From contig NZ_QTJX01000006.1 in assembly GCF_003382275.1 (NCBI RefSeq), positions 62,001 through 126,000 of the forward strand: a stretch of 64,000 nucleotides of DNA. Direction: 5' to 3'. The position numbers were made by a program, and so were the translations under genes. This document shows, piece after piece, positions 1 through 64,000 of this stretch. Origin of the DNA: Flagellimonas nanhaiensis. GTDB lineage: Bacteria > Bacteroidota > Bacteroidia > Flavobacteriales > Flavobacteriaceae. Numbering within the stretch: the stretch's first letter is position 1; every line of letters begins with the position of its first letter. The notes beneath the pieces were generated by a model. The model did not search any database. It was given only the letters and a program-made list of their open reading frames with translations, and was not told the DNA's origin.

Positions 1-487
1 CATAAATGGTTTTGGCACCCCGGTCCACTTTGGTAATGATGTCATCGGTAATGGGAATCAACAGTTCCTTACCATCTTTCTCGGCTTCAAAAAGTTCTTG
101 GGATGCACTGTCGTTAACAGCTTTGATGATTCCAATATCACCATGAATCTCATCCATCAAAGTAAAACCAATAACTTCATGAAAATAAAACTTGTTTCCT
201 GATAGTTGTGGAAGCATTTCCAAGGGAAGATATAACTCAGAGCCAATGATCTTATCGGCAGAAGATTCATCCTTTACATCTTCAAAATCTATGCGAAGCA
301 AGGCCGATTTGTGCAATCGGCAACGGTCAATAAAAAATGGAATCAGATTGTTTCCCAATGAAACAAAAACTGATTCCATGTTTTCGTAGATTTCGGGCTC
401 ATCGGTATCGAGCTTTACCAATACCTCCCCCCTAAAACTGTATTTTGATACGACTTTGCCCAGGTAGAAACAATCTTCCTTGCGCAT
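1..487 (-). CDS. rimM: Ribosome maturation factor RimM (3' end cut by window edge)
   Basis: RimM binds ribosomal protein S19 and helps the 30S head mature. The frame starts with ATG at 487 (MRKEDCFYLGKVVSKY) and stays open to position 1, about 162 codons of a family usually near 170-180 residues, so only the last few residues are missing. The N-terminal part (FRGEVLVKLDTDEPEIYENM, then PFFI) matches the RimM beta-barrel. The later HEVIGF, LFEAEKDGKELLIPI and KTIYV stretch is the PRC-barrel. It lies 11 nt downstream of rpsP on the same strand, which is the classic rpsP-rimM order, so the two are almost certainly co-transcribed. Confidence 0.93.
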   Translation of the reverse strand, partial: MRKEDCFYLGKVVSKYSFRGEVLVKLDTDEPEIYENMESVFVSLGNNLIPFFIDRCRLHKSALLRIDFEDVKDESSADKIIGSELYLPLEMLPQLSGNKFYFHEVIGFTLMDEIHGDIGIIKAVNDSASQELFEAEKDGKELLIPITDDIITKVDRGAKTIY

Positions 488-498
488 CGTCTAAAATC

Positions 499-1113
499 TT
501 ACTCTTCTTCCTTGCTAGCTTCAGCTTCCTCAGCAGGAGCAGCCTCTTCGGCCTTAGCTTCAGGTTCCGCAGCTTCTTCTTTAGCAGGCTCTTCAACAGC
601 AGCAGTTTCTTCTGCAGCTGCCTCCGCTCCTTCAGCAACTTCTTCCGCAGCCTCTTCTTCTACTTCTGGTATGGCAGCAGCAGCTCTTTTTTCACTGACC
701 TCTTTCTCAGCTTCCAAAGCTTTTGCCTTAGCTTCAGCTTGAGCTTTGCTCAATCCATCTCTCTTAGCCTGAACAGCTTTTTCCTTTTCTTCCAACCAAG
801 CGTTGAACTTTTCTTCCACTTGCTCCTCGGTCAAAGCTCCTTTGCGAACTCCACCCCATAAATGATGCTTCAACAAAACTCCTTTATAAGAAAGGATAGC
901 TCTTGCAGTATCGGTAGGCTGTGCACCGTTTTGCAACCACTTTACCGAGTTGTCCACATTGATGTCGATAGAAGCTGGATTGGTATTGGGGTTATAAGTT
1001 CCCAATTTTTCCAAAAATTTACCATCTCTTTTTGCTCTTGAATCGGCGGCTACTATCCAATAGAAAGGTTTACCTTTTTTACCGTGTCTTTGAAGTCTAA
1101 TCTTAACTGGCAT
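499..1113 (-). CDS. rpsP: 30S ribosomal protein S16 with long Ala/Glu-rich C-terminal tail
   Basis: S16 is a small-subunit ribosomal protein needed for 30S assembly. The first ~80 residues are canonical S16 ([20 protein letters not shown], then [19 protein letters not shown] and the [12 protein letters not shown] region). The protein is 204 residues instead of the usual 80-90. The rest begins with a charged, probably helical segment (about 95-145) and ends in a low-complexity tail made almost only of Ala, Glu, Pro and Lys. Such tails are common on S16 of Flavobacteriia. The tail is acidic and is unlikely to sit in the ribosome core. It is first gene of an operon with rimM. The start is fixed by the conserved MPVKIRL. 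Confidence 0.96.
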
Positions 1114-1219
1114 ATCACATTAATTTGTAGGGTGCCCGACCCTGGTTATTAATTCTTTTTAAATCGCTTTCTGTTAAAGCGGGTGCAAATATACTTGATT
1201 TCTTTTAATGTACAATGCC

Positions 1220-2668
1220 CTAATCGACTTTCTGCTCCCTTTCAGCCAATTGGTCTTTACCAGGAATCAAATTAGATTTGTGGACTTTCACCAATTCTTG
1301 AATTTGACCAATAATTTCTTCATTGCCTTTCGCTACATTGAACCGTTCTGAAGGATCATGGTTTAAATGATACAATACCGGGGGATCATGTTCTTCACGC
1401 TCTCCAAATTGACCATAAACACCTTGAGTAATAAAATGCGCCTTATAATCACCAAGACGGGCAGCATAAAGTTCTGTTCCCCGATAATACATAATGTGGT
1501 TACGGGGACTTGGTTTGCGCTCTATCAAAGTTGGACCTAAATCATAGCTGTCCATAACACGATCTTGTGGAATGTCAATCCCAGCCATGGCACTAAAGGT
1601 CGCAAAAAGATCCATTGCAGAACCTATATCCGTGACCAACCCTGGCTTTATGTAACCGGGTCCCCAAAAAATTCCAGGCTCACGCATGCCGCCTTCCCAG
1701 GTTGAACCTTTTCCCGCTTTTAAAAGGCCAGCGCTACCACCACTATTTTTGAAAGGAAGCCAAGGCCCATTATCGGAGGTAAAAACCACAATGGTGTTTT
1801 CGACCAATCCCTCTGACTTGAGTGTCTCTAGGATTTGACCTACCCCATGATCTATTTCCTGAACCACGTCTCCATATAGTCCACGTTCACTTTTACCTTT
1901 GGCCTCTTCAGAAGCGAACAAAGGAATATGGGGGAGGTTGTGCGCCAAATAAACAAAAAAAGGTTTGTCCTTATTCTGCTTAATAAAAGAAATAGTTTCC
2001 GCACTATACCGCTTGGTAATAGTGTTCTGATCTGCGGGTCTTTCAATAATTTCCGTGCCGCGCAGCAAGGGTACATTAAAATGTTCGGTTTTTAAGTCAT
2101 CGTTCTGCAGATTCCAATATCCACCTTTTGGGTTCTCAACTACCCAATCCATATCATTAGAGTATGGGATACCATAATAATAATCGAATCCGTTATTAGT
2201 GGGCAAATATTGTTCTCTATGTCCCAAATGCCATTTTCCAATAGCCGCAGTGGTATATCCTGCTTTCTTCAATTGCTCCGCAAGGGTAATTTCTTCGGCT
2301 GGTAATCCATTCTTGGAATCTGGAAAAAGGACACGATTTTTATTACTGGTCATTCCGTTTCTGATAGGTAGCCTACCTGTAAGAAGGGCTGCTCTACTGG
2401 GCGTACATACACTTGCCCCTACATAAAAATTGGTCCACTTTTGTCCTTCATGGGCCATACGATCCAAATTTGGAGTGAGAATGGTTGGATTCCCATAACA
2501 ACTTAAATCGCCATAACCCAAATCATCAGCAAAAATGACAATGAAGTTAGGCGGCCTATCTTCCTGTTCTGATTCCGGTTTTGACTCAGACTTACAAGAA
2601 CTAATTATCCAAAAACCCAATAGCAAAAAACAAATGGATAAGGCTTTGCGCCAAATAGTGCTTTTCAT
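1220..2668 (-). CDS. Lipoprotein sulfatase (S1 family, formylglycine type)
   Basis: Predicted periplasmic or outer-membrane sulfatase, likely removing sulfate esters from polysaccharides or other sulfated compounds. Residues 1-24 are a lipoprotein signal peptide, with the lipidated Cys at 25 (WIISSC). The metal-binding FADDLGYGDLSCYGN lies at 45-60. The sulfatase signature CTPSRAALLTGR begins at Cys88, the residue that is oxidised to formylglycine. GKWHLGH near 145-151 and the TSDNGPW region are further conserved active-site segments. The 482-residue length is normal for the family. The substrate cannot be read from the sequence. No anaerobic or aerobic maturase gene is adjacent, so a genome-encoded formylglycine enzyme must act in trans. 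It stands alone between rpsP and the divergent dnaE. Confidence 0.93.
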   Translation of the reverse strand: MKSTIWRKALSICFLLLGFWIISSCKSESKPESEQEDRPPNFIVIFADDLGYGDLSCYGNPTILTPNLDRMAHEGQKWTNFYVGASVCTPSRAALLTGRLPIRNGMTSNKNRVLFPDSKNGLPAEEITLAEQLKKAGYTTAAIGKWHLGHREQYLPTNNGFDYYYGIPYSNDMDWVVENPKGGYWNLQNDDLKTEHFNVPLLRGTEIIERPADQNTITKRYSAETISFIKQNKDKPFFVYLAHNLPHIPLFASEEAKGKSERGLYGDVVQEIDHGVGQILETLKSEGLVENTIVVFTSDNGPWLPFKNSGGSAGLLKAGKGSTWEGGMREPGIFWGPGYIKPGLVTDIGSAMDLFATFSAMAGIDIPQDRVMDSYDLGPTLIERKPSPRNHIMYYRGTELYAARLGDYKAHFITQGVYGQFGEREEHDPPVLYHLNHDPSERFNVAKGNEEIIGQIQELVKVHKSNLIPGKDQLAEREQKVD

Positions 2669-2828
2669 TATAAAAGTTGGTTTTAAACGCTAAAGGTAAC
2701 GAATGCCATGCATAAGATTAAACTTGTAATTTTCCTGGATACGTTGATAACTCATAAAAACTACTTTTTAAAATAGTGCTGGGTTTATCTATTTTTAGTC
2801 ATTTATTTTTTGCTAGCATAAACGATTT

Positions 2829-5800
2829 ATGTACCTAATCTTTGATACCGAAACCACAGGTTTGCCCAAACGTTGGGACGCCCCAATTACCGATACGGAC
2901 AACTGGCCACGATGTGTTCAGATTGCATGGCAGTTGCACGATGAGTTGGGGAACTTGGTGGAGCATCAGGATTTTTTGGTACAACCCGAAGGATTTAATG
3001 TTCCTTATGAAGCTGAGCAGGTGCATGGAATCTCCACTGCACTTGCCGAACAAAAAGGGTCAAAACTCATCGAAGTTCTAGAAGCTTTCAACAACGCCCT
3101 ATCTCGAGCCAAGTTTGTGGTTGGTCAAAATGTAGATTTTGACATCAACATTATGGGCTGCGAATTCCATCGAATGGGGGTTGAAAACTCATTGGCCAAT
3201 TTGCCCGTGTTGGACACCTGTACGGAATCTACAGCCGAAATGTGCAAGATTCCTGGAGGTAGGGGCGGTAAGTTTAAACTACCCACATTGACAGAACTCC
3301 ATGAGCACCTTTTTGGAGAACCTTTTGCTGAAGCACATAACGCCACAGCAGACGTTGAGGCCACTACCCGATGCTTTTTGGAATTGGTCAGGAAAAAGCA
3401 TTTTACCATTGAGGAACTTGATGTTCAACCCGATTACTACGAGCAATTTTCTGAAGCTAATCCCCAGGAAATTGAACTTATCGGGTTAAAGCACATCAAC
3501 CTTAAAAAAGCATCCAAGGCTATTGCAGATGCGCTTTGGGAAAAAGATACTGGTGAGATTTCGGAAGCAGAAATCAATGAGAACATTGAGAGCCTGGTCG
3601 AGGCTCCCTTTGCACACCTACACAATCACTCACAATTTTCGGTACTTCAATCCACCATAAATATTAAAAGTTTGGTTAAGGCTACTGCTGAACATGGAAT
3701 GACTGCCGTTGCCCTTACCGATCACGCCAATATGATGGGTGCCTTTCACTTTGTGAAAGAAATAAAGGCTCACAATAAAGGGGTCCAAGAAAGGAATAAA
3801 GAACTCGAGGAAAAAGGAGTACCTGCAACCGAACAAGAAATCACCCCCATTGTTGGATGCGAATTCTACGTCTGTGAAGACCATACCAATAAAAATGTTA
3901 AGGACTACGGGTATCAAATTGTACTGTTGGCAAAGAACAAACAAGGCTACCTCAATCTGGCCAAAATGTCCTCCATGGCCTATACAGATGGTTTCTATTA
4001 TGTCCCCAGAATCGACAAAAAAATTGTAGAGCAATACAAGGATAATGTCATTGCTCTCACAGGAAACCTCTATGGTGAAGTCCCCAACAAAATCCTGAAT
4101 GTTGGCGAAAAACAGGCTGAAGAAGCACTAATCTGGTGGAAAGAACAGTTTGGCGACGACCTTTACATTGAAATGATGCGTCATGGGCAGGAAGATGAGG
4201 ACCGCGTAAATCAAGTGCTTATCCAATTGGCCAAAAAGCATAATGTGAAGCTCATCGCTACCAACAACACCTATTATTGCGACAAAAAGGATGCTGAGGC
4301 ACACGACATCCTCCTGTGTGTCAAAGATGGCGAAAAGCAAGCGACACCCATAGGCCGAGGCCGGGGATATCGCTACGGGCTCCCCAATCAGGAATACTAC
4401 TTCAAATCTTCCGAAGATATGAAGGAGTTGTTCAAAGACGTGCCGCAGGCCATTTTGAACATCAAGGAAATCATAGACAAAATTGAGGTTTATGATTTGG
4501 CCCGGGACGTACTCCTTCCAAAGTTTGACATTCCCCAAGAATTCAAGGTTGAAGAAGATACTCTAGATGGAGGAAAACGTGGCGAGAATGCCTACCTGAA
4601 ACATATTACCTATCAAGGAGCCGAAAAACGGTACGGAGAAATCACAGCCGAAATCACAGAACGTATTGATTTTGAGTTGGGCACCATTGAAAACTCAGGT
4701 TATCCTGGGTATTTTTTGATTGTGGAAGATTTTATCCGCGAAGCTCGCAACATGGGAGTCTCCGTAGGTCCAGGACGGGGCTCCGCAGCAGGATCTGTGG
4801 TAGCCTATTGCTTGGGCATCACAAATATTGACCCCTTAAAGTATGATCTGCTTTTTGAGCGTTTCCTGAATCCGGACAGGGTGTCCATGCCCGATATTGA
4901 TATTGACTTTGATGACGAAGGTCGAGGTAAGGTCATGGACTATGTCATCAATAAATATGGAGCAAACCAGGTGGCTCAGATCATCACCTATGGTACCATG
5001 GCGGCCAAATCCTCAATTCGGGATACCGCAAGAGTTTTGGATTTACCGTTGAATGATGCCGATCGCATTGCAAAACTCATTCCCAACATGTCCAAGTTGG
5101 GCAAAATCTTTGGGGTTGATGAAGCAGATCTGAAGAAAAAATTCCGTTCAGATGAACTGGACAAAGTGCATCAATTGTTGAATATCTCCGAAGGAGATGA
5201 TCTAGAGGGGCAAACCGTAAACATGGCCCGTGTTCTGGAAGGTTCCTTACGAAATACGGGAATCCATGCCTGTGGGGTAATCATTACTCCTGATGACATT
5301 ACAAACTTTGTTCCTGTAGCTACCGCAAAGGATTCTGATCTTTACGTAACCCAGTTTGATAACTCCGTGGTGGAGAGTGCAGGTCTTCTAAAAATGGACT
5401 TTTTGGGATTAAAGACCCTGACACTTATCAAGGATACGGTAAAAATTGTAAAAGCGCGGACGGGAATCGAATTGATTCCGGACGAATTCCCTTTGGATGA
5501 TGAAAAGACTTACGAGCTTTTTCAACGTGGAGATACCGTGGGGATATTCCAATATGAATCTCCCGGGATGCAGAAGCACATGAAAAACCTAAAACCTACG
5601 GTTTTTGATGACCTTATCGCCATGAACGCCTTGTATCGCCCAGGTCCCATGGAATATATCCCAAGTTTCATCGCCAGAAAACATGGGGATGAAGAAATCA
5701 CCTATGACCTTCCAGACATGGAAGAATACCTTAAGGAAACTTATGGAATTACGGTATACCAAGAGCAGGTGATGTTACTTTCACAAAAACTGGCCGGTTT

Positions 5801-7214
5801 TTCCAAAGGTGATGCCGACGTATTGAGAAAGGCCATGGGGAAAAAGATTTTTGCCCTTCTACAGAAATTGAAACCCCAATTTTTGGATGGTGGTGAAAAA
5901 AATGGGCATCCCCGAGATGTTCTGGAGAAAATTTGGAAGGATTGGGAAGCCTTTGCCTCCTACGCTTTCAACAAGAGTCACTCTACATGCTATGCATACA
6001 TTGCTTACCAAACTGCTTATTTGAAAGCCCACTACCCTGCTGAATATATGGCGGCTGTGCTGTCCAACAACATGAACGACATTAAGCAGGTTACCTTCTT
6101 TATGGAGGAATGTAAGCGAATGGGATTGGAAGTATTGGGGCCAGATGTGAATGAATCTTACTACAAGTTTGCGGTGAACAAGGACAACGCGGTACGATTT
6201 GGAATGGGAGCCATTAAAGGAGTGGGACGTTCCGCAGTGGAGACCATTGTGGAAAATCGCAAGGAAGATGGCTCTTATAAATCAGTTTTTGATTTGGCAA
6301 AACGAGTCGATTTACGGTCCGCCAACAAAAAATCCTTTGAAAATCTTGCTTTGGCAGGAGGGTTTGATTCCTTTGGAGATACACATCGCGCTCAATATTT
6401 TCATCATGAAGGCGATGGTATTACTTTTTTGGAAAAAGCAGTCAAGTATGGTGCAAAATTCCAGGAGAACGAAAATTCTTCCCAAGTAAGCCTTTTTGGA
6501 GATGCCAGTGAAGTCCAGATTCCAGAGCCAGTTGTTCCTCCTTGCGAAGACTGGGGCACCATGGAGAAACTCAGAAGAGAAAAAGAGGTTGTGGGAATCT
6601 ACATTTCTGGACATCCTTTGGATGACTTTAAAAAAGAAATTACCGCGTTCTGCAATAGCAGTGTTTCTGCTTTTACCAATCTGGAAGACTATGTGAACAG
6701 GGAGCTTTCCGTGGCCGGGGTCATCACAGACGTGCAACATAGAATCTCAAAAAATGGAAAAGGATGGGGTCTTTTTACCCTGGAAGATTACACCGACACC
6801 CATGAGTTTCGAATTTTTGGCGAGGAATACCTAAAATTCCGCCACTTTTTAATGATCAATTCGTTTGTCTACATCAAAGCTTTCGTTAGAGAGGGATGGG
6901 TCAATAGGGAGACAGGCAAAAAAGGAGATCCACGGTTGCAGTTCAACGACTTTAAGCAGCTTCAGGATGTAATGGATGCCTATGCCAAAAAATTGACTAT
7001 TAAATTGAACATTGACCGTCTGCAGGAAAAACGCATTCAGACCATAAAAGATACTCTACGATCCTATAAAGGAGATCACCCTCTCAATTTTGTAGTGTAC
7101 GAAATGGAGGAAGAAATCAAACTGAACCTATCCAGTAGAAAACAGAAAGTAAAGATCAATAGCGAACTACTTTCTATGCTAGAATCCCATGAAATTCATT
7201 ATAAACTAAACTGA
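2829..7214 (+). CDS. dnaE: DNA polymerase III alpha subunit with fused N-terminal DnaQ-like exonuclease
   Basis: Replicative polymerase of the chromosome. Residues 1-200 form a DEDD-type 3'-5' exonuclease: FDTETTG at 5-11, NVDFDINIM near 101 and HNATADVEATT near 171. A PHP domain begins near 262 (FAHLHNHSQFSVLQST). The C-family polymerase core carries GPGRGSAAGSVVAYCLGI near 650 and the acidic MPDIDIDFDDEGRGKV near 690. Helix-hairpin-helix and OB-fold regions follow (VAGVITDVQHRIS near 1300). At 1461 residues it is longer than the ~1160 of E. coli DnaE because proofreading is fused in cis, an arrangement known in the Cytophaga-Flavobacterium group. It is monocistronic, with trxA about 100 nt downstream. 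Confidence 0.96.
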   Translation: MYLIFDTETTGLPKRWDAPITDTDNWPRCVQIAWQLHDELGNLVEHQDFLVQPEGFNVPYEAEQVHGISTALAEQKGSKLIEVLEAFNNALSRAKFVVGQNVDFDINIMGCEFHRMGVENSLANLPVLDTCTESTAEMCKIPGGRGGKFKLPTLTELHEHLFGEPFAEAHNATADVEATTRCFLELVRKKHFTIEELDVQPDYYEQFSEANPQEIELIGLKHINLKKASKAIADALWEKDTGEISEAEINENIESLVEAPFAHLHNHSQFSVLQSTINIKSLVKATAEHGMTAVALTDHANMMGAFHFVKEIKAHNKGVQERNKELEEKGVPATEQEITPIVGCEFYVCEDHTNKNVKDYGYQIVLLAKNKQGYLNLAKMSSMAYTDGFYYVPRIDKKIVEQYKDNVIALTGNLYGEVPNKILNVGEKQAEEALIWWKEQFGDDLYIEMMRHGQEDEDRVNQVLIQLAKKHNVKLIATNNTYYCDKKDAEAHDILLCVKDGEKQATPIGRGRGYRYGLPNQEYYFKSSEDMKELFKDVPQAILNIKEIIDKIEVYDLARDVLLPKFDIPQEFKVEEDTLDGGKRGENAYLKHITYQGAEKRYGEITAEITERIDFELGTIENSGYPGYFLIVEDFIREARNMGVSVGPGRGSAAGSVVAYCLGITNIDPLKYDLLFERFLNPDRVSMPDIDIDFDDEGRGKVMDYVINKYGANQVAQIITYGTMAAKSSIRDTARVLDLPLNDADRIAKLIPNMSKLGKIFGVDEADLKKKFRSDELDKVHQLLNISEGDDLEGQTVNMARVLEGSLRNTGIHACGVIITPDDITNFVPVATAKDSDLYVTQFDNSVVESAGLLKMDFLGLKTLTLIKDTVKIVKARTGIELIPDEFPLDDEKTYELFQRGDTVGIFQYESPGMQKHMKNLKPTVFDDLIAMNALYRPGPMEYIPSFIARKHGDEEITYDLPDMEEYLKETYGITVYQEQVMLLSQKLAGFSKGDADVLRKAMGKKIFALLQKLKPQFLDGGEKNGHPRDVLEKIWKDWEAFASYAFNKSHSTCYAYIAYQTAYLKAHYPAEYMAAVLSNNMNDIKQVTFFMEECKRMGLEVLGPDVNESYYKFAVNKDNAVRFGMGAIKGVGRSAVETIVENRKEDGSYKSVFDLAKRVDLRSANKKSFENLALAGGFDSFGDTHRAQYFHHEGDGITFLEKAVKYGAKFQENENSSQVSLFGDASEVQIPEPVVPPCEDWGTMEKLRREKEVVGIYISGHPLDDFKKEITAFCNSSVSAFTNLEDYVNRELSVAGVITDVQHRISKNGKGWGLFTLEDYTDTHEFRIFGEEYLKFRHFLMINSFVYIKAFVREGWVNRETGKKGDPRLQFNDFKQLQDVMDAYAKKLTIKLNIDRLQEKRIQTIKDTLRSYKGDHPLNFVVYEMEEEIKLNLSSRKQKVKINSELLSMLESHEIHYKLN

Positions 7215-7289
7215 CACCTATAATTTATGTCAATGGTGCAATAATAAAAATGAATGTTTGGGCGGTAAGGAACATGGACATTATTTGAC

Positions 7290-7297
7290 TAACTTTG
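7290..7297 (+). promoter_or_regulatory. Candidate -7 box (TAACTTTG) of trxA
   Basis: TAACTTTG fits the Bacteroidetes -7 consensus TAnnTTTG exactly and lies 20 nt before the trxA ATG. No TTG was found at the best -33 distance, so only half of the promoter is supported. Confidence 0.35.
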
Positions 7298-7317
7298 CGA
7301 ACAATAAAATAAATAAA

Positions 7318-7635
7318 ATGGCACTAGAAATAACAGATGCAACATTTGACGAAGTAGTATTAAAAAGCGATAAACCTGTAGTTGTTGACTTTTGGGCAGC
7401 ATGGTGTGGACCTTGTAGAATGGTAGGCCCTATTATTGATGAGGTGAGTACAGAATATGAAGGTAAGGCCGTTGTTGGAAAAGTAGACGTTGATGCCAAC
7501 CAGCAGTATGCCGCTAAATATGGTGTGCGTAACATCCCAACAGTATTGGTTTTCAAAGATGGTGAGATTGTGAATCGTCAGGTTGGGGTATCTCCCAAGA
7601 AAGTATATACGGATGCTATCGAAGCAGCGTTGTAA
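7318..7635 (+). CDS. trxA: Thioredoxin
   Basis: Small cytoplasmic disulfide reductase. The protein is 105 residues from ATG 7318 (MALEITDATFDEVVLKSDKP), the normal length for TrxA. The active site WCGPC is preceded by VVDFWAA, and the cis-proline loop NIPTVLVFKDG is intact. The frame is open further upstream to 7258, but that extension has no thioredoxin homology and would overlap the likely promoter, so 7318 is the chosen start. A perfect intrinsic terminator follows, so it is probably a single-gene transcript. Confidence 0.96.
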   Translation: MALEITDATFDEVVLKSDKPVVVDFWAAWCGPCRMVGPIIDEVSTEYEGKAVVGKVDVDANQQYAAKYGVRNIPTVLVFKDGEIVNRQVGVSPKKVYTDAIEAAL

Positions 7636-7661
7636 AATTATCCTTAACGGATTTTAAAAAA

Positions 7662-7687
7662 GGTTTGGCAATTGCCAAGCCTTTTTT
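7662..7687 (+). terminator. Rho-independent terminator of trxA
   Basis: A near-perfect palindrome (GGTTTGGCAATTGCCAAGCC, 7662-7681) runs straight into a T-run, 27 nt after the trxA stop codon. Confidence 0.9.
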
Positions 7688-7714
7688 GTTTTATCTTGGG
7701 CATAGAATCTTGTT

Positions 7715-8644
7715 ATGGAAGTAAGATCAGAGCTTCAGAAGGCACAACTTTTTCAAAACCTGGAACTTTTGGCAAATCAGATTGTTGAAGGTTTTATCAG
7801 TGGCATCCATAAAAGTCCCTTTCATGGGTTTTCAGCTGAATTTGCTGAACACAAGATTTATAACTCAGGAGAGAGCACAAAGCATATAGATTGGAAGCTA
7901 TATGCAAAAACGGACCGGCTGTACACCAAAAAGTATGAAGACGAGACCAATTTAAGGTGTCATATGATACTGGACAACTCCTCATCTATGCACTACCCCA
8001 GCATAAAGGACCTTTCCATTGATAACCTCAACAAAATTGGGTTTGGTGTTTTATCCATTGCAGCCTTAATGCAGCTCTTGAAAAAGCAACGTGATGCTGT
8101 TGGCTTAAGTGTTTACTCCAATGAGTATAATTTTCATGCAAAGGAGAAAAACAGTGAACGTCATTTTCAGATGTTGTTCTCCAAACTGAACGAAGTAGCT
8201 GCGACACAAAGTACCTCTGAAACTACCAAAACATATACTTTTCTACATCAAATTGCCGAAAAGATGCATCGCCGGAGCCTCATTTTTTTGTTTTCGGACA
8301 TGTTCCAGACCGAAACTGATGATGCCCAGCTTTTTGATGCGCTTCGTCACCTTAAGTACAACAAGCATGCTGTGGTGCTTTTTCATTTGCTGGATAAAAA
8401 GCATGAGCTCGATTTTGAATTTGAGAACACCCCTAAACGCTTTGTTGATGTAGAGACGGGCTCACACATAGATCTTTACGCCGAGAACATCAAAAAGGCC
8501 TACACACAAAAAGTGAGGGAATACCAAGAAAATCTAAAGTTAAAATGTGCGCAGTACAAGATTAAATATGTTGGTGTGGACGTACAATCCAACTTTTCCC
8601 AAATACTGAACACATTTGTGGTTGAGCGGCAAAAATTTACTTGA
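7715..8644 (+). CDS. DUF58 / VWA-like domain protein
   Basis: Member of the DUF58 family, whose genes usually sit beside MoxR AAA+ ATPases and act in poorly understood envelope or protein-assembly processes. The hallmark is the segment KIYNSGESTKHIDWKLYAKT near residues 47-66. It is followed by a von Willebrand A-like start, MILDNSSSMHYPS near 86-98, in which DNSSSM replaces the MIDAS DxSxS. No MoxR gene is adjacent here, which is somewhat unusual. There is no signal peptide or membrane segment, so it is probably cytoplasmic. At 309 residues it is of ordinary length. The start is 28 nt after the trxA terminator. Confidence 0.88.
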   Translation: MEVRSELQKAQLFQNLELLANQIVEGFISGIHKSPFHGFSAEFAEHKIYNSGESTKHIDWKLYAKTDRLYTKKYEDETNLRCHMILDNSSSMHYPSIKDLSIDNLNKIGFGVLSIAALMQLLKKQRDAVGLSVYSNEYNFHAKEKNSERHFQMLFSKLNEVAATQSTSETTKTYTFLHQIAEKMHRRSLIFLFSDMFQTETDDAQLFDALRHLKYNKHAVVLFHLLDKKHELDFEFENTPKRFVDVETGSHIDLYAENIKKAYTQKVREYQENLKLKCAQYKIKYVGVDVQSNFSQILNTFVVERQKFT

Positions 8645-8668
8645 TTCTAATTTTTAAAAAATCTTTTG

Positions 8669-8696
8669 TTGAATCCGAAACGGAAATGTATATTTG
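8669..8696 (+). promoter_or_regulatory. Bacteroidetes-type promoter upstream of tRNA-Asp
   Basis: TTG at 8669-8671, a 17-nt spacer and TATATTTG at 8689-8696 match the -33 (TTTG/TTG) and -7 (TAnnTTTG) elements of Bacteroidetes sigma-A promoters. Transcription would begin near 8702. Confidence 0.55.
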
Positions 8697-8730
8697 CACT
8701 CGCTTTGCAAAAAGTAAATGAACAAGATTT

Positions 8731-8758
8731 GAATCTGACTGTTGTCAGAGTCTTTTTT
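8731..8758 (+). terminator. Terminator-like hairpin between promoter and tRNA-Asp
   Basis: GAATCTGAC, a TGTT loop and GTCAGAGTC (one mismatch) are followed by six Ts. It may end the DUF58 transcript, or it may cut a short RNA starting near 8702. It lies only 13 nt before the tRNA. Confidence 0.55.
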
Positions 8759-8771
8759 AGATAAAATCATT

Positions 8772-8848
8772 GGTCTGGTAGTTCAGTTGGTTAGAATACC
8801 TGCCTGTCACGCAGGGGGTCGCGGGTTCGAGTCCCGTCCAGACCGCCA
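8772..8848 (+). tRNA. tRNA-Asp (anticodon GTC), CCA encoded
   Basis: The acceptor stem GGTCTGG (8772-8778) pairs with CCAGACC (8838-8844), followed by discriminator G and an encoded CCA. The D-arm (GTTCAGTTGGTTAGAAT), the anticodon arm CCTGC-CTGTCAC-GCAGG with anticodon GTC, and the T-arm CGGGTTCGAGTCCCG are all intact. Confidence 0.97.
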
Positions 8849-8860
8849 GTAAAATCAAGG

Positions 8861-8889
8861 CCTCCGAGAAATTCGGAGGTTTTTTTTTG
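8861..8889 (+). terminator. Terminator after tRNA-Asp
   Basis: CCTCCGA, a GAAAT loop and TCGGAGG form a perfect 7-bp stem followed by nine Ts, 12 nt after the tRNA. Confidence 0.9.
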
Positions 8890-9048
8890 CAGCTTGACCT
8901 AACTTTACCCTAACTATAATTTTTTTAACAAAATTTAACAATTTTATCATTCCGGAAACTAATAGTAACAAGAAAAAAAGCTAAATATTATGTTTAGCTC
9001 ATCTGTCTTCTCATCAAGAGGATTTGAAATTTTGAAAAAATGATTTAA

Positions 9049-9122
9049 TCGGGAAGCTCAGCTTGATAGAGCAACTGACTTCTAAGCAATCGGCAGCAGA
9101 CTTGAATCCTGCCGTAGTCACT
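9049..9122 (+). pseudogene. Decayed tRNA-like sequence
   Basis: GCTCAGCTTGATAGAGC (9056-9072) is a clear D-arm, ACTGACTTCTAAG looks like half of an anticodon arm with TCT in the loop, and GCAGACTTGAATCCTGC resembles a T-arm. The 3' half of the anticodon stem (CAATCGG) does not pair with CTGAC, the T-stem has a mismatch and a changed loop, and no 7-bp acceptor stem can be built from the flanks. It is followed by its own terminator. I read it as a broken tRNA, perhaps Arg (TCT). Confidence 0.6.
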
Positions 9123-9125
9123 ATA

Positions 9126-9159
9126 AAAGGGACTTCCTAAAGGAATGTTCCCTTTTTTT
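9126..9159 (+). terminator. Terminator after the tRNA remnant
   Basis: AAGGGA-C-TTCC, loop TAAA and GGAA-TGT-TCCCTT form an interrupted stem followed by a T-run. Confidence 0.75.
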
Positions 9160-9637
9160 ATTCTGATTTATATTCTACCTTATTTGATGAAACATATGGA
9201 CATTCTTTAACAAACTAATTGGCGTTAAATTAATTCAATTAACATTCTCTAATGAGCGCTACTCCACCGTAAATAACTTTCGGTTTTACTCAGCCAAGCT
9301 GATTTTCATAATAGGAACTTCAATATCTATAATAATGGTTTTCGACTTCATTGAGTTAAGTCATGAATTTAATTTGCCTCATGATTTTAATTTCCAAAAC
9401 CGAGCAGTTCGTAACTAATTCTTCATAGTTCAATACTTCTTTTCATATGGCTAGTCTATTTCAAATACCTTTAAGTTAGCAATCTTTTGGGTTTTGATCT
9501 CATTTTAAGATTGTTTGAATTAGCTATCAAGAATCCCTCTTCGGAGGGATTCTTTTTTTACTATTTATTTATTGTAAGAGATTAATTTTATTTGTCTATA
9601 ATATTCGTAAACTGAAGCGAATCCAAGTCTTTGAAGA
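9160..9637. other. Non-coding stretch of about 480 bp with an orphan terminator
   Basis: AT-rich, no convincing coding frame and no tRNA. The only strong signal is a terminator at 9531-9559, which has no recognised gene in front of it on the plus strand, so a small RNA or a decayed gene could lie between about 9200 and 9530. Confidence 0.5.
9531..9559 (+). terminator. Strong orphan terminator
   Basis: GAATCCCTC, tetraloop TTCG and GAGGGATTC make a perfect 9-bp stem followed by seven Ts. Confidence 0.85.
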
Positions 9638-10135
9638 ATGATTAGGGCCATTTTATTTTTATCGTTTTTTACATGTATCATATATAATAGTTTCTGTCAA
9701 GCCAAGAGTATAGATTTCCTAATCGGAGAATGGACCATCGAAACTCGGTTTAAGATGGGAGAAAAATCAATTGTTAAGCTTGCATATCTAAAAGCATCCG
9801 AGATAATGGACGGAAAGGGAATTCTTATTGAGGAAAAACACGAAAGAATAACGGAAAAGGAAACCTACTTTTATAATATGACTGTACTTGTTTCTGATAA
9901 ACCTAATTCTTGGAAAGGGATTTCAAATAACTCACTTGGGAATAGAAAATTCTTGAAAGGCCATTTCGTGGATAACAAATTGATTTTGTTGATAGAAGGA
10001 GAATTGTTCGACAAGAAATATTCTAAAAACAGGATGGAAATTGAAAAACTGGATTTAGGAGGGTTTGAATCCAAATTGTTTGGCTGCGAGAATGGCAATA
10101 AATGTGAATTGATTTACTCTTTTCGTACAAAATAA
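9638..10135 (+). CDS. Secreted protein of unknown function (DUF1579-like start)
   Basis: A 165-residue protein with an N-terminal signal peptide (IRAILFLSFFTCIIYNSFCQ). It continues with KSIDFLIGEWTIETRFKMG. The FLIGEW(T/K) opening is typical of small lipocalin-like or DUF1579-type proteins in Flavobacteriia, in which a beta-barrel is predicted. Two Cys near the C-terminus (GCENGNKCEL) could form a disulfide in the periplasm. It stands alone, is AT-rich like its neighbours, and has no partner that hints at a role. The domain assignment is a resemblance only. Confidence 0.65.
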   Translation: MIRAILFLSFFTCIIYNSFCQAKSIDFLIGEWTIETRFKMGEKSIVKLAYLKASEIMDGKGILIEEKHERITEKETYFYNMTVLVSDKPNSWKGISNNSLGNRKFLKGHFVDNKLILLIEGELFDKKYSKNRMEIEKLDLGGFESKLFGCENGNKCELIYSFRTK

Positions 10136-10301
10136 TCCCTAACACACAAGAACCACAAGTGGTTGGGCAGATAGTCAATAATTTTTACAAATTTCTTTTC
10201 GGTCAAACATTTTGTAGATAAGAACCTTAGTATTCAAGAAATTTATAGAAACTCCAAAATGACATTAAAGTTCATAGCATCATAATGTAGTAATCTACGC
10301 C

Positions 10302-11708
10302 TTATTGATTTTTGTCTTTTAGGCTTAACATTAGCTCACTTAATTCCTCTTTATTAATATACTTTCCTCTGAGGAAAACTGCTTCAATCTTTTGTGTATT
10401 TCTTATATCTTTTAATGGATTCTCATTTAAAATAATAACACTCGCCGATTTTCCTTCGGATACTTGGCCGTATAAATCTTCTTTTTGCATAAATATTGCT
10501 GGATAATAGGTGGCACTCCTCAACACCTCTAAAGTTGACATACCAGCATTGTTCATGAGAACAAGTTCTTCATGTAAACCAAATCCAGGATAACAGAAGG
10601 GGTTTGGGAAATCTGTGCCAGCCAATATCTTTACGCCACGCTCTGACATTCTCCCTAATAAAGAAGTTTGAAGGTCAAAAAGACGCTCAAATACCTCGTA
10701 AAATTCTTCACTTTTATCCCTGGTACTTCCAGTCCAAGATTGTCTCGTATGCAAAGGAATATACTCTAGTTTGTCATCAGTCAAGAATCCCTTGTCCAGC
10801 TTTGTGGATGTATTTTTTAGCACAGAGAGCGTCGGACATATCCATGTATCGCTTTTTGCTAATTTTTCACACAAATCATCAAATTTCTTAGAATCAAAAT
10901 TCTCTACTAAGAAGCTGGCTCTTCCAATTCTATTCATTGGGTCGATGCTATCCAGTTTGAAAGGTTTTGAGCATGATGCTTCTAGTATACCGTTCAAATG
11001 TTCTATGCTTTGTTGCCCCAAAGCCAAGGCCTTAGCCATCGGAACTTTTAAGGGTAAGTGTCCAGCAAATGGAATTCCTAGTTTCTTACTTTCCTGAGCT
11101 ATTGCTTCATAACTTTCCTTAGATAGGTTTGTGTAAATTTTTATAAAATCTACACCCTGACTTTTTTGTTCCTTAACAGCACTGACCGCTTCCTGGGGGT
11201 TCTTTACCTTAGTAGACCAAGGCCAGACAGGAGGGTAGCCATCAATGATATCTCCAGAGGTATATATGTCAGGTGCTAAAATCGAGTCCTTATTTATTAG
11301 TCTCCTTATCTCAAAGATTGTATTTGGCACCCCCCACATTTCCCGAATACCAACAACCCCATTCCCTATTAGCAGGGGATTGACAAAATCATGGTTAAGA
11401 CTGTAATGAGCATGCATATCCCAAAGTCCAGGAATAATATATTTTCCTGTACCGTCGATTATTTTAGTTCTTGAATCACCCTTTACTTCAGACAAATGAA
11501 TTTTACCTATACGTTCTCCAACAATCTCAACCCAACAATTTTCTATGGTTTCACCATTAACAACATCAATTAAGTTGACATTTTCAATTAAATAATCTGC
11601 TTCATTTGTGATTGGAATGCATCGAATAAAGAGAGAAATCAATAAAATCAAGCATACTTTTACTCCTGTCCTTCTATAATCAAGAAATTGGATTGGGAAT
11701 TTTTTCAT
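10302..11708 (-). CDS. Amidohydrolase family protein (imidazolonepropionase-like), exported
   Basis: Metal-dependent hydrolase of the amidohydrolase superfamily. YIIPGLWDMHAHYSLNH holds the HxH metal ligands, FIKIYTNLS the possible bridging Lys, GIPFAGHLP and QSIEHLNGI two further His ligands, and ILAGTDFPNP the catalytic Asp. It ends with SASVIILNENPLKDI, the usual second part of the composite beta-sandwich. The frame opens at 11759, but ATG 11708 gives a sensible start: MKKFPIQFLDYRRTGVKV followed by a hydrophobic segment and Cys, a possible signal or lipobox. From 11708 it sits 13 nt behind the serine hydrolase, suggesting one transcript. The substrate is unknown; related exported enzymes act on dipeptides or cyclic amides. 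Confidence 0.88.
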   Translation of the reverse strand: MKKFPIQFLDYRRTGVKVCLILLISLFIRCIPITNEADYLIENVNLIDVVNGETIENCWVEIVGERIGKIHLSEVKGDSRTKIIDGTGKYIIPGLWDMHAHYSLNHDFVNPLLIGNGVVGIREMWGVPNTIFEIRRLINKDSILAPDIYTSGDIIDGYPPVWPWSTKVKNPQEAVSAVKEQKSQGVDFIKIYTNLSKESYEAIAQESKKLGIPFAGHLPLKVPMAKALALGQQSIEHLNGILEASCSKPFKLDSIDPMNRIGRASFLVENFDSKKFDDLCEKLAKSDTWICPTLSVLKNTSTKLDKGFLTDDKLEYIPLHTRQSWTGSTRDKSEEFYEVFERLFDLQTSLLGRMSERGVKILAGTDFPNPFCYPGFGLHEELVLMNNAGMSTLEVLRSATYYPAIFMQKEDLYGQVSEGKSASVIILNENPLKDIRNTQKIEAVFLRGKYINKEELSELMLSLKDKNQ

Positions 11709-11721
11709 TAAGCGGTATGCT

Positions 11722-13221
11722 TTAGATTTTATCTTTTCGGTATAGCGGATTCTCTTCATTGGTAATATTTCTTATTTGGTAAATTGTGATAAAGTTTGGA
11801 TCAGATTCAACGTCAATCCTTAACTTGCTTGGATATTGATCTACTTCAAGGAAATTATCACCTAGGTAGAGTAACTCTGATTCGTCAACCCCTATTGACG
11901 GCTGCATGAAAATCTTTCCGCCTCTTTCGAATACTGTCATGTTTTCCCCAAAAACAATGTGCTGATAGCTTCCCAACAGCTTATCCTTTAGGTCTTTTGG
12001 AATCGGTTCCGTTACCACATTCAAATCACGATACCAATCAAGTGATTTAAATATAGAATCCCGTAATAAGTCCAATACGGGTATTCGGTTCTGATTTGGG
12101 CCGTTGCCGAAAAGAACAATTCCTTTGCCCCCTTCCATAGTCGCATAGACATGCCCTCCGGTTCCAGTATTTGCTCCACCATGCGAGAACCACTCCTGGT
12201 TACAGAAACCATACCTCCTTTCCCATCCCATGCTCCATCCTCCCATCACTTTTGATGTAACGATATCAGTTACTTTTTTGGCAACACTGTGAGAAATCAC
12301 TCGATTATTTTTATTTCTTAAGGCATTTTGAAGCTCAATCAGAAAAATGGACATATCTGTTGGGTTAGACCAAAGCCCAGATGGTGCCACTTGAGGTGTG
12401 ATTGGTATACCAGTATTGATAATATTGGCGTTTTGATCATGTGCCTTGGCCACATTCGACAAAAATCCATCCTCATTGGGCTGCTTCATTGTGGTCCGTT
12501 TCATACCAAGTGGGCCAAATATGTATTCTTGGGCAAGATGGGCCAAAGGGAATCCCAAATGATCTTCGATGGCGACTTGGGCAATGACGTAACCTCCCCC
12601 ACTGTATCGCCAGTGGGTTCCAGGATAGAAGGTTAGTTCCAAAGCAGAATTGTTTGCAATTTCACCCTCTAGACTCTCAACCAAAGTTGGTATGGTATCA
12701 CCAAGATAATAGTCCGTAAACCCGTGTTGAGAGGTACCGCCAGTATTACTTAGTAAATGCTTAAGGGTCAAGATTTTTTCAGCACCAAAATCATTTTTGG
12801 GGAGATTCCAACGTTTCAAATATTTTGAAACTGGCGCGTCCAGATTAATTAACCCTTCCTCTTCTAGCATGGCTAAAAGGGTGGCGGTCACTGGCTTTGC
12901 AATCGAGGCCGTTGAAAAAGCTGTTTCAAAATCAATTTTTGAATCTGTGTTGGCCACTTTGTGACCCCAGACATGTCTCCAAACAATTTCGTAGTTATCA
13001 AATACGGCAACGCTTAAACCAGTTAGATGAAATTCTTGCATGGCATGAGAAATACTTTTAATCATGGAATCATTATCCAATGGAGAATGACATGACTCCT
13101 TTTGCCGATTTAAGGAATCTTTCTCAAATTTTTGGCCTAAAGAATGTGGCTGTGAAAGTATAAAAGCGAAACATACCAACCAAAGTTTTACCAAGCTGAT
13201 ACTTCTAGTAGAGGGAAGCAT
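11722..13221 (-). CDS. Serine hydrolase, beta-lactamase / penicillin-binding-protein-like (class C fold)
   Basis: Exported serine hydrolase of the beta-lactamase/transpeptidase-like superfamily. The three active-site elements are visible: SxxK in FSTASIAKPVTATLL, the Tyr motif in HWRYSGGGYVIAQ, and an HxG in EWFSHGGANTGTGGH where KTG would stand in PBPs. A C-terminal lipocalin-like beta domain follows (LLGSYQHIVFGENMTVFERG). The open frame begins at 13341, but the signal peptide starts at ATG 13221 (MLPSTRSISLVKLWLVCFAF, cleaved after LGQ), so that start is chosen. Family members include esterases and D-aminopeptidases, and resistance to beta-lactams should not be assumed. It lies in a run of hydrolases on the same strand. 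Confidence 0.9.
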   Translation of the reverse strand: MLPSTRSISLVKLWLVCFAFILSQPHSLGQKFEKDSLNRQKESCHSPLDNDSMIKSISHAMQEFHLTGLSVAVFDNYEIVWRHVWGHKVANTDSKIDFETAFSTASIAKPVTATLLAMLEEEGLINLDAPVSKYLKRWNLPKNDFGAEKILTLKHLLSNTGGTSQHGFTDYYLGDTIPTLVESLEGEIANNSALELTFYPGTHWRYSGGGYVIAQVAIEDHLGFPLAHLAQEYIFGPLGMKRTTMKQPNEDGFLSNVAKAHDQNANIINTGIPITPQVAPSGLWSNPTDMSIFLIELQNALRNKNNRVISHSVAKKVTDIVTSKVMGGWSMGWERRYGFCNQEWFSHGGANTGTGGHVYATMEGGKGIVLFGNGPNQNRIPVLDLLRDSIFKSLDWYRDLNVVTEPIPKDLKDKLLGSYQHIVFGENMTVFERGGKIFMQPSIGVDESELLYLGDNFLEVDQYPSKLRIDVESDPNFITIYQIRNITNEENPLYRKDKI

Positions 13222-13372
13222 GAAATAAGAAAACAAGCACATACAATTCGTTTTTATTAAGCTTATGTTGCAATAAAGACCTTCCAGAAAACGAAAGGTT
13301 ACACGTATTGTAATCAAGGTCAGATAATTGGTTATGAACACCTATATATAAGTTATAAAGGTTAATCCAAGG

Positions 13373-14773
13373 CTATCTGTTAATCTGCTTTCCCTCGATG
13401 TCATGTTGAGTTTCGGTTCTTCTCCAATTAGCGTCGTATGTATATCTCATTTCATGTATTCCCCTTCCTATTGTAGGTGTTCCATCGGGTAAGAAATTTT
13501 TAAATCCAGTGGGTCTATCCAAATCGTCATACGTTCTTTTTTGAGTATAAAGTAAGCTATCATTTCCTTCTATCCTATCTATTTCTATAAGTCTCCCACG
13601 GTCATCATATCTATGCGGATAGCGATCTACAAGATTGTAATCTACGTCCCAAAAACTAATCTCCTTCAGTCGTCCATCGGAAGAGTATACACTTCTCATT
13701 TTTGGAGGTCGCCAATCGACTAATTCTGCAGTTTCATCCAAAAAGGTAATTTCAGAGATATAGCCTTTTTCATTGATTTTAAAATCAACAATAGCCGGCC
13801 TACGTTCTTCGCTAGTCAGTTTTTCTTCATTTAAATCATAATAACGACTCTGAACGAAATCCCCCCAATCATTGTAAAATCTTTTGTTGATTTGGGAATT
13901 CCGTCTATCACTCATTAGATTTCCTTCAGCATCATAACTTTTGTACTCTACAAAATAGCCCTTTGAATTATGACTGTGTTCTCCTCTATGTACCATCGGG
14001 TCATTTCCTTCAACGGGGTTACCATTCACATCAAAAACCGACCAACCTTCGAAGTCTCCTGCGCTGTTATACCTGAGTTCATCATAGGCCACTCCTGTGG
14101 AATTGTTGGTCAATTCTCCTTCCAATCCATAATTGTATAGCCTCTTTATAAAGCCCCTTTCATCATACTCCATTTGAACTGCGTAAAACTCAAATTCCGG
14201 GCGAATCCTTGCTTGTTCCCCATCGATATTAAATCGTTTTTCTTGAACACGTCCATTACTTAGTTTTTTCCATTCATAGTTATGAATCCCCCAATCGTTT
14301 TCTATTGGTGTGTCATTTCGGGAAAAGAAAGCAAGGTTTACTCGTTCACCATCCACATAATTATAAATTTCTTTAAAAACTAGTCCTGACACGGTCATCG
14401 GTTCATTCCTTATATCAAAGAAAGTTCGAATTTCTTTATCCTCTAGGTATTCAATTACAGTTTTCGGCGCGCGTAAGAAATACGGGAAAAAAACCCGGTT
14501 CGTGGCATCATGCGGAAAAAGATTATTTCCCCTCCTATACTCAATAAGAACCGGGCGATTTTCTGAATCATATTGAACCTTGAAATGAAGACAATGTTCT
14601 GCTTCTTTTTCAGAGATTTGATGTGCCCCTTTTATTGGTGCATATGGCGACTCTCTAAAAACCATCATTCTATAATATTCAACTCTTACAACTTCTTGCA
14701 AATTGTTTGTCCTCTTGTCAAATTGACTTGAAAAGGCAATTAAAATTGCTACTAAATAGTATAATGGTTTCAT
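13373..14773 (-). CDS. Secreted protein with YD/RHS-like repeats
   Basis: A 466-residue protein with a short N-terminal signal-like segment (MKPLYYLVAILIAFSS). Its body is a series of short degenerate repeats of the form YD..G..... (EYDERGFIKRLYNYGLEG, YNSAGDFEGWSVFDVNG, HNSKGYFVEYKSYDAEGN, YDDRGRLIEIDRIEGND, YDDLDRPTGFKNFLPDG). These resemble YD repeats of RHS-type shells and would build a beta-strand-rich coil. There is no toxin domain and it is far too short for a classical Rhs protein, so it is better seen as a repeat-only periplasmic protein. It starts 5 nt after the penicillin acylase, so co-transcription is likely. Function unknown. Confidence 0.7.
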   Translation of the reverse strand: MKPLYYLVAILIAFSSQFDKRTNNLQEVVRVEYYRMMVFRESPYAPIKGAHQISEKEAEHCLHFKVQYDSENRPVLIEYRRGNNLFPHDATNRVFFPYFLRAPKTVIEYLEDKEIRTFFDIRNEPMTVSGLVFKEIYNYVDGERVNLAFFSRNDTPIENDWGIHNYEWKKLSNGRVQEKRFNIDGEQARIRPEFEFYAVQMEYDERGFIKRLYNYGLEGELTNNSTGVAYDELRYNSAGDFEGWSVFDVNGNPVEGNDPMVHRGEHSHNSKGYFVEYKSYDAEGNLMSDRRNSQINKRFYNDWGDFVQSRYYDLNEEKLTSEERRPAIVDFKINEKGYISEITFLDETAELVDWRPPKMRSVYSSDGRLKEISFWDVDYNLVDRYPHRYDDRGRLIEIDRIEGNDSLLYTQKRTYDDLDRPTGFKNFLPDGTPTIGRGIHEMRYTYDANWRRTETQHDIEGKQINR

Positions 14774-14778
14774 AATAT

Positions 14779-16857
14779 TTAATCTTTAATAATTAAGCTT
14801 TCAACTTTGTTGATGTTATCGCGCAACTCTTCTTCATAATAATACACATCTCTAAGACCTCCGTCGAGAAGTAGTTCTAATTGATTATTATGAAATTCTA
14901 ATCGTTTATTTGTGGTATTGCCATAACTTAAAATGCCCTTTGCCTTAATTCTGTCACCAAACTCTACGACCAAACTAAATGCAGTGCCACCCAATAATTT
15001 ATATTTATTGTCATCAGTGGGCATATAAAAACCAGCATTGAAAGCACCTAGTTCGCCTAAGCCCAAACCACCATCAAACTCTTTCCCTGAATATTCTATC
15101 TTGTAGACCTGTCCAGTGCTAATATCCATTTTCCCATGTGTAGAAACAACGTTCTTTGCTGCCTTAAGCAACTGCTCTTTGGCGTTAAGAGTTAACGTAT
15201 TAGGAGTGTTTAGAATATCATTGGAATCAAAACCATTTTCAAAAATTGTGCCCGCTTTTCTGGCAAGATTGTACCAATTAATGAAAAGAACCGCACCCTT
15301 AGAACCAGGCTCCATACTTCTATCCCATAGCATTAAGACTGTTGCCGCTTCCTGTAAAACCTGCTCAGCGGAATTGATTCCATAATTAATCAATTCATCT
15401 ATTGTTCTATCAGCAATCTCTAAGTGTGTGGAGGCCTGAAAATTAATAACGTCTTTGAAACTAAGTTTGTCCTTTGCAGTGATCATTTTTATGGACTGCC
15501 TAGATCTTGGTCCGAAATAAGTAAAAGGTTTTTCAATTATGTACCCAGGAAATTCATTATGGAATTGAGGTAAAGGGAACGTACTAGTAAATGGACCATC
15601 ATTCGAATTGGCCAAAAAACCTGATTTTGGATTTATAATCTTTGGAAGGTCTTCGTATTCAACATACTCTTCAAATTCCACATTCAACTCATCTGATAAT
15701 ATAATTCCCGACCAATCTTGATACGAACTTTCTTGTCGTTTTGGTATTATACCATTGTATAAATAAAAAATGTCCCCATACTTATCCGCATATACAATAT
15801 TTTGCAAGGGCAATTGAAGCTGTTTTGTAGCGTTCTGAAATTCATCCAAATTTGTTGAATTGCCCATATCGAAGAATTGCTTAATGAAATTCGGCCGATC
15901 AAAACCAGATAATCTTAAGACCAAAGCCTTATCTTCTTTTTCTTCGATTATATACCCTAGGTTTGTTCTTTTAACTTCAATTATTTCATGGGTTTTCTTT
16001 ATAGGGTTTAAAATGGTGTCTTTTGAGGTTTCAAGTGGGTGCCATTCCTTTTGAATTCGATATTGGCCTTCTTTTAATTCTACCTCAATTAGGTCCATTG
16101 CATTTGCTTGATTAAAAGTCATACCCCAACCCAAGGATTCATTGAAGCCCATTGCGATTAATGGAAGTCCAATTGGTGCGATACCATATAGATTCAATTT
16201 TTTACTCATTAAATGGCTCTCAAAAAAAAGATAGTTATCAAACCAAGGAGGATGTGGTTGGACGAGCAACATTGCATTTCCACTTTCTGTCTTTTGAGGA
16301 CCAAGAGCCCAAGCATTAGATCCTGCTGATTTCCAATTATTGGATTCGGACTGCAAAGAAAAGGCCCCTACCATTAAATGGTAACTCACTTGAAGGTGGG
16401 ACAATACATCAGTTTCGTCAATTGGTAGAATTATTTTCAATTCATCATCTATTTCCTCTTCATTTTTTCTACAATAATCATTTATACCATGGACAAAGAG
16501 TGTGAGTAAATCTCGAGTCTTTGCATCCATTGTAACCAGCCAGTTTTGAGATCTAGTTTTAACACCTAATTTTTTAACCAATAAATCATTATTATAATTC
16601 TCTTCTCCACCCCAGTACTCTGATGCATTTCCTCTGGATTTGCCATATAGTTTGAGTATTTTGTTGCCATGGGCTTCCATCTGGGAATAGCCAAAGCCAT
16701 AGAAAAGGTTCTTCTCATCACTAGCTTTGATATGGGGTACACCCCAATTGTCCCATACAATGGTTACATTATCCTCATCGTTACCACAATAGAAATACAG
16801 TGCCATTATTAAAATGGTTGAAAGAAGAAAAACAACAAATAGCTTTGACCTACTCAT
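14779..16857 (-). CDS. Penicillin acylase family protein (Ntn hydrolase)
   Basis: N-terminal-nucleophile amidase related to penicillin G acylase, acyl-homoserine-lactone acylases and aculeacin acylase. After a membrane or signal segment (residues 4-24, ending at Cys24) the mature part opens with the alpha-chain motif IVWDNWGVPHIKASDEKNLF. The autocatalytic site is AGS|NAWALGPQKT, with Ser180 as predicted nucleophile of the beta chain. TSGNAMLLVQPHPPW-type sequence follows directly (here TESGNAMLLVQPHPPW). The 692-residue length fits. It would hydrolyse an amide bond of a small acylated compound in the periplasm; signal quenching and nutrient scavenging are both possible. It is flanked by the AraC-type regulator upstream and the YD-repeat protein downstream. 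Confidence 0.9.
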   Translation of the reverse strand: MSRSKLFVVFLLSTILIMALYFYCGNDEDNVTIVWDNWGVPHIKASDEKNLFYGFGYSQMEAHGNKILKLYGKSRGNASEYWGGEENYNNDLLVKKLGVKTRSQNWLVTMDAKTRDLLTLFVHGINDYCRKNEEEIDDELKIILPIDETDVLSHLQVSYHLMVGAFSLQSESNNWKSAGSNAWALGPQKTESGNAMLLVQPHPPWFDNYLFFESHLMSKKLNLYGIAPIGLPLIAMGFNESLGWGMTFNQANAMDLIEVELKEGQYRIQKEWHPLETSKDTILNPIKKTHEIIEVKRTNLGYIIEEKEDKALVLRLSGFDRPNFIKQFFDMGNSTNLDEFQNATKQLQLPLQNIVYADKYGDIFYLYNGIIPKRQESSYQDWSGIILSDELNVEFEEYVEYEDLPKIINPKSGFLANSNDGPFTSTFPLPQFHNEFPGYIIEKPFTYFGPRSRQSIKMITAKDKLSFKDVINFQASTHLEIADRTIDELINYGINSAEQVLQEAATVLMLWDRSMEPGSKGAVLFINWYNLARKAGTIFENGFDSNDILNTPNTLTLNAKEQLLKAAKNVVSTHGKMDISTGQVYKIEYSGKEFDGGLGLGELGAFNAGFYMPTDDNKYKLLGGTAFSLVVEFGDRIKAKGILSYGNTTNKRLEFHNNQLELLLDGGLRDVYYYEEELRDNINKVESLIIKD

Positions 16858-16933
16858 TTTTAAAATGGTTTTAAACTAAACTATGTTTTAATTTTTGGTA
16901 TGGTGTTCGAATGCATCCATCCGAACATGAAAT

Positions 16934-17992
16934 TCATTTCAGAGATCTGAATCGTGAAGGGGTAATACCTGTTTTTTGCTTAAAAACGGTATTGAAGACG
17001 GAACGTGAATTGAACCCGACTGCATACATGATTTCTTTTATGGACATATCCCTGAAATTCAAGAGTAACTCTTTTGCATCCCTAATCCTGTAAGAATTTA
17101 TGTAATCGTAATAATTAGTATGAAATCCTTCATTAATTACTTGGGAGAGGAATTTAGGTTTCATCCCTAATTCCTTAGCCAAAGTATTTAAATCCAAATC
17201 AGGGTTCAGATAAGGTTTCTTAACATTTAGGTGCTTTTCTACTGTTTCTTTAGACTCCGATAAACCAATAATTTTTGTGCCAGTTGTACTTTTTTTGCTA
17301 ACCATAGCAATGTCACTAGAATTTAATTGTTGAAATAAGCTTGGTTTTTTAAGGCCCTGGAAGATGATGATATTTACCAAAAGAAACACACCGAACTGTA
17401 CGACATATTCAAGGTTGATATCAAGCACTCCAAGGTATAGATTTGCTCGTTTAGATTGCCACATGTCGATTAGAACGATTACCAGTGACACGAGCAAAAT
17501 AGTCTTTAACCAATTGACCTCAGTATCAAAGTTTTTAGAAGAGACTTGTTGTATTACCCTTTTATATCTGTAAATTTCTCGGTATGCAAAAGCACAATAA
17601 AGCAGCATTAGTGGTAGAAGCCAAAACCCTATATGGTTACATGGACGGAAACCATAAAGAGTTAATGCGATTATCAAAAAGAAGGGCATAAAGTGTAAAG
17701 AATCGATATAACCAAAACTTTTTCCCTTCTTCAAGTGGTAGCGCACATAAAAAAAAAGTAGTGGTCCATACAAGTAACCGTATCCACAGCTATATAGAGG
17801 AAGCGTTTCAGTATAATAACCGTTTGTATAAAGAAAGTTGTATATAAAATGCAAACAAATGGTCAGCAGAAGAAGTGCAAGGAAAGTATTGCTCCTGTTC
17901 TTACGATATTTTGGTGTGAGAAGGACAATAAGAAAAAAAAGGCTTTGCCAAATAATAAGAATATGAATGATATTTACAACTTCGAATTCCAC
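16934..17992 (-). CDS. AraC-family regulator with N-terminal multi-pass membrane domain
   Basis: The N-terminal ~215 residues contain about six or seven hydrophobic helices (for example IIHILIIWQSLFFLIVLLTP and FLALLLLTICLHFIYNFLY). The C-terminal ~100 residues are an AraC-type double helix-turn-helix: LDLNTLAKELGMKPKFLSQV, then MSIKEIMYAVGFNSRSVF and FKQKTGITPSRFRS. Such 7TM-AraC fusions are frequent in Bacteroidetes and probably sense a ligand at the membrane and bind DNA directly. It sits 42 nt after the S41-like gene and 76 nt before the acylase on the same strand, so it is a likely regulator of the hydrolase run 19,723-10,302. The ligand is unknown. Confidence 0.9.
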   Translation of the reverse strand: MEFEVVNIIHILIIWQSLFFLIVLLTPKYRKNRSNTFLALLLLTICLHFIYNFLYTNGYYTETLPLYSCGYGYLYGPLLFFYVRYHLKKGKSFGYIDSLHFMPFFLIIALTLYGFRPCNHIGFWLLPLMLLYCAFAYREIYRYKRVIQQVSSKNFDTEVNWLKTILLVSLVIVLIDMWQSKRANLYLGVLDINLEYVVQFGVFLLVNIIIFQGLKKPSLFQQLNSSDIAMVSKKSTTGTKIIGLSESKETVEKHLNVKKPYLNPDLDLNTLAKELGMKPKFLSQVINEGFHTNYYDYINSYRIRDAKELLLNFRDMSIKEIMYAVGFNSRSVFNTVFKQKTGITPSRFRSLK

Positions 17993-18034
17993 CTTGGCGT
18001 CGTACTTTGGCTAAAACTAATAATTTAACCTGGA

Positions 18035-19723
18035 TTATTGATTTCGTAAAATCCGTGCTTTCAAAATCGATAAACCTGGGTAAGTTTTGTCAATCTCACC
18101 GGCTTCTTGAAGAGCCTTAATGGCCAAATCATCATCTTTGGATAAGTAATGTGCGAATGCTAAATTATACCAGCTTTTTGCTGTTTCTGGGAATATTTCT
18201 AGGATTATCCTAAAAACTAAGATTCCTTGTTTATAGCGTTTCGAGTTAATAAGATTTAGCCCCGCAATTTCCAATCGATTTTGAAAATCGAAATGTTGGA
18301 ATCTTTGATCTTCAATTAGATTTAATAACATTTCCCTTAACCCTCGCATATCCCCAGAAAGAAATAGACTTTGTAGGGTTTCCATGGGATTGAAAATAAA
18401 ATCACCTTCTTGATATTTATATTTTAAAGCTTTGGATAGATAAGGATCTTTTCCTGCCTTAAATTGCTCAAATGTCAACTCTACCGGCAGGTGGGGGAAA
18501 GTCCATGGTGCATACTCCCAATCAGGTTTATCTTGCCACCAAGCAAAAGAAAGATTCACAATTATCCCACTATTTGGAAGTCTTAGTGGGTAGGTATCTC
18601 CAAAAAAGTTTACATTTTCAGCTGTTGGTTCACCAACAAAAAGGACATTGGTATATTTTTCAAGTTCATTGACTAGATTCTGACAGGCAGAGAACGTTCT
18701 TCTTCCTATAATGGCGTAAAACTTACCCCTAATATTTATTTTAGGGGTTTGTAGTATATTTTTAATAATGATCTGATTTTTCCGGTTATTTCCTCCACCA
18801 TTAAGTCGTAAGTCAAGAATAAATCGCTTGACATCATTTGTATCAATAAACTCAAATATACGTTGGTAAAAGGCGTCCATTGTTTCTTTAGGACCATCTC
18901 CAATCTCACTTTGTCTAACATAAACTGTTTTCAGGGATTCAATATATTCAAAATCATAAGGTTCGTTCATGTATCGTAAATATAGTGGTACGGTAGAGTT
19001 TTGAACTGGCATCCATTCACCATCGAATTTAGTATGTCCATATCTGACATTGTTCTGAGTGTTCGACCATTTCTCACTACCGAATGAAACCTCGATTGTA
19101 ACATGATTTGAGGTCAATAATTTAAAGGTAATGGTCCTCTTTAAGGTCGAAGTTATTCCTTGGGCATGCAAAACCTCGGGAATCGTTAAATAAATAAGAC
19201 CATAAGCTTTAAAATATTGCTCGTTTTCTACTGGCACTATAGGTCGAATTTTGTCGAGCACCTCGTCTATTGGAACGTTTTCAATTGAAATTACCTTGCA
19301 ACCAAGAGCCCTGGAAAACTTCGGCTTGACTCCCTCAATGTATATACCGTCGTTGAAATAGTATAGATTCAATGGCACCCGATGTAAATCTATCTCTTGC
19401 TTGTTGTATTCTATTTCTGTATGTCCATAGCCAAAAGCTGAAACAGCTTTTGCCAATCCAAATAGAATTTGGTGATTTTCAAGTCCTTTAATTTCTGCCA
19501 AAAGGGAATCGACTATTTTGTTCCAATCTTCTCTTTTGGTTTTTTTAAAGAGGAAGGGAAAATTTTGATTTACCTCCTTTCGGAGGTAATTTATGTCCTC
19601 CTTCCAAAGATTAAATTCGACATCTCTTTGGGAATAACCTTGATTTAAAAAACTAATCAATAAAACGAAAAGACATAAAGCATAGGTCCCATTTTTCGGA
19701 TATTTTAAGCAACGTAATAGCAT
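18035..19723 (-). CDS. S41-like (tail-specific protease fold) exported protein with TPR tail
   Basis: A 562-residue protein with a signal peptide (CLFVLLISFLNQGYSQ). The central part resembles the S41 / C-terminal-processing peptidase core: RFILDLRLNGGGNN, then FYAIIGRRTFSACQNLVNEL and FVGEPTAENVNFFGD. In S41 enzymes the nucleophile Ser lies in a T(S/A)SA-E segment; here FSACQN carries Ser followed by Ala-Cys and I could not place the catalytic Lys with confidence, so activity is uncertain. The last ~90 residues (SWYNLAFAHYLSKDDDLAIKA) look like TPR repeats. First gene of the hydrolase run. No PDZ domain is obvious. Confidence 0.82.
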   Translation of the reverse strand: MLLRCLKYPKNGTYALCLFVLLISFLNQGYSQRDVEFNLWKEDINYLRKEVNQNFPFLFKKTKREDWNKIVDSLLAEIKGLENHQILFGLAKAVSAFGYGHTEIEYNKQEIDLHRVPLNLYYFNDGIYIEGVKPKFSRALGCKVISIENVPIDEVLDKIRPIVPVENEQYFKAYGLIYLTIPEVLHAQGITSTLKRTITFKLLTSNHVTIEVSFGSEKWSNTQNNVRYGHTKFDGEWMPVQNSTVPLYLRYMNEPYDFEYIESLKTVYVRQSEIGDGPKETMDAFYQRIFEFIDTNDVKRFILDLRLNGGGNNRKNQIIIKNILQTPKINIRGKFYAIIGRRTFSACQNLVNELEKYTNVLFVGEPTAENVNFFGDTYPLRLPNSGIIVNLSFAWWQDKPDWEYAPWTFPHLPVELTFEQFKAGKDPYLSKALKYKYQEGDFIFNPMETLQSLFLSGDMRGLREMLLNLIEDQRFQHFDFQNRLEIAGLNLINSKRYKQGILVFRIILEIFPETAKSWYNLAFAHYLSKDDDLAIKALQEAGEIDKTYPGLSILKARILRNQ

Positions 19724-19739
19724 CGAAAATCAATTATTA

Positions 19740-20270
19740 TCAAAATTGGAAGTAGCGAACCGATCTCTTTCAGCTTCATTTTGGCGTGGTGCTGAATTGC
19801 CTTGTGACCACAGTTACATTAGCAACTGCCAACGGCGAAGCTTGTACTATGTTTTAAAACATAAGTATTTTACTCTATTAATTTTTCGTTGTTTTTCCTT
19901 CAACAAGTTTTTCTATTTACAACTAAAATTTCTTTTTGAACATTTACTGCAGTTTTTGCATATCGTATTCAGTATTCTCTTTAAATTTCCATAGGGTGTC
20001 ATTTTCTTTTATAATTCTCGTAAAAATGGCCCACGGAAAACACAATTATGCTATAACAGTTCCGGAAAGTTTATTAATAAAGAGATAACTGGACAAAAGT
20101 CTAAGGTTTCTTTCCTCATAGTAGATATACTTTTTAAGATATACCATTTTTTTAAGGCATTTTTTAACCCATTGAATGTCCTTTTATCCTTATTGGGATA
20201 AACTAATGCAATAACAGGCTAAACCCTTTACAGAATTAAAGGGAAGAGATTCCTTTTTGTAAACAAGTGA
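19740..20270. other. Non-coding stretch of about 530 bp
   Basis: AT-rich spacer between two genes on the minus strand. I see no coding frame with codon usage like its neighbours and no tRNA. It must hold the promoter of the S41-like gene near its left side (minus-strand direction), but no clear TAnnTTTG box was found. Confidence 0.4.
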
Positions 20271-20297
20271 AAAACCCTTTCTTAGGAAAGGGTTTTT
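20271..20297 (-). terminator. Terminator after the SusC/SusD operon
   Basis: AAAACCCTTTC, loop TTAG and GAAAGGGTTTT form a perfect 11-bp stem with T-runs on both strands. It lies 21 nt after the last gene of the minus-strand operon. Confidence 0.9.
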
Positions 20298-20317
20298 CAT
20301 ACTGATCAAAATAATAC

Positions 20318-21274
20318 TCATATTCTTGTGAATCGTAACACAACTTCATAAGGGGTTGCTCCACAGTCTGAAGTAATTTCATCATTAAAAATTACTAGGA
20401 ATTCACTATCATCTGATGGATTAAAGGTACCTACGTTATCACCACTTTGTTGAACTATTGCAGTACTACATGCAGCACCTGACAATGACTGATTAGGCAC
20501 CAAAATTCTTCCACAAACTAAATCGAAAGTAAGGGTTCCGGTGAATGGCCCTAGGCTAGTTAGATAGGTACTTACCGCAACTGTTCTTTGTGTACTTGAA
20601 GCAGCAACAATAGTTACCTCTTCATCATCAAACGCATTGGCACCACCAAATGCATCGAAAACACCTGAAATGTATTCCATTTGATAATTTCCGGCAAATA
20701 AAGATTCATCTAATTCGCATACTACATTTGCAGGATAGCTAAATGGCGAATTGAAAAAGACCCCTGTTATGTTCCCTTCCAAATTACCTGAAGAAAAGAC
20801 TGACCCATCTGTCAAAATCAACTCAAGTCGTATTCTAAATATATCACCTCCGTCTATTTCCGTTTCTGTATTTAGACCTAAGAGACTTATCAATTCGCTT
20901 GCCGGCACATCGATAATGCTTCTTGGCAATCCATCCGGGCCCAATGAAAATTCAGAAGCGGAGATTGTTTTTACCTCGACCTCCGGTTTGTTATTCTCGC
21001 CATTCCCCGGAGTAAAATCTTGAAACTGGGCATAAACAACTACTTCTTGCAATAAATCACCATCTTGATCATCCCATTGCTCAACTTCTATGGTCCAGGA
21101 TGAGCCTTCAATGTTATTTAAGTCAATAGTAGGTGAAATTAAACTTATAGTCCTTAAACCTCCAGCAGTTCCTATATTGTCCGTCACTTTCTCAAAAGTC
21201 AGCTTTTCGTCTTCCGTACATGAAAAGAAAATAGCTATTAATGCTAAGTATGTTACTTTAAAAAACTTTTTCAT
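20318..21274 (-). CDS. Lipoprotein of a SusC/SusD operon, function unknown
   Basis: A 318-residue protein with a lipoprotein signal (KVTYLALIAIFFSC, lipidated Cys19 followed by TEDEK). The middle region (WTIEVEQWDDQDGDLLQEVV, FRIRLELILTDGS) looks like a beta-sandwich, and the C-terminal half starts after a conserved-looking CELDESLFAGNYQMEYISG. Such third lipoproteins in Sus-like operons are usually surface-exposed and help bind the substrate. It starts 14 nt after the SusD-like gene, is the last gene of the operon and is followed by a strong terminator. No enzymatic motif is visible. Confidence 0.78.
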   Translation of the reverse strand: MKKFFKVTYLALIAIFFSCTEDEKLTFEKVTDNIGTAGGLRTISLISPTIDLNNIEGSSWTIEVEQWDDQDGDLLQEVVVYAQFQDFTPGNGENNKPEVEVKTISASEFSLGPDGLPRSIIDVPASELISLLGLNTETEIDGGDIFRIRLELILTDGSVFSSGNLEGNITGVFFNSPFSYPANVVCELDESLFAGNYQMEYISGVFDAFGGANAFDDEEVTIVAASSTQRTVAVSTYLTSLGPFTGTLTFDLVCGRILVPNQSLSGAACSTAIVQQSGDNVGTFNPSDDSEFLVIFNDEITSDCGATPYEVVLRFTRI

Positions 21275-21288
21275 TTTTTGTCTATTTA

Positions 21289-22956
21289 TTAATCAATAAA
21301 ACCTGATGGATTGGTATCCCAAAATACTGTAATCGATAAGTCAGTTTTTTGTTCAACGTTCGAATTCAAATCCGCAAAAGAGGCAGGATAAAAGAAACTT
21401 CTTATAAATGGCCCTGGATCCTGCAATTCCGTGGGTTGTAAATCAGGTTTTCCAGTTCTTCTATATGTATTATAAGCTTCAATTCCATTACCCCATAATG
21501 CTATAAAGTACTCTTTGGCTATAACAGCCATTCTTTCATCTTGGCTACCTGCACTATCATATAGGCTTAATACAGTATCAACATAATCATTTATATCTTC
21601 GGGTGTAGCCGCCAAATCTGCGTCAACATTCTCAGGACTAAAATTTATCACCTTGTCTATCGACTTTCGAACGGCAGTTTCCAGATAAGATCTAGCATCC
21701 CCTGATGTATTCAAATACAATGCCGATTCCGCCAACATAAAGTCAACATAGGAGGATAATAGTACTGGTGATATACCAGCTCCTTGCAAGCCAATATTTC
21801 TGTTGGTAATAGTTTGAGCGGAATTGTCATCGAAGAGTCCACCAACAGGATAAAGACCAAAAGTAGTACGCAAACCCCTATCAGGTGGAATACCATCTGC
21901 GTCACCATGTACCCTTCCCCAAAAACCTTCATTTGAAAAATTGCACCATATATCATTAGGTCCGAAATGTGGAGGAGGAGATTGAGTAATACAAGATTGT
22001 TCGTTAACATCTGTTGTGTTTTCTGAGCTTTGTCGGTAGAAGTAATACCTCCATCTAGGGTCTTGAATACCTTTTTCTTCGACCATCCAGTACATATACG
22101 TTGTGTTCATGTATTCGCCAGTGCCATTGTCAAAATTTGGTCCAAATTCGGGATGACGGCTATCAGGTTGTGTATCATTACTTGACCATTCGATTTGAAA
22201 GTCATCATCCTCATTTTGAATATAATTACCAGAAGAAAGGATTTCATTAATTTTGGCAGCTACAGTGTTGTCCACGAGTCTTGTCTGTAAATACAATTTT
22301 AGTTTTACTGTATTGGCGAGTCTAATCCATTTATCTTCATCACCACCGTAAAACCTGTCATTTGAGGGCAGCGCAACTTCATCTTTTGAAAAATCGGTGA
22401 TAGCCTCATCCAATAAAGACAACATATTTGCATAAATCTCAGCTCCTGGGTCTGGAACTGGATTTGGGAAATTTACACCATCGGTAGCTTCTGAATACGG
22501 CACATCTCCAAAAAAGTCGACCAAGTTTGCCATCATCAAAGCCTCCAATACCTTAGCTATACCTACATGGGTATATAATTCTTGTTCTTCTGCCAGGGGA
22601 ACCATTGTCCTTATGTCGGGTAGGGCAGTGGAATATACTGCTCCCCAAAGAGGATCGAAATCTGCTGGATCGTAGGCGTTTTGGTAGGTTGGGCCAAACA
22701 TATGCATTATTCGGGTTACTTCCATCCCAAACTCATTCAAACATCTGGTGTCCAATGGATTACCTGCGACTTGCGCAATAAATCCTGCTTGAATACTGTT
22801 TAAGAAAAAATCTATATCTGATTGTTGCGGACTTACGGCATTCGGATTATCTAAAATTTCTAACTGAGTTGACTCACATGAATATTGCATAGCGCATAAT
22901 AAAAAAGCGGCTAGCAAAACTGCATTGTTAAATCTGTTCTTTATAATTCTTTTCAT
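21289..22956 (-). CDS. SusD/RagB-family outer-membrane lipoprotein
   Basis: Surface lipoprotein that captures substrate and forms the lid of a SusC channel. The signal peptide ends at a lipidated Cys (LLCAMQYSCEST), followed by the usual LEILDNPNAVSPQQSDI opening of the SusD-like group. The TPR-type helices include LPDIRTMVPLAEEQELYTHV and AKVLEALMMANLVDFFGDVPYSEA, a signature stretch of this family. The C-terminal end (MAVIAKEYFIALWGNGIEAYNTYRRTG) is equally typical. At 555 residues its length is normal. It follows the SusC gene by 10 nt. No glycan-degrading enzyme is adjacent, so the substrate may be a peptide or another polymer. Confidence 0.93.
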   Translation of the reverse strand: MKRIIKNRFNNAVLLAAFLLCAMQYSCESTQLEILDNPNAVSPQQSDIDFFLNSIQAGFIAQVAGNPLDTRCLNEFGMEVTRIMHMFGPTYQNAYDPADFDPLWGAVYSTALPDIRTMVPLAEEQELYTHVGIAKVLEALMMANLVDFFGDVPYSEATDGVNFPNPVPDPGAEIYANMLSLLDEAITDFSKDEVALPSNDRFYGGDEDKWIRLANTVKLKLYLQTRLVDNTVAAKINEILSSGNYIQNEDDDFQIEWSSNDTQPDSRHPEFGPNFDNGTGEYMNTTYMYWMVEEKGIQDPRWRYYFYRQSSENTTDVNEQSCITQSPPPHFGPNDIWCNFSNEGFWGRVHGDADGIPPDRGLRTTFGLYPVGGLFDDNSAQTITNRNIGLQGAGISPVLLSSYVDFMLAESALYLNTSGDARSYLETAVRKSIDKVINFSPENVDADLAATPEDINDYVDTVLSLYDSAGSQDERMAVIAKEYFIALWGNGIEAYNTYRRTGKPDLQPTELQDPGPFIRSFFYPASFADLNSNVEQKTDLSITVFWDTNPSGFID

Positions 22957-22966
22957 AACGATTATA

Positions 22967-25900
22967 TTAAAATGTTGCTCTTAAAGTAAAACCATATCTT
23001 CTAGCAGATGGTCCAGAAATAAAGTCTATCCCCTGACCATTTCCTACTCCAGTACTTAATACGTTAGTATCAAAATTCACATTCTTTGGAAAATTAAAAG
23101 CTCTAAACCAAAGGTTAGAACCAGAAACTGTGAATGAGAGCGCACCAAAAGGAGTTTTGTCCAGGAATTTTTTTGGAAATGAATAACCCAAGCTTGCTTC
23201 ATTAAGTCTTAATGTGGTGCCATCGTATATGGCCCATTCATTAGATCCAAATCCCAGATTATTGAAATAAATCCTTGTGGTAGTCAGTTGGATGTCATTA
23301 GGCGAGCCATCTTGTTTAACTCCAGGCAGAACATATGTTTTCTCCCTATCCAAAGGCCTATCTGCATCAACTACTCCTCTACCGACCAAAGCCCTTGCAG
23401 TTTGGGAATATACCTCTCCTCCGTGCCTATACTGCCAGCTCATATTGAAAGAAAAACCTTTAAAGGAAATGCCATTATCTAACGTAGCAGTCCAATCCGG
23501 ATTAGGATCTCCTAGGAATTCAGTACTACTTGGCCCGGTAATATAATCCCCGTTGTTATCAACAGTTAACTGACCATTTGTTCTTACAACTCTATTGCCA
23601 AGAAGAACTCCAACTGGCATTCCTTCGACTGCATAATTTGCAACTGTACCGGTAATTGTTGGTGTTAAACTGATGTTTTCGGTACCTTCGGGTAACTCCG
23701 TAACTATATTTTCATCGGCATAAAAATTACCACTCACATTCCAAGCAAAACCGTTTTGACTTGAAAAAGGAGTAAAGTCAAAATCAACTTCTATACCTTC
23801 TGCTTCAAACGCACCAGCGTTTATAGTTCGTGATGTAAATCCTGTCGAAGGATCAAGACTTTGATTAGTAATTAAATCCCTTGTTTCACGCTTGAATACA
23901 CTCACATTTAGGCCGAGTTTATTATTGAACAGCCTTGTGTCCATACCAAGCTCGTATTCTCTAATTGTTTCGGGCTTTAGGTCCGGATTTCCCAAAACAT
24001 TGGAAACGGCATTGCTAGAAATTACATTTCCGCCTCGATCAACAAACAACCTTGCATTCAGAGCAAGTACATTTCTAGTAGTGTAGGCACCTGGGAAACC
24101 TGCAGAGGTGCCGTATCCAAATCTCACTTTCATGTAATTCAGAATATTGCTTGATTTTAGACCATCAATTGCTGTTGTTGGGATAAAAGATAGACTTACC
24201 CCTGGGTATGTAATACTATTATTTTCCCTTTCTAAAGTTGAAGTCCAATCTGTCCTTACGGCCCCGTTTAAGTAAAGAAAGTCTTTATATCCAAGGGTTA
24301 CATCACCGTAAACCCCCAGAGTGTTAATCTCGCTTCGGTTTGAAAAGTTCCCTCCATCACTAAAAAAACTTCCTGCTGAAGAGCTATTTACAAAATTGAA
24401 GTGCTCTAAAACCCCGAAAACAATCTGGTTTGTGCTTTCAACACCTGTTTGCTGGAATTCATCTCTTCTTGATGTGGCCCCCAGGATTACCTTTAGGTTT
24501 AAATCCTCTGTGATGTTCTTATCCCCGTTCAGGATGAAACTGTGGTCCCAAGTGGTGTTTCTTCTGGTAATAGTCCTAAAAATACCTGTAACGTCCCCAT
24601 CAACACCGCCACGATTTTGCCCGTTTGTGTTAAATTCGGTGTAGGTGTCAATTCCAAGGCGGTACGTTGCAGTGATCCAATCATTAAACTGATAGTTTAC
24701 ATTGAGATTTCCAAATACGCGATCAGTATCTTGGGTAGCCTTAGCATTGGCCACGGTCCACCTAGGGTTCTGAATATCGTTCCCCGACCTATAATAAACA
24801 CTTCTTCCGTCCAATGATTGGAAGGGAAGACCAAATAAATCAATATTCCTTGGGGTATATAATACATCCCCGAATACGGAACTACTATTGCTAATCACAC
24901 CACTACCAGTTGAAGCCGCAACTGGTGGTGACTTAGCTCCAGTACGCGAAAAATTCAAAGCTCCATTAATGGTAAATTTGTTGGTCAACTGAGCAGTCCC
25001 TCCCACACCAAATGTATTTCTCAATAAAGAATTTCCAGGCGTAAAGCCTTGATCGTTCAGATAGCCATAGTTCATATTAAAACTTGTTTTTTCGGAACCG
25101 CCACTTATGTTTATTGATGTGCTAGTTGTAATCCCTTGTTTGAAAAACTCTTCAACACTATTGTATGGCCGATATTCATATGGGGAATTGGCTATATCTT
25201 CAAAGCCCGTAACCAAGGACTGGTCATTAAGCTGAGAAAGAGGATTTACAAGAAAAACCTGATTTCCCTGTCTATTTAGGAACAAGGGATTAGAATCAAT
25301 CGCTTGGTTGCTTAAATCCCCAGGATTAAATGATGGACCATGATTGCTAAAGAAAAACCCAAGGTTTTGGTGAAAACCACCACCATAATTGTCTTGGTAG
25401 TTTGGAAGAATCGCATCTGTGAAGAAAGCAGATTGAGCCACCGTAATTTCCGTTTTGTTTTTGCCCGACGCTGTACTACCTGATTTTGTTGTAATAAGTA
25501 TAACACCGTTTCTACCTCTTTCACCATATAGTACTGACGCACTTAAACCTTTTAGAACAGCAACCTTCTCAATGGAGTTCGGGTCGATATCCAAGAACCT
25601 GCTTGATTCATTTATTCCATCGAAAAATGCATTTTCATTGTTCGTGGAACCATCGAAAGGCACCCCATTGACTACAAACAGTGGTTGATTATCGCCAGTA
25701 ATCGAGGCAAACCCCCTAATTAAGATATTTGTACCAGATCCGGCTAAGCCATTTGTAGATGTTATATTAAGTCCAGCTGCTTTACCTCTGAGCACTCTTC
25801 CAAGGTCTCCTTCAGGACGGTCTTCTATTTTATCATTTTCAAGTTCACTGATGGCATAACCCAAAGAGCGCTTTTCTCGTCTAATACCTTGGGCAGTTAC

Positions 25901-26260
25901 GACAACTTCCTGCAATCTGGAAACGTCTTCCGTCATAACAACGTTCAGAACATTGTCGTTGGGAACGGGCAGTTCTTGGCTAGCAAATCCTATGTAACTA
26001 AATACCACAATATCGCCTTGAGTGGCACTTATCGCATAATTACCATCAAAGTCTGTCTGAGTGCCCGTATTTGTACCCTTGATTATTACGTTGACACCAG
26101 GTAAGGGCAATCCTTGGGAATCAGTGACATTCCCTGTCAAAGTGTTTTGGGCAACGGTAATATTGGAAATCCGATATCCAATCTTGTTAACCCCCTCGTT
26201 CCCGTATATAAAAAATGAGGAAATGCCGAAGAAGATTAACCAGTAAGAAGAAAATTTCAT
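22967..26260 (-). CDS. SusC/RagA-family TonB-linked outer-membrane receptor
   Basis: TonB-dependent transporter that imports the substrate caught by the SusD partner. After the signal region comes a carboxypeptidase-D-like regulatory domain (LTGNVTDSQGLPLPGVNVII, then FDGNYAI), a TonB-box-like LQEVVVTAQG, and the plug with LGRVLRGKAAGLNI and ILIRGFASITGDNQPLFVVNG. About 800 residues of beta-barrel follow, ending in RRYGFTLRATF with the terminal Phe required for BAM recognition. The frame is open to 26368; ATG 26260 (MKFSSYWLIFFGISSFFIYG) gives a normal signal peptide and is preferred, but 26302 is possible. First gene of the operon, divergent from the LytTR regulator. Confidence 0.93.
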   Translation of the reverse strand: MKFSSYWLIFFGISSFFIYGNEGVNKIGYRISNITVAQNTLTGNVTDSQGLPLPGVNVIIKGTNTGTQTDFDGNYAISATQGDIVVFSYIGFASQELPVPNDNVLNVVMTEDVSRLQEVVVTAQGIRREKRSLGYAISELENDKIEDRPEGDLGRVLRGKAAGLNITSTNGLAGSGTNILIRGFASITGDNQPLFVVNGVPFDGSTNNENAFFDGINESSRFLDIDPNSIEKVAVLKGLSASVLYGERGRNGVILITTKSGSTASGKNKTEITVAQSAFFTDAILPNYQDNYGGGFHQNLGFFFSNHGPSFNPGDLSNQAIDSNPLFLNRQGNQVFLVNPLSQLNDQSLVTGFEDIANSPYEYRPYNSVEEFFKQGITTSTSINISGGSEKTSFNMNYGYLNDQGFTPGNSLLRNTFGVGGTAQLTNKFTINGALNFSRTGAKSPPVAASTGSGVISNSSSVFGDVLYTPRNIDLFGLPFQSLDGRSVYYRSGNDIQNPRWTVANAKATQDTDRVFGNLNVNYQFNDWITATYRLGIDTYTEFNTNGQNRGGVDGDVTGIFRTITRRNTTWDHSFILNGDKNITEDLNLKVILGATSRRDEFQQTGVESTNQIVFGVLEHFNFVNSSSAGSFFSDGGNFSNRSEINTLGVYGDVTLGYKDFLYLNGAVRTDWTSTLERENNSITYPGVSLSFIPTTAIDGLKSSNILNYMKVRFGYGTSAGFPGAYTTRNVLALNARLFVDRGGNVISSNAVSNVLGNPDLKPETIREYELGMDTRLFNNKLGLNVSVFKRETRDLITNQSLDPSTGFTSRTINAGAFEAEGIEVDFDFTPFSSQNGFAWNVSGNFYADENIVTELPEGTENISLTPTITGTVANYAVEGMPVGVLLGNRVVRTNGQLTVDNNGDYITGPSSTEFLGDPNPDWTATLDNGISFKGFSFNMSWQYRHGGEVYSQTARALVGRGVVDADRPLDREKTYVLPGVKQDGSPNDIQLTTTRIYFNNLGFGSNEWAIYDGTTLRLNEASLGYSFPKKFLDKTPFGALSFTVSGSNLWFRAFNFPKNVNFDTNVLSTGVGNGQGIDFISGPSARRYGFTLRATF

Positions 26261-26368
26261 AAGGTTAAATTTTAATTGAGTTAGTAATTTTCCTGAATTC
26301 ATCCTTTGGGCAGAAAAGACAAGTTCGCGGACAAAAATGAAGGACAACATCAATAAGAATACTATCAA

Positions 26369-26729
26369 TCAAAAAGCGATCTATGTTTAATCTACTCAGT
26401 AATTAATGCCCCAAAGTATGGCAATGCTATTGTAGTAATTGAGAGAAATAAACGAACACCAAAGAATTTGTTCCTAAAGCACTTATATGACGAATGAAGG
26501 TCTTATGAATTTTTTAACATTATTGTTTCTGCTGTAGGATATTTGGTTAGGCTCTAAAAGACACATTTTATGGGTTATGACGGAAATAACAATATTTGAT
26601 GAAAAGTAACCAAAGACCTTTTATGTGTTATGAAAGGTAAATAAGGCGGCATAAAAGAGCCATAACATGTCTTGAAGGGTTATCTTGGAAGTATTACCTT
26701 TTTTAAAAATATTGTTTATTAGAGTTTGT
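26369..26729. promoter_or_regulatory. Divergent intergenic region with a direct-repeat pair
   Basis: Contains two nearly identical 15-mers in the same orientation, TTTTATGGGTTATGA (26566-26580) and TTTTATGTGTTATGA (26619-26633). They are 53 bp apart, five helical turns. A related half in opposite orientation lies near 26650-26670. LytTR-type regulators bind direct repeats spaced by whole helical turns, so these could be operator sites for the adjacent regulator, acting on itself, on the SusC operon, or both. This is inference from position and spacing. Confidence 0.4.
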
Positions 26730-27521
26730 ATGATTAATCAATTGATAAAAGTTGTCATTGTTGACGACGAAGTATTGGCTAGGCAACGTATAAGGATTCT
26801 CTTGGCAGACTATGATTTTATTGAGATTGTGGATGAATGTGCCAATGGCAAGAAAGCCATAGAATCGATTAATGTTCATGCTCCCGATTTGGTATTTATG
26901 GATATTCAAATGCCGGACATGTCGGGATTTGATGTTTTGGGTAAATTAAATTCTAATTTGTTGCCGTTGGTGATATTTATTACTGCTTTCGATTCTTATG
27001 CGATTAAAGCTTTTGATTACTTCACTCTTGATTATCTCGTAAAGCCATTTAGGGATTCAAGGTTTAAGGAATCCCTAGAAAAAGTACTTAAATATTTTGG
27101 TGATTCAGATGGAAAAAATATGATAAAAAGATTGCAACACCTTATCGAAAGTATTCCTTCTGAATCCTTTGATTCAAAAAACGATTCCAAAATCATTCTT
27201 AAATCCGGCTTAAATTATGTTCTAGTTGAAATTGGAAAAATATCCCACATAAAATCCTCAGGGCCTTATATCGAGGTGCTAATGGAAAACGGTAAGAAAC
27301 ATTTACATAGATCATCCATGGCAAATATATTAAAAGAAATAAACCATAAAAGCTTTGTGCAAGTTCATAGATCAACCATTGTAAACCTTGACTACACAAG
27401 CGAAATATCAAGTACCGGTATGGGAGAAATTTTTGTTTTATTGAAAAACGGAGTCAAACTTAACGTTGGAAAAACCTATAAGAAAAGTTTTCTTAAACGT
27501 TTAAACATCAGTGAAAGTTAA
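26730..27521 (+). CDS. LytTR-family response regulator
   Basis: Two-domain regulator. The receiver domain has the acidic pair in IKVVIVDDEVLARQR, the phospho-acceptor Asp in PDLVFMDIQMPDMSGFDV and the Lys in LDYLVKPFRDS. The C-terminal LytTR DNA-binding domain begins near SKIILKSGLNYVLVEIGKI and includes SFVQVHRSTIVNLDYTSEI. The frame opens at 26685, but the receiver homology starts at ATG 26730 (MINQLIKVVIVDDE), which is the chosen start. The kinase gene follows with no gap, so they form a cognate pair. Its position facing the SusC operon suggests control of that operon. Confidence 0.93.
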   Translation: MINQLIKVVIVDDEVLARQRIRILLADYDFIEIVDECANGKKAIESINVHAPDLVFMDIQMPDMSGFDVLGKLNSNLLPLVIFITAFDSYAIKAFDYFTLDYLVKPFRDSRFKESLEKVLKYFGDSDGKNMIKRLQHLIESIPSESFDSKNDSKIILKSGLNYVLVEIGKISHIKSSGPYIEVLMENGKKHLHRSSMANILKEINHKSFVQVHRSTIVNLDYTSEISSTGMGEIFVLLKNGVKLNVGKTYKKSFLKRLNISES

Positions 27522-28631
27522 ATGCCAAAAGTCAGAAAATCAGATTTCGGAATTATTAAAGTTATACTTCTTTTTAACCTCTTACATTCCTTGGTCCTAT
27601 TAGGGCACAATGCCTATTTGAAACATAAGGGATACCTTTTTAATATAATGGAGTGGGGGGACTTTATATTCTTTCAATTTTTCGTGGACTTTATTTTCAG
27701 CTCTATATTCTTTATTGTAATATCTGAGATTGTCGAGAAGTTCATACGGAATGGTGCAAGGAGAATATATGTGGTTTTGTTTCATACCGTGATGATTTCA
27801 CTTTTTACGATACTCATAAAAGTGCCTAATGAGCTCCTATACTTATGGACAAGTGGTAAGGAAATTTCAATCAATCAAGAATATCTAAATGTAGTTTTCT
27901 CAGGAGTTTTAGTATATGTACATAGGGACTTTCTTCTGTACCTTTCCATGATTTTCATAATCCACTTGTTGAACTATCATAAGAAAGAGGAAGAGCAGAA
28001 CAAGAAGGAAGGTGAAATGAGAGAATTATTAATTGCCACCGAACTAAAACAGCTTCAATCAAGTATAAACCCACACTTCTTGTTTAATGCCCTCAACGCG
28101 ATAAGTACCTTAATACGTGAGTCCAACCATAGAGCCAAAAACGCCATAGCAGATTTAGGGGTTTTACTGAACGACATTCTAAACGATGATAGCAGTAACT
28201 ATAACACTATTGAACAAGAAATAGAACTTATCGATAAATATTTGAAAATTATTATGCTTAGATATGGTAACTCCATTCGTTTTACCAAAAAAATCTCACA
28301 AGTTTCTAAAAACATCTTAATACCGCGCTTTATAATCCAACCATTAATTGAGAACGCCATAAAGCACGGTTTTCATGATAGGGAGCAACTGAATCTTTAT
28401 CTAGAGATTAATCAATCAAATAATGTAGAGATAATAGTATCAAACGATGGAATCCCATTTAATTTTTCCAAAATGGTTGATAATCGTGGATTAGGGTTGA
28501 GCAATGTAAAAAAACGTCTTGCACTTCTTTTTCCAGATAGACACGATTTCTCCATTAACAACACAAATAATATGGTCAGGATAACTCTCCGGTTTCCAAT
28601 ATTGAAAAATGATTCAACTACTGGCACATGA
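27522..28631 (+). CDS. LytS/YehU-type sensor histidine kinase
   Basis: Membrane kinase partner of the LytTR regulator. The N-terminal ~160 residues hold four hydrophobic helices (for example FFQFFVDFIFSSIFFIVISE and FLLYLSMIFIIHLLNYH). A short coiled linker rich in Glu and Lys follows. The His_kinase domain contains LQSSINPHFLFNALNAIST with the phospho-His, and the ATPase domain shows IIQPLIENAIKHGF (N-box) and NRGLGLSNVKKRL (G-box). No periplasmic sensor domain of size is visible, so the signal is likely sensed in the membrane. The ATG follows the regulator stop codon directly. Confidence 0.93.
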   Translation: MPKVRKSDFGIIKVILLFNLLHSLVLLGHNAYLKHKGYLFNIMEWGDFIFFQFFVDFIFSSIFFIVISEIVEKFIRNGARRIYVVLFHTVMISLFTILIKVPNELLYLWTSGKEISINQEYLNVVFSGVLVYVHRDFLLYLSMIFIIHLLNYHKKEEEQNKKEGEMRELLIATELKQLQSSINPHFLFNALNAISTLIRESNHRAKNAIADLGVLLNDILNDDSSNYNTIEQEIELIDKYLKIIMLRYGNSIRFTKKISQVSKNILIPRFIIQPLIENAIKHGFHDREQLNLYLEINQSNNVEIIVSNDGIPFNFSKMVDNRGLGLSNVKKRLALLFPDRHDFSINNTNNMVRITLRFPILKNDSTTGT

Positions 28632-28878
28632 AAAATCATTTAAGAAGAAGGATTTTAGAAGTGAGATGACGATAAGGAAGCAACTTTGGGGATATCTATT
28701 ACCAACGAGGTTTTGATTCGAACTGGTAAATGACTTGGCCTATTTAAATATGGAAATTTTGAATCAAATATTATGTGAATCCAAAAGACAACTATTTGTC
28801 TGATGCAAAAATGGTTTCTTAAAATACAGACTTACCGTTCATCTGCTTAGATTGATGAGCGTGATTTGGCAACTCAAG

Positions 28879-30519
28879 ATGAAATGGCTCATTTACATAA
28901 CGCTGTTCTCTTACTGTGGACTTTGGTCCCAGAAAACAATTGATTTACGGTACGAGCCTTTGGATTCCCTGTACCCCAAAGCCGTGGAATTTTGGCGAAT
29001 GGATTCAGACAGCGTATATCCTTATGGAGACGAACTGCTTAGGCGGGCCCGGCTTTCCGGGATACCGAGCCGTTACATCCATGCCTATCATATTCTATCA
29101 TTGATTACTCTGGGAAAAGAATCCCAAAACTTTACTGATAGCCTTTACCAATTGGCAAAATCGACAAAGGATGCCAAATATGTGGCCACTGCCCTTTTTT
29201 TAAAGGGCCGCAACGCCTACGATGCAGGACAGTATAAAAGCTCTTTGGACGAGTACCTAAAATGCAATGAGCTTTTACGGCACGACGTAGACAGTGTACG
29301 ACTGGAAAACTTGGTACGCGACAATATCGGTTTGATCCGTATCCTTGTCGGTGACAACGATGGTGCGGTCAAAATTTATAGGGATCTGTTGCGCTACTAT
29401 GGAGAACGTGACAACAGCGGCCAGAAATATCTTTGGGCATTGTTTTCCTTGGCAGTAGCCCACCACCAGAATGGGGATTTTAGTGTTTCACAACAACTGG
29501 TCCATAAGGGCCTGGGACTGTTGGAAGGAACGGAAAATGGACCCATACCCTATTTCCTTTCGGTCTATGGTGCCAATCACTATGGGATGGGCGATTACCA
29601 GACCGCTATCGCCAATCTCCACAAAGCGAATACCTCGTTCAAAAAGCAGGAGGATGCCATGAGACAGGCCATTGCCCACTACTATTTGGGCAGTGCCCAC
29701 CATGCCCTTGGAAACACGGATAGTACGCTGTACCATATGCAAAGAGTGGATGCCATCTATGAGAAGGACCCCAAAAGCCTGTACCCGTTAACTCGTGGCG
29801 CATGGGAATACCTACTGGGAACCGTTCGCGAAAATGGGGATACTGAGGCTGAGCTACGATATATCTCGAAGCTTCTTGCCATCGACAGCATAATTAGCGG
29901 TAATTTTCGGTATGTCAACCTAAACCTTACCCAAAAGTATGACATGCCCAGATTGGTCAGCGAAAGGAATGCCCTGGTCAACAGATACAGAAGCCGCAAC
30001 CGTCACTATCTAATGGGTCTGGCAATACTGTCGATAGTACTATTGACCTTTTTTATCTTCCGTAAAAGAAGGTCCAAAGACCCAGTGGCCAAAATATCAG
30101 CAGAAAATAATGGGACAGGGAACAAAGTCCGGCAGTCTTCCAAAATGACCATAAGCCCTCACAAGCTCAGTACCATAGCCGACGGCCTTGCTGACCTGGA
30201 GGGGGAACGTTTTCATTTGGAGCTGGGAATCACGGTCAAAAAAACCGCCCGACTGCTCGGGGTCGGAGAAAAACAGCTCTCCATTTATCTGAACAGGCAT
30301 GTGGGCATGACCTTTACCCAGTATGTCAACGGCCTCCGGGTGGAACATTTCCGAAATAGGCTGCGCTCCGATTCCGACTTTGTAAAAACGTACACCTTGG
30401 ATGCAATGGCCCAGGAGTGCGGTTTTAAGAACAACAAATCCCTCAGCAAGGTCTGCAAGCGAAGGCTAGGAAAGACATCTTCGGAATTAGTACGGGAAAG
30501 TAGAAATCCCCTTTTCTGA
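28879..30519 (+). CDS. TPR-containing membrane-anchored AraC-type regulator
   Basis: A one-component regulator with an extracytoplasmic TPR sensor. From ATG 28879 it opens with a signal peptide or anchor (MKWLIYITLFSYCGLWSQ). About 340 residues of TPR-like helical repeats follow (KYLWALFSLAVAHHQNGDFS, AMRQAIAHYYLGSAHHALGN). A transmembrane helix (HYLMGLAILSIVLLTFFIF) comes next, then a basic stop-transfer RKRRSK and a C-terminal AraC-type HTH (KKTARLLGVGEKQLSIYLN, TLDAMAQECGFKNNKSLSKV). The frame also offers ATGs at 28852 and 28855. It directly precedes the RiPP precursor gene, so it is the obvious candidate regulator; related architecture in Bacteroidetes often responds to peptides or starvation. 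First gene with element-like composition. Confidence 0.87.
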   Translation: MKWLIYITLFSYCGLWSQKTIDLRYEPLDSLYPKAVEFWRMDSDSVYPYGDELLRRARLSGIPSRYIHAYHILSLITLGKESQNFTDSLYQLAKSTKDAKYVATALFLKGRNAYDAGQYKSSLDEYLKCNELLRHDVDSVRLENLVRDNIGLIRILVGDNDGAVKIYRDLLRYYGERDNSGQKYLWALFSLAVAHHQNGDFSVSQQLVHKGLGLLEGTENGPIPYFLSVYGANHYGMGDYQTAIANLHKANTSFKKQEDAMRQAIAHYYLGSAHHALGNTDSTLYHMQRVDAIYEKDPKSLYPLTRGAWEYLLGTVRENGDTEAELRYISKLLAIDSIISGNFRYVNLNLTQKYDMPRLVSERNALVNRYRSRNRHYLMGLAILSIVLLTFFIFRKRRSKDPVAKISAENNGTGNKVRQSSKMTISPHKLSTIADGLADLEGERFHLELGITVKKTARLLGVGEKQLSIYLNRHVGMTFTQYVNGLRVEHFRNRLRSDSDFVKTYTLDAMAQECGFKNNKSLSKVCKRRLGKTSSELVRESRNPLF

Positions 30520-30575
30520 AAAGGGCGCCCCTTTCCGAAAAAGGGATGTCCCCTTTCGCGAAAAGTGATTTTTTT
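30508..30575 (+). repeat. Three tandem CCCCTTT/AAAGGG hairpins ending in a T-run
   Basis: Three short inverted repeats with the same arms follow one another every 20-22 bp: CCCTTTT-CTG-AAAAGGG (30509-30525), CCCTTT-N5-AAAGGG (30529-30545) and a weaker CCCCTTT-CGCG-AAAAG (30550-30565) followed by seven Ts. The first overlaps the stop codon of the regulator gene. They may be a compound terminator, or binding sites ahead of the precursor gene, which starts 63 nt further on. Confidence 0.6.
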
Positions 30576-30577
30576 GA

Positions 30578-30609
30578 TTGTGAAAGAAGGGGGGCTTTGG
30601 ATAGCTTTA
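30578..30609 (+). promoter_or_regulatory. Candidate promoter of the RiPP precursor gene
   Basis: TTG at 30578-30580, a 21-nt spacer and TAGCTTTA at 30602-30609 (seven of eight positions of TAnnTTTG). It would give a leader of about 23 nt before ATG 30638. Confidence 0.3.
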
Positions 30610-30637
30610 TCCCGTTCAATCTTAAAATCATATACAA

Positions 30638-30778
30638 ATGAAAAAGCAAAAAAACACTGTGACAGGCAATGACCTGAAATTGGAAACCTTCAAGGTTATG
30701 GAAATGCCCCATCCCGAAAAGATACAGGGCGGTGATGCCGGCTGGACAGTCCGACAGGACAAGGATCGCAATCGTTGA
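30638..30778 (+). CDS. RiPP precursor peptide with double-glycine leader (46 aa)
   Basis: A short gene encoding a 46-residue peptide. The leader (1-32) contains NDLKLETFKVMEMPHPEKIQ and ends in Gly31-Gly32, the cut site of C39-peptidase ABC exporters. The LxLExFxV pattern is like LanB-recognised leaders of Bacteroidetes. The predicted core is DAGWTVRQDKDRNR (33-46): strongly charged, with no Cys and no Ser, and only one Thr (37). It cannot form lanthionine. It lies between the regulator and genes for a subtilase, a C39 exporter and an HlyD adaptor, with a split LanB facing them. The chemistry on this core is unknown. The precursor assignment is inferred from leader, position and partners. Confidence 0.8.
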   Translation: MKKQKNTVTGNDLKLETFKVMEMPHPEKIQGGDAGWTVRQDKDRNR

Positions 30779-30811
30779 TAAAAAAGGGTTAACAAACTTT
30801 AAACAAGACCA

Positions 30812-32437
30812 ATGGTCAATGGAAAACTAATCTTGGTGGTGCTTTCGGTGCTACTTCTACTTAATGGATGTGGTAGTGGGGGCACCTCAGAAATTCCCGA
30901 GGAGGCCGAGCAAACGGGCTGGCAACATTTGGATTTGAAACGCGACTCTATCATTGGCATCAGCCTGGAAAGGGCATATTCCGAACGTGTAAAACCCAAT
31001 GGCAATGAAGTGGTCGTTGCCCTTATCGATAGCCCTTTGGACATCGACCATCCCGACCTCAAGGCTCAAATATGGATCAACGCGGATGAAGTGCCTGACA
31101 ATGGCCTGGATGATGATGGCAACGGCTATGTTGATGATGTGCACGGCTGGAATTTTTTGGGCTATGGTGATGGCCAAACACTGCGCTTTTCGAACTATGA
31201 TTATATCCGGGCCATAAGGCGATTGGAACCGAGGTTTGGGGGAATCGACAGTACAGAAGTGGAACCAAAGGATTCCCTTGAATATAGAATGTACCAAAAA
31301 GCATTGAAGCTAAGAGAAAACGACATACCTGACATCCAGGGGGAACTTGATTATTATTCGGGCCAACTGGAAGTTTTTAATGAATGCACATCGCTGTTTG
31401 AAATGGCCTATGATACCAATTCAGGTCTTTTCAATGGGGCTCTCCTGGATACTTTACAGCCAACGACCGGGCGCCAAAAGGAACTTTTGGAGCAAGTCAA
31501 GGACTATGCCTATTACGGTTGGTATCCCTCGATGATGGAAAGCTTCAAGTGCCAGGGGGAAATGCGAAAGGCCGTCTGTGGAAACATCGACGCCGAGCCA
31601 AGGTCCGTCATTGGTGACGATATTTATAACCTTTTGGACATCCGAGGCCACCATCTAGTGGACGCACCGGAGGGTTGGATCAGCCATGCCACCCAGGTGG
31701 CCGGAATCATGGCCGCGACCCGTGACAACGGCTTTGGTATCAAAGGGGTCAGCAATAGCATCCGTATCATGCCCTTGGTCATCTTTCCGGAGCGGGGCGA
31801 TGAGACCGACAAGGATCTGGCCAATGCCATCCGATATGCGGTGGACAATGGGGCACAGATTATCAATTACAGCCATGGACGCTATTATGTGGAACGGCCG
31901 GATTTTATCTGGGAGGCCCTGGAATATGCCGAGCAGCATGGCGTTCTGATGGTCACCGCTGCGGGAAATACGCCCGTGGACATCGACAGGCCCGAGGATT
32001 CGCCCTACCCAAGGGACAACCCGGATAACGGGGAAGAGCGTCTGACCAACCTGATGAAGGTGGCGGCCTCCGCAAAGAAATTGGAATGGGTCAAGCCTTC
32101 ATGGGCGAGTTATGGGAAGAAGAATGTGGACCTGTTCGCACCGGGACGACATTTGCTCACCACCAATTCAGGGGAGCGCCCCTACTTTACCATCGGGGGT
32201 TCATCACTGGCATGTGCGCTCACCTCCGGGGTGGCTGCCCTGTTGTGGTCCCAATATCCCGATTTGGACCACCAACAGATAAAGACCATTCTCATGCTGT
32301 CCGGTACGCGAATCGAGCAGGAGGTGAAAATGGGGGAAGACATCACTGTGCCTTTTTCGGAACTATCAAGGACCGGACGTATTTTAAATGCCCATGATGC
32401 CCTTTTATTAGGGCGTGAGGCCAGTACCCTAGACTGA
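30812..32437 (+). CDS. Lipoprotein subtilisin-like S8 peptidase of the RiPP cluster
   Basis: Subtilase with the complete triad: Asp73 in VVVALIDSPLD, His292 in ISHATQVAGIM and Ser465 in IGGSSLACALTSGVAALL, where GSSLA replaces the usual GTSMA. An oxyanion Asn lies in MVTAAGNTP. A lipoprotein signal (LILVVLSVLLLLNGC, Cys20) places it in the periplasm or on the outer membrane. Between Asp and His there is an insertion of roughly 150 residues, much larger than in subtilisin, partly charged helix. It begins 33 nt after the precursor stop codon and its stop overlaps the exporter start (TGATG), so it belongs to the operon. It may trim the exported peptide or serve immunity; which one is not shown. 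Confidence 0.9.
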   Translation: MVNGKLILVVLSVLLLLNGCGSGGTSEIPEEAEQTGWQHLDLKRDSIIGISLERAYSERVKPNGNEVVVALIDSPLDIDHPDLKAQIWINADEVPDNGLDDDGNGYVDDVHGWNFLGYGDGQTLRFSNYDYIRAIRRLEPRFGGIDSTEVEPKDSLEYRMYQKALKLRENDIPDIQGELDYYSGQLEVFNECTSLFEMAYDTNSGLFNGALLDTLQPTTGRQKELLEQVKDYAYYGWYPSMMESFKCQGEMRKAVCGNIDAEPRSVIGDDIYNLLDIRGHHLVDAPEGWISHATQVAGIMAATRDNGFGIKGVSNSIRIMPLVIFPERGDETDKDLANAIRYAVDNGAQIINYSHGRYYVERPDFIWEALEYAEQHGVLMVTAAGNTPVDIDRPEDSPYPRDNPDNGEERLTNLMKVAASAKKLEWVKPSWASYGKKNVDLFAPGRHLLTTNSGERPYFTIGGSSLACALTSGVAALLWSQYPDLDHQQIKTILMLSGTRIEQEVKMGEDITVPFSELSRTGRILNAHDALLLGREASTLD

Positions 32438-34632
32438 TGGGCCTGTTCGGTTTCAGTCGAAGGGCCTTTCCCTTTGCCCTACAATGGGATGCCATGGACT
32501 GCGGTCCGGCCTGTCTGGAGATGGTGGCTCAATTTTATGGCCTGCGGACGGACCGTGCCCAGCTCCGGCATTGGAGCCACCTGGAACACAATGGATCTTC
32601 TTTTGCCGGATTGAAGGAAGCTGCTGAACAATTGGGTTTCGATGCCCTTCCCGTTGAGATAAGCCACCGGGAGCTTCGCAAGGAAGCTCCCTTGCCCTGT
32701 ATCCTACACTGGGAGAACAAACATTTTGTGGTACTTTATGAGTTCCAAAAGGGAAAGGTGGTCGTCGGCGATCCTGCGCAGGGTGTGCTAAAACTTTCCT
32801 TTGACGCTTTTTTGGGGCATTGGCTTCCAGAAAGGAAGGCCGAAAAGGGCTTTGCACTCCTGTTGGAACCGCTTCCCGAAACAGAACCCATATACCCACG
32901 GGAGAAGCATATCAGGGGATTTTCCCGCTTATGGGGCTATTTCAAGGGCTATCGGAAAGTGGGCCTGCAATTGGGGATTGGGCTGCTCTTCGGCAGTCTG
33001 GCTCAGCTGGCCCTGCCCTTTCTGACCCAGGCCCTGGTGGACTACGGGGTGCAGTTCCAGGACCTCCATTTTGTGCATATCGTACTGTTGGCCCAGGTGA
33101 TCTTTTTCGTTTCCCTCTCCTCGGTAGAGATCATCAGGGGATGGATTCTGTTGCATCTGACCCAAGAGGTCAACCTGCGGTTGGTGTCGGATTACCTACG
33201 GCGGTTGCTCCGTTTGCCCATCCCTTTTTTTGCCTCCAAGCATTCCGGTGACCTTATCCAGCGGATACAGGACAATAGAAAGGTACAGGAGTTTGTCTCC
33301 TCCCAAAGCCTGGGTACGCTCTTCAGCACGGTAACGCTCTTGGCATTTGGGATTGTTTTTTGGTACTATAACATCCAACTGGCCCTGGTCTTTGTGATGA
33401 TGTTGTTGGGCTATGGGCTTTGGTCCCTTTACTTTCTCAAAAAACAGTTGCGTTGGGACCACCAACGCTTCCAACGGGAATCCGAGACCCAAAGGACCAT
33501 CTGGCAGCTTGTCCGCGGCATTGTAGCCATTAAGGACAACCTGTCGGAAAAAAAACATCGGACATTATGGGCCAAACTGCAGCGCAAACTCTTCAAGGTC
33601 CAGCATGCCCAACTTGCATTGGTACAAAAACAACGGTATGGTGCCCTTTTCCTGCACCAACTGGGATCGTTGTTGTTGCTGTTCCTTTCCGCCCGTTTGG
33701 TCATCGAGGGCCAATTGACCCTGGGGGCCATGCTCTCCATCCAGTTCATCATCGGGCAGGTGGGGCTGCCCTTGGGCCAGATTGCCCAGTTCTTTGTGGA
33801 GTTGCAGGCGGCCCGATTGAGCCTCGAACGGATGGAAGAGGTCCATGCCCACCCCGTGGAGGAAATGAAGGGAGCCACCCCGAATGCAAAGGGGAGTATT
33901 CACATCGAAGACCTCACCTTCCGGTACGGCCCTAAATCCCGGCCCTTGGCCCTGGACAGGGTCAGCTTTACCATAGCCCATGGGAAAACGACCGCATTGG
34001 TGGGGGCCAGTGGCAGTGGGAAGACCACGCTGCTGAAACTGCTCTTGGGACACTATCCGGATTACGGGGGAAGGATACGATTGGAAAGGACCGATTTACG
34101 GCATGTTTCCAAAGGGGAATGGCGCAAGGCCTGCGGTGCGGTGATGCAGGAGGGCTTTCTCTTTGAGGACACGTTGCTGTCCAACATTACCGAATCCAAA
34201 CAGGGACGGATCGACGAAGGGCGTCTGCAGGAAGCGATACAGTTTTCCCATCTGGAAGAGATGGTCAATGGACTCCCCTTGGGCCTACAGACCCGAATCG
34301 GGGCGGATGGTGCATCGCTCAGTGGCGGGGAACGGCAACGGGTACTATTGGCCCGTGCGCTCTACAAACGACCCAGTTTCTTCTTTTTGGACGAGGCGAC
34401 CAGTGCCATGGATACCCAACTCGAACGCAAGGTAATGCAAGGCTTACATGGATTCTACAAAGGACGGACCGTACTGGTCATTGCCCATCGGATGAGCACC
34501 GTGCGCAATGCCGACCTTATTGTGGTGCTGGACAAGGGTATGGTGGTGGAACTGGGAACCCACAGGGAACTGGTGGCCCAAAAGGGACATTACTATGGAC
34601 TGGTACAATACCAATTGGAGTTGGGCGGATGA
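32437..34632 (+). CDS. Peptidase-containing ABC transporter (C39 / PCAT type)
   Basis: Bifunctional exporter that cuts double-glycine leaders and pumps the released peptide. The C39 peptidase is at 1-125, with Cys22 in AMDCGPACLEMVAQFYG, His97 in NKHFVVLYEF and Asp112 in VGDPAQG. A six-helix membrane domain spans about 160-440. The ATPase domain at about 480-720 has Walker A GASGSGKTTLL, signature LSGGERQRVLLARAL and Walker B FFFLDEATSAMD. At 731 residues it has the full length of the family. Its first base is shared with the subtilase stop codon, and its own stop overlaps the HlyD start (ATGA), so translation is coupled. Its intact peptidase matches the Gly-Gly of the precursor upstream. Confidence 0.96.
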   Translation: MGLFGFSRRAFPFALQWDAMDCGPACLEMVAQFYGLRTDRAQLRHWSHLEHNGSSFAGLKEAAEQLGFDALPVEISHRELRKEAPLPCILHWENKHFVVLYEFQKGKVVVGDPAQGVLKLSFDAFLGHWLPERKAEKGFALLLEPLPETEPIYPREKHIRGFSRLWGYFKGYRKVGLQLGIGLLFGSLAQLALPFLTQALVDYGVQFQDLHFVHIVLLAQVIFFVSLSSVEIIRGWILLHLTQEVNLRLVSDYLRRLLRLPIPFFASKHSGDLIQRIQDNRKVQEFVSSQSLGTLFSTVTLLAFGIVFWYYNIQLALVFVMMLLGYGLWSLYFLKKQLRWDHQRFQRESETQRTIWQLVRGIVAIKDNLSEKKHRTLWAKLQRKLFKVQHAQLALVQKQRYGALFLHQLGSLLLLFLSARLVIEGQLTLGAMLSIQFIIGQVGLPLGQIAQFFVELQAARLSLERMEEVHAHPVEEMKGATPNAKGSIHIEDLTFRYGPKSRPLALDRVSFTIAHGKTTALVGASGSGKTTLLKLLLGHYPDYGGRIRLERTDLRHVSKGEWRKACGAVMQEGFLFEDTLLSNITESKQGRIDEGRLQEAIQFSHLEEMVNGLPLGLQTRIGADGASLSGGERQRVLLARALYKRPSFFFLDEATSAMDTQLERKVMQGLHGFYKGRTVLVIAHRMSTVRNADLIVVLDKGMVVELGTHRELVAQKGHYYGLVQYQLELGG

Positions 34633-35921
34633 AGGACACACAATTCCATAGTCTGGAAGAATATCGCAAATCCCATGAAGGGATGCCCGGCGCATTGCTA
34701 AGCTATGGGACCTATGCCATTGTCGTTTCCACGATGCTTTTGTTATTGATTGGCCATTGGATCTCATACCCCGATGTAGTATCAGGGCCGGTAAAGGTGA
34801 TGGGGAGCAATCCCGTGGTATACCTCTCACCCCAACTGGACGGCCGCATCGGTCAGCTTTTCTGCAGGTCGGGGGATATGGTGATGGAAGGGCAGGTCCT
34901 CTTGGAACTGGACAATCCCGCACAGTATGCCGACATCCAAAGGGTACGGCAATGGCTCGATACCTTGGGGCTAGCGGCAAGCGATACCCTTCCACCTGAC
35001 CATATGCATTTCCCAAAGGTGATGCAGCTCGGCAAGGTACAGCCCTACTTTTGGGCGTTTTTGGAACAATGGAAGCAAAAACTGCTATGGCAACGGTTGC
35101 GACCCGACGACATGCACGGCTCCATTACCCGGGACCGTACGTCCCACAATTCGCGATGGCTATTGGATTCCGAACGTTTGGAGCGTGAACTTGAAAATAC
35201 CGTCAGATTGGGGGCCAAAGATGTGGAACGGTACAAGACCCTTTACCAAAAAGGGGTGGTCAGCACCTCGGAATATGAGGAGCGGCAACGGCAACAGCTT
35301 CTTCGAAAACAGGAACTTACCGCGCTGCGCCAGCGTATGGCGGAGACCCGGTTGTTTATCCTTTCCCAGGAGGATGGACGGCTTCTTCAGGGACTGGAAC
35401 TCTCCCGGGAACAGGGGCTGTTGGAGGACAGGCTCCGCCATACCCGTTCGGAACTGCTGGGTGCCTTGGAAGCGTATGAACGAGATTATGTATTGGTGGC
35501 CCCAACATCCGGAACGGTCAATCATTTGCAACCCTTGGCACTCCGTCAACAGGTATTTGAGGGGAAGCCCTTGTTTGCCATATTTCCCCAAAAAAACGAA
35601 TCGGGCATCGGGCAGATGGAGGTAACGGCCATCAACAAGGGCAAGGTCCGAAAAGGGCAAAAGGTGCTGTTGCAACTGGAAAACTATCCCACATCCGAAT
35701 ATGGCACTTTGGAGGCCCAAGTCCAGGGGGTGAACCAAGTTCCCCATCCAGAAACGGGTAGCTACGGAATCACATTGCGAATACCATCCATGGAGACCAG
35801 CTATGGAAGAACCCTCCCATTGGACGGCGTGTCTTTGGGCACAGGGCGCATCGTTACCGAGGAGATGAGCTTGTTGCAACGGCTCTTCCGAGGTATTCGG
35901 GCACAGTTCCAACGGAACTGA
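34629..35921 (+). CDS. HlyD-family periplasmic adaptor of the peptide exporter
   Basis: Membrane-fusion protein that links the ABC exporter to an outer-membrane TolC-type pore. After a short cytoplasmic tail comes a membrane helix (YAIVVSTMLLLLIGHWI, about 26-42). A lipoyl half follows (VYLSPQLDGRIGQLFCRSGD, VMEGQVLLELDN). A long coiled hairpin (about 150-280) includes LYQKGVVSTSEYEERQRQQL, and the second lipoyl half is ERDYVLVAPTSGTVNHLQPL. The C-terminal beta-barrel holds GKVRKGQKVLLQLENYP. Length 430 residues is normal. No TolC gene is in the cluster, so a host or distant one must be used. It ends 5 nt before the convergent split LanB genes. Confidence 0.92.
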   Translation: MKDTQFHSLEEYRKSHEGMPGALLSYGTYAIVVSTMLLLLIGHWISYPDVVSGPVKVMGSNPVVYLSPQLDGRIGQLFCRSGDMVMEGQVLLELDNPAQYADIQRVRQWLDTLGLAASDTLPPDHMHFPKVMQLGKVQPYFWAFLEQWKQKLLWQRLRPDDMHGSITRDRTSHNSRWLLDSERLERELENTVRLGAKDVERYKTLYQKGVVSTSEYEERQRQQLLRKQELTALRQRMAETRLFILSQEDGRLLQGLELSREQGLLEDRLRHTRSELLGALEAYERDYVLVAPTSGTVNHLQPLALRQQVFEGKPLFAIFPQKNESGIGQMEVTAINKGKVRKGQKVLLQLENYPTSEYGTLEAQVQGVNQVPHPETGSYGITLRIPSMETSYGRTLPLDGVSLGTGRIVTEEMSLLQRLFRGIRAQFQRN

Positions 35922-35926
35922 GTCAA

Positions 35927-36745
35927 TTACTTGCCCATCCGTGCCATCTGTGAGGCGTAGGCCCGGTCAAGAAACTCATACAGCAGGTATTCGAATTGGC
36001 CATGGTCCGTCAAAAAGCATTTGTTGACGTGCATGTGGAGGATATCCCTGATGATCTGGGCCTTGGAGGTTTGGGTATCTCCCTCGATGTCAGATAGGCC
36101 CTTGGCCATTGTTTGTCCCAAGGGGTATTGCCTTTCAACGTTGATTTTTTCGGTATCCTGGGGCAGAATGATTTTAGGATTCAATTCCCGATAGGCCTTC
36201 GAAATGGCCTTTCGGGAACGCTCGGAAAACTCCAGACGATCCTTAAAGAATTTTTGTTGTTCCTTGATAAACCTGTGTTGCTTCGCACAATCAGGATAGA
36301 CGGCTGCCAATAGCCGGGGCCATAGATTGGCCAATCGCAGCAACCTCTTTTCCTCGGACAGCCGTTCCCCAAAAAGGCCGTGCGCATGCACACTTTGAAG
36401 ATGGAAGAGCTGAAGGACCGTTTCCATATTGAGGACCCCGTAGCGTTCAAATTCCGGGACATAGGGCTTCCACTGGATTTTCCAAAGCTTTCGAGGCTCC
36501 AGATAGGGTTGCATATGTGAGATGATATGTTCCTTGATGACCTGTTGTTTCAAGGAATGCACCAATATCCGGAACCGCATTTGGGGCAGACTGTCCCAAT
36601 ACCGGACAAAGAACCAGGAAGCGATCCATGGCCGAAAGGCATCGGTCCGAACAATGGGCAGTAGGTCCCGCATCCCTATATCATGGGTCATTTGGGGCGT
36701 GCCCCAAATCTCCAGAGAAAGCCAATGCGGGGCGTTATTTCCCAT
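35927..36745 (-). CDS. Thiopeptide-type biosynthesis protein (SpaB_C, LanB elimination domain)
   Basis: Corresponds to the C-terminal domain of class I lanthipeptide dehydratases, which removes glutamate from glutamylated Ser/Thr to make dehydroamino acids. From ATG 36745 the start MGNNAPHWLSLEIWG fits; the open frame to 36865 adds 40 residues without homology. The signature is RPWIASWFFVRYWDSLPQMRFRI, equal to the family pattern FxRYxDPxxHLRxR, though with Ser-Leu-Pro-Gln-Met where most have Pro-xx-His-Leu. It starts 11 nt inside the end of the LanB N-domain gene, so the two are coupled. A split of this kind is typical of thiopeptide clusters. With 272 residues it is a normal stand-alone version. 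Confidence 0.87.
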   Translation of the reverse strand: MGNNAPHWLSLEIWGTPQMTHDIGMRDLLPIVRTDAFRPWIASWFFVRYWDSLPQMRFRILVHSLKQQVIKEHIISHMQPYLEPRKLWKIQWKPYVPEFERYGVLNMETVLQLFHLQSVHAHGLFGERLSEEKRLLRLANLWPRLLAAVYPDCAKQHRFIKEQQKFFKDRLEFSERSRKAISKAYRELNPKIILPQDTEKINVERQYPLGQTMAKGLSDIEGDTQTSKAQIIRDILHMHVNKCFLTDHGQFEYLLYEFLDRAYASQMARMGK

Positions 36746-38798
36746 CACCGGTTGTTTTTTTAAGGAAGGAAAACTGGAGCTCACTGGCATAGGCATTGCC
36801 ATGGGTATCCCTGACCACCGGCCCGCCAGGGGGCAGGTATTCCTTGAAGACCAAAGGCCGATCACCGGGATGCCGCTTTATGAAGATTTGCATAAGCCTC
36901 AGATCTTTGGTATCCAACACCAAGCGTTGGTCGTCAAGGGACCAACATATTTTTTTTGGCAGGTCGTGATGCTGGCAGAATTTAGGCCACTCGGTTTTAA
37001 AAGTGTTCCGGCAATGGATCATTGCTTTTAGTTGGTCAATGGATTCTTGGGCAAAATGCCATTGTCGTTTGGCAACCAACGCATCCCTGTACAGCACCCG
37101 CGGAAGCCGTAACGTGCTCTCCGGCAACGGTCCCCAATCAAAGTGGGCATAACGGCGTTTCCCACCAAATTGGTGGTCCCCCAGAAAACGGTAGAGTGCC
37201 AAAGGACTTCGGTGGTGGTCGTGGGCAGTGGTCAGATATGGCTGGACAGGCCTGCGCGATGTACCTTCAATCAGGACCAGACCCTCCTCGGTGTATTGCA
37301 GCCACAGGTCATCCAAGGAAATAGGATTGGTCTCGTCCTTTCGCCTTCCATTGTTCAAATGGAGGATATGCATTCGCAACATCGTACGGCAGGTCACAAG
37401 GGATTCCTTTGCTGGGGGAAGATAGGCCACTTCCATCGAAAGGGCATTGTTGCCCCTTTCTTCAAAATTGCAAATCTGTTCTGTCCATTTTTTGAATGCC
37501 ACGTTTCCAAAACCGTGTCTGGCGTGCAACACGGCGGCCGAGGCACCGCCAAAGGAGAGCGGATGGCAAAATGTTTTTTCGCCCCAACGGACCCATTCCA
37601 CCAGACCAAAAAAGGAACGGCCAAAACCAAAATCGGGCGGCACAAACGACTTTAGGTCCTCATCCTGTAATTGGATAGTATCGTTTTCAGGGTTGGCTTT
37701 CCATTGGGCCCAAAGCCATTCCTGGGCGGGAGTGTATTTCGGTGGATTGCAGTTTTGTTTTGGTGCAAGTCCAAAGGGCCTGATAAAGTTGTCGCCTTGG
37801 CGGTACTGACCAATGGGATAGCCCAGGCCATATTCACCATCCATGGCATCCACCAACCGCACTTTTTCGGTTCCGAATAGGGTATGGAATGCCTTGGTAA
37901 ACTCAGCGTAATCCGAATTTTGTTTGCCATTGGAAAAGAGGCCGGAAACCTTCAGGGCATCCCTGAGCTGATGCTTCAGGCGATGGTCCAATTTGGCCCG
38001 TTGGAATTGAGGATAGCTATTTATAAAAATGTTCATTTTATTCCTTTCGCTCTCATCTTCGTGTACGGTGATATGGGGATGGAACACCGAGGGAGCCGTT
38101 TCGGAAAGCAATATCTTGCTGTCAACCAGCTGTTGTAAATAGGCGTTGGACAGTGCCCGGGAATGTCCCAGATTTGAAAGGGTGGCAACCAACGCCGGTT
38201 TGGTGACCCCATTTTGTGCCCTTTCCAGCAGTCGTTCAAGTGCCTTGGTCCGAGCCACTTCCCGGAGACTTGGGTTTTTTCCGGATTCGTTGAAATCCCA
38301 ATAGCGCCAGCAGTCCTTTCCTGAATAGAGCATCGGATTTGGGAACCAAAGGGTCTTTTCATCGTTCGGTCCTAGTCCATCGGAATCCCTTTTACATTTC
38401 AACTTGATCTCGGATCTTTCCACTGAACCACGGATGTTTTGGAAGCACAATTCAGTAGTGTCCGCGAAACGCCCTAGGGCGGGCCCGGCGAACAGACCAA
38501 AGGGCGTTGCCCTGGTACGGCTGCGGATATGGTATTTCATCAAAGTGTACCATAGGCCATCTGTTTTTTTGGGGTCATTGTTCTCCAACCATCTCTCGAT
38601 TTCATTTGATAGTCCCGGGGCAGCATGTTGCACGGCGCTACGGAAAGGGATTTCGGACCACAACTTACCAATACCAGTTAGGGTAGGTTCCCATTCGGGA
38701 TTGGGGCCTTCGCTTCCCAAGGGTAAAAAGGGGATACGCACAATAAAGGTGTCGTCAATGGAATAATGGTCGAAAAGATTGCTGTCGCTTTGATCCAC
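36735..38798 (-). CDS. Lantibiotic dehydratase, glutamylation domain (LanB N-terminal part)
   Basis: Corresponds to the tRNA-Glu-dependent glutamylation half of LanB; some relatives instead act as peptide aminoacyl-tRNA ligases. The opening DDTFIVRIPFLPL and the hallmark HIRSRTRATPFGLFAGPALG (90-109) are diagnostic. Later VSxxxD-type regions are replaced by MDGEYGLGYPIGQYRQGDNF and YRFLGDHQFGGKRRYAHFDWG. The gene begins with GTG at 38798; a stop lies ten codons upstream and no ATG is available, so GTG is likely real. At 687 residues it is the full N-domain without the elimination domain, which is encoded by the overlapping next gene. It faces the exporter operon. Confidence 0.9.
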   Translation of the reverse strand: MDQSDSNLFDHYSIDDTFIVRIPFLPLGSEGPNPEWEPTLTGIGKLWSEIPFRSAVQHAAPGLSNEIERWLENNDPKKTDGLWYTLMKYHIRSRTRATPFGLFAGPALGRFADTTELCFQNIRGSVERSEIKLKCKRDSDGLGPNDEKTLWFPNPMLYSGKDCWRYWDFNESGKNPSLREVARTKALERLLERAQNGVTKPALVATLSNLGHSRALSNAYLQQLVDSKILLSETAPSVFHPHITVHEDESERNKMNIFINSYPQFQRAKLDHRLKHQLRDALKVSGLFSNGKQNSDYAEFTKAFHTLFGTEKVRLVDAMDGEYGLGYPIGQYRQGDNFIRPFGLAPKQNCNPPKYTPAQEWLWAQWKANPENDTIQLQDEDLKSFVPPDFGFGRSFFGLVEWVRWGEKTFCHPLSFGGASAAVLHARHGFGNVAFKKWTEQICNFEERGNNALSMEVAYLPPAKESLVTCRTMLRMHILHLNNGRRKDETNPISLDDLWLQYTEEGLVLIEGTSRRPVQPYLTTAHDHHRSPLALYRFLGDHQFGGKRRYAHFDWGPLPESTLRLPRVLYRDALVAKRQWHFAQESIDQLKAMIHCRNTFKTEWPKFCQHHDLPKKICWSLDDQRLVLDTKDLRLMQIFIKRHPGDRPLVFKEYLPPGGPVVRDTHGNAYASELQFSFLKKTTGDGK

Positions 38799-38983
38799 AA
38801 GGGGCTTTTGTTGGGGAATGTAGTCCGATTACAGACCCCGGACAATCTTTTTTGGAAAAGGGATTTCCCTTTGTCGGTATTTTCGTTCGCTTTTCGGGAT
38901 TGGGGCGTTGAAACCCGAGAAAAAATGACCTTTGAAGCGTAATTTCATAGGAGGTTATCAATACCAAAAACACCCTTACTACT

Positions 38984-39823
38984 ATGGAGGTTTCCACCAT
39001 CATTTCGGAATTTGACGAAGCCCTTGGCAATCTGCGCCAGGAAGGGCTCTCGGTGCTGGAACGTGCGAATAAGGGAATCGGCCTTTGCAGGAAGACCCTG
39101 GGCCTATTGCGTAACGAAGTGGTAGCCAAGGGCTTTCCAAACGAAATTTCGGAAATCCATTTTTTTAAGGAAATCAAACCGATTCCCATGCAACATTTGG
39201 TATACTATACCGAAGTCCACAAGTGCGAACTGAAACTGCCCAGGCTTGGACTAAAATCCCAACTGAAGTTTCTCCAAATAGAAAGGAAGCGTCTCAACGC
39301 CTTTTTTGGGTCGCACTTGGAATTCCATCGTTATCTATTGGAAGGGCGAACGGGCCGGGACACCCATTATTTTACTAGGGAAAAGGGAATGGTTCATCCC
39401 ATTCGGGAGGGTTATTCCTATCGGTACGACAACGAGTTCGAGACCTCCCATGACATGCTCTTGGCCACTTTCAAGGGCCTTGAACGGTATGGCAATTATC
39501 TAAAAGAAATGGAACACCGGTTGACAGCCTTGGGAACGGGAGTTACCAGAACCCCCATGGATGGAGCCCCTGCCTTTTTGTTCACCTTGCCGGATACCGC
39601 CGCTGTGGAGCTGGCCTATGCGCTTCGAGAGGCAAGGGCGATCAACCACGGGGATTTCGAGATCAAGGCCTTTGTGGAATATTTCGGGAAGGTGTTCGGC
39701 TTTGAGGTCAAAGAGCCCTATATGCTGTTGCACCAGATTGCCAACCGAAAGAAGGAACGGGCCAAATATCTACGGAGGTTGCTCGATGCCTTCCTTGGCT
39801 TTTTGGACGGAAGGGATGCCTGA
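38984..39823 (+). CDS. rteC: RteC-family regulator
   Basis: Member of the RteC family, the activator of excision genes in tetracycline-inducible Bacteroides conjugative transposons. The protein is 279 residues. Family-like features include the N-terminal helical part (EVSTIISEFDEALGNLRQEG), the EIHFFKEIKPIPMQHLVYYTE segment near 57-77, the HYFTREKGMVHPIREGYSYR stretch and the C-terminal ANRKKERAKYLRRLLDAF. No RteA/RteB two-component genes are in the window, so how it is induced is open. It lies just upstream of two palindromic repeats and the HTH gene, and at the right edge of the RiPP cargo, marking the start of the element backbone. Confidence 0.88.
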   Translation: MEVSTIISEFDEALGNLRQEGLSVLERANKGIGLCRKTLGLLRNEVVAKGFPNEISEIHFFKEIKPIPMQHLVYYTEVHKCELKLPRLGLKSQLKFLQIERKRLNAFFGSHLEFHRYLLEGRTGRDTHYFTREKGMVHPIREGYSYRYDNEFETSHDMLLATFKGLERYGNYLKEMEHRLTALGTGVTRTPMDGAPAFLFTLPDTAAVELAYALREARAINHGDFEIKAFVEYFGKVFGFEVKEPYMLLHQIANRKKERAKYLRRLLDAFLGFLDGRDA

Positions 39824-39824
39824 G

Positions 39825-39856
39825 TTTTTATATAGTTGTTATCTACTATATAAAAA
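39825..39856. promoter_or_regulatory. Perfect 12-bp inverted repeat, copy 1 (candidate operator)
   Basis: TTTTTATATAGT, spacer TGTTATCT and ACTATATAAAAA form a perfect dyad directly after the rteC stop codon. The stretch from 39829 recurs at 39956-39984 with only two differences in 29 bp, in the same orientation. Confidence 0.65.
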
Positions 39857-39955
39857 CCAGATTGTCCGATTTGTGACATTTTTTCAGAACGATTATGATG
39901 ATATTTTTATTGAAGTAGGTCATTTCGGTCTGCCATTTGGCGGATTGGTAAAAAC

Positions 39956-39984
39956 TATATAGTCGTTATATACTATATAAAAAC
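39956..39984. promoter_or_regulatory. Inverted repeat, copy 2 (candidate operator)
   Basis: TATATAGT-CGTTATAT-ACTATATA followed by AAAAC. It repeats copy 1 almost exactly, 127 bp further on, and lies 74 bp before the HTH gene. The pair probably binds a dimeric regulator, such as RteC or the HTH protein. Confidence 0.6.
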
Positions 39985-40057
39985 TTCGCTTAGGGATAGT
40001 CAAATTTGTACCGAAAACAACAAGGACCCTCGGGTTCCCATAAAAAAACAAAGACCA

Positions 40058-40345
40058 ATGCCCACATCCATCGTTACCACAGAAGACCTTGAGAAGTTCC
40101 AGCAGGAGCTCCTTGGGGAGATCGGACGGCTTTTGGACGAAAGGACAAAGCTGGCCAAACCCAAAAACTGGTTGCGCTCGACGGAGGTGATGGACCATCT
40201 GAAGATCAGCCATGCTACTCTCCAGAATCTGAGGAACAACCGGACCATTCCCAGCTATAAGATCGAGGGACTGATCTACTATGACCGTGAGGAGATAGAT
40301 GCGATCATCGCCGAAAACCGGTTGTTCCCCATAATCCAACAGTAG
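40058..40345 (+). CDS. Helix-turn-helix protein, excisionase/MerR-like
   Basis: A 95-residue DNA-binding protein. The N-terminal helix (TTEDLEKFQQELLGEIGRLL) is followed by a winged HTH: WLRSTEVMDHLKISHATLQN, then LRNNRTIPSYKIEGLIYYDR and EEIDAIIAEN. This is the HTH_17/excisionase-like type found in nearly all Bacteroidetes mobile elements, where it controls excision or transfer genes. It ends one codon before the next gene (TAG-ATG), so they are co-transcribed. The two palindromes upstream are its probable control region. Confidence 0.88.
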   Translation: MPTSIVTTEDLEKFQQELLGEIGRLLDERTKLAKPKNWLRSTEVMDHLKISHATLQNLRNNRTIPSYKIEGLIYYDREEIDAIIAENRLFPIIQQ

Positions 40346-41017
40346 ATGAACTATATCCAGCACTTGAACGCTCGTTTTGTGGATTTCTATGGGGATGACC
40401 GACTCCATCCCGGACATTTCTCCCTCTACATGGCCCTGTTCTTTTATTGGAACCTGCACCGCTTTCCAGAGGAGTTTTATGCCAATCGTGCCGAGTTGAT
40501 GACCATGGCCAAGATCGGTTCCAAGTCCACCTACCACCGCCTCCTCAAAGAGTTACAGGATTTTGGCTATATCGAATACCTTCCCGCCAAAAGTCCCCAC
40601 GAACTTTCAAGGGTCGCACTATCCCAAAACTGTACCGATAACAGTACACTGATGGGACGCACCCGTACCATATTTGGGACGTACCGTCCCAAATCTGTAC
40701 CGGACACCTTATATAGAAAACAATACAAACCCAATAAACGCTCTTTGGGAGCAAAGCCCAGAAGCCAATTGGAAGTATTGGATTCTTTTAAGGAAAAAAA
40801 GTATGATCTGGAAGAGGCCTTCAAATTTTTTAACCACTACCAGGCCATCGGTTGGAAAATCGGCGGCAAGGTCACCATCCAGGATTGGAAGGCCGCGGCC
40901 GACAATTGGATGCTAAAGGCGCGGGAACTGGCCCGTGAAAGGAAGGAAAAAAGGGCTTTGGGCAGCGGGGACCATTTGATCACCACAACGGAAAAGGACT
41001 ATGGCGAACCCCTCTAA
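40346..41017 (+). CDS. Winged-helix protein, replication-initiation-like
   Basis: A 223-residue protein. The N-terminal half is a predicted winged helix (FSLYMALFFYWNLHRFPEEF, TMAKIGSKSTYHRLLKELQD, FGYIEYLPAKSP), similar to phage O-protein or DnaD-type replication proteins. The C-terminal part (EEAFKFFNHYQAIGWKIGGK, then IQDWKAAADNWMLKARELA) resembles a DnaD/DnaB_2 helical domain. The following gene is a DnaC-like ATPase overlapping by 17 bp, so the pair looks like an initiator-plus-loader set for replication of the excised element. This role is inferred; the pair is common in Bacteroidetes elements but poorly studied. Confidence 0.75.
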   Translation: MNYIQHLNARFVDFYGDDRLHPGHFSLYMALFFYWNLHRFPEEFYANRAELMTMAKIGSKSTYHRLLKELQDFGYIEYLPAKSPHELSRVALSQNCTDNSTLMGRTRTIFGTYRPKSVPDTLYRKQYKPNKRSLGAKPRSQLEVLDSFKEKKYDLEEAFKFFNHYQAIGWKIGGKVTIQDWKAAADNWMLKARELARERKEKRALGSGDHLITTTEKDYGEPL

Positions 41018-41657
41018 GATAACCGAAGGCAGCGTGGTCTATTCCCTTGGGGAACTCAGCGGCAACCGGGTGGACTACGATTTCAAGAAAATCATCATCT
41101 ACCTAGAGGCCAAGGGACGGTTGCTCTTCGGTAGGCAGTTCAAGATCTACGATGAGGACAGGGAAATCCTCTTCAAACTTTGCAGCTATGCGATCCGTGA
41201 CTTCGGGACCTGCCGCAAATTGGGCATCGACCCCAACAAGGGCATCCTGCTCTCCGGGCCGGTGGGCTGTGGTAAGACCAGTCTGATGAAATTGCTCCGG
41301 TATGTGACACCACATTTCAAACCCTACGAAATGATGCCCTGCCGCAATATCGTTTTCGGTTTCAACCATATCGGCCACCGCATCATCGAGGATTATGGGG
41401 ATGGGAGGTTCTATTGTTTTGACGATTTGGGCATCGAGCCGATGGGAAGACATTTCGGAAAGGACTGTAACGTGATGGGGGAAATCTTGCTTTCCCGGCA
41501 CGAGCTGTTCCTGAATTCGGGCCTCCGCACCCATGCCACCACCAACTTGAACGCCCAGGAACTGGAGGAACGCTACGGAGCGCGTGTCCGAAGTCGGATG
41601 CGGCAGCTGTTCAACTTGGTGGCCTTTGACAAGGACTCCAAGGATAAACGCACCTAG
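41001..41657 (+). CDS. DnaC-like AAA+ ATPase
   Basis: A 218-residue P-loop ATPase resembling helicase loaders. Walker A is ILLSGPVGCGKTSLMKLL near 76-93 and Walker B is FYCFDDLGIEPMG near 135-147. Sensor and arginine-finger regions are RTHATTNLNAQELEERYG and ARVRSRMRQLFNLV. The frame overlaps the upstream gene by 17 bp and probably depends on its translation. Together they would load a host helicase on element DNA after transfer or excision. The alternative is an IstB-type transposition helper, but no transposase is near. Confidence 0.82.
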   Translation: MANPSKITEGSVVYSLGELSGNRVDYDFKKIIIYLEAKGRLLFGRQFKIYDEDREILFKLCSYAIRDFGTCRKLGIDPNKGILLSGPVGCGKTSLMKLLRYVTPHFKPYEMMPCRNIVFGFNHIGHRIIEDYGDGRFYCFDDLGIEPMGRHFGKDCNVMGEILLSRHELFLNSGLRTHATTNLNAQELEERYGARVRSRMRQLFNLVAFDKDSKDKRT

Positions 41658-41742
41658 GGATCATTGATCCTTTTATTATAAAAATTAAAACTGAAACAAT
41701 AAGGATTTCCGGCAATTAAGGAATTACAAAACAAAATGAACA

Positions 41743-42870
41743 ATGAAAATAGCAAGCTTTAACATCGAGAATTTGTTCCATCGCGATAGTGGATTGGTGC
41801 ATGGGAACAAGAGCAGAAACTTCCAATCCTGGGTGGACGAGTTCCACAGGCTGATGGGCAAATCGCTCCGGTCGGATACTGACTATAGCCGACTGCGCGA
41901 ACTGGCCTTTCTGTTGGGGTTCACTTCAAAGGCGACCGAACCTTACCTGGTGCTCCGTCAAAAAGGGGGACAATTGTACGTCAAGCCCAGGGGAAGCCAA
42001 ATGGAGGAGCGGGCCACGGACAAAGTGGGCTGGAACGGATGGGTACAGGTACATTCCCTTCCCATTGCAGAAAAGACCTTAAAGAACAAGGCCTTGGCCA
42101 TCGCCACCGTGAATCCGGACGTGTTGGTTTTACAGGAGGTTGAGGACGGGCTTTCCCTGGCCGAGTTCAATGCGATGACACTGGTGGAACATGGGATGGC
42201 GCCTTTTGAGCAACTGCTCCATTTGGAGGGAAACAGCAAAAGCGGGCTCGGCATGGCCATATTGACCAAGAAGGGCTATGAAGTGGACTCCATAAGGAGC
42301 CATGCCCATAAAAAGGGTGCGGACGGTCAGCATCTTTTCGATATCGATTGTCCGGAATATACCATTATCACGCCAAGAGGGGAATCTGTAACGGTCATCA
42401 ACGGCCATTTTCCGAAAGGGGGTACAGATAATCAAGATCATTCCCGAAGGAAGGCGCAGGCCGAACACGCGAAAAACCAGTATAAAAAATTACTGATGTC
42501 TGGACACGAGCACGTGCTGATCTGTGGTACCCTGAACGATGTCCCCTATAGTGATGCCCTTTCACCTTTGCTAAGGGACACCCGTTTAAGGGACATATCC
42601 AAGCATGATGGTTTTGAGGTGGATTCTGACAGGGGCGGTGATGCCACCTACTTTCGGATGGGGGCCTATCGTAAGGGTGTCAACCTGAAGCAACGGGACT
42701 ATATGCTGTGCTCCCCCGTACTTTTTGCCAAAATGGATACCTGTGGCATGAACCGTCGTGGGGTATGGCCCATCAAAAAAACCCAATGGAATGTCTATCC
42801 GACCGTTACCTCGAAGGAGAACCAGGCCAGTGGACATCCTTTGTTGTGGGCTCAATTCCAGAATTTATGA
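41743..42870 (+). CDS. Endonuclease/exonuclease/phosphatase (EEP) family protein
   Basis: A 375-residue DNase-I-like protein. Conserved parts are MKIASFNIENLF (metal and Asn site) at the start, NPDVLVLQEVEDGLSLAEFN with the catalytic Glu, GLGMAILTKKGY, VTVINGHFPKGG with the His, and a C-terminal SDRGGDATYFR segment. The usual GDFND motif appears as LICGTLNDVPYSDAL, where Asp is replaced by Thr-Leu; the Asn-Asp pair is kept, so activity is plausible but not certain. No signal peptide. It follows the replication pair by 85 nt and precedes the convergent amidase gene. A DNA or phosphodiester role in the element is possible. Confidence 0.83.
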   Translation: MKIASFNIENLFHRDSGLVHGNKSRNFQSWVDEFHRLMGKSLRSDTDYSRLRELAFLLGFTSKATEPYLVLRQKGGQLYVKPRGSQMEERATDKVGWNGWVQVHSLPIAEKTLKNKALAIATVNPDVLVLQEVEDGLSLAEFNAMTLVEHGMAPFEQLLHLEGNSKSGLGMAILTKKGYEVDSIRSHAHKKGADGQHLFDIDCPEYTIITPRGESVTVINGHFPKGGTDNQDHSRRKAQAEHAKNQYKKLLMSGHEHVLICGTLNDVPYSDALSPLLRDTRLRDISKHDGFEVDSDRGGDATYFRMGAYRKGVNLKQRDYMLCSPVLFAKMDTCGMNRRGVWPIKKTQWNVYPTVTSKENQASGHPLLWAQFQNL

Positions 42871-42949
42871 GCCACGTAGAAGGGAGCGCAGGGATTCCCA
42901 TAAAGCCAATATGATGGACTTCAATTGCGCTGCCAATTCCTTGAATACC

Positions 42950-43618
42950 TCAATCATGGTCAAAATATTCATGGATGCTTTCCAAAATGGCTAGGGCAAG
43001 ACCCGTGCGCCCTTTCTTGGTCTTAAGATAACCGGACTCCTCTGAGTTGGATAGGAATCCCATTTCCAGGAGAATCGATGGACATAGTGCACGGGTGTCT
43101 CGAAGCACCTGAAAATTGGCTTGTTTGACACCACGGTCCTTGAACCCGAGTTTGTCCCGAAGTTTTAGGACCACTGACCTAGCCACCGATTCGGACGCTT
43201 TGGCATATGGGTTTTGGGCACTCTGGAAAGGCCGCCATACAAAGACCTCCAACCCTTGGGCCTTTGGATTGGGGGCATGGTTTCCATGCAGGGATACATA
43301 AAGCTTTGGGACTAACAATTTCGCCAATCTTGTGCGGTCACCTAGGGATATCAGGGTATCGTTATATCGGGTCAGGTAGATCTCCAGGGTATTGCCATGG
43401 AGTTCGCGGTTAAGCTGGACCACCTTCTTGGCCACCTGGAGGACCATCTCCTTTTCAAGGATGCCGTTGGTGCCCACCGCCCCGGAATCGACCCCTCCGT
43501 GGCCCGGGTCAAGGATCACCCGGATTGTTTGGGCCTTCTCCTGTGCATGGATTTTTATATTCCAAATGGGAAGCTGGATTAATAGAAGCAGGAACAGAAA
43601 TGTAGTATAGCTTTTCAT
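42950..43618 (-). CDS. N-acetylmuramoyl-L-alanine amidase (Amidase_3)
   Basis: Zinc-dependent cell-wall amidase that cuts the bond between MurNAc and the stem peptide. A signal peptide (KSYTTFLFLLLLIQLPIW) exports it. Zinc ligands are His in VILDPGHGG, Glu in NGILEKEMVLQVA and His in KLYVSLHGNHAPNP, and the catalytic Glu lies in ILLEMGFLSNSEES. ATGs at 43627, 43621 and 43618 are possible; 43618 gives the best signal peptide. At about 222 residues it is the catalytic domain only. Standing next to the tra operon, on the opposite strand, it could open peptidoglycan for the transfer channel, as lytic enzymes do in other type IV systems. Confidence 0.9.
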   Translation of the reverse strand: MKSYTTFLFLLLLIQLPIWNIKIHAQEKAQTIRVILDPGHGGVDSGAVGTNGILEKEMVLQVAKKVVQLNRELHGNTLEIYLTRYNDTLISLGDRTRLAKLLVPKLYVSLHGNHAPNPKAQGLEVFVWRPFQSAQNPYAKASESVARSVVLKLRDKLGFKDRGVKQANFQVLRDTRALCPSILLEMGFLSNSEESGYLKTKKGRTGLALAILESIHEYFDHD

Positions 43619-43820
43619 CATGGTCATGACTTTTATCTACTGCACAATTTTCAATGATTTGTGAAATTAGATGTGAATAATTTAAATTTTAACTCTAAAC
43701 AGTGTTAATTTTTACATTTTATTCGATGATATCATAAAAACGTTGGAGATTTCGTATAGAAATGTTCCGGGCCTCATCAGCCGATCAAGGAGCATGGAGT
43801 TATTCATCAATCATTAACCC

Positions 43821-43854
43821 GGCCGGACCCGTTCCTATCGGTCAAGGTTCGGCC
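43821..43854 (+). promoter_or_regulatory. Stem-loop in the leader of the tra operon
   Basis: GGCCGGACC (43821-43829) pairs with GGTTCGGCC (43846-43854), with one wobble and a 16-nt loop, ending 14 nt before traE. No T-run follows, so it is not a terminator; it may shape translation or RNA stability of the operon. Confidence 0.4.
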
Positions 43855-43868
43855 TTAAACGAACACTT

Positions 43869-44162
43869 ATGAAAAACCAACGAAGGATAGCCCTGCTATC
43901 AATGTCATTGTTGACCGTCTTGCCGCTCCAGGCCCAGATCGGGGGCATCGAGGATTCCGTAAATGAAATCTCTGACACCATAAGGGTCATCTTCCCCATT
44001 ATCCTGGGGGTTATCTTTTTGATCGGATTCCTGTTCAATGCAGGCCATTTCTTTGGGGAGAATGCCGATATGAAACGGGGCATCACCCGCGTACTCGTCT
44101 TTGTACTTATCGCTGGGGCCGTCGTGGGCATCTTTACCTATCTCATCACCTTGGTCGTCTAG
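43869..44162 (+). CDS. traE: Conjugal transfer protein TraE (DUF4134, VirB2/VirB3-like position)
   Basis: A 97-residue membrane protein and first gene of the transfer operon. It has a cleavable-looking signal (RRIALLSMSLLTVLPLQAQ), an amphipathic middle (IEDSVNEISDTIRVIF) and two membrane helices (FPIILGVIFLIGFLFNAGHF and ITRVLVFVLIAGAVVGIFTY). Length, signal and two helices fit the DUF4134 family, which includes TraE of Bacteroides elements and has the size and layout of a pilin-like VirB2 subunit. TraF follows after 30 nt. Confidence 0.88.
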   Translation: MKNQRRIALLSMSLLTVLPLQAQIGGIEDSVNEISDTIRVIFPIILGVIFLIGFLFNAGHFFGENADMKRGITRVLVFVLIAGAVVGIFTYLITLVV

Positions 44163-44192
44163 CCACATTGTGGACTTATTTAATTAAACCGT

Positions 44193-44480
44193 ATGAAAAA
44201 GTACCATATCCATCGGGACATCCGGGCACGTGCCTTGATCTTTGGTCTTCCCGTATCTTTTTTCGCAATCCAGATGCTGGGAGTCATCGCATCCCTTTTG
44301 GTCATTATCTTCTCCTTCAGCTTTGCACTGATATTCGGGGCACTTATGGGGAACGGCCTGCTCTACGCCGTATTGTTGAAACTGGAGAACCGACCGGATC
44401 TATTGGCCAACCCCAAGGTGTTCCCAAACGCCATCTCCAACAAGAAAACTAACCTGTTGCACTATGCCGATGAATTTTAA
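44193..44480 (+). CDS. traF: Conjugal transfer protein TraF (DUF4133)
   Basis: A 95-residue inner-membrane protein with two adjacent hydrophobic helices (ALIFGLPVSFFAIQMLGVIA and LLVIIFSFSFALIFGALMGN) and a short charged C-terminus. It starts with the family-typical KKYHIHRDIRARALIFGLPV. In layout it corresponds to VirB3, which often sits before or is fused to the VirB4 ATPase. Its stop lies 17 nt inside the TraG frame, so expression of the two is coupled. Confidence 0.88.
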   Translation: MKKYHIHRDIRARALIFGLPVSFFAIQMLGVIASLLVIIFSFSFALIFGALMGNGLLYAVLLKLENRPDLLANPKVFPNAISNKKTNLLHYADEF

Positions 44481-46875
44481 CGATCATTATCCCTTGGTGG
44501 ACATTGAAGGGAACCGGGCCTTTGCCAACAACGGTAACATTATCTTGGGCTATCGATTGGAGCTTCCAGAGATCTATTCCCTTTCGGAGAAAGATTTTGA
44601 GGAACTGCATGGTACCTGGTTCCAAGCCCTGAAATCCTTGCCGACCGGAACAGTAGTGCACCGACAGGATGTTTACCTCAAAAAAGCTTTTGGGGCGGCA
44701 AACCTTCCCAACACTACTTTTTTGGAACGGGCGACCCATCGTCACTTCAAGGGGAGGGAATACGTTTCCCATTCGGCTTATCTCTTCTTTATCTGGCCAA
44801 GAGCCAAGGGACTGCACAGGGCCAAATATATCAATCCGTTCAAGCTGGTTCCAAGGACGTTGAGCGGAGAACTCTCGGAAAGTGCCACCTCCTTTGTACA
44901 GGCCGTGGGGGATGCCGTCCGCTTTCTCTCCAACAGCCCGAAACTGGAGTGCCATCCCTTGAACCAAGTGGATATCCTTTCGCTTACGGATAACTATTTC
45001 AACGGGTACAATGAAGGCTGTGATACCGACATTCTATTGGAAAAGGACAAGATTCAGATTGGGGACCACCATTTTGGGGTATTGGCCCTGAACCATGAGG
45101 CCTGTTTCGGGGAAACGGTGCGGACCAGTACCTTCAATCCCGCCCTGACCTCTGACGATTTCAGTTTTCATCAGGGTTTCATGGACAGTCTAGGACTGTC
45201 CCTGGACGGTAATCATATGGTCAACCAGATTCTATATCTGGATGACCGCCACAAATGGCGCAAAGTTTTGGAGAAGCGAATCGAGGAACTGGCCAAGAGT
45301 TCCAGTTTCGGTTCGCGTAACAAAGTATTGCACGAAAAGATATCCAAAACACTCGATGACATCAATCGGGACGATTCCGCACGGTTGGTCCGGGGGCAGC
45401 TCAACATCATCCACTGGGGCCGGGATGCCCGGGAACTGGAACACCTGGCCTCCGAGATTAAGGCCCGGTTCAAGGAACTTGATATGATGCCCTATGCCCC
45501 GAAAGGACAAGAGCGGGCAAACTATTTCCTGAACAGCTATTGGGGATTTTCCTCCAATTTCTCGGACAGTGACCTTTTTGTGGCCGACCTCAAACATGCG
45601 CTCTGTCTCTATGGCAATGCGACCAACTACAAATCGGATGCCCATGGCATCGTCTTCAACGACCGCCAGCACAACATCCCGGTGCTCAAGGATGTTTGGG
45701 ATGAGGGAAAGAAACGTATCAAGGCAAGGAACTTTGCCATTTTCGCCCCTACAGGGGAGGGCAAGTCCTTTCTGGCCAACAACATCCTACGGCAATATTT
45801 TGAGCAAAGGGTGCGGCTCGTCATCATCGACCTTGGGGGCAGCTATGCCAAGTTTGCCAAGCTCTATCCCGATGACTATACGATCCTTCGGTACGAGCAT
45901 GGAAAGAACCTAGGCATCAATCCCTTTTATATAGCACAAGCTGACGATGTCAGCCCCGAGAGACTGGAGGACCTGATGGTGTTCCTGTTCGAGCTGATGG
46001 GCGGTTCCTCCAAACCCAACAAAGGGGAGGCAGTGGCCCTCAAACGGATACTGCATTCCTATTACCAGAAAGTGGACAAGGACCATTCTTTGACCGGATT
46101 CTATGGGTTTGTGGAATCCAACAGGGAAGGGCTATTGGAAAAACTGGGAATCGACACGGCCTATTTCAATGTGACGAACTTTCTGCACATCCTTTCGGAA
46201 TATGTCGGGGAGGGACTCTACAGTTTCCTGTTCGAGGTGGACGGTGACCAATCCTTTCGATTGGAGGAAAAACGGTTGATTGTATTTGAACTGGACGAGG
46301 TATGCGACAACAAGGAAGTTCTCTCGGTGATGCTCAAGCTCATCAAGTCGGCCATCCAGCGCACTATTTGGCGGAACCGTTCGGAGCGGGGCATCATCCT
46401 CTTCGATGAGTTTGCCAAGCAGCTCAAGTTCGAGAACGTATTGGAGAGCGTGGAGTTCTACTACCAGGCCATCCGGAAACAGAACGGGGCCATTGGCATC
46501 ATCTTGCAGTCCATCAACCAATTGCCGGACAATTCCACATCGGCCGGCATTTTGGAAAATACCCAGATCATCTATAGCCTTCGCAACGAAAAAGGTTATG
46601 ATGCGCTGGCGAAAAGGCTCAACCTATCATCCCACGACCTGGACCAACTGCGTTCCATACGCAACGACTTGAAGGGGGAACGCAAATACACGGAGATCTT
46701 CATCAAGATCGGCAGCGAGGGCAATGTGTTCCGATTGGAGGTCCCGCCCGAGGTGTATGCGGCCTATCTCACCGATGGTATCGAATCCGAGCGCATCATG
46801 GCCCTTTATGAATCCGAAGGCTGTATGGAAAAGGCCATCAAAAAATTCTTGAACCCAAAAAATACAACAACATGA
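44464..46875 (+). CDS. traG: Conjugation ATPase TraG (VirB4 family)
   Basis: Large cytoplasmic ATPase that powers assembly of the type IV secretion channel. 803 residues. Walker A is IFAPTGEGKSFLANNILRQY near 424-443, Walker B is GIILFDEFAKQL near 642, and the C-terminal RecA-like part has YYQAIRKQNGAIGIILQSIN and a VIDLGGS-like segment (LVIIDLGGSYAKFAKLYP). The N-terminal half is the VirB4-specific domain (FNDHYPLVDIEGNRAFANNG at the start). Start 44464 gives MPMNFND; 44470 is equally possible. Its stop codon overlaps traI by 4 nt. Confidence 0.95.
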   Translation: MPMNFNDHYPLVDIEGNRAFANNGNIILGYRLELPEIYSLSEKDFEELHGTWFQALKSLPTGTVVHRQDVYLKKAFGAANLPNTTFLERATHRHFKGREYVSHSAYLFFIWPRAKGLHRAKYINPFKLVPRTLSGELSESATSFVQAVGDAVRFLSNSPKLECHPLNQVDILSLTDNYFNGYNEGCDTDILLEKDKIQIGDHHFGVLALNHEACFGETVRTSTFNPALTSDDFSFHQGFMDSLGLSLDGNHMVNQILYLDDRHKWRKVLEKRIEELAKSSSFGSRNKVLHEKISKTLDDINRDDSARLVRGQLNIIHWGRDARELEHLASEIKARFKELDMMPYAPKGQERANYFLNSYWGFSSNFSDSDLFVADLKHALCLYGNATNYKSDAHGIVFNDRQHNIPVLKDVWDEGKKRIKARNFAIFAPTGEGKSFLANNILRQYFEQRVRLVIIDLGGSYAKFAKLYPDDYTILRYEHGKNLGINPFYIAQADDVSPERLEDLMVFLFELMGGSSKPNKGEAVALKRILHSYYQKVDKDHSLTGFYGFVESNREGLLEKLGIDTAYFNVTNFLHILSEYVGEGLYSFLFEVDGDQSFRLEEKRLIVFELDEVCDNKEVLSVMLKLIKSAIQRTIWRNRSERGIILFDEFAKQLKFENVLESVEFYYQAIRKQNGAIGIILQSINQLPDNSTSAGILENTQIIYSLRNEKGYDALAKRLNLSSHDLDQLRSIRNDLKGERKYTEIFIKIGSEGNVFRLEVPPEVYAAYLTDGIESERIMALYESEGCMEKAIKKFLNPKNTTT

Positions 46876-47453
46876 AGAAAAAACTTATAACATTTGGACT
46901 GGCCCTAGTCTTGACTCTTTTCTTGCCAGGCCGTACTACAGCCCAGGGTATGCCGGTCTATGACAATACGAACTTTGTCAGCCTGGTCAAGCAACTCGTG
47001 GAATCCGCCAAGCAGACCGTCGAACTGTTGAAGATGGTGGAGCACCTGCAAGAGGCCAAGGAAAAGTTGGAAAAAGTCAACAATGCGGTACGGCAGTACC
47101 AGGCTGTTCGGGACATCACCCGAGACAACCAAAGGTTGGTGGATTTGGTACGGAGCGATCTTAGGGAAATATTGAACTCCCCCTATATCCATCCCGACGA
47201 GGTGGGCATCATCTCACGGGACTTTGATGCCATCATCGAGAATTCCCTTGGCCAACTGGAGTTTATGGGACAGGTGCTGAGCAATGACTATTTGAACATG
47301 ACCGATGCCGAACGGCTGACCATCTTGGAGGGACATCGGGAGAGTACACGGCAAATGGTGGCGGATATACGGGTCAAGAGAAAGCGGTATGCCCTGGTCA
47401 TTTCCTTTAGGGAGATGCGGGACCGTATCAACAATCGCGAAACCAATTTCTGA
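46872..47453 (+). CDS. traI: Conjugal transfer protein TraI (DUF4141, VirB5-like)
   Basis: A 193-residue exported protein. The signal peptide is KKLITFGLALVLTLFLPGRT followed by TAQG. The rest is almost all alpha-helix with strong heptad character (LVKQLVESAKQTVELLKMVE, HLQEAKEKLEKVNNAVRQYQ), as in VirB5-type pilus-tip proteins. DUF4141 proteins occupy this place in Bacteroidetes tra operons. ATGA overlap with traG and only 3 nt to traJ. Confidence 0.88.
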   Translation: MKKKLITFGLALVLTLFLPGRTTAQGMPVYDNTNFVSLVKQLVESAKQTVELLKMVEHLQEAKEKLEKVNNAVRQYQAVRDITRDNQRLVDLVRSDLREILNSPYIHPDEVGIISRDFDAIIENSLGQLEFMGQVLSNDYLNMTDAERLTILEGHRESTRQMVADIRVKRKRYALVISFREMRDRINNRETNF

Positions 47454-47456
47454 AAA

Positions 47457-48293
47457 ATGTTCCTATCCATCGGACTCGAATATGTGGATACGGTCTTTCA
47501 GACCATTAAGGACAGCAATTTTGCCACCTATGCCATAGGGGGCATGAAGGCCCTTGCCGTAATGTTCTTCCTGGTCAACATCCTGAAAAAATACTATGAG
47601 GGAGGAGCCAATAGGGAAGGGATGACCTGGGGGCTGACCCCGACCGATCTAATCAAGAACTTTGCCGTAGTGTTGGTGGTCATCTTTTCCACCGAGGTAC
47701 TGGACGCTTTTGATGCCATTTTGGTGGCCATAGAGGGTCAGTACCGGGACACGGCCCCAATCCTACTTCCATTACAGTTACAGGAATTGGCCATCGAGGA
47801 AGAAAGTACAGGCCTTCTGGATGCCACGGCACGGGCAATGGCCCTTTTGTACGAATGGCTTGCCACCCCCTTTTTGGGTCTTAGGACCCTGGCCTATGCC
47901 GGGGGACTAATCCTTTGGATATTGGATTTGTTCATCTATCCCCTTTTCTTGGCCGAGCGATATTTCCTGTTGGGGATCATGCAGGCCTTCTTTCCATTGG
48001 TCACCAGCATGGCCGTCTTCGAAAAGTTCAGGGAAATGGGTTATCGCTTCTTTCGGCTCTACGCCGCGGTCTATATGATCGTGCCCGCCTTTTTTCTGGT
48101 CAATGTCTTTGTGAACGAGCTCTACCAGGAGGTCACCGATAATTTCTGGCCGAACCTATTCGGGACAGACTTTGGGAGCCAGCTCTTTGCTCCGATAATT
48201 GAACTGGCTGTAGTCGGTTTTATCATCCTGCTCAAGTTCAAGCTCTATAAACGGGCGACCAGTTTCACCTTTCGCCTTTTTGCCAGCGGCTAA
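47457..48293 (+). CDS. traJ: Conjugal transfer protein TraJ (VirB6-like)
   Basis: A 278-residue inner-membrane protein with about six helices (for example GGMKALAVMFFLVNILKKYY, IKNFAVVLVVIFSTEVLDAF, LAYAGGLILWILDLFIYPLF, LYAAVYMIVPAFFLVNVFVN and LAVVGFIILLKFKLY). In the secretion channel such proteins form the inner-membrane platform through which DNA passes. It follows traI by 3 nt and precedes traK by 37 nt. Confidence 0.9.
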   Translation: MFLSIGLEYVDTVFQTIKDSNFATYAIGGMKALAVMFFLVNILKKYYEGGANREGMTWGLTPTDLIKNFAVVLVVIFSTEVLDAFDAILVAIEGQYRDTAPILLPLQLQELAIEEESTGLLDATARAMALLYEWLATPFLGLRTLAYAGGLILWILDLFIYPLFLAERYFLLGIMQAFFPLVTSMAVFEKFREMGYRFFRLYAAVYMIVPAFFLVNVFVNELYQEVTDNFWPNLFGTDFGSQLFAPIIELAVVGFIILLKFKLYKRATSFTFRLFASG

Positions 48294-48330
48294 GTCAGTC
48301 GATAATGGACATTAATCAATAAAAGATAAA

Positions 48331-48957
48331 ATGAAAGCAACTTACAAAAACATCACCGAGATTCTAAGGCTCAATCGCTTTGTTGTAATAGCGGTCACAA
48401 CACTCTGCCTGCTAACAAGCGGATTTTCGCTCTGGACAGCACACCGGGCACAACGGACCCTCTTGGAAAGTGCTTTTGCGGTCAATACCGACGGTTCCGT
48501 AATCCCCCTGAAACTGGTCGAACAGCGGGAGAACCTGGAGGTGGAGGCCCGCTCCCATCTTCAGCTTTTCCATCAATATTTCTACGGCATCGATGAGAGC
48601 AACTTTGAAAGGAACCTCGAAAAGGCCCTATGGTTGGGTGATGGTTCGGTCGATGAAGCGTACCGCCAGAAACGGGCGGATGGCGTATACAACCGCCTCT
48701 TGCAGTATTCCTTGGTGCAAAACATCATCAATATTGCAATCGAGTTGGAAATAACAAAGGGAGGCAATGCCTCCTTTGAAGTGGAGACTTTGTTTGAGAT
48801 AGACCGTGGTGCCGTTACCGACCAATACCGTTTGGTAACCACTGGAAAGCTCATAAATGTGGACCGCCATTTCCCCAACAACACCCACGGATTGTTGATC
48901 ACCGAATTCTTTGAAAAGTCCCTGCAGAAACTAGAGAATGAAGATAAAACCAACTGA
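48331..48957 (+). CDS. traK: Conjugal transfer protein TraK (VirB8-like)
   Basis: A 208-residue bitopic inner-membrane protein: a short cytoplasmic N-terminus, one helix (RFVVIAVTTLCLLTSGFSLW, about 14-33) and a periplasmic domain with the mixed alpha/beta layout of VirB8 (for example HLQLFHQYFYGIDESNFERN and VTDQYRLVTTGKLINVDRHF). VirB8-like proteins organise the assembly of the channel. Its stop is 1 nt before the traM start. Confidence 0.9.
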   Translation: MKATYKNITEILRLNRFVVIAVTTLCLLTSGFSLWTAHRAQRTLLESAFAVNTDGSVIPLKLVEQRENLEVEARSHLQLFHQYFYGIDESNFERNLEKALWLGDGSVDEAYRQKRADGVYNRLLQYSLVQNIINIAIELEITKGGNASFEVETLFEIDRGAVTDQYRLVTTGKLINVDRHFPNNTHGLLITEFFEKSLQKLENEDKTN

Positions 48958-48958
48958 T

Positions 48959-49879
48959 ATGAAAGCACAGAAGAACAAGATCATCTTTATCGCCGTCATT
49001 GCATTTGTCATGCTATTTATGGTCTGGTACTATATGGATGTCGTGGCCAAGGGCGACAGTGCCCGGGTGGAACTCCAACAGACCGAGGTGCCGACCTTGG
49101 AAGAGCAGCAAAAGGAGTACAGCTCCAAATTGGAGGCCGTCAATGACGTCAAGGAGGAAAAGGAGAAGACAGCCCCCAGTGTATACTCCGAGACCGATAT
49201 CGATTCCACGGGTCTATACGACCCTGACCTAGAGGAGAAACGGCGGCAAAAACTAGTGGACAGCATCTACCGCCATGGGCGTATCAACTATACCCAGGTC
49301 CCGGAAAAAGTCGTACCAAACGGCTATCAAATGGGAATCAAATCCAGGGCACCATCAAAAAATGAGGTTCGGGAAACAAGGGATTTCTCTCAGGCCCATG
49401 CGGCCTTTTTCAATTCGGCACCGACCATCACCAATCCCGAAACGGAGTTGGAATCCCCATCCAATGATGCCTTTATCATCGTGGAAGTGAACGGAGAACA
49501 AACGGTGCGCCAAGATGAACGCTTGGAACTGCGTTTGGCCGTGGATGCGGAGATTGCGGGCCGTATCGTACCAAGGAATACTCTGGTCTATGGGTTTGTC
49601 ACTTTCCAACCGAATCGTGTACTGCTCAACATCACCAATATCGAACACCAAAAGGTATCCTTGAAGGCCTATGACCTTTTGGACGGGAACGAGGGTATCT
49701 ATATACGGAACAGTTTCCGGGCGGAGGCACAACGCGAGGTGCTGGACGACGTGGTCCAGGACATCAACGTGCCGGGCATGCCGCAAGTGGGAGGCATCAA
49801 ACAGGTCTTCCGCCGAAACAACCGCAATGTGAGGGTCACCGTGCACAATCAGTACCAACTCATCCTAAAGGAATCATAG
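48959..49879 (+). CDS. traM: Conjugal transfer protein TraM (VirB10-like)
   Basis: A bitopic protein that should span the envelope like VirB10. From ATG 48959 (MKAQKNKIIFIAV) it has one helix (IIFIAVIAFVMLFMVWYYMD), a long charged and probably extended linker (EEQQKEYSSKLEAVNDVKEE, then DLEEKRRQKLVDSIYRHGRI) and a C-terminal beta-barrel part (FIIVEVNGEQTVRQDERLEL, RIVPRNTLVYGFVTFQPNRV). The open frame begins at 48938 inside traK, but 48959 follows the traK stop and is the better start. Confidence 0.9.
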   Translation: MKAQKNKIIFIAVIAFVMLFMVWYYMDVVAKGDSARVELQQTEVPTLEEQQKEYSSKLEAVNDVKEEKEKTAPSVYSETDIDSTGLYDPDLEEKRRQKLVDSIYRHGRINYTQVPEKVVPNGYQMGIKSRAPSKNEVRETRDFSQAHAAFFNSAPTITNPETELESPSNDAFIIVEVNGEQTVRQDERLELRLAVDAEIAGRIVPRNTLVYGFVTFQPNRVLLNITNIEHQKVSLKAYDLLDGNEGIYIRNSFRAEAQREVLDDVVQDINVPGMPQVGGIKQVFRRNNRNVRVTVHNQYQLILKES

Positions 49880-49900
49880 ACCCTTTAAATTATTAGACTT

Positions 49901-50713
49901 ATGAAAAAATTGATTTCGTTACTACTGGTTTTATTCCCAATGTTGACGGGGAATGCACAAGAAACCCTTTATGCCAATGAAACCCATGTGGTCACCTTGT
50001 TCTTTCCGAGTCCCATACGACAGGCGGTAACTGGGACGGAACACTTCACCTTCAGTTACAACCGTGATTCGGGGCAGCAATTTGGATTGCTACAAGCCAA
50101 TACCGGAAGCGATAGCAACCTGTTCGTATTGACGGAGGACGGACGGGTGTATGCCTATGATTTGGTATACAGCAAACAGCTTATACAGAACTATCGTTTT
50201 GTTCAAATAGGTGAAAGTATCGGTCATGAATCACAGACCAAACCGGTACAACCATCAGAAGTGGTAGATTCGGTTCCCGAGGTCGGCAATCCATTGCTTG
50301 TTGGCCATGAAAACGAACTCATGGTGAAGGGGGCCGAGTACCTGTTGGGCAAAAAGAGTAGGATACTTCGAACCTGCCGTAAGGATGGCCTAGCGCTCCG
50401 GTTAAAGGAATTGTTCTATTATTCGGATAAGGTGTACTTGGAATTGGAAATCCAGAACCGATCAGAAATCGATTTTGAGATGGAAGCTCTTGAGATTTTT
50501 AGGGTTAACGGTCAAAAAGGCAAAAGGTCCTCCCATCAGAAATTGGAATTGAAACCCATTTTTAAATATCAGGACCCCAATATTATCCGAGTGGGCCAAA
50601 AACAGGCTTTTGTATATGTACTCCCCAAATTTACTTTGGGGGATTCCGAAAAATTGACTGTAGAGCTCCATGAGATAAAAGGCAACCGGATGTTACGGTT
50701 GATTTGGGATTAA
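49901..50713 (+). CDS. traN: Conjugal transfer protein TraN (DUF4138, VirB9-like)
   Basis: A 270-residue periplasmic or outer-membrane-associated protein with signal peptide (KKLISLLLVLFPMLTGNAQ). It opens with ETLYANETHVVTLFFPSPIR, the typical start of VirB9-type proteins, which interact with VirB10 and VirB7. The C-terminal half is a beta-domain (YYSDKVYLELEIQNRSEIDF, then VLPKFTLGDSEKLTVELHEI). It is the last tra gene in this operon; no TraO, TraP or TraQ follow, since the next gene is on the other strand. Confidence 0.92.
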   Translation: MKKLISLLLVLFPMLTGNAQETLYANETHVVTLFFPSPIRQAVTGTEHFTFSYNRDSGQQFGLLQANTGSDSNLFVLTEDGRVYAYDLVYSKQLIQNYRFVQIGESIGHESQTKPVQPSEVVDSVPEVGNPLLVGHENELMVKGAEYLLGKKSRILRTCRKDGLALRLKELFYYSDKVYLELEIQNRSEIDFEMEALEIFRVNGQKGKRSSHQKLELKPIFKYQDPNIIRVGQKQAFVYVLPKFTLGDSEKLTVELHEIKGNRMLRLIWD

Positions 50714-50791
50714 AATTGCCAAACTGTCGAAAAGAGTGCTTTTCAAAATTATAGAGGATGCCCGCAACACAAGAACACAAGCGTTCCGTCT

Positions 50792-51649
50792 TCAACTTGA
50801 AAAAAACAGGGATAAAACATCGTATAAAAAAGTTACGATTATGCCGGTAGCAATAACATAGAAGAATCCCCGATGCAGTAATGACCGATCCTTTGAGGTC
50901 TGGTACTGTATTTTGGGATACAGCCATCGGAAATAATGGAATAAGATCCTAAGCACTATTAGACTAAAAAAGAAGACGTAAACGTATAATGCACTTTCCA
51001 TTAAACGGCTGGAAAATGTATCATTGATGTAAGGACTCATTTTGTAACAAGTCCAAAAACCTATTGGAATGCCTAAGGTCCAAACGATCAGATCATAGAC
51101 GGTATTCTTATGAATGCGAGATAGTTTGGAACAACGTTTGGCAAAAAAATTATCTATTTCGCTAAAAACCCCATTTGCCCAGGTATTGTCATAACCTTCA
51201 ACACAGAATTTAGAATCGTTCGGTGTTGCATCACTTGGGGTAAAGGAAAAATCCAAAACTTTTGGTTTGCTAAAATCAATGAATACCTCAAAGCGGTTTC
51301 TAGGATAGTAATTGAACCTCGCTTTATACATTAAATCACTATTCACGTAAAGTGTCTTAATCTGCGCGGGGAAGGATACCGAATTAAATACTTCCTCTAT
51401 CAAACCAAAAAGCTCTTCGCCATCATATCCGACTATCGTCAATTTGAGAGGGGCACAACTCCTCAAATCCTCTAAGGATTTTTCCAGCTTCTCAGCGGGA
51501 GTAATTGACCCTATATGGTTGCACTCCATTTCGCAGGCAGCATTTGCCCTTTCCTGTAAAATCTCAAGAAACCTTAACAGATCTTCCCTATTGATGGCCA
51601 AGGAATCAATTGGCTTACACAATCTATTTTTGACAACATTCTCAGGCAT
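50792..51649 (-). CDS. Membrane protein of unknown function
   Basis: I do not recognise this 285-residue protein. The N-terminal ~185 residues look soluble, with a helix rich in charged residues (LLRFLEILQERANAACEMEC) and a beta-rich part (RFEVFIDFSKPKVLDFSFTP). The C-terminal 100 residues hold three to four hydrophobic helices (VYDLIVWTLGIPIGFWTCY, LYVYVFFFSLIVLRILFHYF, FFYVIATGIIVTFLYDVL). The gene is clearly more AT-rich than the tra genes before it and the polymerase genes after it, suggesting a separate acquisition. It is convergent with traN. A surface, immunity or entry-exclusion role could be imagined, but nothing in the sequence proves it. Confidence 0.7.
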   Translation of the reverse strand: MPENVVKNRLCKPIDSLAINREDLLRFLEILQERANAACEMECNHIGSITPAEKLEKSLEDLRSCAPLKLTIVGYDGEELFGLIEEVFNSVSFPAQIKTLYVNSDLMYKARFNYYPRNRFEVFIDFSKPKVLDFSFTPSDATPNDSKFCVEGYDNTWANGVFSEIDNFFAKRCSKLSRIHKNTVYDLIVWTLGIPIGFWTCYKMSPYINDTFSSRLMESALYVYVFFFSLIVLRILFHYFRWLYPKIQYQTSKDRSLLHRGFFYVIATGIIVTFLYDVLSLFFSS

Positions 51650-51786
51650 TTTTTTGTTGTTTATTATACTATTGTTCTGTTGCTAGTCTTCCAAACTAAA
51701 AACCAAGAACGAGGGACGCACCCCATTCCTTTTCCGATGGAATTCAGGTCCAATAAATATCTTTAAAAATTTCCTATTTCTTTAGG

Positions 51787-52404
51787 TCAGACGGCCTCTG
51801 CATATAAGTTAACTTCATAGGGAAAAGCAAAGGCACTGTAATCTTCCTCCATCAGCCAACGGCGCTGATCCTCTTTTCTCAGTACAATGGGCATTCGTTT
51901 CTTGTTGTTGTGAATCTCTGCCATCAGTTCGTTGGCCTCGGTAGTCACGATGCTGAAGGTGTCCCGTTTCTCCCCCGTGACCTTGTCGGTCCAATGGGAA
52001 TAGATACCGGCCAGGGCAAAGATTTCCTGGTCCTTGGGCCGTATCAGGTATTTTTGTTTTTCCTTTCCCTTGGGATCCAGCCACTGCCATTCATAAAAAC
52101 CATCGGCAATCACTAAGCATCGCTTTTTAGCAGAATTCCTATAGGAGGGTTTTTCGGTAAGAGTTTCCACCTTGGCGTTCAGGGTCGCCCGTTTGATTTT
52201 ATCATCCTTCGACCAAAAGGGAATCAGGCCCCAATGGTACAACCGTATCTTTCCGGGGTTCTCATCCACGATGACGGGATAGGGTCTATGGGCAAAACCG
52301 TTGATTTCTTCTTGTGGTGAATATGCATCGGGTTCCAAAAAAGAGGCCTCAAAGGAAATCTCAATCTGCCCAAGATCGGCATTGAGTCGGGTTCGGTAGC
52401 ACAT
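51787..52404 (-). CDS. SRAP / HMCES-YedK family protein
   Basis: Protects single-stranded DNA by forming a covalent bond with abasic sites through its N-terminal cysteine. The initiator Met is followed by Cys2 (MCYRTRLNADLGQ). Other family motifs are LYHWGLIPFWSKD, ATLNAKVETLTEKPSYRNSA, CLVIADGFYEW with the catalytic Glu, FALAGIYSHW and a His in AEIHNNKKRMPIVL. At 205 residues it is normal. It ends the row SRAP - DnaE - DinB on the minus strand, 37 nt behind the polymerase, so it probably belongs to the same SOS-controlled operon and deals with damaged single strands met by these polymerases. Confidence 0.94.
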   Translation of the reverse strand: MCYRTRLNADLGQIEISFEASFLEPDAYSPQEEINGFAHRPYPVIVDENPGKIRLYHWGLIPFWSKDDKIKRATLNAKVETLTEKPSYRNSAKKRCLVIADGFYEWQWLDPKGKEKQKYLIRPKDQEIFALAGIYSHWTDKVTGEKRDTFSIVTTEANELMAEIHNNKKRMPIVLRKEDQRRWLMEEDYSAFAFPYEVNLYAEAV

Positions 52405-52441
52405 ACTATCAGTCTTAGTTAGTCATTCCCAAGATACAAAA

Positions 52442-55400
52442 TCAAGATTGGATTTGTTTACGCTTGGCGGATTTGGCAAAGGCATCGCGTTGGAAGGTCG
52501 GTTCCTCCGGACTTCGGGGGTCGGCCCTAAACGGCATCTTTTTGGACCAGATAATGCTCATGCTGTAATGCCCGAACTCTTCTGTGACCCTACCATAACA
52601 GGCAAATACGCCTCTTCCATGGATTGGATATCTGTCCACCACATTGGTAAAATGGACGGCATCAAAGTACTGGCCCTCCCTATCGATAAAGGTACTAAGC
52701 CGCATATTCTGCCCGTGCTTGGTCGTATTGAAGCGGGTGTTGACCACAATGCCATAGAGCAGCATGGGTCGGTTGACATACTTGGGCATGTCCTTTGCCA
52801 AGAGTTCGTTCTTTGGTTGCTCCGAAATGATATCGAAATATTCACACAGTGGAAAACCCAAGAGTTCCATCTGGTCGTAGGCATCTTCTAGCCAGTTGTG
52901 CTCCAGCTTGGGAAGGGTAAATTCTTTGTGTTTTGGTTTGAAGAGCTTGGGATGGCCCGTACTCCGTTTGGTGGCATTGAGCTTGAAGATGGCCTGCCAG
53001 AGCAGTTCACTTTTCTGCATCCCCGTGAACCGAAAGGCCCCGATGCGGATCAGGATGGTCAACTGCTCCAGACTAATGGCCACCCTATCGATAAAGTCAT
53101 CAAGGGAGGTATAGTTGCCATAGAGTTGACGTTCGGTCAGTAGCCGTTGAATCACCAAGCTTTCAAGATTCCGGAGATAGCCCAACCCAAGGTAAATATC
53201 CGCGCCATAGATACAGTTAGGATGTTCGCTCCGGTTGATACATGGGGCATGGATGGTGCCCCCGCACATCCGGGTTTCATGCAGGTAATGCTCCGTGGAA
53301 TAGAAGCCACCCCCATTGTTGAGCACGGCCACCATAAATTCCAATGGGTAGTAGCATTTCAGATAGAGGCTCTGGTAGCTCTCTACGGCATAGGAAGCCG
53401 AATGCCCCTTGGCAAAAGCATAGCCCGCAAAACTGGCAATCTGTTCCCAGATTTCCTTGGCCACGGTATCGGGATAGCCCTTCTCCTTGCAATTGCTAAA
53501 ATATTTGGCTTCCACCGCCGCAAACTCGGCACGGGAACGGAACTTACCACTCATGCCACGGCGCAAGACGTCCGCTTCCCCCAAGTCCAGGCCCGCAAAA
53601 TAGTGGGCCACCTTGAGCACATCCTCTTGATAGACCATGATACCATAAGTCTCGGGCATAATCTCGGCCAGAATGGGATGGGCTTCCTTTCGCCTTTCGG
53701 GGTTCCGGTGCCTTCGGATGTATTCGTCTTTCATCCCGGAGGAGGACACCCCGGGCCGGATGACCGAACTGGCGGCAACCAATCCGAGATAATCGTTCAC
53801 CCCCAATTTCTTCATCAGTCCCCGCATGGCCGGGCTCTCCACATAGTAGGCACCTATGGCTTTGCCCTGGCTCAGCAGCGTATTGATATTGTCGTCCTTC
53901 TTAAACGTTTCCACTTCCGTAATGTCCAGTGGTGGGTTGTTGGGCTGGTTCTGGTGGATGATCTCAATGGCATCCTTGATCTTGGCCAGTCCCCGTTGCC
54001 CCAGAATATCGAACTTGAATATCCCTGCATCCTCGGCGATGATCATGTCAAATTGAACAGTCGGAAAGCCCTTGGGCGGTAAATCGGTGGCCGAATAATA
54101 ATGGATGGGTTTGTCCAAAATCAATATCCCTGCAGCATGGACACTCAGATGGTTGGGAAATCCCTTGATGAGCTTCGCATAGGTCAGCACTTTTTTGGCG
54201 GTATCATCCAATTTGTTGGGGGCAAACCGGCCATCGCTCAATTTGTCGATTTCCTCCTTGGGCAGTCCGAACACCTTTCCTATTTCCCGAACGCTTGCAC
54301 GGTACTTAAAGGTATTATAGGTAGCCAAGAGTGCGGTGTGGGGAAAACGCTCAAAAATGTAGGCGGTCATTTCGTCCCGATCTTTCCAGGAAAAGTCGAT
54401 GTCAAAGTCCGGTGGGGAAGCCCGATGCGGGTTGATAAACCGCTCAAAATAGAGGTCCAGTTCGATGGGGTCCACATCGGTGATGCCGATGATATAGGCC
54501 ACGATACTGTTGGCCCCGCTGCCCCTACCTACATGGAAAAATCCCTGTTCCTTGGCATGGGAAACGATATCATGGTTGATCAGAAAGTAGGAAACAAAAT
54601 CCAGCTTTTTAATGGTTTCCAGTTCCCGTTGCAAACGGTCCTTGATTTTTTGGTCGGGATTGGGATACCGTTTCGGAAACCCTTCATCACAAAGTCTCTT
54701 CAATGTTTCAAAATCATCTTCCTTTGAGGTCCCGAATACCTGTTGGTTTTGGGATGCCCGGCTTTGCCCAAACCCAAAGGAAATGGAGCATTGGTCCATA
54801 AGGTTTTGGGTATTCTCGATAACATGGGGAAACTCCTTGTAGCGTTCCAACAGTTCATTTTGGGGCAGCATCTTTTCCGATTTACGGCCCTGATCAGTTT
54901 CCTGTAGCTTGCTCAGTAACGTATTCAAGTCGATGGCCCGAAGCAATCGATGGGCATTAAAATCCCGTTGGCTGCGAAAGGTCACTGGCTGCTGGATGAC
55001 GAGTTTGTCGGTATAGTCCCTGTATTTGGAAAAGGGCAAGCGTCTCAGGTTCTCAATAGAGATGCCGATATATTCATGTTCCCGAAAGAAGGTTTTTTCC
55101 AATTGGAGCACCCTTTCAAAGGGATAAATGACAAAGGCATCGGTAAAGATGGGGGCCTCGTCCCAAATTTTGAGGTCATTGTGCGAATGGTAGGACAGTA
55201 GTTCATTAAGCTCTTGAAAACCCTTGTTGTTCTTGGCAATTCCCACAAACTGTTGCTGGGCCCCGTTCCGAAAATCGATCCCCACAATGGGTTTGATGCC
55301 ACACTCGGCAGCCTTTCGGATAAAGTTCAGACAGGCCGAGGTGTTGTTGATGTCGGTCAGGGCCAATTGCAGGAGCCCATTTTCTTTGGCCATTCCCAAG

Positions 55401-55462
55401 AGTTCGATCTCAGAGAAGGTCCCAAAACGGAGGGAGTAATAGCTGTGGCAGTTCAAATACAT
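52442..55462 (-). CDS. DNA polymerase III alpha-type subunit, error-prone (DnaE2/ImuC-like) of the SOS module
   Basis: A second, shorter C-family polymerase of 1006 residues. A PHP domain is at the N-terminus (YLNCHSYYSLRFGTFSEIEL). The polymerase core shows FHVGRGSGANSIVAYIIGIT and the catalytic acidic SPPDFDIDFSWKDRDEM. YGIMVYQEDVLKVAHYFAGL and FAKGHSASYAVESYQSLYLK are further conserved blocks. There is no fused exonuclease, unlike the chromosomal DnaE at 2829, which fits a low-fidelity polymerase. It lies 32 nt after a Y-family polymerase gene, like ImuC after ImuB, but the partner here is a full DinB-type enzyme. It is the translesion partner in the cassette. Confidence 0.92.
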   Translation of the reverse strand: MYLNCHSYYSLRFGTFSEIELLGMAKENGLLQLALTDINNTSACLNFIRKAAECGIKPIVGIDFRNGAQQQFVGIAKNNKGFQELNELLSYHSHNDLKIWDEAPIFTDAFVIYPFERVLQLEKTFFREHEYIGISIENLRRLPFSKYRDYTDKLVIQQPVTFRSQRDFNAHRLLRAIDLNTLLSKLQETDQGRKSEKMLPQNELLERYKEFPHVIENTQNLMDQCSISFGFGQSRASQNQQVFGTSKEDDFETLKRLCDEGFPKRYPNPDQKIKDRLQRELETIKKLDFVSYFLINHDIVSHAKEQGFFHVGRGSGANSIVAYIIGITDVDPIELDLYFERFINPHRASPPDFDIDFSWKDRDEMTAYIFERFPHTALLATYNTFKYRASVREIGKVFGLPKEEIDKLSDGRFAPNKLDDTAKKVLTYAKLIKGFPNHLSVHAAGILILDKPIHYYSATDLPPKGFPTVQFDMIIAEDAGIFKFDILGQRGLAKIKDAIEIIHQNQPNNPPLDITEVETFKKDDNINTLLSQGKAIGAYYVESPAMRGLMKKLGVNDYLGLVAASSVIRPGVSSSGMKDEYIRRHRNPERRKEAHPILAEIMPETYGIMVYQEDVLKVAHYFAGLDLGEADVLRRGMSGKFRSRAEFAAVEAKYFSNCKEKGYPDTVAKEIWEQIASFAGYAFAKGHSASYAVESYQSLYLKCYYPLEFMVAVLNNGGGFYSTEHYLHETRMCGGTIHAPCINRSEHPNCIYGADIYLGLGYLRNLESLVIQRLLTERQLYGNYTSLDDFIDRVAISLEQLTILIRIGAFRFTGMQKSELLWQAIFKLNATKRSTGHPKLFKPKHKEFTLPKLEHNWLEDAYDQMELLGFPLCEYFDIISEQPKNELLAKDMPKYVNRPMLLYGIVVNTRFNTTKHGQNMRLSTFIDREGQYFDAVHFTNVVDRYPIHGRGVFACYGRVTEEFGHYSMSIIWSKKMPFRADPRSPEEPTFQRDAFAKSAKRKQIQS

Positions 55463-55494
55463 GCAGTAATGGTCATTATGGTTTTGAAAAAATG

Positions 55495-56709
55495 TTATTG
55501 TGTCCGGTGGGCCAGTACGATGGGCGGTTCCCCGTTGAACGGGTTATGAAACCTGCCTATGGACTTGGCTCCCATGGAGGAGGCATAGACCACGGCCCGA
55601 TCTCCGTAGCGTTTTCGGATGGTGTCCATCGCATTGTAAAGGCTGAGTGCTTCCAAGGTGTCGTCAAAAAGGTGGATTTGGTAGTTCCCGGAGACCAGGT
55701 CGCTAAAGCGCACACCGACCAATCGCACCAACATCCGACGCTGGTACAGTTTTTCAAAGAGTTCCAAGATTTTGGGGATGAGGATATGGTCGGCACTGGA
55801 ATAGGGAATCTTCATCTGCTTGGATACCGTCTGGAAATCCGAATAGCGGACGCGGACAGCCACACAGGCCGTCAGCTTATCGTTGGTGCGTAAATGGAAG
55901 GCCAGGTTCTCCACCATAGCGGTCAGGGTGGTCCTGAGTTGGGTAATATTGGTGGTATCCTTGCCAAAGGTGCGCTCTGTGGAAATGGACTTGCGCTCAT
56001 GGAAGGGCACCAAGGGGGGGCGGTCGATGCCTTGGGCCCGTTTCCAAATGGTCCGCCCATGTACACCCAAGGCACTGGTCATGAGTTCGAGGGGCATGTC
56101 CTGAACGGTTTTGACCTTTAAAATCCCCAGTCCGCGCAGGGTCTCATAGGTCTTTTTGCCCACCGAGGGAATCTTGCGAATAGAGAGCGGGGCCAAAAAG
56201 GGTTTTTCCAGACCGAAATCCACCCGCATCTGATTGTTGGGCTTGGCCTCATCGGTGGCCATCTTGGAGACCACCTTGTTGGAAGAGAGTCCAAAAGAAA
56301 TTGGGAGGCCCGTCTCCTTGATTATATAATTCCGTAGTTCACAGGCATATTTATAGCTGCCAAAAAATTTGTCCATTCCGCTCAAATCTGCGTAGAACTC
56401 ATCCACACTGGCCTTTTCGAAAACCGGTACTTTCTCCTTGATGATTTCCGTGACCTGCTCCGAAAATTTAGTATAGGTCCCGGCGTTCCCTTTGATAACT
56501 GTAGCCTCCGGGCAGAGCTGTCGGGCCAGTTTCATGGACATGCCCGAATGGATGCCGAAACGCCTGGTCTCATAGCTGCAGGCCGATACCACCCCTCGAT
56601 CCCCGGTGCCCCCTACAAGGATGGGACGGTGCATTAAACGAGAGTCCAACAGTCGTTCGCAGCTCACAAAAAAGGTGTCTAGATCGAGATGTAAAATTTG
56701 TGATTCCAT
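55495..56709 (-). CDS. dinB: Y-family DNA polymerase (DinB / Pol IV type)
   Basis: Translesion polymerase with all parts of the family. ILHLDLDTFFVSCERLLDSR holds the first catalytic Asp, GIHSGMSMKLARQLCPEATV follows, and KASVDEFYADLSGMDKFFGS carries the Asp-Glu pair. The thumb has IRKIPSVGKKTYETLRGLGI, a helix-hairpin-helix. The little-finger region contains KSISTERTFGKDTTNI. At 404 residues it has full length and keeps its catalytic acids, in contrast to ImuB, which loses them. It starts 16 nt from the shared operator and is first gene of the minus-strand SOS operon. Confidence 0.93.
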   Translation of the reverse strand: MESQILHLDLDTFFVSCERLLDSRLMHRPILVGGTGDRGVVSACSYETRRFGIHSGMSMKLARQLCPEATVIKGNAGTYTKFSEQVTEIIKEKVPVFEKASVDEFYADLSGMDKFFGSYKYACELRNYIIKETGLPISFGLSSNKVVSKMATDEAKPNNQMRVDFGLEKPFLAPLSIRKIPSVGKKTYETLRGLGILKVKTVQDMPLELMTSALGVHGRTIWKRAQGIDRPPLVPFHERKSISTERTFGKDTTNITQLRTTLTAMVENLAFHLRTNDKLTACVAVRVRYSDFQTVSKQMKIPYSSADHILIPKILELFEKLYQRRMLVRLVGVRFSDLVSGNYQIHLFDDTLEALSLYNAMDTIRKRYGDRAVVYASSMGAKSIGRFHNPFNGEPPIVLAHRTQ

Positions 56710-56725
56710 ACCAGAAACAAACTTA

Positions 56726-56762
56726 GCTACAAATTATAGCAATGATTGCTTATATTTGTAGC
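56726..56762. promoter_or_regulatory. 37-bp dyad operator shared by dinB and the S24 repressor gene
   Basis: GCTACAAAT-TATA-GCAAT and, after one central base, ATTGC-TTAT-ATTTGTAGC form a long inverted repeat with arms that agree except in the 4-bp inner segment. It fills the gap between the two divergent genes and contains a perfect TATATTTG -7 box (56751-56758) for the repressor gene, whose ATG is only 8 nt further. Binding here would shut off both directions, as expected for LexA-type control. Confidence 0.8.
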
Positions 56763-56766
56763 AATT

Positions 56767-57546
56767 ATGTATTTCGTAGGAAAGAATATGAACCATCTCA
56801 GGCGGCTTAAGGGGCTCTCTCAGGAAGAATTGGCGGAAGAGCTGGGGGCGACGCGTTCGACCATCGGTTCGAAGGAGGAGGGGCGTTCCATGCCTTCCTT
56901 GGAGCTCTTGGTAAAAACATCCGATTTTTTTAAGGTGCCTGTTGATATCTTGATCCGTAAGGATCTCACAAAGGCCAAGGATTTTTCGTTTATTGAACTT
57001 GGTAACCAACGTGTACTGTTTCCCATTATGGTGGATCAAGACAATAAGGACATGATTGAGGTGGTACCCGTCAAGACCTCGGCGGGCTATTTGGCTGGAT
57101 ATGATGATCCTGAATACATTGAGCAATTGGAGAAGATCAAACTCCCTTTTCTCCCTACGGGCAAGCACCGGGCCTTTCCCATCAAGGGGGATTCCATGCT
57201 GCCGATGAAGCCGGGCTCTTTTGTGGTGGGGAAATTTATTGAAGACCGGAGTGACATCAAGGATGGGCGAACCTATGTGCTCTTGACCCAAAACGATGGG
57301 ATGGTCTACAAAAGGGTCTACAATCAAATTGACGAAAACGGAACCTTGAAATTGGTCTCGGACAACAAAAGTTATGAACCGTTCGAAGTGCCCATTTCAG
57401 AAGTGTTGGAACTTTGGGAATTTACCTGTAGCATCAACACCCAGGAATACGAACCTGAGGAATTGAAGCTGGACAGCATTCTACGGATGTTCAACGAATT
57501 GGGAGTGGAACTGGAGACCCTAAGAAAAGATGTCCGTATGTCTTAA
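56767..57546 (+). CDS. LexA-like repressor (XRE HTH + S24 peptidase)
   Basis: Self-cleaving SOS-type repressor. The N-terminal XRE helix-turn-helix (NHLRRLKGLSQEELAEELGA then TRSTIGSKEEGRSMPSLELL) binds DNA. The C-terminal S24 peptidase has the catalytic Ser in FPIKGDSMLPMKPGSFVVGK and Lys in NDGMVYKRVYNQ. A possible cleavage bond is Ala-Gly in KTSAGYLAGYDD. The frame opens at 56746, but that lies inside the operator; ATG 56767 (MYFVGKNMNHLR) or the Met at 56788 is more likely. It is divergent from dinB-dnaE-SRAP and should repress them and itself until DNA damage triggers RecA-assisted cleavage. Confidence 0.92.
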   Translation: MYFVGKNMNHLRRLKGLSQEELAEELGATRSTIGSKEEGRSMPSLELLVKTSDFFKVPVDILIRKDLTKAKDFSFIELGNQRVLFPIMVDQDNKDMIEVVPVKTSAGYLAGYDDPEYIEQLEKIKLPFLPTGKHRAFPIKGDSMLPMKPGSFVVGKFIEDRSDIKDGRTYVLLTQNDGMVYKRVYNQIDENGTLKLVSDNKSYEPFEVPISEVLELWEFTCSINTQEYEPEELKLDSILRMFNELGVELETLRKDVRMS

Positions 57547-58505
57547 TAAGGCCATGACCAAGGCAAGCTTTTATTCCAGTCCTGTCCATATTTTTCTTTA
57601 AAACGCATAAGTTCTTCAACAACAGGCTCTTTAACCCTAACCTTATCTTCTTTTAAGTAAAAGTTTTTATCCCTCAGAAAATCATATCGCCCTTCAAAAT
57701 TTAGAATCCGCATCAGCGTTTCCCGGCTTTTCAAACCCAGCACTTCTGTCAACGCTTCCTTTTTGCCCAGCTCCAAAGTGGCCAATTGACGATCAATTTT
57801 TTCAAGTTCCATTTCTTGTTTGGAATAATCAATGATTTTTATCGGTCTTCCCTGGTACTTTTCGTTGTAAATCCAATGTTGGTGCATCCCACATTCCTTG
57901 TGCAAAAAAGTGGTGATACGTTGCTTTAGTTCTTCCTCGGTCTTGAATTCGTTCCATGCTATCCAATTTACATTTAGATAGATTTCAATACAATCGAGTT
58001 TGGCCTTTTGGATGAGCTCCTCTTTTTCATACTCCACCTCATGGGTAAAGGCAAATTCCACCAATAGTTGTTTTCCCTTAACCACGGCAATCGCATCAGG
58101 CTGGATTGAACTGTTACCGCAAAGCATTTGTTTTTCCAGAACCACCTCGTCAAACTCCACTATTTTTTCCTCGTAATCCAAAAACTCGTTATGATGGTTC
58201 CTTCGCTCTATTTGAAACAACAGCTTTTTGGATTCCTGGAACACTTCCTTGGCCAGCATGTGCATCAAGGTCTCCCCAGAGCAATTGGATGCTGAAATGT
58301 GGTAGAAGTGTGCTGCCTTTTGATTGGGCTTTAAAATGGTCTCCCTGGTCTTTCCTTTGTTTTTGGCCCCTAAGGGCTCCTCACAAATCCTACAGAAACA
58401 GCCAGTATCCTTTCCCCAGGGAACATCGAAGACGGAAACCCTGTTACCGGCTTTATCATAGGCATATTGGACGCATGCGTGATCAATCATATTCTCAAAA
58501 TACAC
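57543..58505 (-). CDS. CoiA-like nuclease-fold protein
   Basis: A 320-residue protein resembling the competence protein CoiA family. The N-terminal part holds a Cys-His zinc-finger-like set (CFCRICEEPLGAKNKGKTRE, then HFYHISASNCSGETLMHMLA). The middle has a PD-(D/E)xK nuclease core: IQPDAIAVVKGKQLLVEFAF, followed by THEVEYEKEELI. The C-terminal helices are charged. It is convergent with the repressor gene, overlapping by 4 bp. In mobile elements such proteins are of uncertain role and may process DNA or take part in defence. Starts at 58505 and 58490 are both possible. Confidence 0.82.
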   Translation of the reverse strand: MYFENMIDHACVQYAYDKAGNRVSVFDVPWGKDTGCFCRICEEPLGAKNKGKTRETILKPNQKAAHFYHISASNCSGETLMHMLAKEVFQESKKLLFQIERRNHHNEFLDYEEKIVEFDEVVLEKQMLCGNSSIQPDAIAVVKGKQLLVEFAFTHEVEYEKEELIQKAKLDCIEIYLNVNWIAWNEFKTEEELKQRITTFLHKECGMHQHWIYNEKYQGRPIKIIDYSKQEMELEKIDRQLATLELGKKEALTEVLGLKSRETLMRILNFEGRYDFLRDKNFYLKEDKVRVKEPVVEELMRFKEKYGQDWNKSLPWSWPY

Positions 58506-58618
58506 ATTTAAGGGAATTCTTCCTACCCAGAAAACTGGTGTGGGAAGATTAAATCAATTGTGGGCTTAAAGAGAATATGTAGTTATCCTATTCTTAGATC
58601 CCGATAAACACAGTAGCT

Positions 58619-60370
58619 TCATATATAATAGCTGTCATTCATTTCGGGGTTGGGCTTCAACTCATGCCGAACTATCCATGTGCCGCTGGCATCTTTTTCT
58701 TTTTGCTGCAATTCATTTCGCAGTCTATTGACATCGGAGCACTCTTGTTCGGTCAGGTAAAATTCGTGACGCTCCAACCAATTGATGAGTGGGTAATACT
58801 TTTTTCTTTCTACACTTTCCTGCTTATTGAGTTCTTCCAGCTCCTCAATCCTATCCGTAATATCCAAATGTTTTATTTGAGGCCTAAGTTGAGGAATCAA
58901 ATCGATCATGCCGTCCTCAGAAACAATGACAATCACCATCGGATGTTCCGTAGCGAATTGTTCGTAATACCGGATTGCTGAATTATAGCGGGCACCCCTG
59001 GAAGCATCACCTTTTTCTGTAGCCAAACCATCAAGGATCACCCCAATGGCGTAGCAGATAGCATCCTTGTCCAGTAAAACACTCCCATCTATGGACGTAA
59101 TCTGTTGCATGATGTTTGGTGATAATTTCATCGGCTTTATGGCAAAACTTTGTTTTCCAAGCCTTTCAGATTCATTCGCTGCATTGCTGGAAATCACCAA
59201 CATCGTACCATGTTTTTGCTGGGTAGCCCTCATGGTCACATCCCACAGGTCGTCAATTTGCCTTTTCTTCAGGTCTTTAAAAATCCGTGGTAGGTCCGAA
59301 TAAAACTTTGCCCTATTGATCCGTTCCTTTGGAATGTTAGGCAGTTTATATTCCACGACCATAAGCGGGTTGTTATCATGTAGGACCTGCCATTTAAAGT
59401 GGCTGATAAAATCAATGATAAACATGGATTCTTTCTTTGGATTGTATTTGCCGACCAGCTCACCCAGACCATAGATTAAGGCGGAATCGGAGACAATGAT
59501 GGAATCGTCCGTTGACAATTCCAAGAATTTCCTGACTTTACGGTAATCACTCACTTTTATGGGTTCTTCCAATTCCAAGGTCAATCGCAGATTCATATGG
59601 TCCTTGGCAGCAACAGCCAATTTACCCAGGCCCTCGGCGCCTTCATACCGCATGGAAGCAATGGCATTGCAAGCGTCATATAGCCCATGCAGTCCCTCCA
59701 TGTTTTCTGCTATGCTCGAAATGGTATACATGAACTGCTTCCCGGATTCACGCAACATCTCCTCCGGTCTCCGATTGATGGCTTCAAAACCCCGGTTTGG
59801 GTCTTTTAGGGCATTGGTACTTTCCTTAAGAAAAACATCGATAGCACTCTCGATGAACGAGCGATAGATAGTGAATCGGTTGGCGTACTTTTCCCTGGTC
59901 AGGGAATAGTATTTGTCGAGGGTATCATTCCGGATTTCCAGTATGGTGAACACCAGATATCCCTCAACATAGGTCGGATAGGAAACATGCTTATCGGTCT
60001 CATTGTCGAAATCAACACGGTCCAGGGTCTTTTTTATGGCATCCCTGAATGCGTTATTTCCAATTCGCTTGGTGTGGCCTTCCTGCGCGACGGGATGGGT
60101 ATGTAGAATCTGCCCCTCTGGATCCACTTTTTCAAGTTCCTCGGCCAACTGCTTGAGATTGGAAAACAGATGAACACTATAACCACAATCCTCAGGCTCC
60201 AGGCATATATCATGCCTATCTTCCCTTTCTTCCGTTAAGACTCCCAATAGAAACACTTTGGGATCTAAATCCTTGTCAATTCGTTCGAAAAACCGCTCGG
60301 CTTCAAATTGAAGGGAGTGCTGCATGTGCTGTTGAAAACCCCACATAAAGAGTTTTATGGTATCTGCCAT
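58619..60370 (-). CDS. Diadenylate-cyclase-like (DisA_N / DAC) protein with N-terminal sensor-like domain
   Basis: A 583-residue protein. The C-terminal third has the features of a diadenylate cyclase domain: GTMLVISSNAANESERLGKQ (388-407), ITSIDGSVLLDKDAICYAIG (424-443) with DGS in place of the DGA motif, and GDASRGARYNSAIRYYEQF (454-472), where GARYNS stands for the GTRHRxA nucleotide motif. Such divergent DAC domains occur in predicted nucleotide-signal conflict systems. The N-terminal ~380 residues match nothing I recognise; HTHP at 90-93 is a possible metal site. The likely product is a cyclic dinucleotide such as c-di-AMP, but this needs proof. A palindrome lies 150 bp upstream. Confidence 0.72.
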   Translation of the reverse strand: MADTIKLFMWGFQQHMQHSLQFEAERFFERIDKDLDPKVFLLGVLTEEREDRHDICLEPEDCGYSVHLFSNLKQLAEELEKVDPEGQILHTHPVAQEGHTKRIGNNAFRDAIKKTLDRVDFDNETDKHVSYPTYVEGYLVFTILEIRNDTLDKYYSLTREKYANRFTIYRSFIESAIDVFLKESTNALKDPNRGFEAINRRPEEMLRESGKQFMYTISSIAENMEGLHGLYDACNAIASMRYEGAEGLGKLAVAAKDHMNLRLTLELEEPIKVSDYRKVRKFLELSTDDSIIVSDSALIYGLGELVGKYNPKKESMFIIDFISHFKWQVLHDNNPLMVVEYKLPNIPKERINRAKFYSDLPRIFKDLKKRQIDDLWDVTMRATQQKHGTMLVISSNAANESERLGKQSFAIKPMKLSPNIMQQITSIDGSVLLDKDAICYAIGVILDGLATEKGDASRGARYNSAIRYYEQFATEHPMVIVIVSEDGMIDLIPQLRPQIKHLDITDRIEELEELNKQESVERKKYYPLINWLERHEFYLTEQECSDVNRLRNELQQKEKDASGTWIVRHELKPNPEMNDSYYI

Positions 60371-60484
60371 TGATTTTTGATTTGTTCGGTAACGGCACAG
60401 CCTATAGTGCCTTTATTTTTGGACAAAGATTTAAAAGATGCCTACCCTACTACAATGTAGCATTTTTGGTCAGCTTTCCGAAGC

Positions 60485-60500
60485 AATTCCTTTGGGAATT
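60485..60500. repeat. Small hairpin beside the 30-bp palindrome
   Basis: AATTCC, TTTG and GGAATT, an imperfectly centred 6-bp stem. It may be part of the same regulatory region upstream of the DAC-domain gene. Confidence 0.35.
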
Positions 60501-60521
60501 CAGGATGACCTAGAAAACCCA

Positions 60522-60551
60522 TCAATCAAATGGATGCATCCATTTGATTGA
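60522..60551. promoter_or_regulatory. Perfect 30-bp palindrome upstream of the DAC-domain gene
   Basis: TCAATCAAATGGATG is followed directly by its own reverse complement, with no spacer and no mismatch. It lies between the end of the PLD gene (60620) and the start of the DAC-domain gene (60370) on the minus strand. No T-run follows in either direction, so an operator for a dimeric regulator, or a cruciform, is more likely than a terminator. Confidence 0.7.
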
Positions 60552-60619
60552 CACAAAGCAAAGACCAAAGGATAACTTTGCCCCACCCCACTGAATCTTA
60601 TACATGGTAAAATACGGTA

Positions 60620-61369
60620 CTAATGGAAGGGCTCGTGGTACAACCTACTACCCCATCGACAAATATCCAGTTCGGGAAAATCGGCCTCGTCCATCAGATA
60701 ATGGAATTCCTGTACAATCTTCTTCACGGAAGGTGCATCGGTCAACCGAACACGGGTTTCATAGTTACTTTCCGTACCGCTATAGGTAAAGTTCAGCGAA
60801 CCCATATAGGCGATGCGGTCATCGATGATATAGATTTTACTGTGTAAATAGGTGGTCCTTTTTCCAAAGGCATCCGACGGTTTGATCATCCTTATCGGAA
60901 AAATGGGCTCATAGGAATACGAGAAGACCCGAACACGTTTTAAGACATGGTGCAAAATCAAAACGGCCAATCCGAAAATACCTATAGTGGCCAGGATATA
61001 CAATACTGGTAGCACTGCTTGTTGGGCAAAGAAAAACCATAGGGCAAGAACTCCCAGGCCAACGAGGAAATAGCAAATCTTAAGAATCCGATGCAACACC
61101 CTTTTCCGGTGCTGCGCCCGCTGGTCCATATGGACATGCTGTCGGATAAGCGCGCCGAGCAGTCCGGATTTACCCCTTTCCGGTTCCGTGGTAATCAGTT
61201 CCACATGGACACCTCCTTCCTGTAACTCGATAAGCCCTTGCACCAACTTGGCGGAAAGGAACGGAGATACGATCTTCACCGAGTTGCTCGCCGCGGCAAT
61301 CTCTTCCATGAGCTTTTTCCCGGCCCCAGTCCCGATATAGATATCACATTGGGCATTATTGAAATACAT
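60620..61369 (-). CDS. Membrane-anchored phospholipase D-like protein
   Basis: A 249-residue protein with one HKD-type motif: His176 and Lys178 in TTYLHSKIYIIDDRIAYMG, Asp183, and the following GSLNFTYSGTESNYE. PLD enzymes with one motif act as dimers, and both nucleases and lipases are known. The N-terminal part (KKLMEEIAAASNSVKIVSPF, LSAKLVQGLIELQ) is the usual first half of the fold. Two membrane helices are inserted between the halves (about 96-115 and 117-140), so the active site would sit at the inner membrane. It is upstream of the DAC-domain gene on the same strand. The pair could be an effector plus signal synthase, but this is inference. Confidence 0.85.
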   Translation of the reverse strand: MYFNNAQCDIYIGTGAGKKLMEEIAAASNSVKIVSPFLSAKLVQGLIELQEGGVHVELITTEPERGKSGLLGALIRQHVHMDQRAQHRKRVLHRILKICYFLVGLGVLALWFFFAQQAVLPVLYILATIGIFGLAVLILHHVLKRVRVFSYSYEPIFPIRMIKPSDAFGKRTTYLHSKIYIIDDRIAYMGSLNFTYSGTESNYETRVRLTDAPSVKKIVQEFHYLMDEADFPELDICRWGSRLYHEPFH

Positions 61370-61420
61370 GGTATCCTAGTTTGTAGTGTTTTTTAAAGTT
61401 AGGGTATAGAAACCCAAAAC

Positions 61421-61438
61421 TGGACCCGATTCGGTCCA
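61421..61438. repeat. Short inverted repeat upstream of the PLD gene
   Basis: TGGACC, spacer CGATTC and GGTCCA, 51 bp upstream of the PLD start codon; a possible operator. Confidence 0.35.
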
Positions 61439-61495
61439 GACCGGATAAGTTTTACACAAATTTTTTGAGCGGGTGTTCATAGCTCACTAATAGTT

Positions 61496-61523
61496 TTGAA
61501 AAAGACCCCCGTTGCCGAGGGCC
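61496..61523 (-). terminator. Terminator of the parB gene
   Basis: On the minus strand GGCCCTCG, loop GCAA and CGGGGGTC form an 8-bp stem with two wobbles followed by TTTTTC, 13 nt after the parB stop codon. Confidence 0.7.
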
Positions 61524-61535
61524 TTTTGGAGAAAT

Positions 61536-63077
61536 TCAACATTGTTCCTTGAGCTTCTCTATACGCTCCTTGGTACGTTTGATGCGCTTGCGGGCTACCT
61601 GTCGTTGTTCCTTCTCGATGTCCGCGATGGGCACTGACGGAATGCCCTCGGCCAAACTGCGAAGGGCCATGCCCTCGATGAAAGTGGGCAAGCTATGTCT
61701 CCATTTGGCAAAGACAGTGAGGCGTACCAAATGGGCCACTTGCGCTTCAGTCATCCTTTCCAAACGCTGGAGCATGGTCTTATTGGAAACCCCTGAGCTC
61801 CATTTGAAGGTCTTGCCCAAGGTTTCCTGTACCTCCCAAGGCGCGGTATTCCAGAGCCAGAGCCGTTGTAGCAGGGTATCCACGGGCTGTATGGGGAGTT
61901 TGCCCAATTCATGGAGTTCCTCAGTTTCGGCAAGGGATTCGATGATGCGCTTTTGGACCTTTTCGGCATCCAGTTCCAAGGCCCGTTCTGCACGCTGTTC
62001 GATACGTGCGATCCTTTCCTTGGGTGGGAGTTCCTGCATTTTGCCCTTGGACCTTTTGGGCAGGTAGATTTTCTCCGGATGGCCCTTACCCGAACCGTTG
62101 AGCCATAGACCCTCTTTGGCCTGGTCATCGTTACCATGGAGCTCGAAATCCTCGTACTGCTCCAACAGTTTGATGTTATGTTTTTCGAGCAGTTTCACCA
62201 AGCCGTTGGGGAGCTCCTCCGCATAGGGGCTATAGATAAAATGTACGGGTTCGGCTCCGTTTACGATTTCCTTGGCCCGTTTCATCAGGTGTGCCTGGAC
62301 CTTCAGTTCGTAACAGGCCTTATCAAAGCATTGGTCATCCGCCTCAATGTCGGGGAAGAGGCGTTCATTAGCACCAGAGCGTTTGTTGCAGGTGGTACAC
62401 GGCCCTGCCTTTTTTACAAGGGCTTCGTTACAGACGTCAAAGGGTGCCTGCTCCAGTTTCCGACTGATCTGACGGTCGATGAAACGTTCCAAGGCCGCCT
62501 TGGATTTGATTCCGCCCACATGATCCATGGCATTTTCGGCCAGTTCTTTTTGACCTGCCTTGGTGAGCCGAGCCACGATGAGTGCCTTGCCCAAGTTGAT
62601 GTGGTCCTTCAGAAAGGCATCTTTCCAGGCCTTGATAAGCCCGTTAAGGCTCAAGCGCTGTATGACAAAAGTCTCGGACTTGGCCAGTTTGGATGCCAAG
62701 TCGGACACCGTGTACTTTTCCGTGTCCAGCATCCGCTGTAGCGTCTCTGCCTCTTGGAGCGGATGGACATCCTCCCGTTCGAGGTTCTCAATGAGTTGTA
62801 CCTCCAAGACCTCTTCATCAGTCAGCTCCTGCACCTGAACGGGAACCTCGCTCAGTTTGGCCAGGGTTGCTGCCCTTAATCGGCGTTCCCCGCAGACCAG
62901 TTGAAAGCCCCCATCATGGGGCCGTACCAAGAGCGGTTGCAGGATACCCTTTTCGTGGATGCTCTGGGTGAGTTCCTTCAGGGCCTCGGAATCAAAGACT
63001 TTCCTGGGGTTAGACGTGCCGATGGCGATTTCCTGCAGGGGCAAGGTTTGCAATCGGGCTTTTGTTTGTGTTTCCAT
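61536..63077 (-). CDS. ParB/RepB/Spo0J-family partition protein
   Basis: DNA-binding and nucleotide-dependent partition protein for the element. 513 residues. The ParB N-domain starts at LPLQEIAIGTSNPRKVFDSE, with the nucleotide-binding LVCGERRLRAATLAKL and VQLIENLEREDVHPLQEAE. The HTH core follows (TVSDLASKLAKSETFVIQRL, then INLGKALIVARLTKAGQKEL). A Cys-rich segment (CTTCNKRSGANERLFPDIEA, CFDKACYELK) is a likely zinc site, as in ParB forms of Bacteroidetes and PRTRC systems. The C-terminal 200 residues are helical and charged. No ParA is adjacent in the window. It is transcribed away from the structured region at 63,1xx. Confidence 0.9.
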   Translation of the reverse strand: METQTKARLQTLPLQEIAIGTSNPRKVFDSEALKELTQSIHEKGILQPLLVRPHDGGFQLVCGERRLRAATLAKLSEVPVQVQELTDEEVLEVQLIENLEREDVHPLQEAETLQRMLDTEKYTVSDLASKLAKSETFVIQRLSLNGLIKAWKDAFLKDHINLGKALIVARLTKAGQKELAENAMDHVGGIKSKAALERFIDRQISRKLEQAPFDVCNEALVKKAGPCTTCNKRSGANERLFPDIEADDQCFDKACYELKVQAHLMKRAKEIVNGAEPVHFIYSPYAEELPNGLVKLLEKHNIKLLEQYEDFELHGNDDQAKEGLWLNGSGKGHPEKIYLPKRSKGKMQELPPKERIARIEQRAERALELDAEKVQKRIIESLAETEELHELGKLPIQPVDTLLQRLWLWNTAPWEVQETLGKTFKWSSGVSNKTMLQRLERMTEAQVAHLVRLTVFAKWRHSLPTFIEGMALRSLAEGIPSVPIADIEKEQRQVARKRIKRTKERIEKLKEQC

Positions 63078-63401
63078 AACTGAAAATTTTAAATGAAACT
63101 TGATTTTGGGGTGCCCATCACGGGGATGGTGCTGGCCCCTTTTTATGCCGCCCTACGGGAAACCGCCAAAGGCGGTATAAGCCCGCACAAAATCGGAGTG
63201 TCTGCGGAGGCAACGCCTCCTTTTCTATTTAGCAGAAACCGTGTTTGTGCGGGGCGTTTCCGCGCGGTTTACCACCTTGGCGGAAAAAGGGACAGGACCG
63301 CAATGGGTTCCCTTTCGTTTCATTAGAGGTTTATGGAATCCTAGGAACAATGACGGTTGCGGCCATCACCTGCCCGGGCAAGGACTTTAGGCCAGTGGGA
63401 C
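63078..63401. other. Structured non-coding region between parB and the coupling-protein gene
   Basis: 324 bp without a believable gene but with stacked inverted repeats: ACCGCC-AAA-GGCGGT (63162-63176), GGAGGC-AAC-GCCTCC (63206-63220), and a long-range pair GCCCGCACAAA (63181-63191) with TTTGTGCGGGGC (63244-63255) that encloses the second hairpin. CCGCGCGG follows at 63260-63267. This much symmetry in a GC-rich spacer suggests a cis-acting site such as a parS, an oriT or a replication origin. No relaxase gene is in view to decide. Confidence 0.5.
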
Positions 63402-64000
63402 CTAATCCTTGGTCCCAAAGAGCGACTTGGCCTCCATGTGGATGCGCTCAAAGTTGGCCTCGAAGCGGTTGTCCAGGTTGGGAAAGTTCGGTTCTGGCAG
63501 CCCCCGTTTCCATTGGGGCCGGGGAAAGCGGATTTTACAGTCGCGACCATCGGCAAAGGCAATGAACTCCCCTTGCTTCAAGCGGAAGAAGACATCGGAG
63601 CGTACCTTGCTCACCTCCCGTTCCCCACGGGTGATGCGGGTATCGGAGCGAAAGGGGTCTTGGCCCTTGCTCACGCTACGGGTCGGGCGTTTGACCAATT
63701 CAAAGAAGCGTTCGTAATAACGGGCCGTGTCCGGATCGTTGGCCTTGCCGAAAAACTGGTAGGATAGATTGGAGAGGATGGCACGGCTGGCCTTCTCCCC
63801 GTACATCAGGTCGTTCTGCACCTTATCCTGCAACACATAAACCGTGGAAATGTCAAAGCTCCGCAAGGTAGCAGGAATGCGGTGCATGTTGAGCAGGCGT
63901 ATGGTGGGGGCCTCCTCCACCAGAACGAAGGAGGGCAGGTGTTCGCGGACCGCCATCTGTTTGGTAATGGTATGGAGGATGGTTGCAATCACTGGGGAGT
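63402..64000 (-). CDS. Type IV coupling protein (TraG/VirD4 family), C-terminal part only
   Basis: The frame is open through the right edge (SPVIATILHTITKQM at the start of what is visible), so the GTG at 63992 is not the start. The visible ~199 residues are the end of a VirD4-type ATPase that brings relaxase-bound DNA to the channel: SFVLVEEAPTIRLLNMHRIP is the Walker B and following loop, then ATLRSFDISTVYVLQDKVQN and ILSNLSYQFFGKANDPDTAR. The C-terminus (RFPRPQWKRGLPEPNFPNLD) resembles MobC/TraG proteins of Bacteroidetes conjugative elements, usually adjacent to the relaxase gene. The relaxase is therefore expected just right of the window. Confidence 0.9.
   Translation of the reverse strand, partial: SPVIATILHTITKQMAVREHLPSFVLVEEAPTIRLLNMHRIPATLRSFDISTVYVLQDKVQNDLMYGEKASRAILSNLSYQFFGKANDPDTARYYERFFELVKRPTRSVSKGQDPFRSDTRITRGEREVSKVRSDVFFRLKQGEFIAFADGRDCKIRFPRPQWKRGLPEPNFPNLDNRFEANFERIHMEAKSLFGTKD

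Follow-up and report, generated by a model that had tools for sequence, protein, structure and literature searches.

What product can a LanB enzyme pair make at a locus that encodes no LanC, from a precursor whose core offers it neither Cys nor Ser? This question is raised by a gene cluster of Flagellimonas nanhaiensis, which lies in the stretch of 64,000 nucleotides analyzed here (the window) and is carried by a conjugative element. A sequence-only reading had listed a 46-residue peptide with a GG-ended leader, an S8 protease, a C39-peptidase ABC exporter, an HlyD adaptor and a facing LanB pair, all of which we recovered in place. The gene content and gene order so established are as follows.

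28852..30519, + strand: regulator of the TPR-AraC type (Pfam TPR_12, HTH_18); possible alternative start at ATG 28879
30638..30778, + strand: precursor peptide, 46 aa (ORF; homolog at the equivalent place in locus L167)
30812..32437, + strand: S8 (subtilase) protease with a lipobox-like N-terminus and intact catalytic residues (PF00082, E 5.5e-38)
32437..34632, + strand: ABC exporter with a C39 peptidase domain (PF03412, E 1.7e-32; PF00664; PF00005)
34629..35921, + strand: HlyD-type adaptor (PF13437)
35927..36745, - strand: LanB elimination-domain protein (LanBC, Lant_dehydr_C), 272 aa, ATG start (PF14028, E 1.3e-33)
36735..38798, - strand: LanB glutamylation-domain protein (LanBN, Lant_dehydr_N), 687 aa (PF04738, E 1.3e-58)

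The regulator lies where it had been placed, but its proposed start, 28879, is an ATG within the ORF 28852-30519. For LanBC, a longer ORF reaching to 36865 begins at a GTG within the upstream gene.

The precursor peptide and its conservation

The precursor consists of a leader (residues 1-32, with GG at 31-32) and a core (residues 33-46, DAGWTVRQDKDRNR) in which the ORF confirms the composition noted before, namely no Cys, no Ser and a single Thr, Thr37. Both a GG-ended leader and an intact C39 peptidase exporter are present, as for double-glycine leader export, the C39 motifs comprising the Cys in DAMDCGPAC, the His in LHWENKHF and the Asp in VGDPAQG. No family for the 46-residue peptide was found in Pfam, NCBIfam or PHROGs. 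When scored with a leader model from which it had been withheld, the window leader was the top scorer among the 411 ATG ORFs of 25-150 aa in the window, with a weak 8.1 bits (E 0.061) that one of 20 shuffled windows also reached. This score alone is not convincing, and what settles the peptide gene is its position between the regulator and the S8 gene, as in relatives, together with locus L167, from a genome of the same genus that has the cluster, where a homologous gene occupies this slot. The L167 core reads GDGGWTIRKDRDM, against DAGWTVRQDKDRNR in the window, and the two genes differ with dN 0.16 and dS 1.57 (31 codons in two hand-chosen blocks). Conservation of the peptide in a relative, on which the sequence-only reading had staked its case, is thereby established, and the core motif kept in both, GWT[VI]R[QK]D[KR]D, is under purifying selection. 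As for a second precursor, no other ORF of the window outscored the peptide under this model, which favors protease-type leaders.

A recurrent class of LanB loci without LanC

We compared 107 LanB loci, distinct by LanBN protein and covering stretches of about 10 kb or less on each side, in which LanC, the peptidases and the regulator were called by tblastn at >50 bits with queries from these same loci, so that remote homologs can be missed. LanC alone occurs in 46 loci, an S8/S9 protease alone in 33, both in four and neither in 24, the last including L104 and L097, whose peptidases are of the S15 type by Pfam and by similarity to L104, respectively, and some short contigs. Cores were called with a model of 15 protease-type leaders, which under-samples LanC-type precursors, and came from 15 of the 50 LanC loci and 32 of the 35 S8/S9/S15 loci, the window core being read by slot. 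Those of L167-L169 were added from outside the 107; L096 and L113 had no called peptide, L119 repeats L098, and neither group includes two cores from unlabelled loci, each of which has one Cys.

LanC and the S8/S9 protease largely exclude each other (107 loci, Fisher 4e-8), and protease-type cores have zero, one or two Cys in 15, 17 and 4 cases (n=36) versus one to five in LanC-type cores (n=21; P 1.2e-9, or P 2.6e-8 with the highest count per locus); because the loci share ancestry, these P values overstate the case, the LanC/protease label needing as few as four changes on the tree. With 17 of the 36 protease-type cores having one Cys and four having two, some could close a ring, and it is firmly the Cys-free protease-type cores alone to which the statement of no ring applies. 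LanC-less LanB loci with Cys-poor cores are a recurrent architecture, of which the window cluster is a member. The sequence-only reading had missed this class, along with the signalling-like arrangement described below, and had taken the split LanB for an oddity; in these loci the split form is in fact standard, including where LanC is present, and a fused LanB (LanBN >900 aa) is seen in only 9 of the 107. We found no description of the class in the open-access literature. Such clusters are invisible to LanC-anchored mining; the lanthipeptide survey PMC7268733 is described as starting from LanC.

The loci from the alignment search (A1) are the best 80 of 518. The window LanBN searched alone gave no relative in the genome contigs, a plasmid search gave only distant LanBs (best 24.5%), and searching viral contigs with S8 yielded S8 matches at two loci and, among the matches listed, none to the other queried proteins. 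A T-[IV] core motif was noticed first and tested afterwards (P 0.0034 with 36 cores); it weakens without the four slot-read cores (P 0.044, 17 seen versus 11.3 expected) and is for this reason not relied on.

Pinensin represents a class I lanthipeptide cluster of Bacteroidota. Further class I clusters of this phylum are Chm of Chryseobacterium and Rui of Runella, as described in PMC9993889. The protease-type loci are like these clusters in their LanB enzymes, and the LanC loci examined here also have GG-type leaders and, in many cases, a C39-ABC exporter with HlyD. They are unlike them in having no LanC, an S8, S9 or S15 peptidase gene instead, and cores with 0-2 Cys. The window accordingly has both LanB domains of a class I system and lacks LanC and any core Cys.

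Searches for cyclases and additional enzymes

LanC (PF05147) was searched for in the whole genome of F. nanhaiensis and in 23 relatives. There was no match in the former, which is 99.99% complete, nor in the genomes G1126 and G1146, and one of 14 control genomes gave a match. Among nine S8-type genomes searched, seven were without LanC and two (G350 and G671) had it; G1125, to which the S8-type locus L168 belongs, carries two LanC genes, on contigs other than that of this locus. The F. nanhaiensis genome encodes one LanB N-part and one PF14028 (SpaB_C-type) protein, and G1126 also has one PF14028 protein. The lack of a cyclase at the locus, noted earlier, therefore extends to a genome-wide search that found neither LanC nor a second SpaB_C-type enzyme; as the single Thr is the only ordinary LanB target of the core, the product would be neither a lanthipeptide nor a thiopeptide, in agreement with the sequence-only reading. 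We consider it likely that the product is a linear dehydrated peptide. Linaridins contain dehydrobutyrine, lack lanthionine and are linear; the peptide proposed here would be linear with a dehydrobutyrine like them, whereas the linaridin dehydration enzymes are different.

The regulator and a possible signalling role

The regulator comprises a signal peptide-like N-terminal helix, a TPR solenoid, a long helix and an AraC-type HTH_18 domain (structure model pLDDT 87.7). Its long helix has a membrane-span-like stretch (hydropathy 2.23 over 19 residues at 385), and such a stretch, judged by hydropathy, lies between the TPR and HTH parts in 53 of 56 regulators and within the TPR part in none of the 56. 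The N-terminal hydropathy of the window regulator, 1.77, is just below the cut of 1.8 passed by 50 of the 56. The TPR part resembles NprR-NprX (Z 25.1) and Rap-pheromone complexes (Z 23-24), the best match being a chain of the CRL2-APPBP2 complex (Z 25.9), with LGN at Z 24.0, as TPR folds are widely alike.

This regulator is present in 22 of 22 S8 loci and 11 of 11 S9 loci versus 11 of 50 LanC loci, and in 31 of the 39 peptidase-bearing loci its gene immediately precedes that of the peptidase, in the same orientation. A GG peptide called by score stands between the two in 28 of these 39, that of the window being read by slot. Paralogs of the regulator in the F. nanhaiensis genome are weak (E 7e-13 and worse), and the surroundings of one, L159, contained no cluster gene scoring above 50 bits. 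The S8 catalytic residues D73, H292, N386 and S465 are found in all 35 aligned sequences, including the window protein and a second copy in the same genome, and a lipobox-like motif (by regular expression) in 31 of the 35. The neighbors of the second copy include a gene for a peptidase judged by eye to be M1-like, and no LanB or GG peptide was noticed among them.

The regulator-peptide-protease arrangement suggests a peptide that works as a signal and not as an antibiotic. In RRNPP systems such as NprR-NprX and Rap-Phr, a receptor gene is followed by a short propeptide gene, and the propeptide undergoes export and proteolysis. The present locus is like these in its propeptide gene beside a putative receptor gene, in its genes for export and proteolysis and in a TPR part that resembles NprR and Rap as it does other TPR folds, and unlike them in a regulator that looks membrane-spanning and has an AraC domain, in a peptide encoded beside LanB enzymes, and in its Gram-negative host. 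We put the chance that the product acts as a signal at a little under even. A linear dehydrated peptide might instead be bacteriocin-like and act on other bacteria, with the regulator controlling expression only, as its enzymes, exporter and leader type are those of LanC-containing loci and the cluster sits on a conjugative element. However, the core is short and charged, no recognizable immunity gene was found between the regulator and LanB among the ORFs and Pfam matches of the window, and the TPR regulator gene adjoins the precursor in most protease-type loci; we regard this alternative as rather unlikely.

Conservation and divergence of the LanB pair

The MadB residues listed as essential are Arg89, Arg93, Thr95, Asp128 and Arg483, with Arg822, Arg864 and His1005 in the eliminase. 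By alignment, R92, R96, T98 and R427 of LanBN are the counterparts of Arg89, Arg93, Thr95 and Arg483, D320 is invariant, and no counterpart of Asp128 was found in the window LanBN; in LanBC, R57/R59, R101 and H237 map by motif to the three eliminase residues. Conservation of the mapped residues, and of D320, is established for both the window and L167. By Foldseek, the LanBC structure model is nearest to LanB elimination domains (MadB, NisB, MibB).

Over 98 LanBN rows of <800 aa and 95 LanBC rows, the window has replacements at 22 of 71 conserved LanBN positions and 13 of 34 conserved LanBC positions, versus set medians of 1 and 0. The otherwise invariant H55, E111, E170 and R249 are replaced in the window LanBC; sub-lineage replacements at such positions are H55Q, E170R and R249G in LanBC and F428H (beside R427) and H459Y in LanBN, and the L167 LanBN alone is also without H526. 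With these positions replaced, the pair might have lost its activity or catalyze a different reaction, and the many replacements common to the window and L167 must be old. The LanB pair of this sub-lineage could thus be degenerate or use another aminoacyl donor, the exported peptide being unmodified or carrying a different group. Against degeneration, neither reading frame is interrupted in either of two genomes despite an identity of 41-43%, and the residues named above are kept in both; we hold this reading to be improbable. In a first tree the window LanBN joined a Sphingobacterium row on a branch of 2.7, a long-branch join that vanished when L167-L169 were added; with these close relatives it is placed among the S8/S9 loci.

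C-terminal extension and pyridine formation are unlikely. The former, aminoacyl-tRNA-dependent and raised as an option by the sequence-only reading, would need a PEARL-type, LanB-like ligase adding an amino acid to the peptide C-terminus; pearlins likewise came from LanC-less clusters with Cys-free precursors, but their LanBs are described as short, with a glutamylation-like domain only and no eliminase (PMC11002830), whereas here and in L167 an eliminase adjoins (a PF14028 partner, present also in G1126). With its mapped key residues and its Foldseek proximity to elimination domains, this eliminase leaves the extension unsupported and, in our estimate, highly improbable. Ring formation by a [4+2] enzyme is extremely improbable: pyritides share the split LanB pair, the absence of LanC and a Cys-free core (as described in PMC9247985 and PMC11002830), and VIA-align scores the LanBC model close to or level with pyridine synthases and TsrL (Z 19.9 for TsrL and 18.9 for TbtD, next to 20.0 for NisB), but the known pathway, as described for MroBCD (PMC9247985), needs two Ser and a second IPR023809 enzyme, the core here has no Ser, the genome has one PF14028 protein and Foldseek puts eliminases first.

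Proposed pathway and implications

Of the options listed by the sequence-only reading, the first, a linear charged peptide bearing one dehydrobutyrine, has the strongest support. The leader would bind LanBN, and this enzyme would attach an aminoacyl group (going by the family, glutamate) to Thr37 as an ester, which LanBC, as a separate protein, would eliminate to leave dehydrobutyrine at Thr37; with no cyclase step, the product would be linear and ring-free. The C39 exporter, to judge from its intact domains, would cleave after GG32 and export the core with HlyD, and the S8 protease, with its lipobox-like N-terminus, may trim it outside the cytoplasm. Gene order, hydropathy and fold point to the adjacent TPR-AraC protein as the putative reader of the peptide, with the TPR part facing the periplasm and the AraC domain switching on genes. 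That all of this holds together, namely a linear peptide in which Thr37 has become the one dehydrobutyrine, its export and trimming, and its probable detection by the regulator, seems to us an even chance.

More tentatively, and with doubt prevailing, these loci may constitute a Gram-negative pheromone system found in many Flavobacteriia and here on a conjugative element, in which a cyclase-free LanB pair adds one dehydroamino acid, a dedicated exported S8, S9 or S15 peptidase matures the linear peptide and detection takes place in the periplasm through a membrane-spanning TPR-AraC protein, the window belonging to a sub-lineage with rebuilt LanB active-site surroundings. If true, LanB enzymes would also serve a cyclase-free route to linear dehydropeptides, and Bacteroidota would possess modified-peptide signalling whose receptor, protease and exporter are encoded together; a 14-residue core with one possible target makes either claim open to direct test.

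The LanB cluster and its genomic setting

The sequence-only reading had proposed a split-LanB RiPP cluster with no LanC, and all of its parts were found in the window as described. The genes on the two strands are arranged end to end and adjoin genes of a conjugative element:

28852-30519, +, TPR-AraC regulator
30638-30778, +, 46-residue peptide
30812-32437, +, S8 protease
32437-34632, +, C39-peptidase ABC exporter
34629-35921, +, HlyD protein
35927-36745, -, LanB elimination-domain protein (LanBC; PF14028)
36735-38798, -, LanB glutamylation-domain protein (LanBN)
38984-50713, conjugative element genes (RteC, HTH_17, TraG P-loop, TraM, DUF4138), G+C near 49%

With the ATG at 36745 taken as the start of the eliminase, the two LanB genes share 11 bases. 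The peptide consists of a leader, MKKQKNTVTGNDLKLETFKVMEMPHPEKIQGG, and a core, DAGWTVRQDKDRNR, with one Thr and neither Cys nor Ser. No LanC was found in the organism's own genome (99.99% complete), which encodes one LanBN and one PF14028 protein.

The G+C content of the cluster is 51% versus 38% in the flank at 1-28000. A locus from a genome of the same genus (G1126), L167, has the whole cluster in identical gene order and the same neighbors, three of which are 83-89% identical; hence, the cluster is conjugative-element cargo in both. Directly upstream of the cluster in the window (22967-28631) lie genes for a TonB-dependent receptor, a LytTR response regulator and a histidine kinase. Elsewhere on the element, a minus-strand run at 51787-56709, encoding an SRAP peptidase, a DnaE-type polymerase with no exonuclease-domain match and a Y-family polymerase (IMS), resembles a cassette for SOS mutagenesis. 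At 58619-61369 (minus strand), a DACNG+DACNH+DAC (diadenylate cyclase-like) protein adjoins a PLD-family protein also matching RE_NgoFVII; the two may constitute a defence or signalling module.

Conservation of the peptide gene

The leader of the 46-residue peptide scored highest among the 411 ATG ORFs of the window, with a weak score that was equaled in 1 of 20 shuffled windows. The decisive evidence that the gene is real is the L167 cluster, which has a peptide, MKKSEEKKKHEDLKLETFKIMELSRPEKIQGG followed by GDGGWTIRKDRDM, in the equivalent slot. The two genes give a dN of 0.16 and a dS of 1.57 (31 codons in two hand-chosen blocks). Thus, the 46-residue gene is conserved in a related cluster, as is GWT[VI]R[QK]D[KR]D, the motif of the core, which contains just one Thr and lacks both Cys and Ser. 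The peptides of two further genomes of the genus, DGGGDTVKPPKKSRGCFPPKR (L168) and GGGDGGGDTVKTGGVSKACFPPKK (L169), have a G-x-T-V-K element resembling that of the window, followed by a Ser/Cys-bearing tail absent from the window type.

The LanB pair

Alignment onto the essential residues of MadB, as listed in PMC12241602, indicates that R92, R96, T98 and R427 of LanBN are kept; D320 is invariant, and this mapping identified no counterpart of MadB Asp128 in the window LanBN. By motif match, R57/R59, R101 and H237 of LanBC correspond to MadB Arg822, Arg864 and His1005. With the LanBC model (pLDDT 86.8), Foldseek places MadB, NisB and MibB nearest and the pyridine synthases behind them; VIA-align fails to separate eliminases from pyridine synthases, since NisB, TsrL and TbtD score 20.0, 19.9 and 18.9.

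No other pair in the set has diverged as far as that of the window, in which 22 of 71 conserved positions are replaced in LanBN and 13 of 34 in LanBC (medians 1 and 0); this counts against activity. Many replacements are common to the window and L167 (e.g., H55Q, E170R and R249G in LanBC, and F428H adjoining R427 in LanBN), which suggests that the change is ancient and not a sign of recent decay; H526, another invariant residue, is missing from L167 only. Identity between the two clusters is 68% for the S8 protease, 66% for the ABC exporter, 52% for the regulator, 45% for HlyD, 43% for LanBC and 41% for LanBN. As RteC and further genes nearby share just 50-55% identity, the LanB pair is not alone in diverging fast. 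An altered donor or chemistry is possible.

LanB loci without LanC form a recurrent class

LanBN relatives were detected in 35 of the 397 genomes sampled from the family (E up to 1e-3) and 15 of 71 from the genus (E up to 1e-10), the organism's own included in both. For comparison we assembled 107 loci distinct by LanBN, drawing on 80 named loci out of the 518 of an alignment search and on loci from other genomes; 98 have a split-size LanBN. The stretches around them contain LanC only in 46, an S8 or S9 protease only in 33, both in four and neither in 24 (Fisher P 4e-8, uncorrected for shared ancestry). Of the four with both, three are LanC loci from Kordia or from its tree neighbors, in which the S8 match lies 3.9-7.1 kb from LanB with no regulator directly upstream; the fourth, from Aquimarina, has an S9 match 3.2 kb away.

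The LanBN tree recovers a set of 38 rows (35 LanC, three unlabelled; SH-aLRT 99) and another of 41 (28 S8/S9, 11 unlabelled, two LanC; SH-aLRT 99), with six Chryseobacterium S9/S15 rows forming a further set outside both. On adding L167-L169, the window pairs with L167 (support 100) within a seven-row group that is entirely S8 (96), itself nested in 23 rows with 20 S8/S9 and no LanC (96). In the Chryseobacterium locus L104 an S15 peptidase occupies the protease slot, and all seven S9 or S15 proteins inspected have hydrophobic N-termini. LanC-less LanB loci are a recurrent class.

Their cores also differ: protease-type cores (n=36) have no Cys in 15 cases, one in 17 and two in four, versus one to five in every LanC-type core (n=21; Mann-Whitney P 1.2e-9, or 2.6e-8 with per-locus maxima). 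Thr followed by Ile/Val (WTV in the window) seemed overrepresented in protease-type cores, at 21 against 11.2 expected (P 0.0034), but leaving out the four cores read by slot gives 17 against 11.3 (P 0.044), and the test was devised after the pattern had been noticed; LanC-type cores show no enrichment (4 against 10.6).

Searches of the open-access literature showed no paper on this class. The lanthipeptide survey in PMC7268733 has LanC as its starting point, and PMC11002830 presents pearlins and pyritides as previous discoveries that came from clusters lacking LanC and Cys. PMC10352776 mentions TPR genes that may have a pheromone role and reports the Bacteroidales genomes screened there to be without LanB; in contrast, four Bacteroidales records (L123, L127, L147 and L149, from Prevotellaceae, Salinivirgaceae, Bacteroides and Dysgonomonas) have LanB loci with LanC. 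Next to two other LanB clusters, weak ATP-grasp matches (MvdD/RimK-like at L031 5657-6622; glutathione-synthetase-like at L103 5015-6013) may mark a second RiPP system.

The regulator and a possible signalling role

The regulator is present at 22/22 S8, 11/11 S9, 11/50 LanC and 9/22 unlabelled loci. It lies directly upstream of an S8, S9 or S15 gene on the same strand in 31 of the 39 loci bearing such a gene, and a Gly-Gly peptide was called in 28 of these 31 gaps, the window peptide, which is under the score cut, being assigned by slot. Four Chryseobacterium loci have the peptide between the two genes with the regulator gene pointing away. Single called peptides also occur beside three tandem S8 genes (L058, L067/L074). 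At four LanC-containing loci (L057, L062, L120 and L140) the regulator gene adjoins a Gly-Gly-leader peptide gene, so the pairing may extend beyond the LanC-less class.

In the regulator model (pLDDT 87.7), an N-terminal helix and a TPR solenoid up to residue 328 precede a single long helix, spanning 331-407, and the AraC domain. Between TPR and HTH, 53 of 56 relatives have a membrane-span-like segment, which lies at residue 385 here (hydropathy 2.23), and none of the 56 has one within the TPR part; an N-terminal hydrophobic stretch exceeds the cut in 50 of 56, with ours just under it (1.77 versus 1.8). VIA-align pairs the TPR part with NprX-bound NprR (Z 25.1, 4.1 Å, 304 residues) and pheromone-bound Rap (Z 23-24), but also with a CRL2-APPBP2 chain (25.9) and LGN (24.0). 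These matches are compatible with peptide binding and are no proof of it.

We propose that Thr37 would be dehydrated, the peptide cleaved after GG32 and exported, and that the S8 protease would trim the product, which the regulator would sense. Given that the cluster in the window has no recognizable immunity gene and that the putative receptor gene adjoins the peptide gene, we favor a signal over a bacteriocin.
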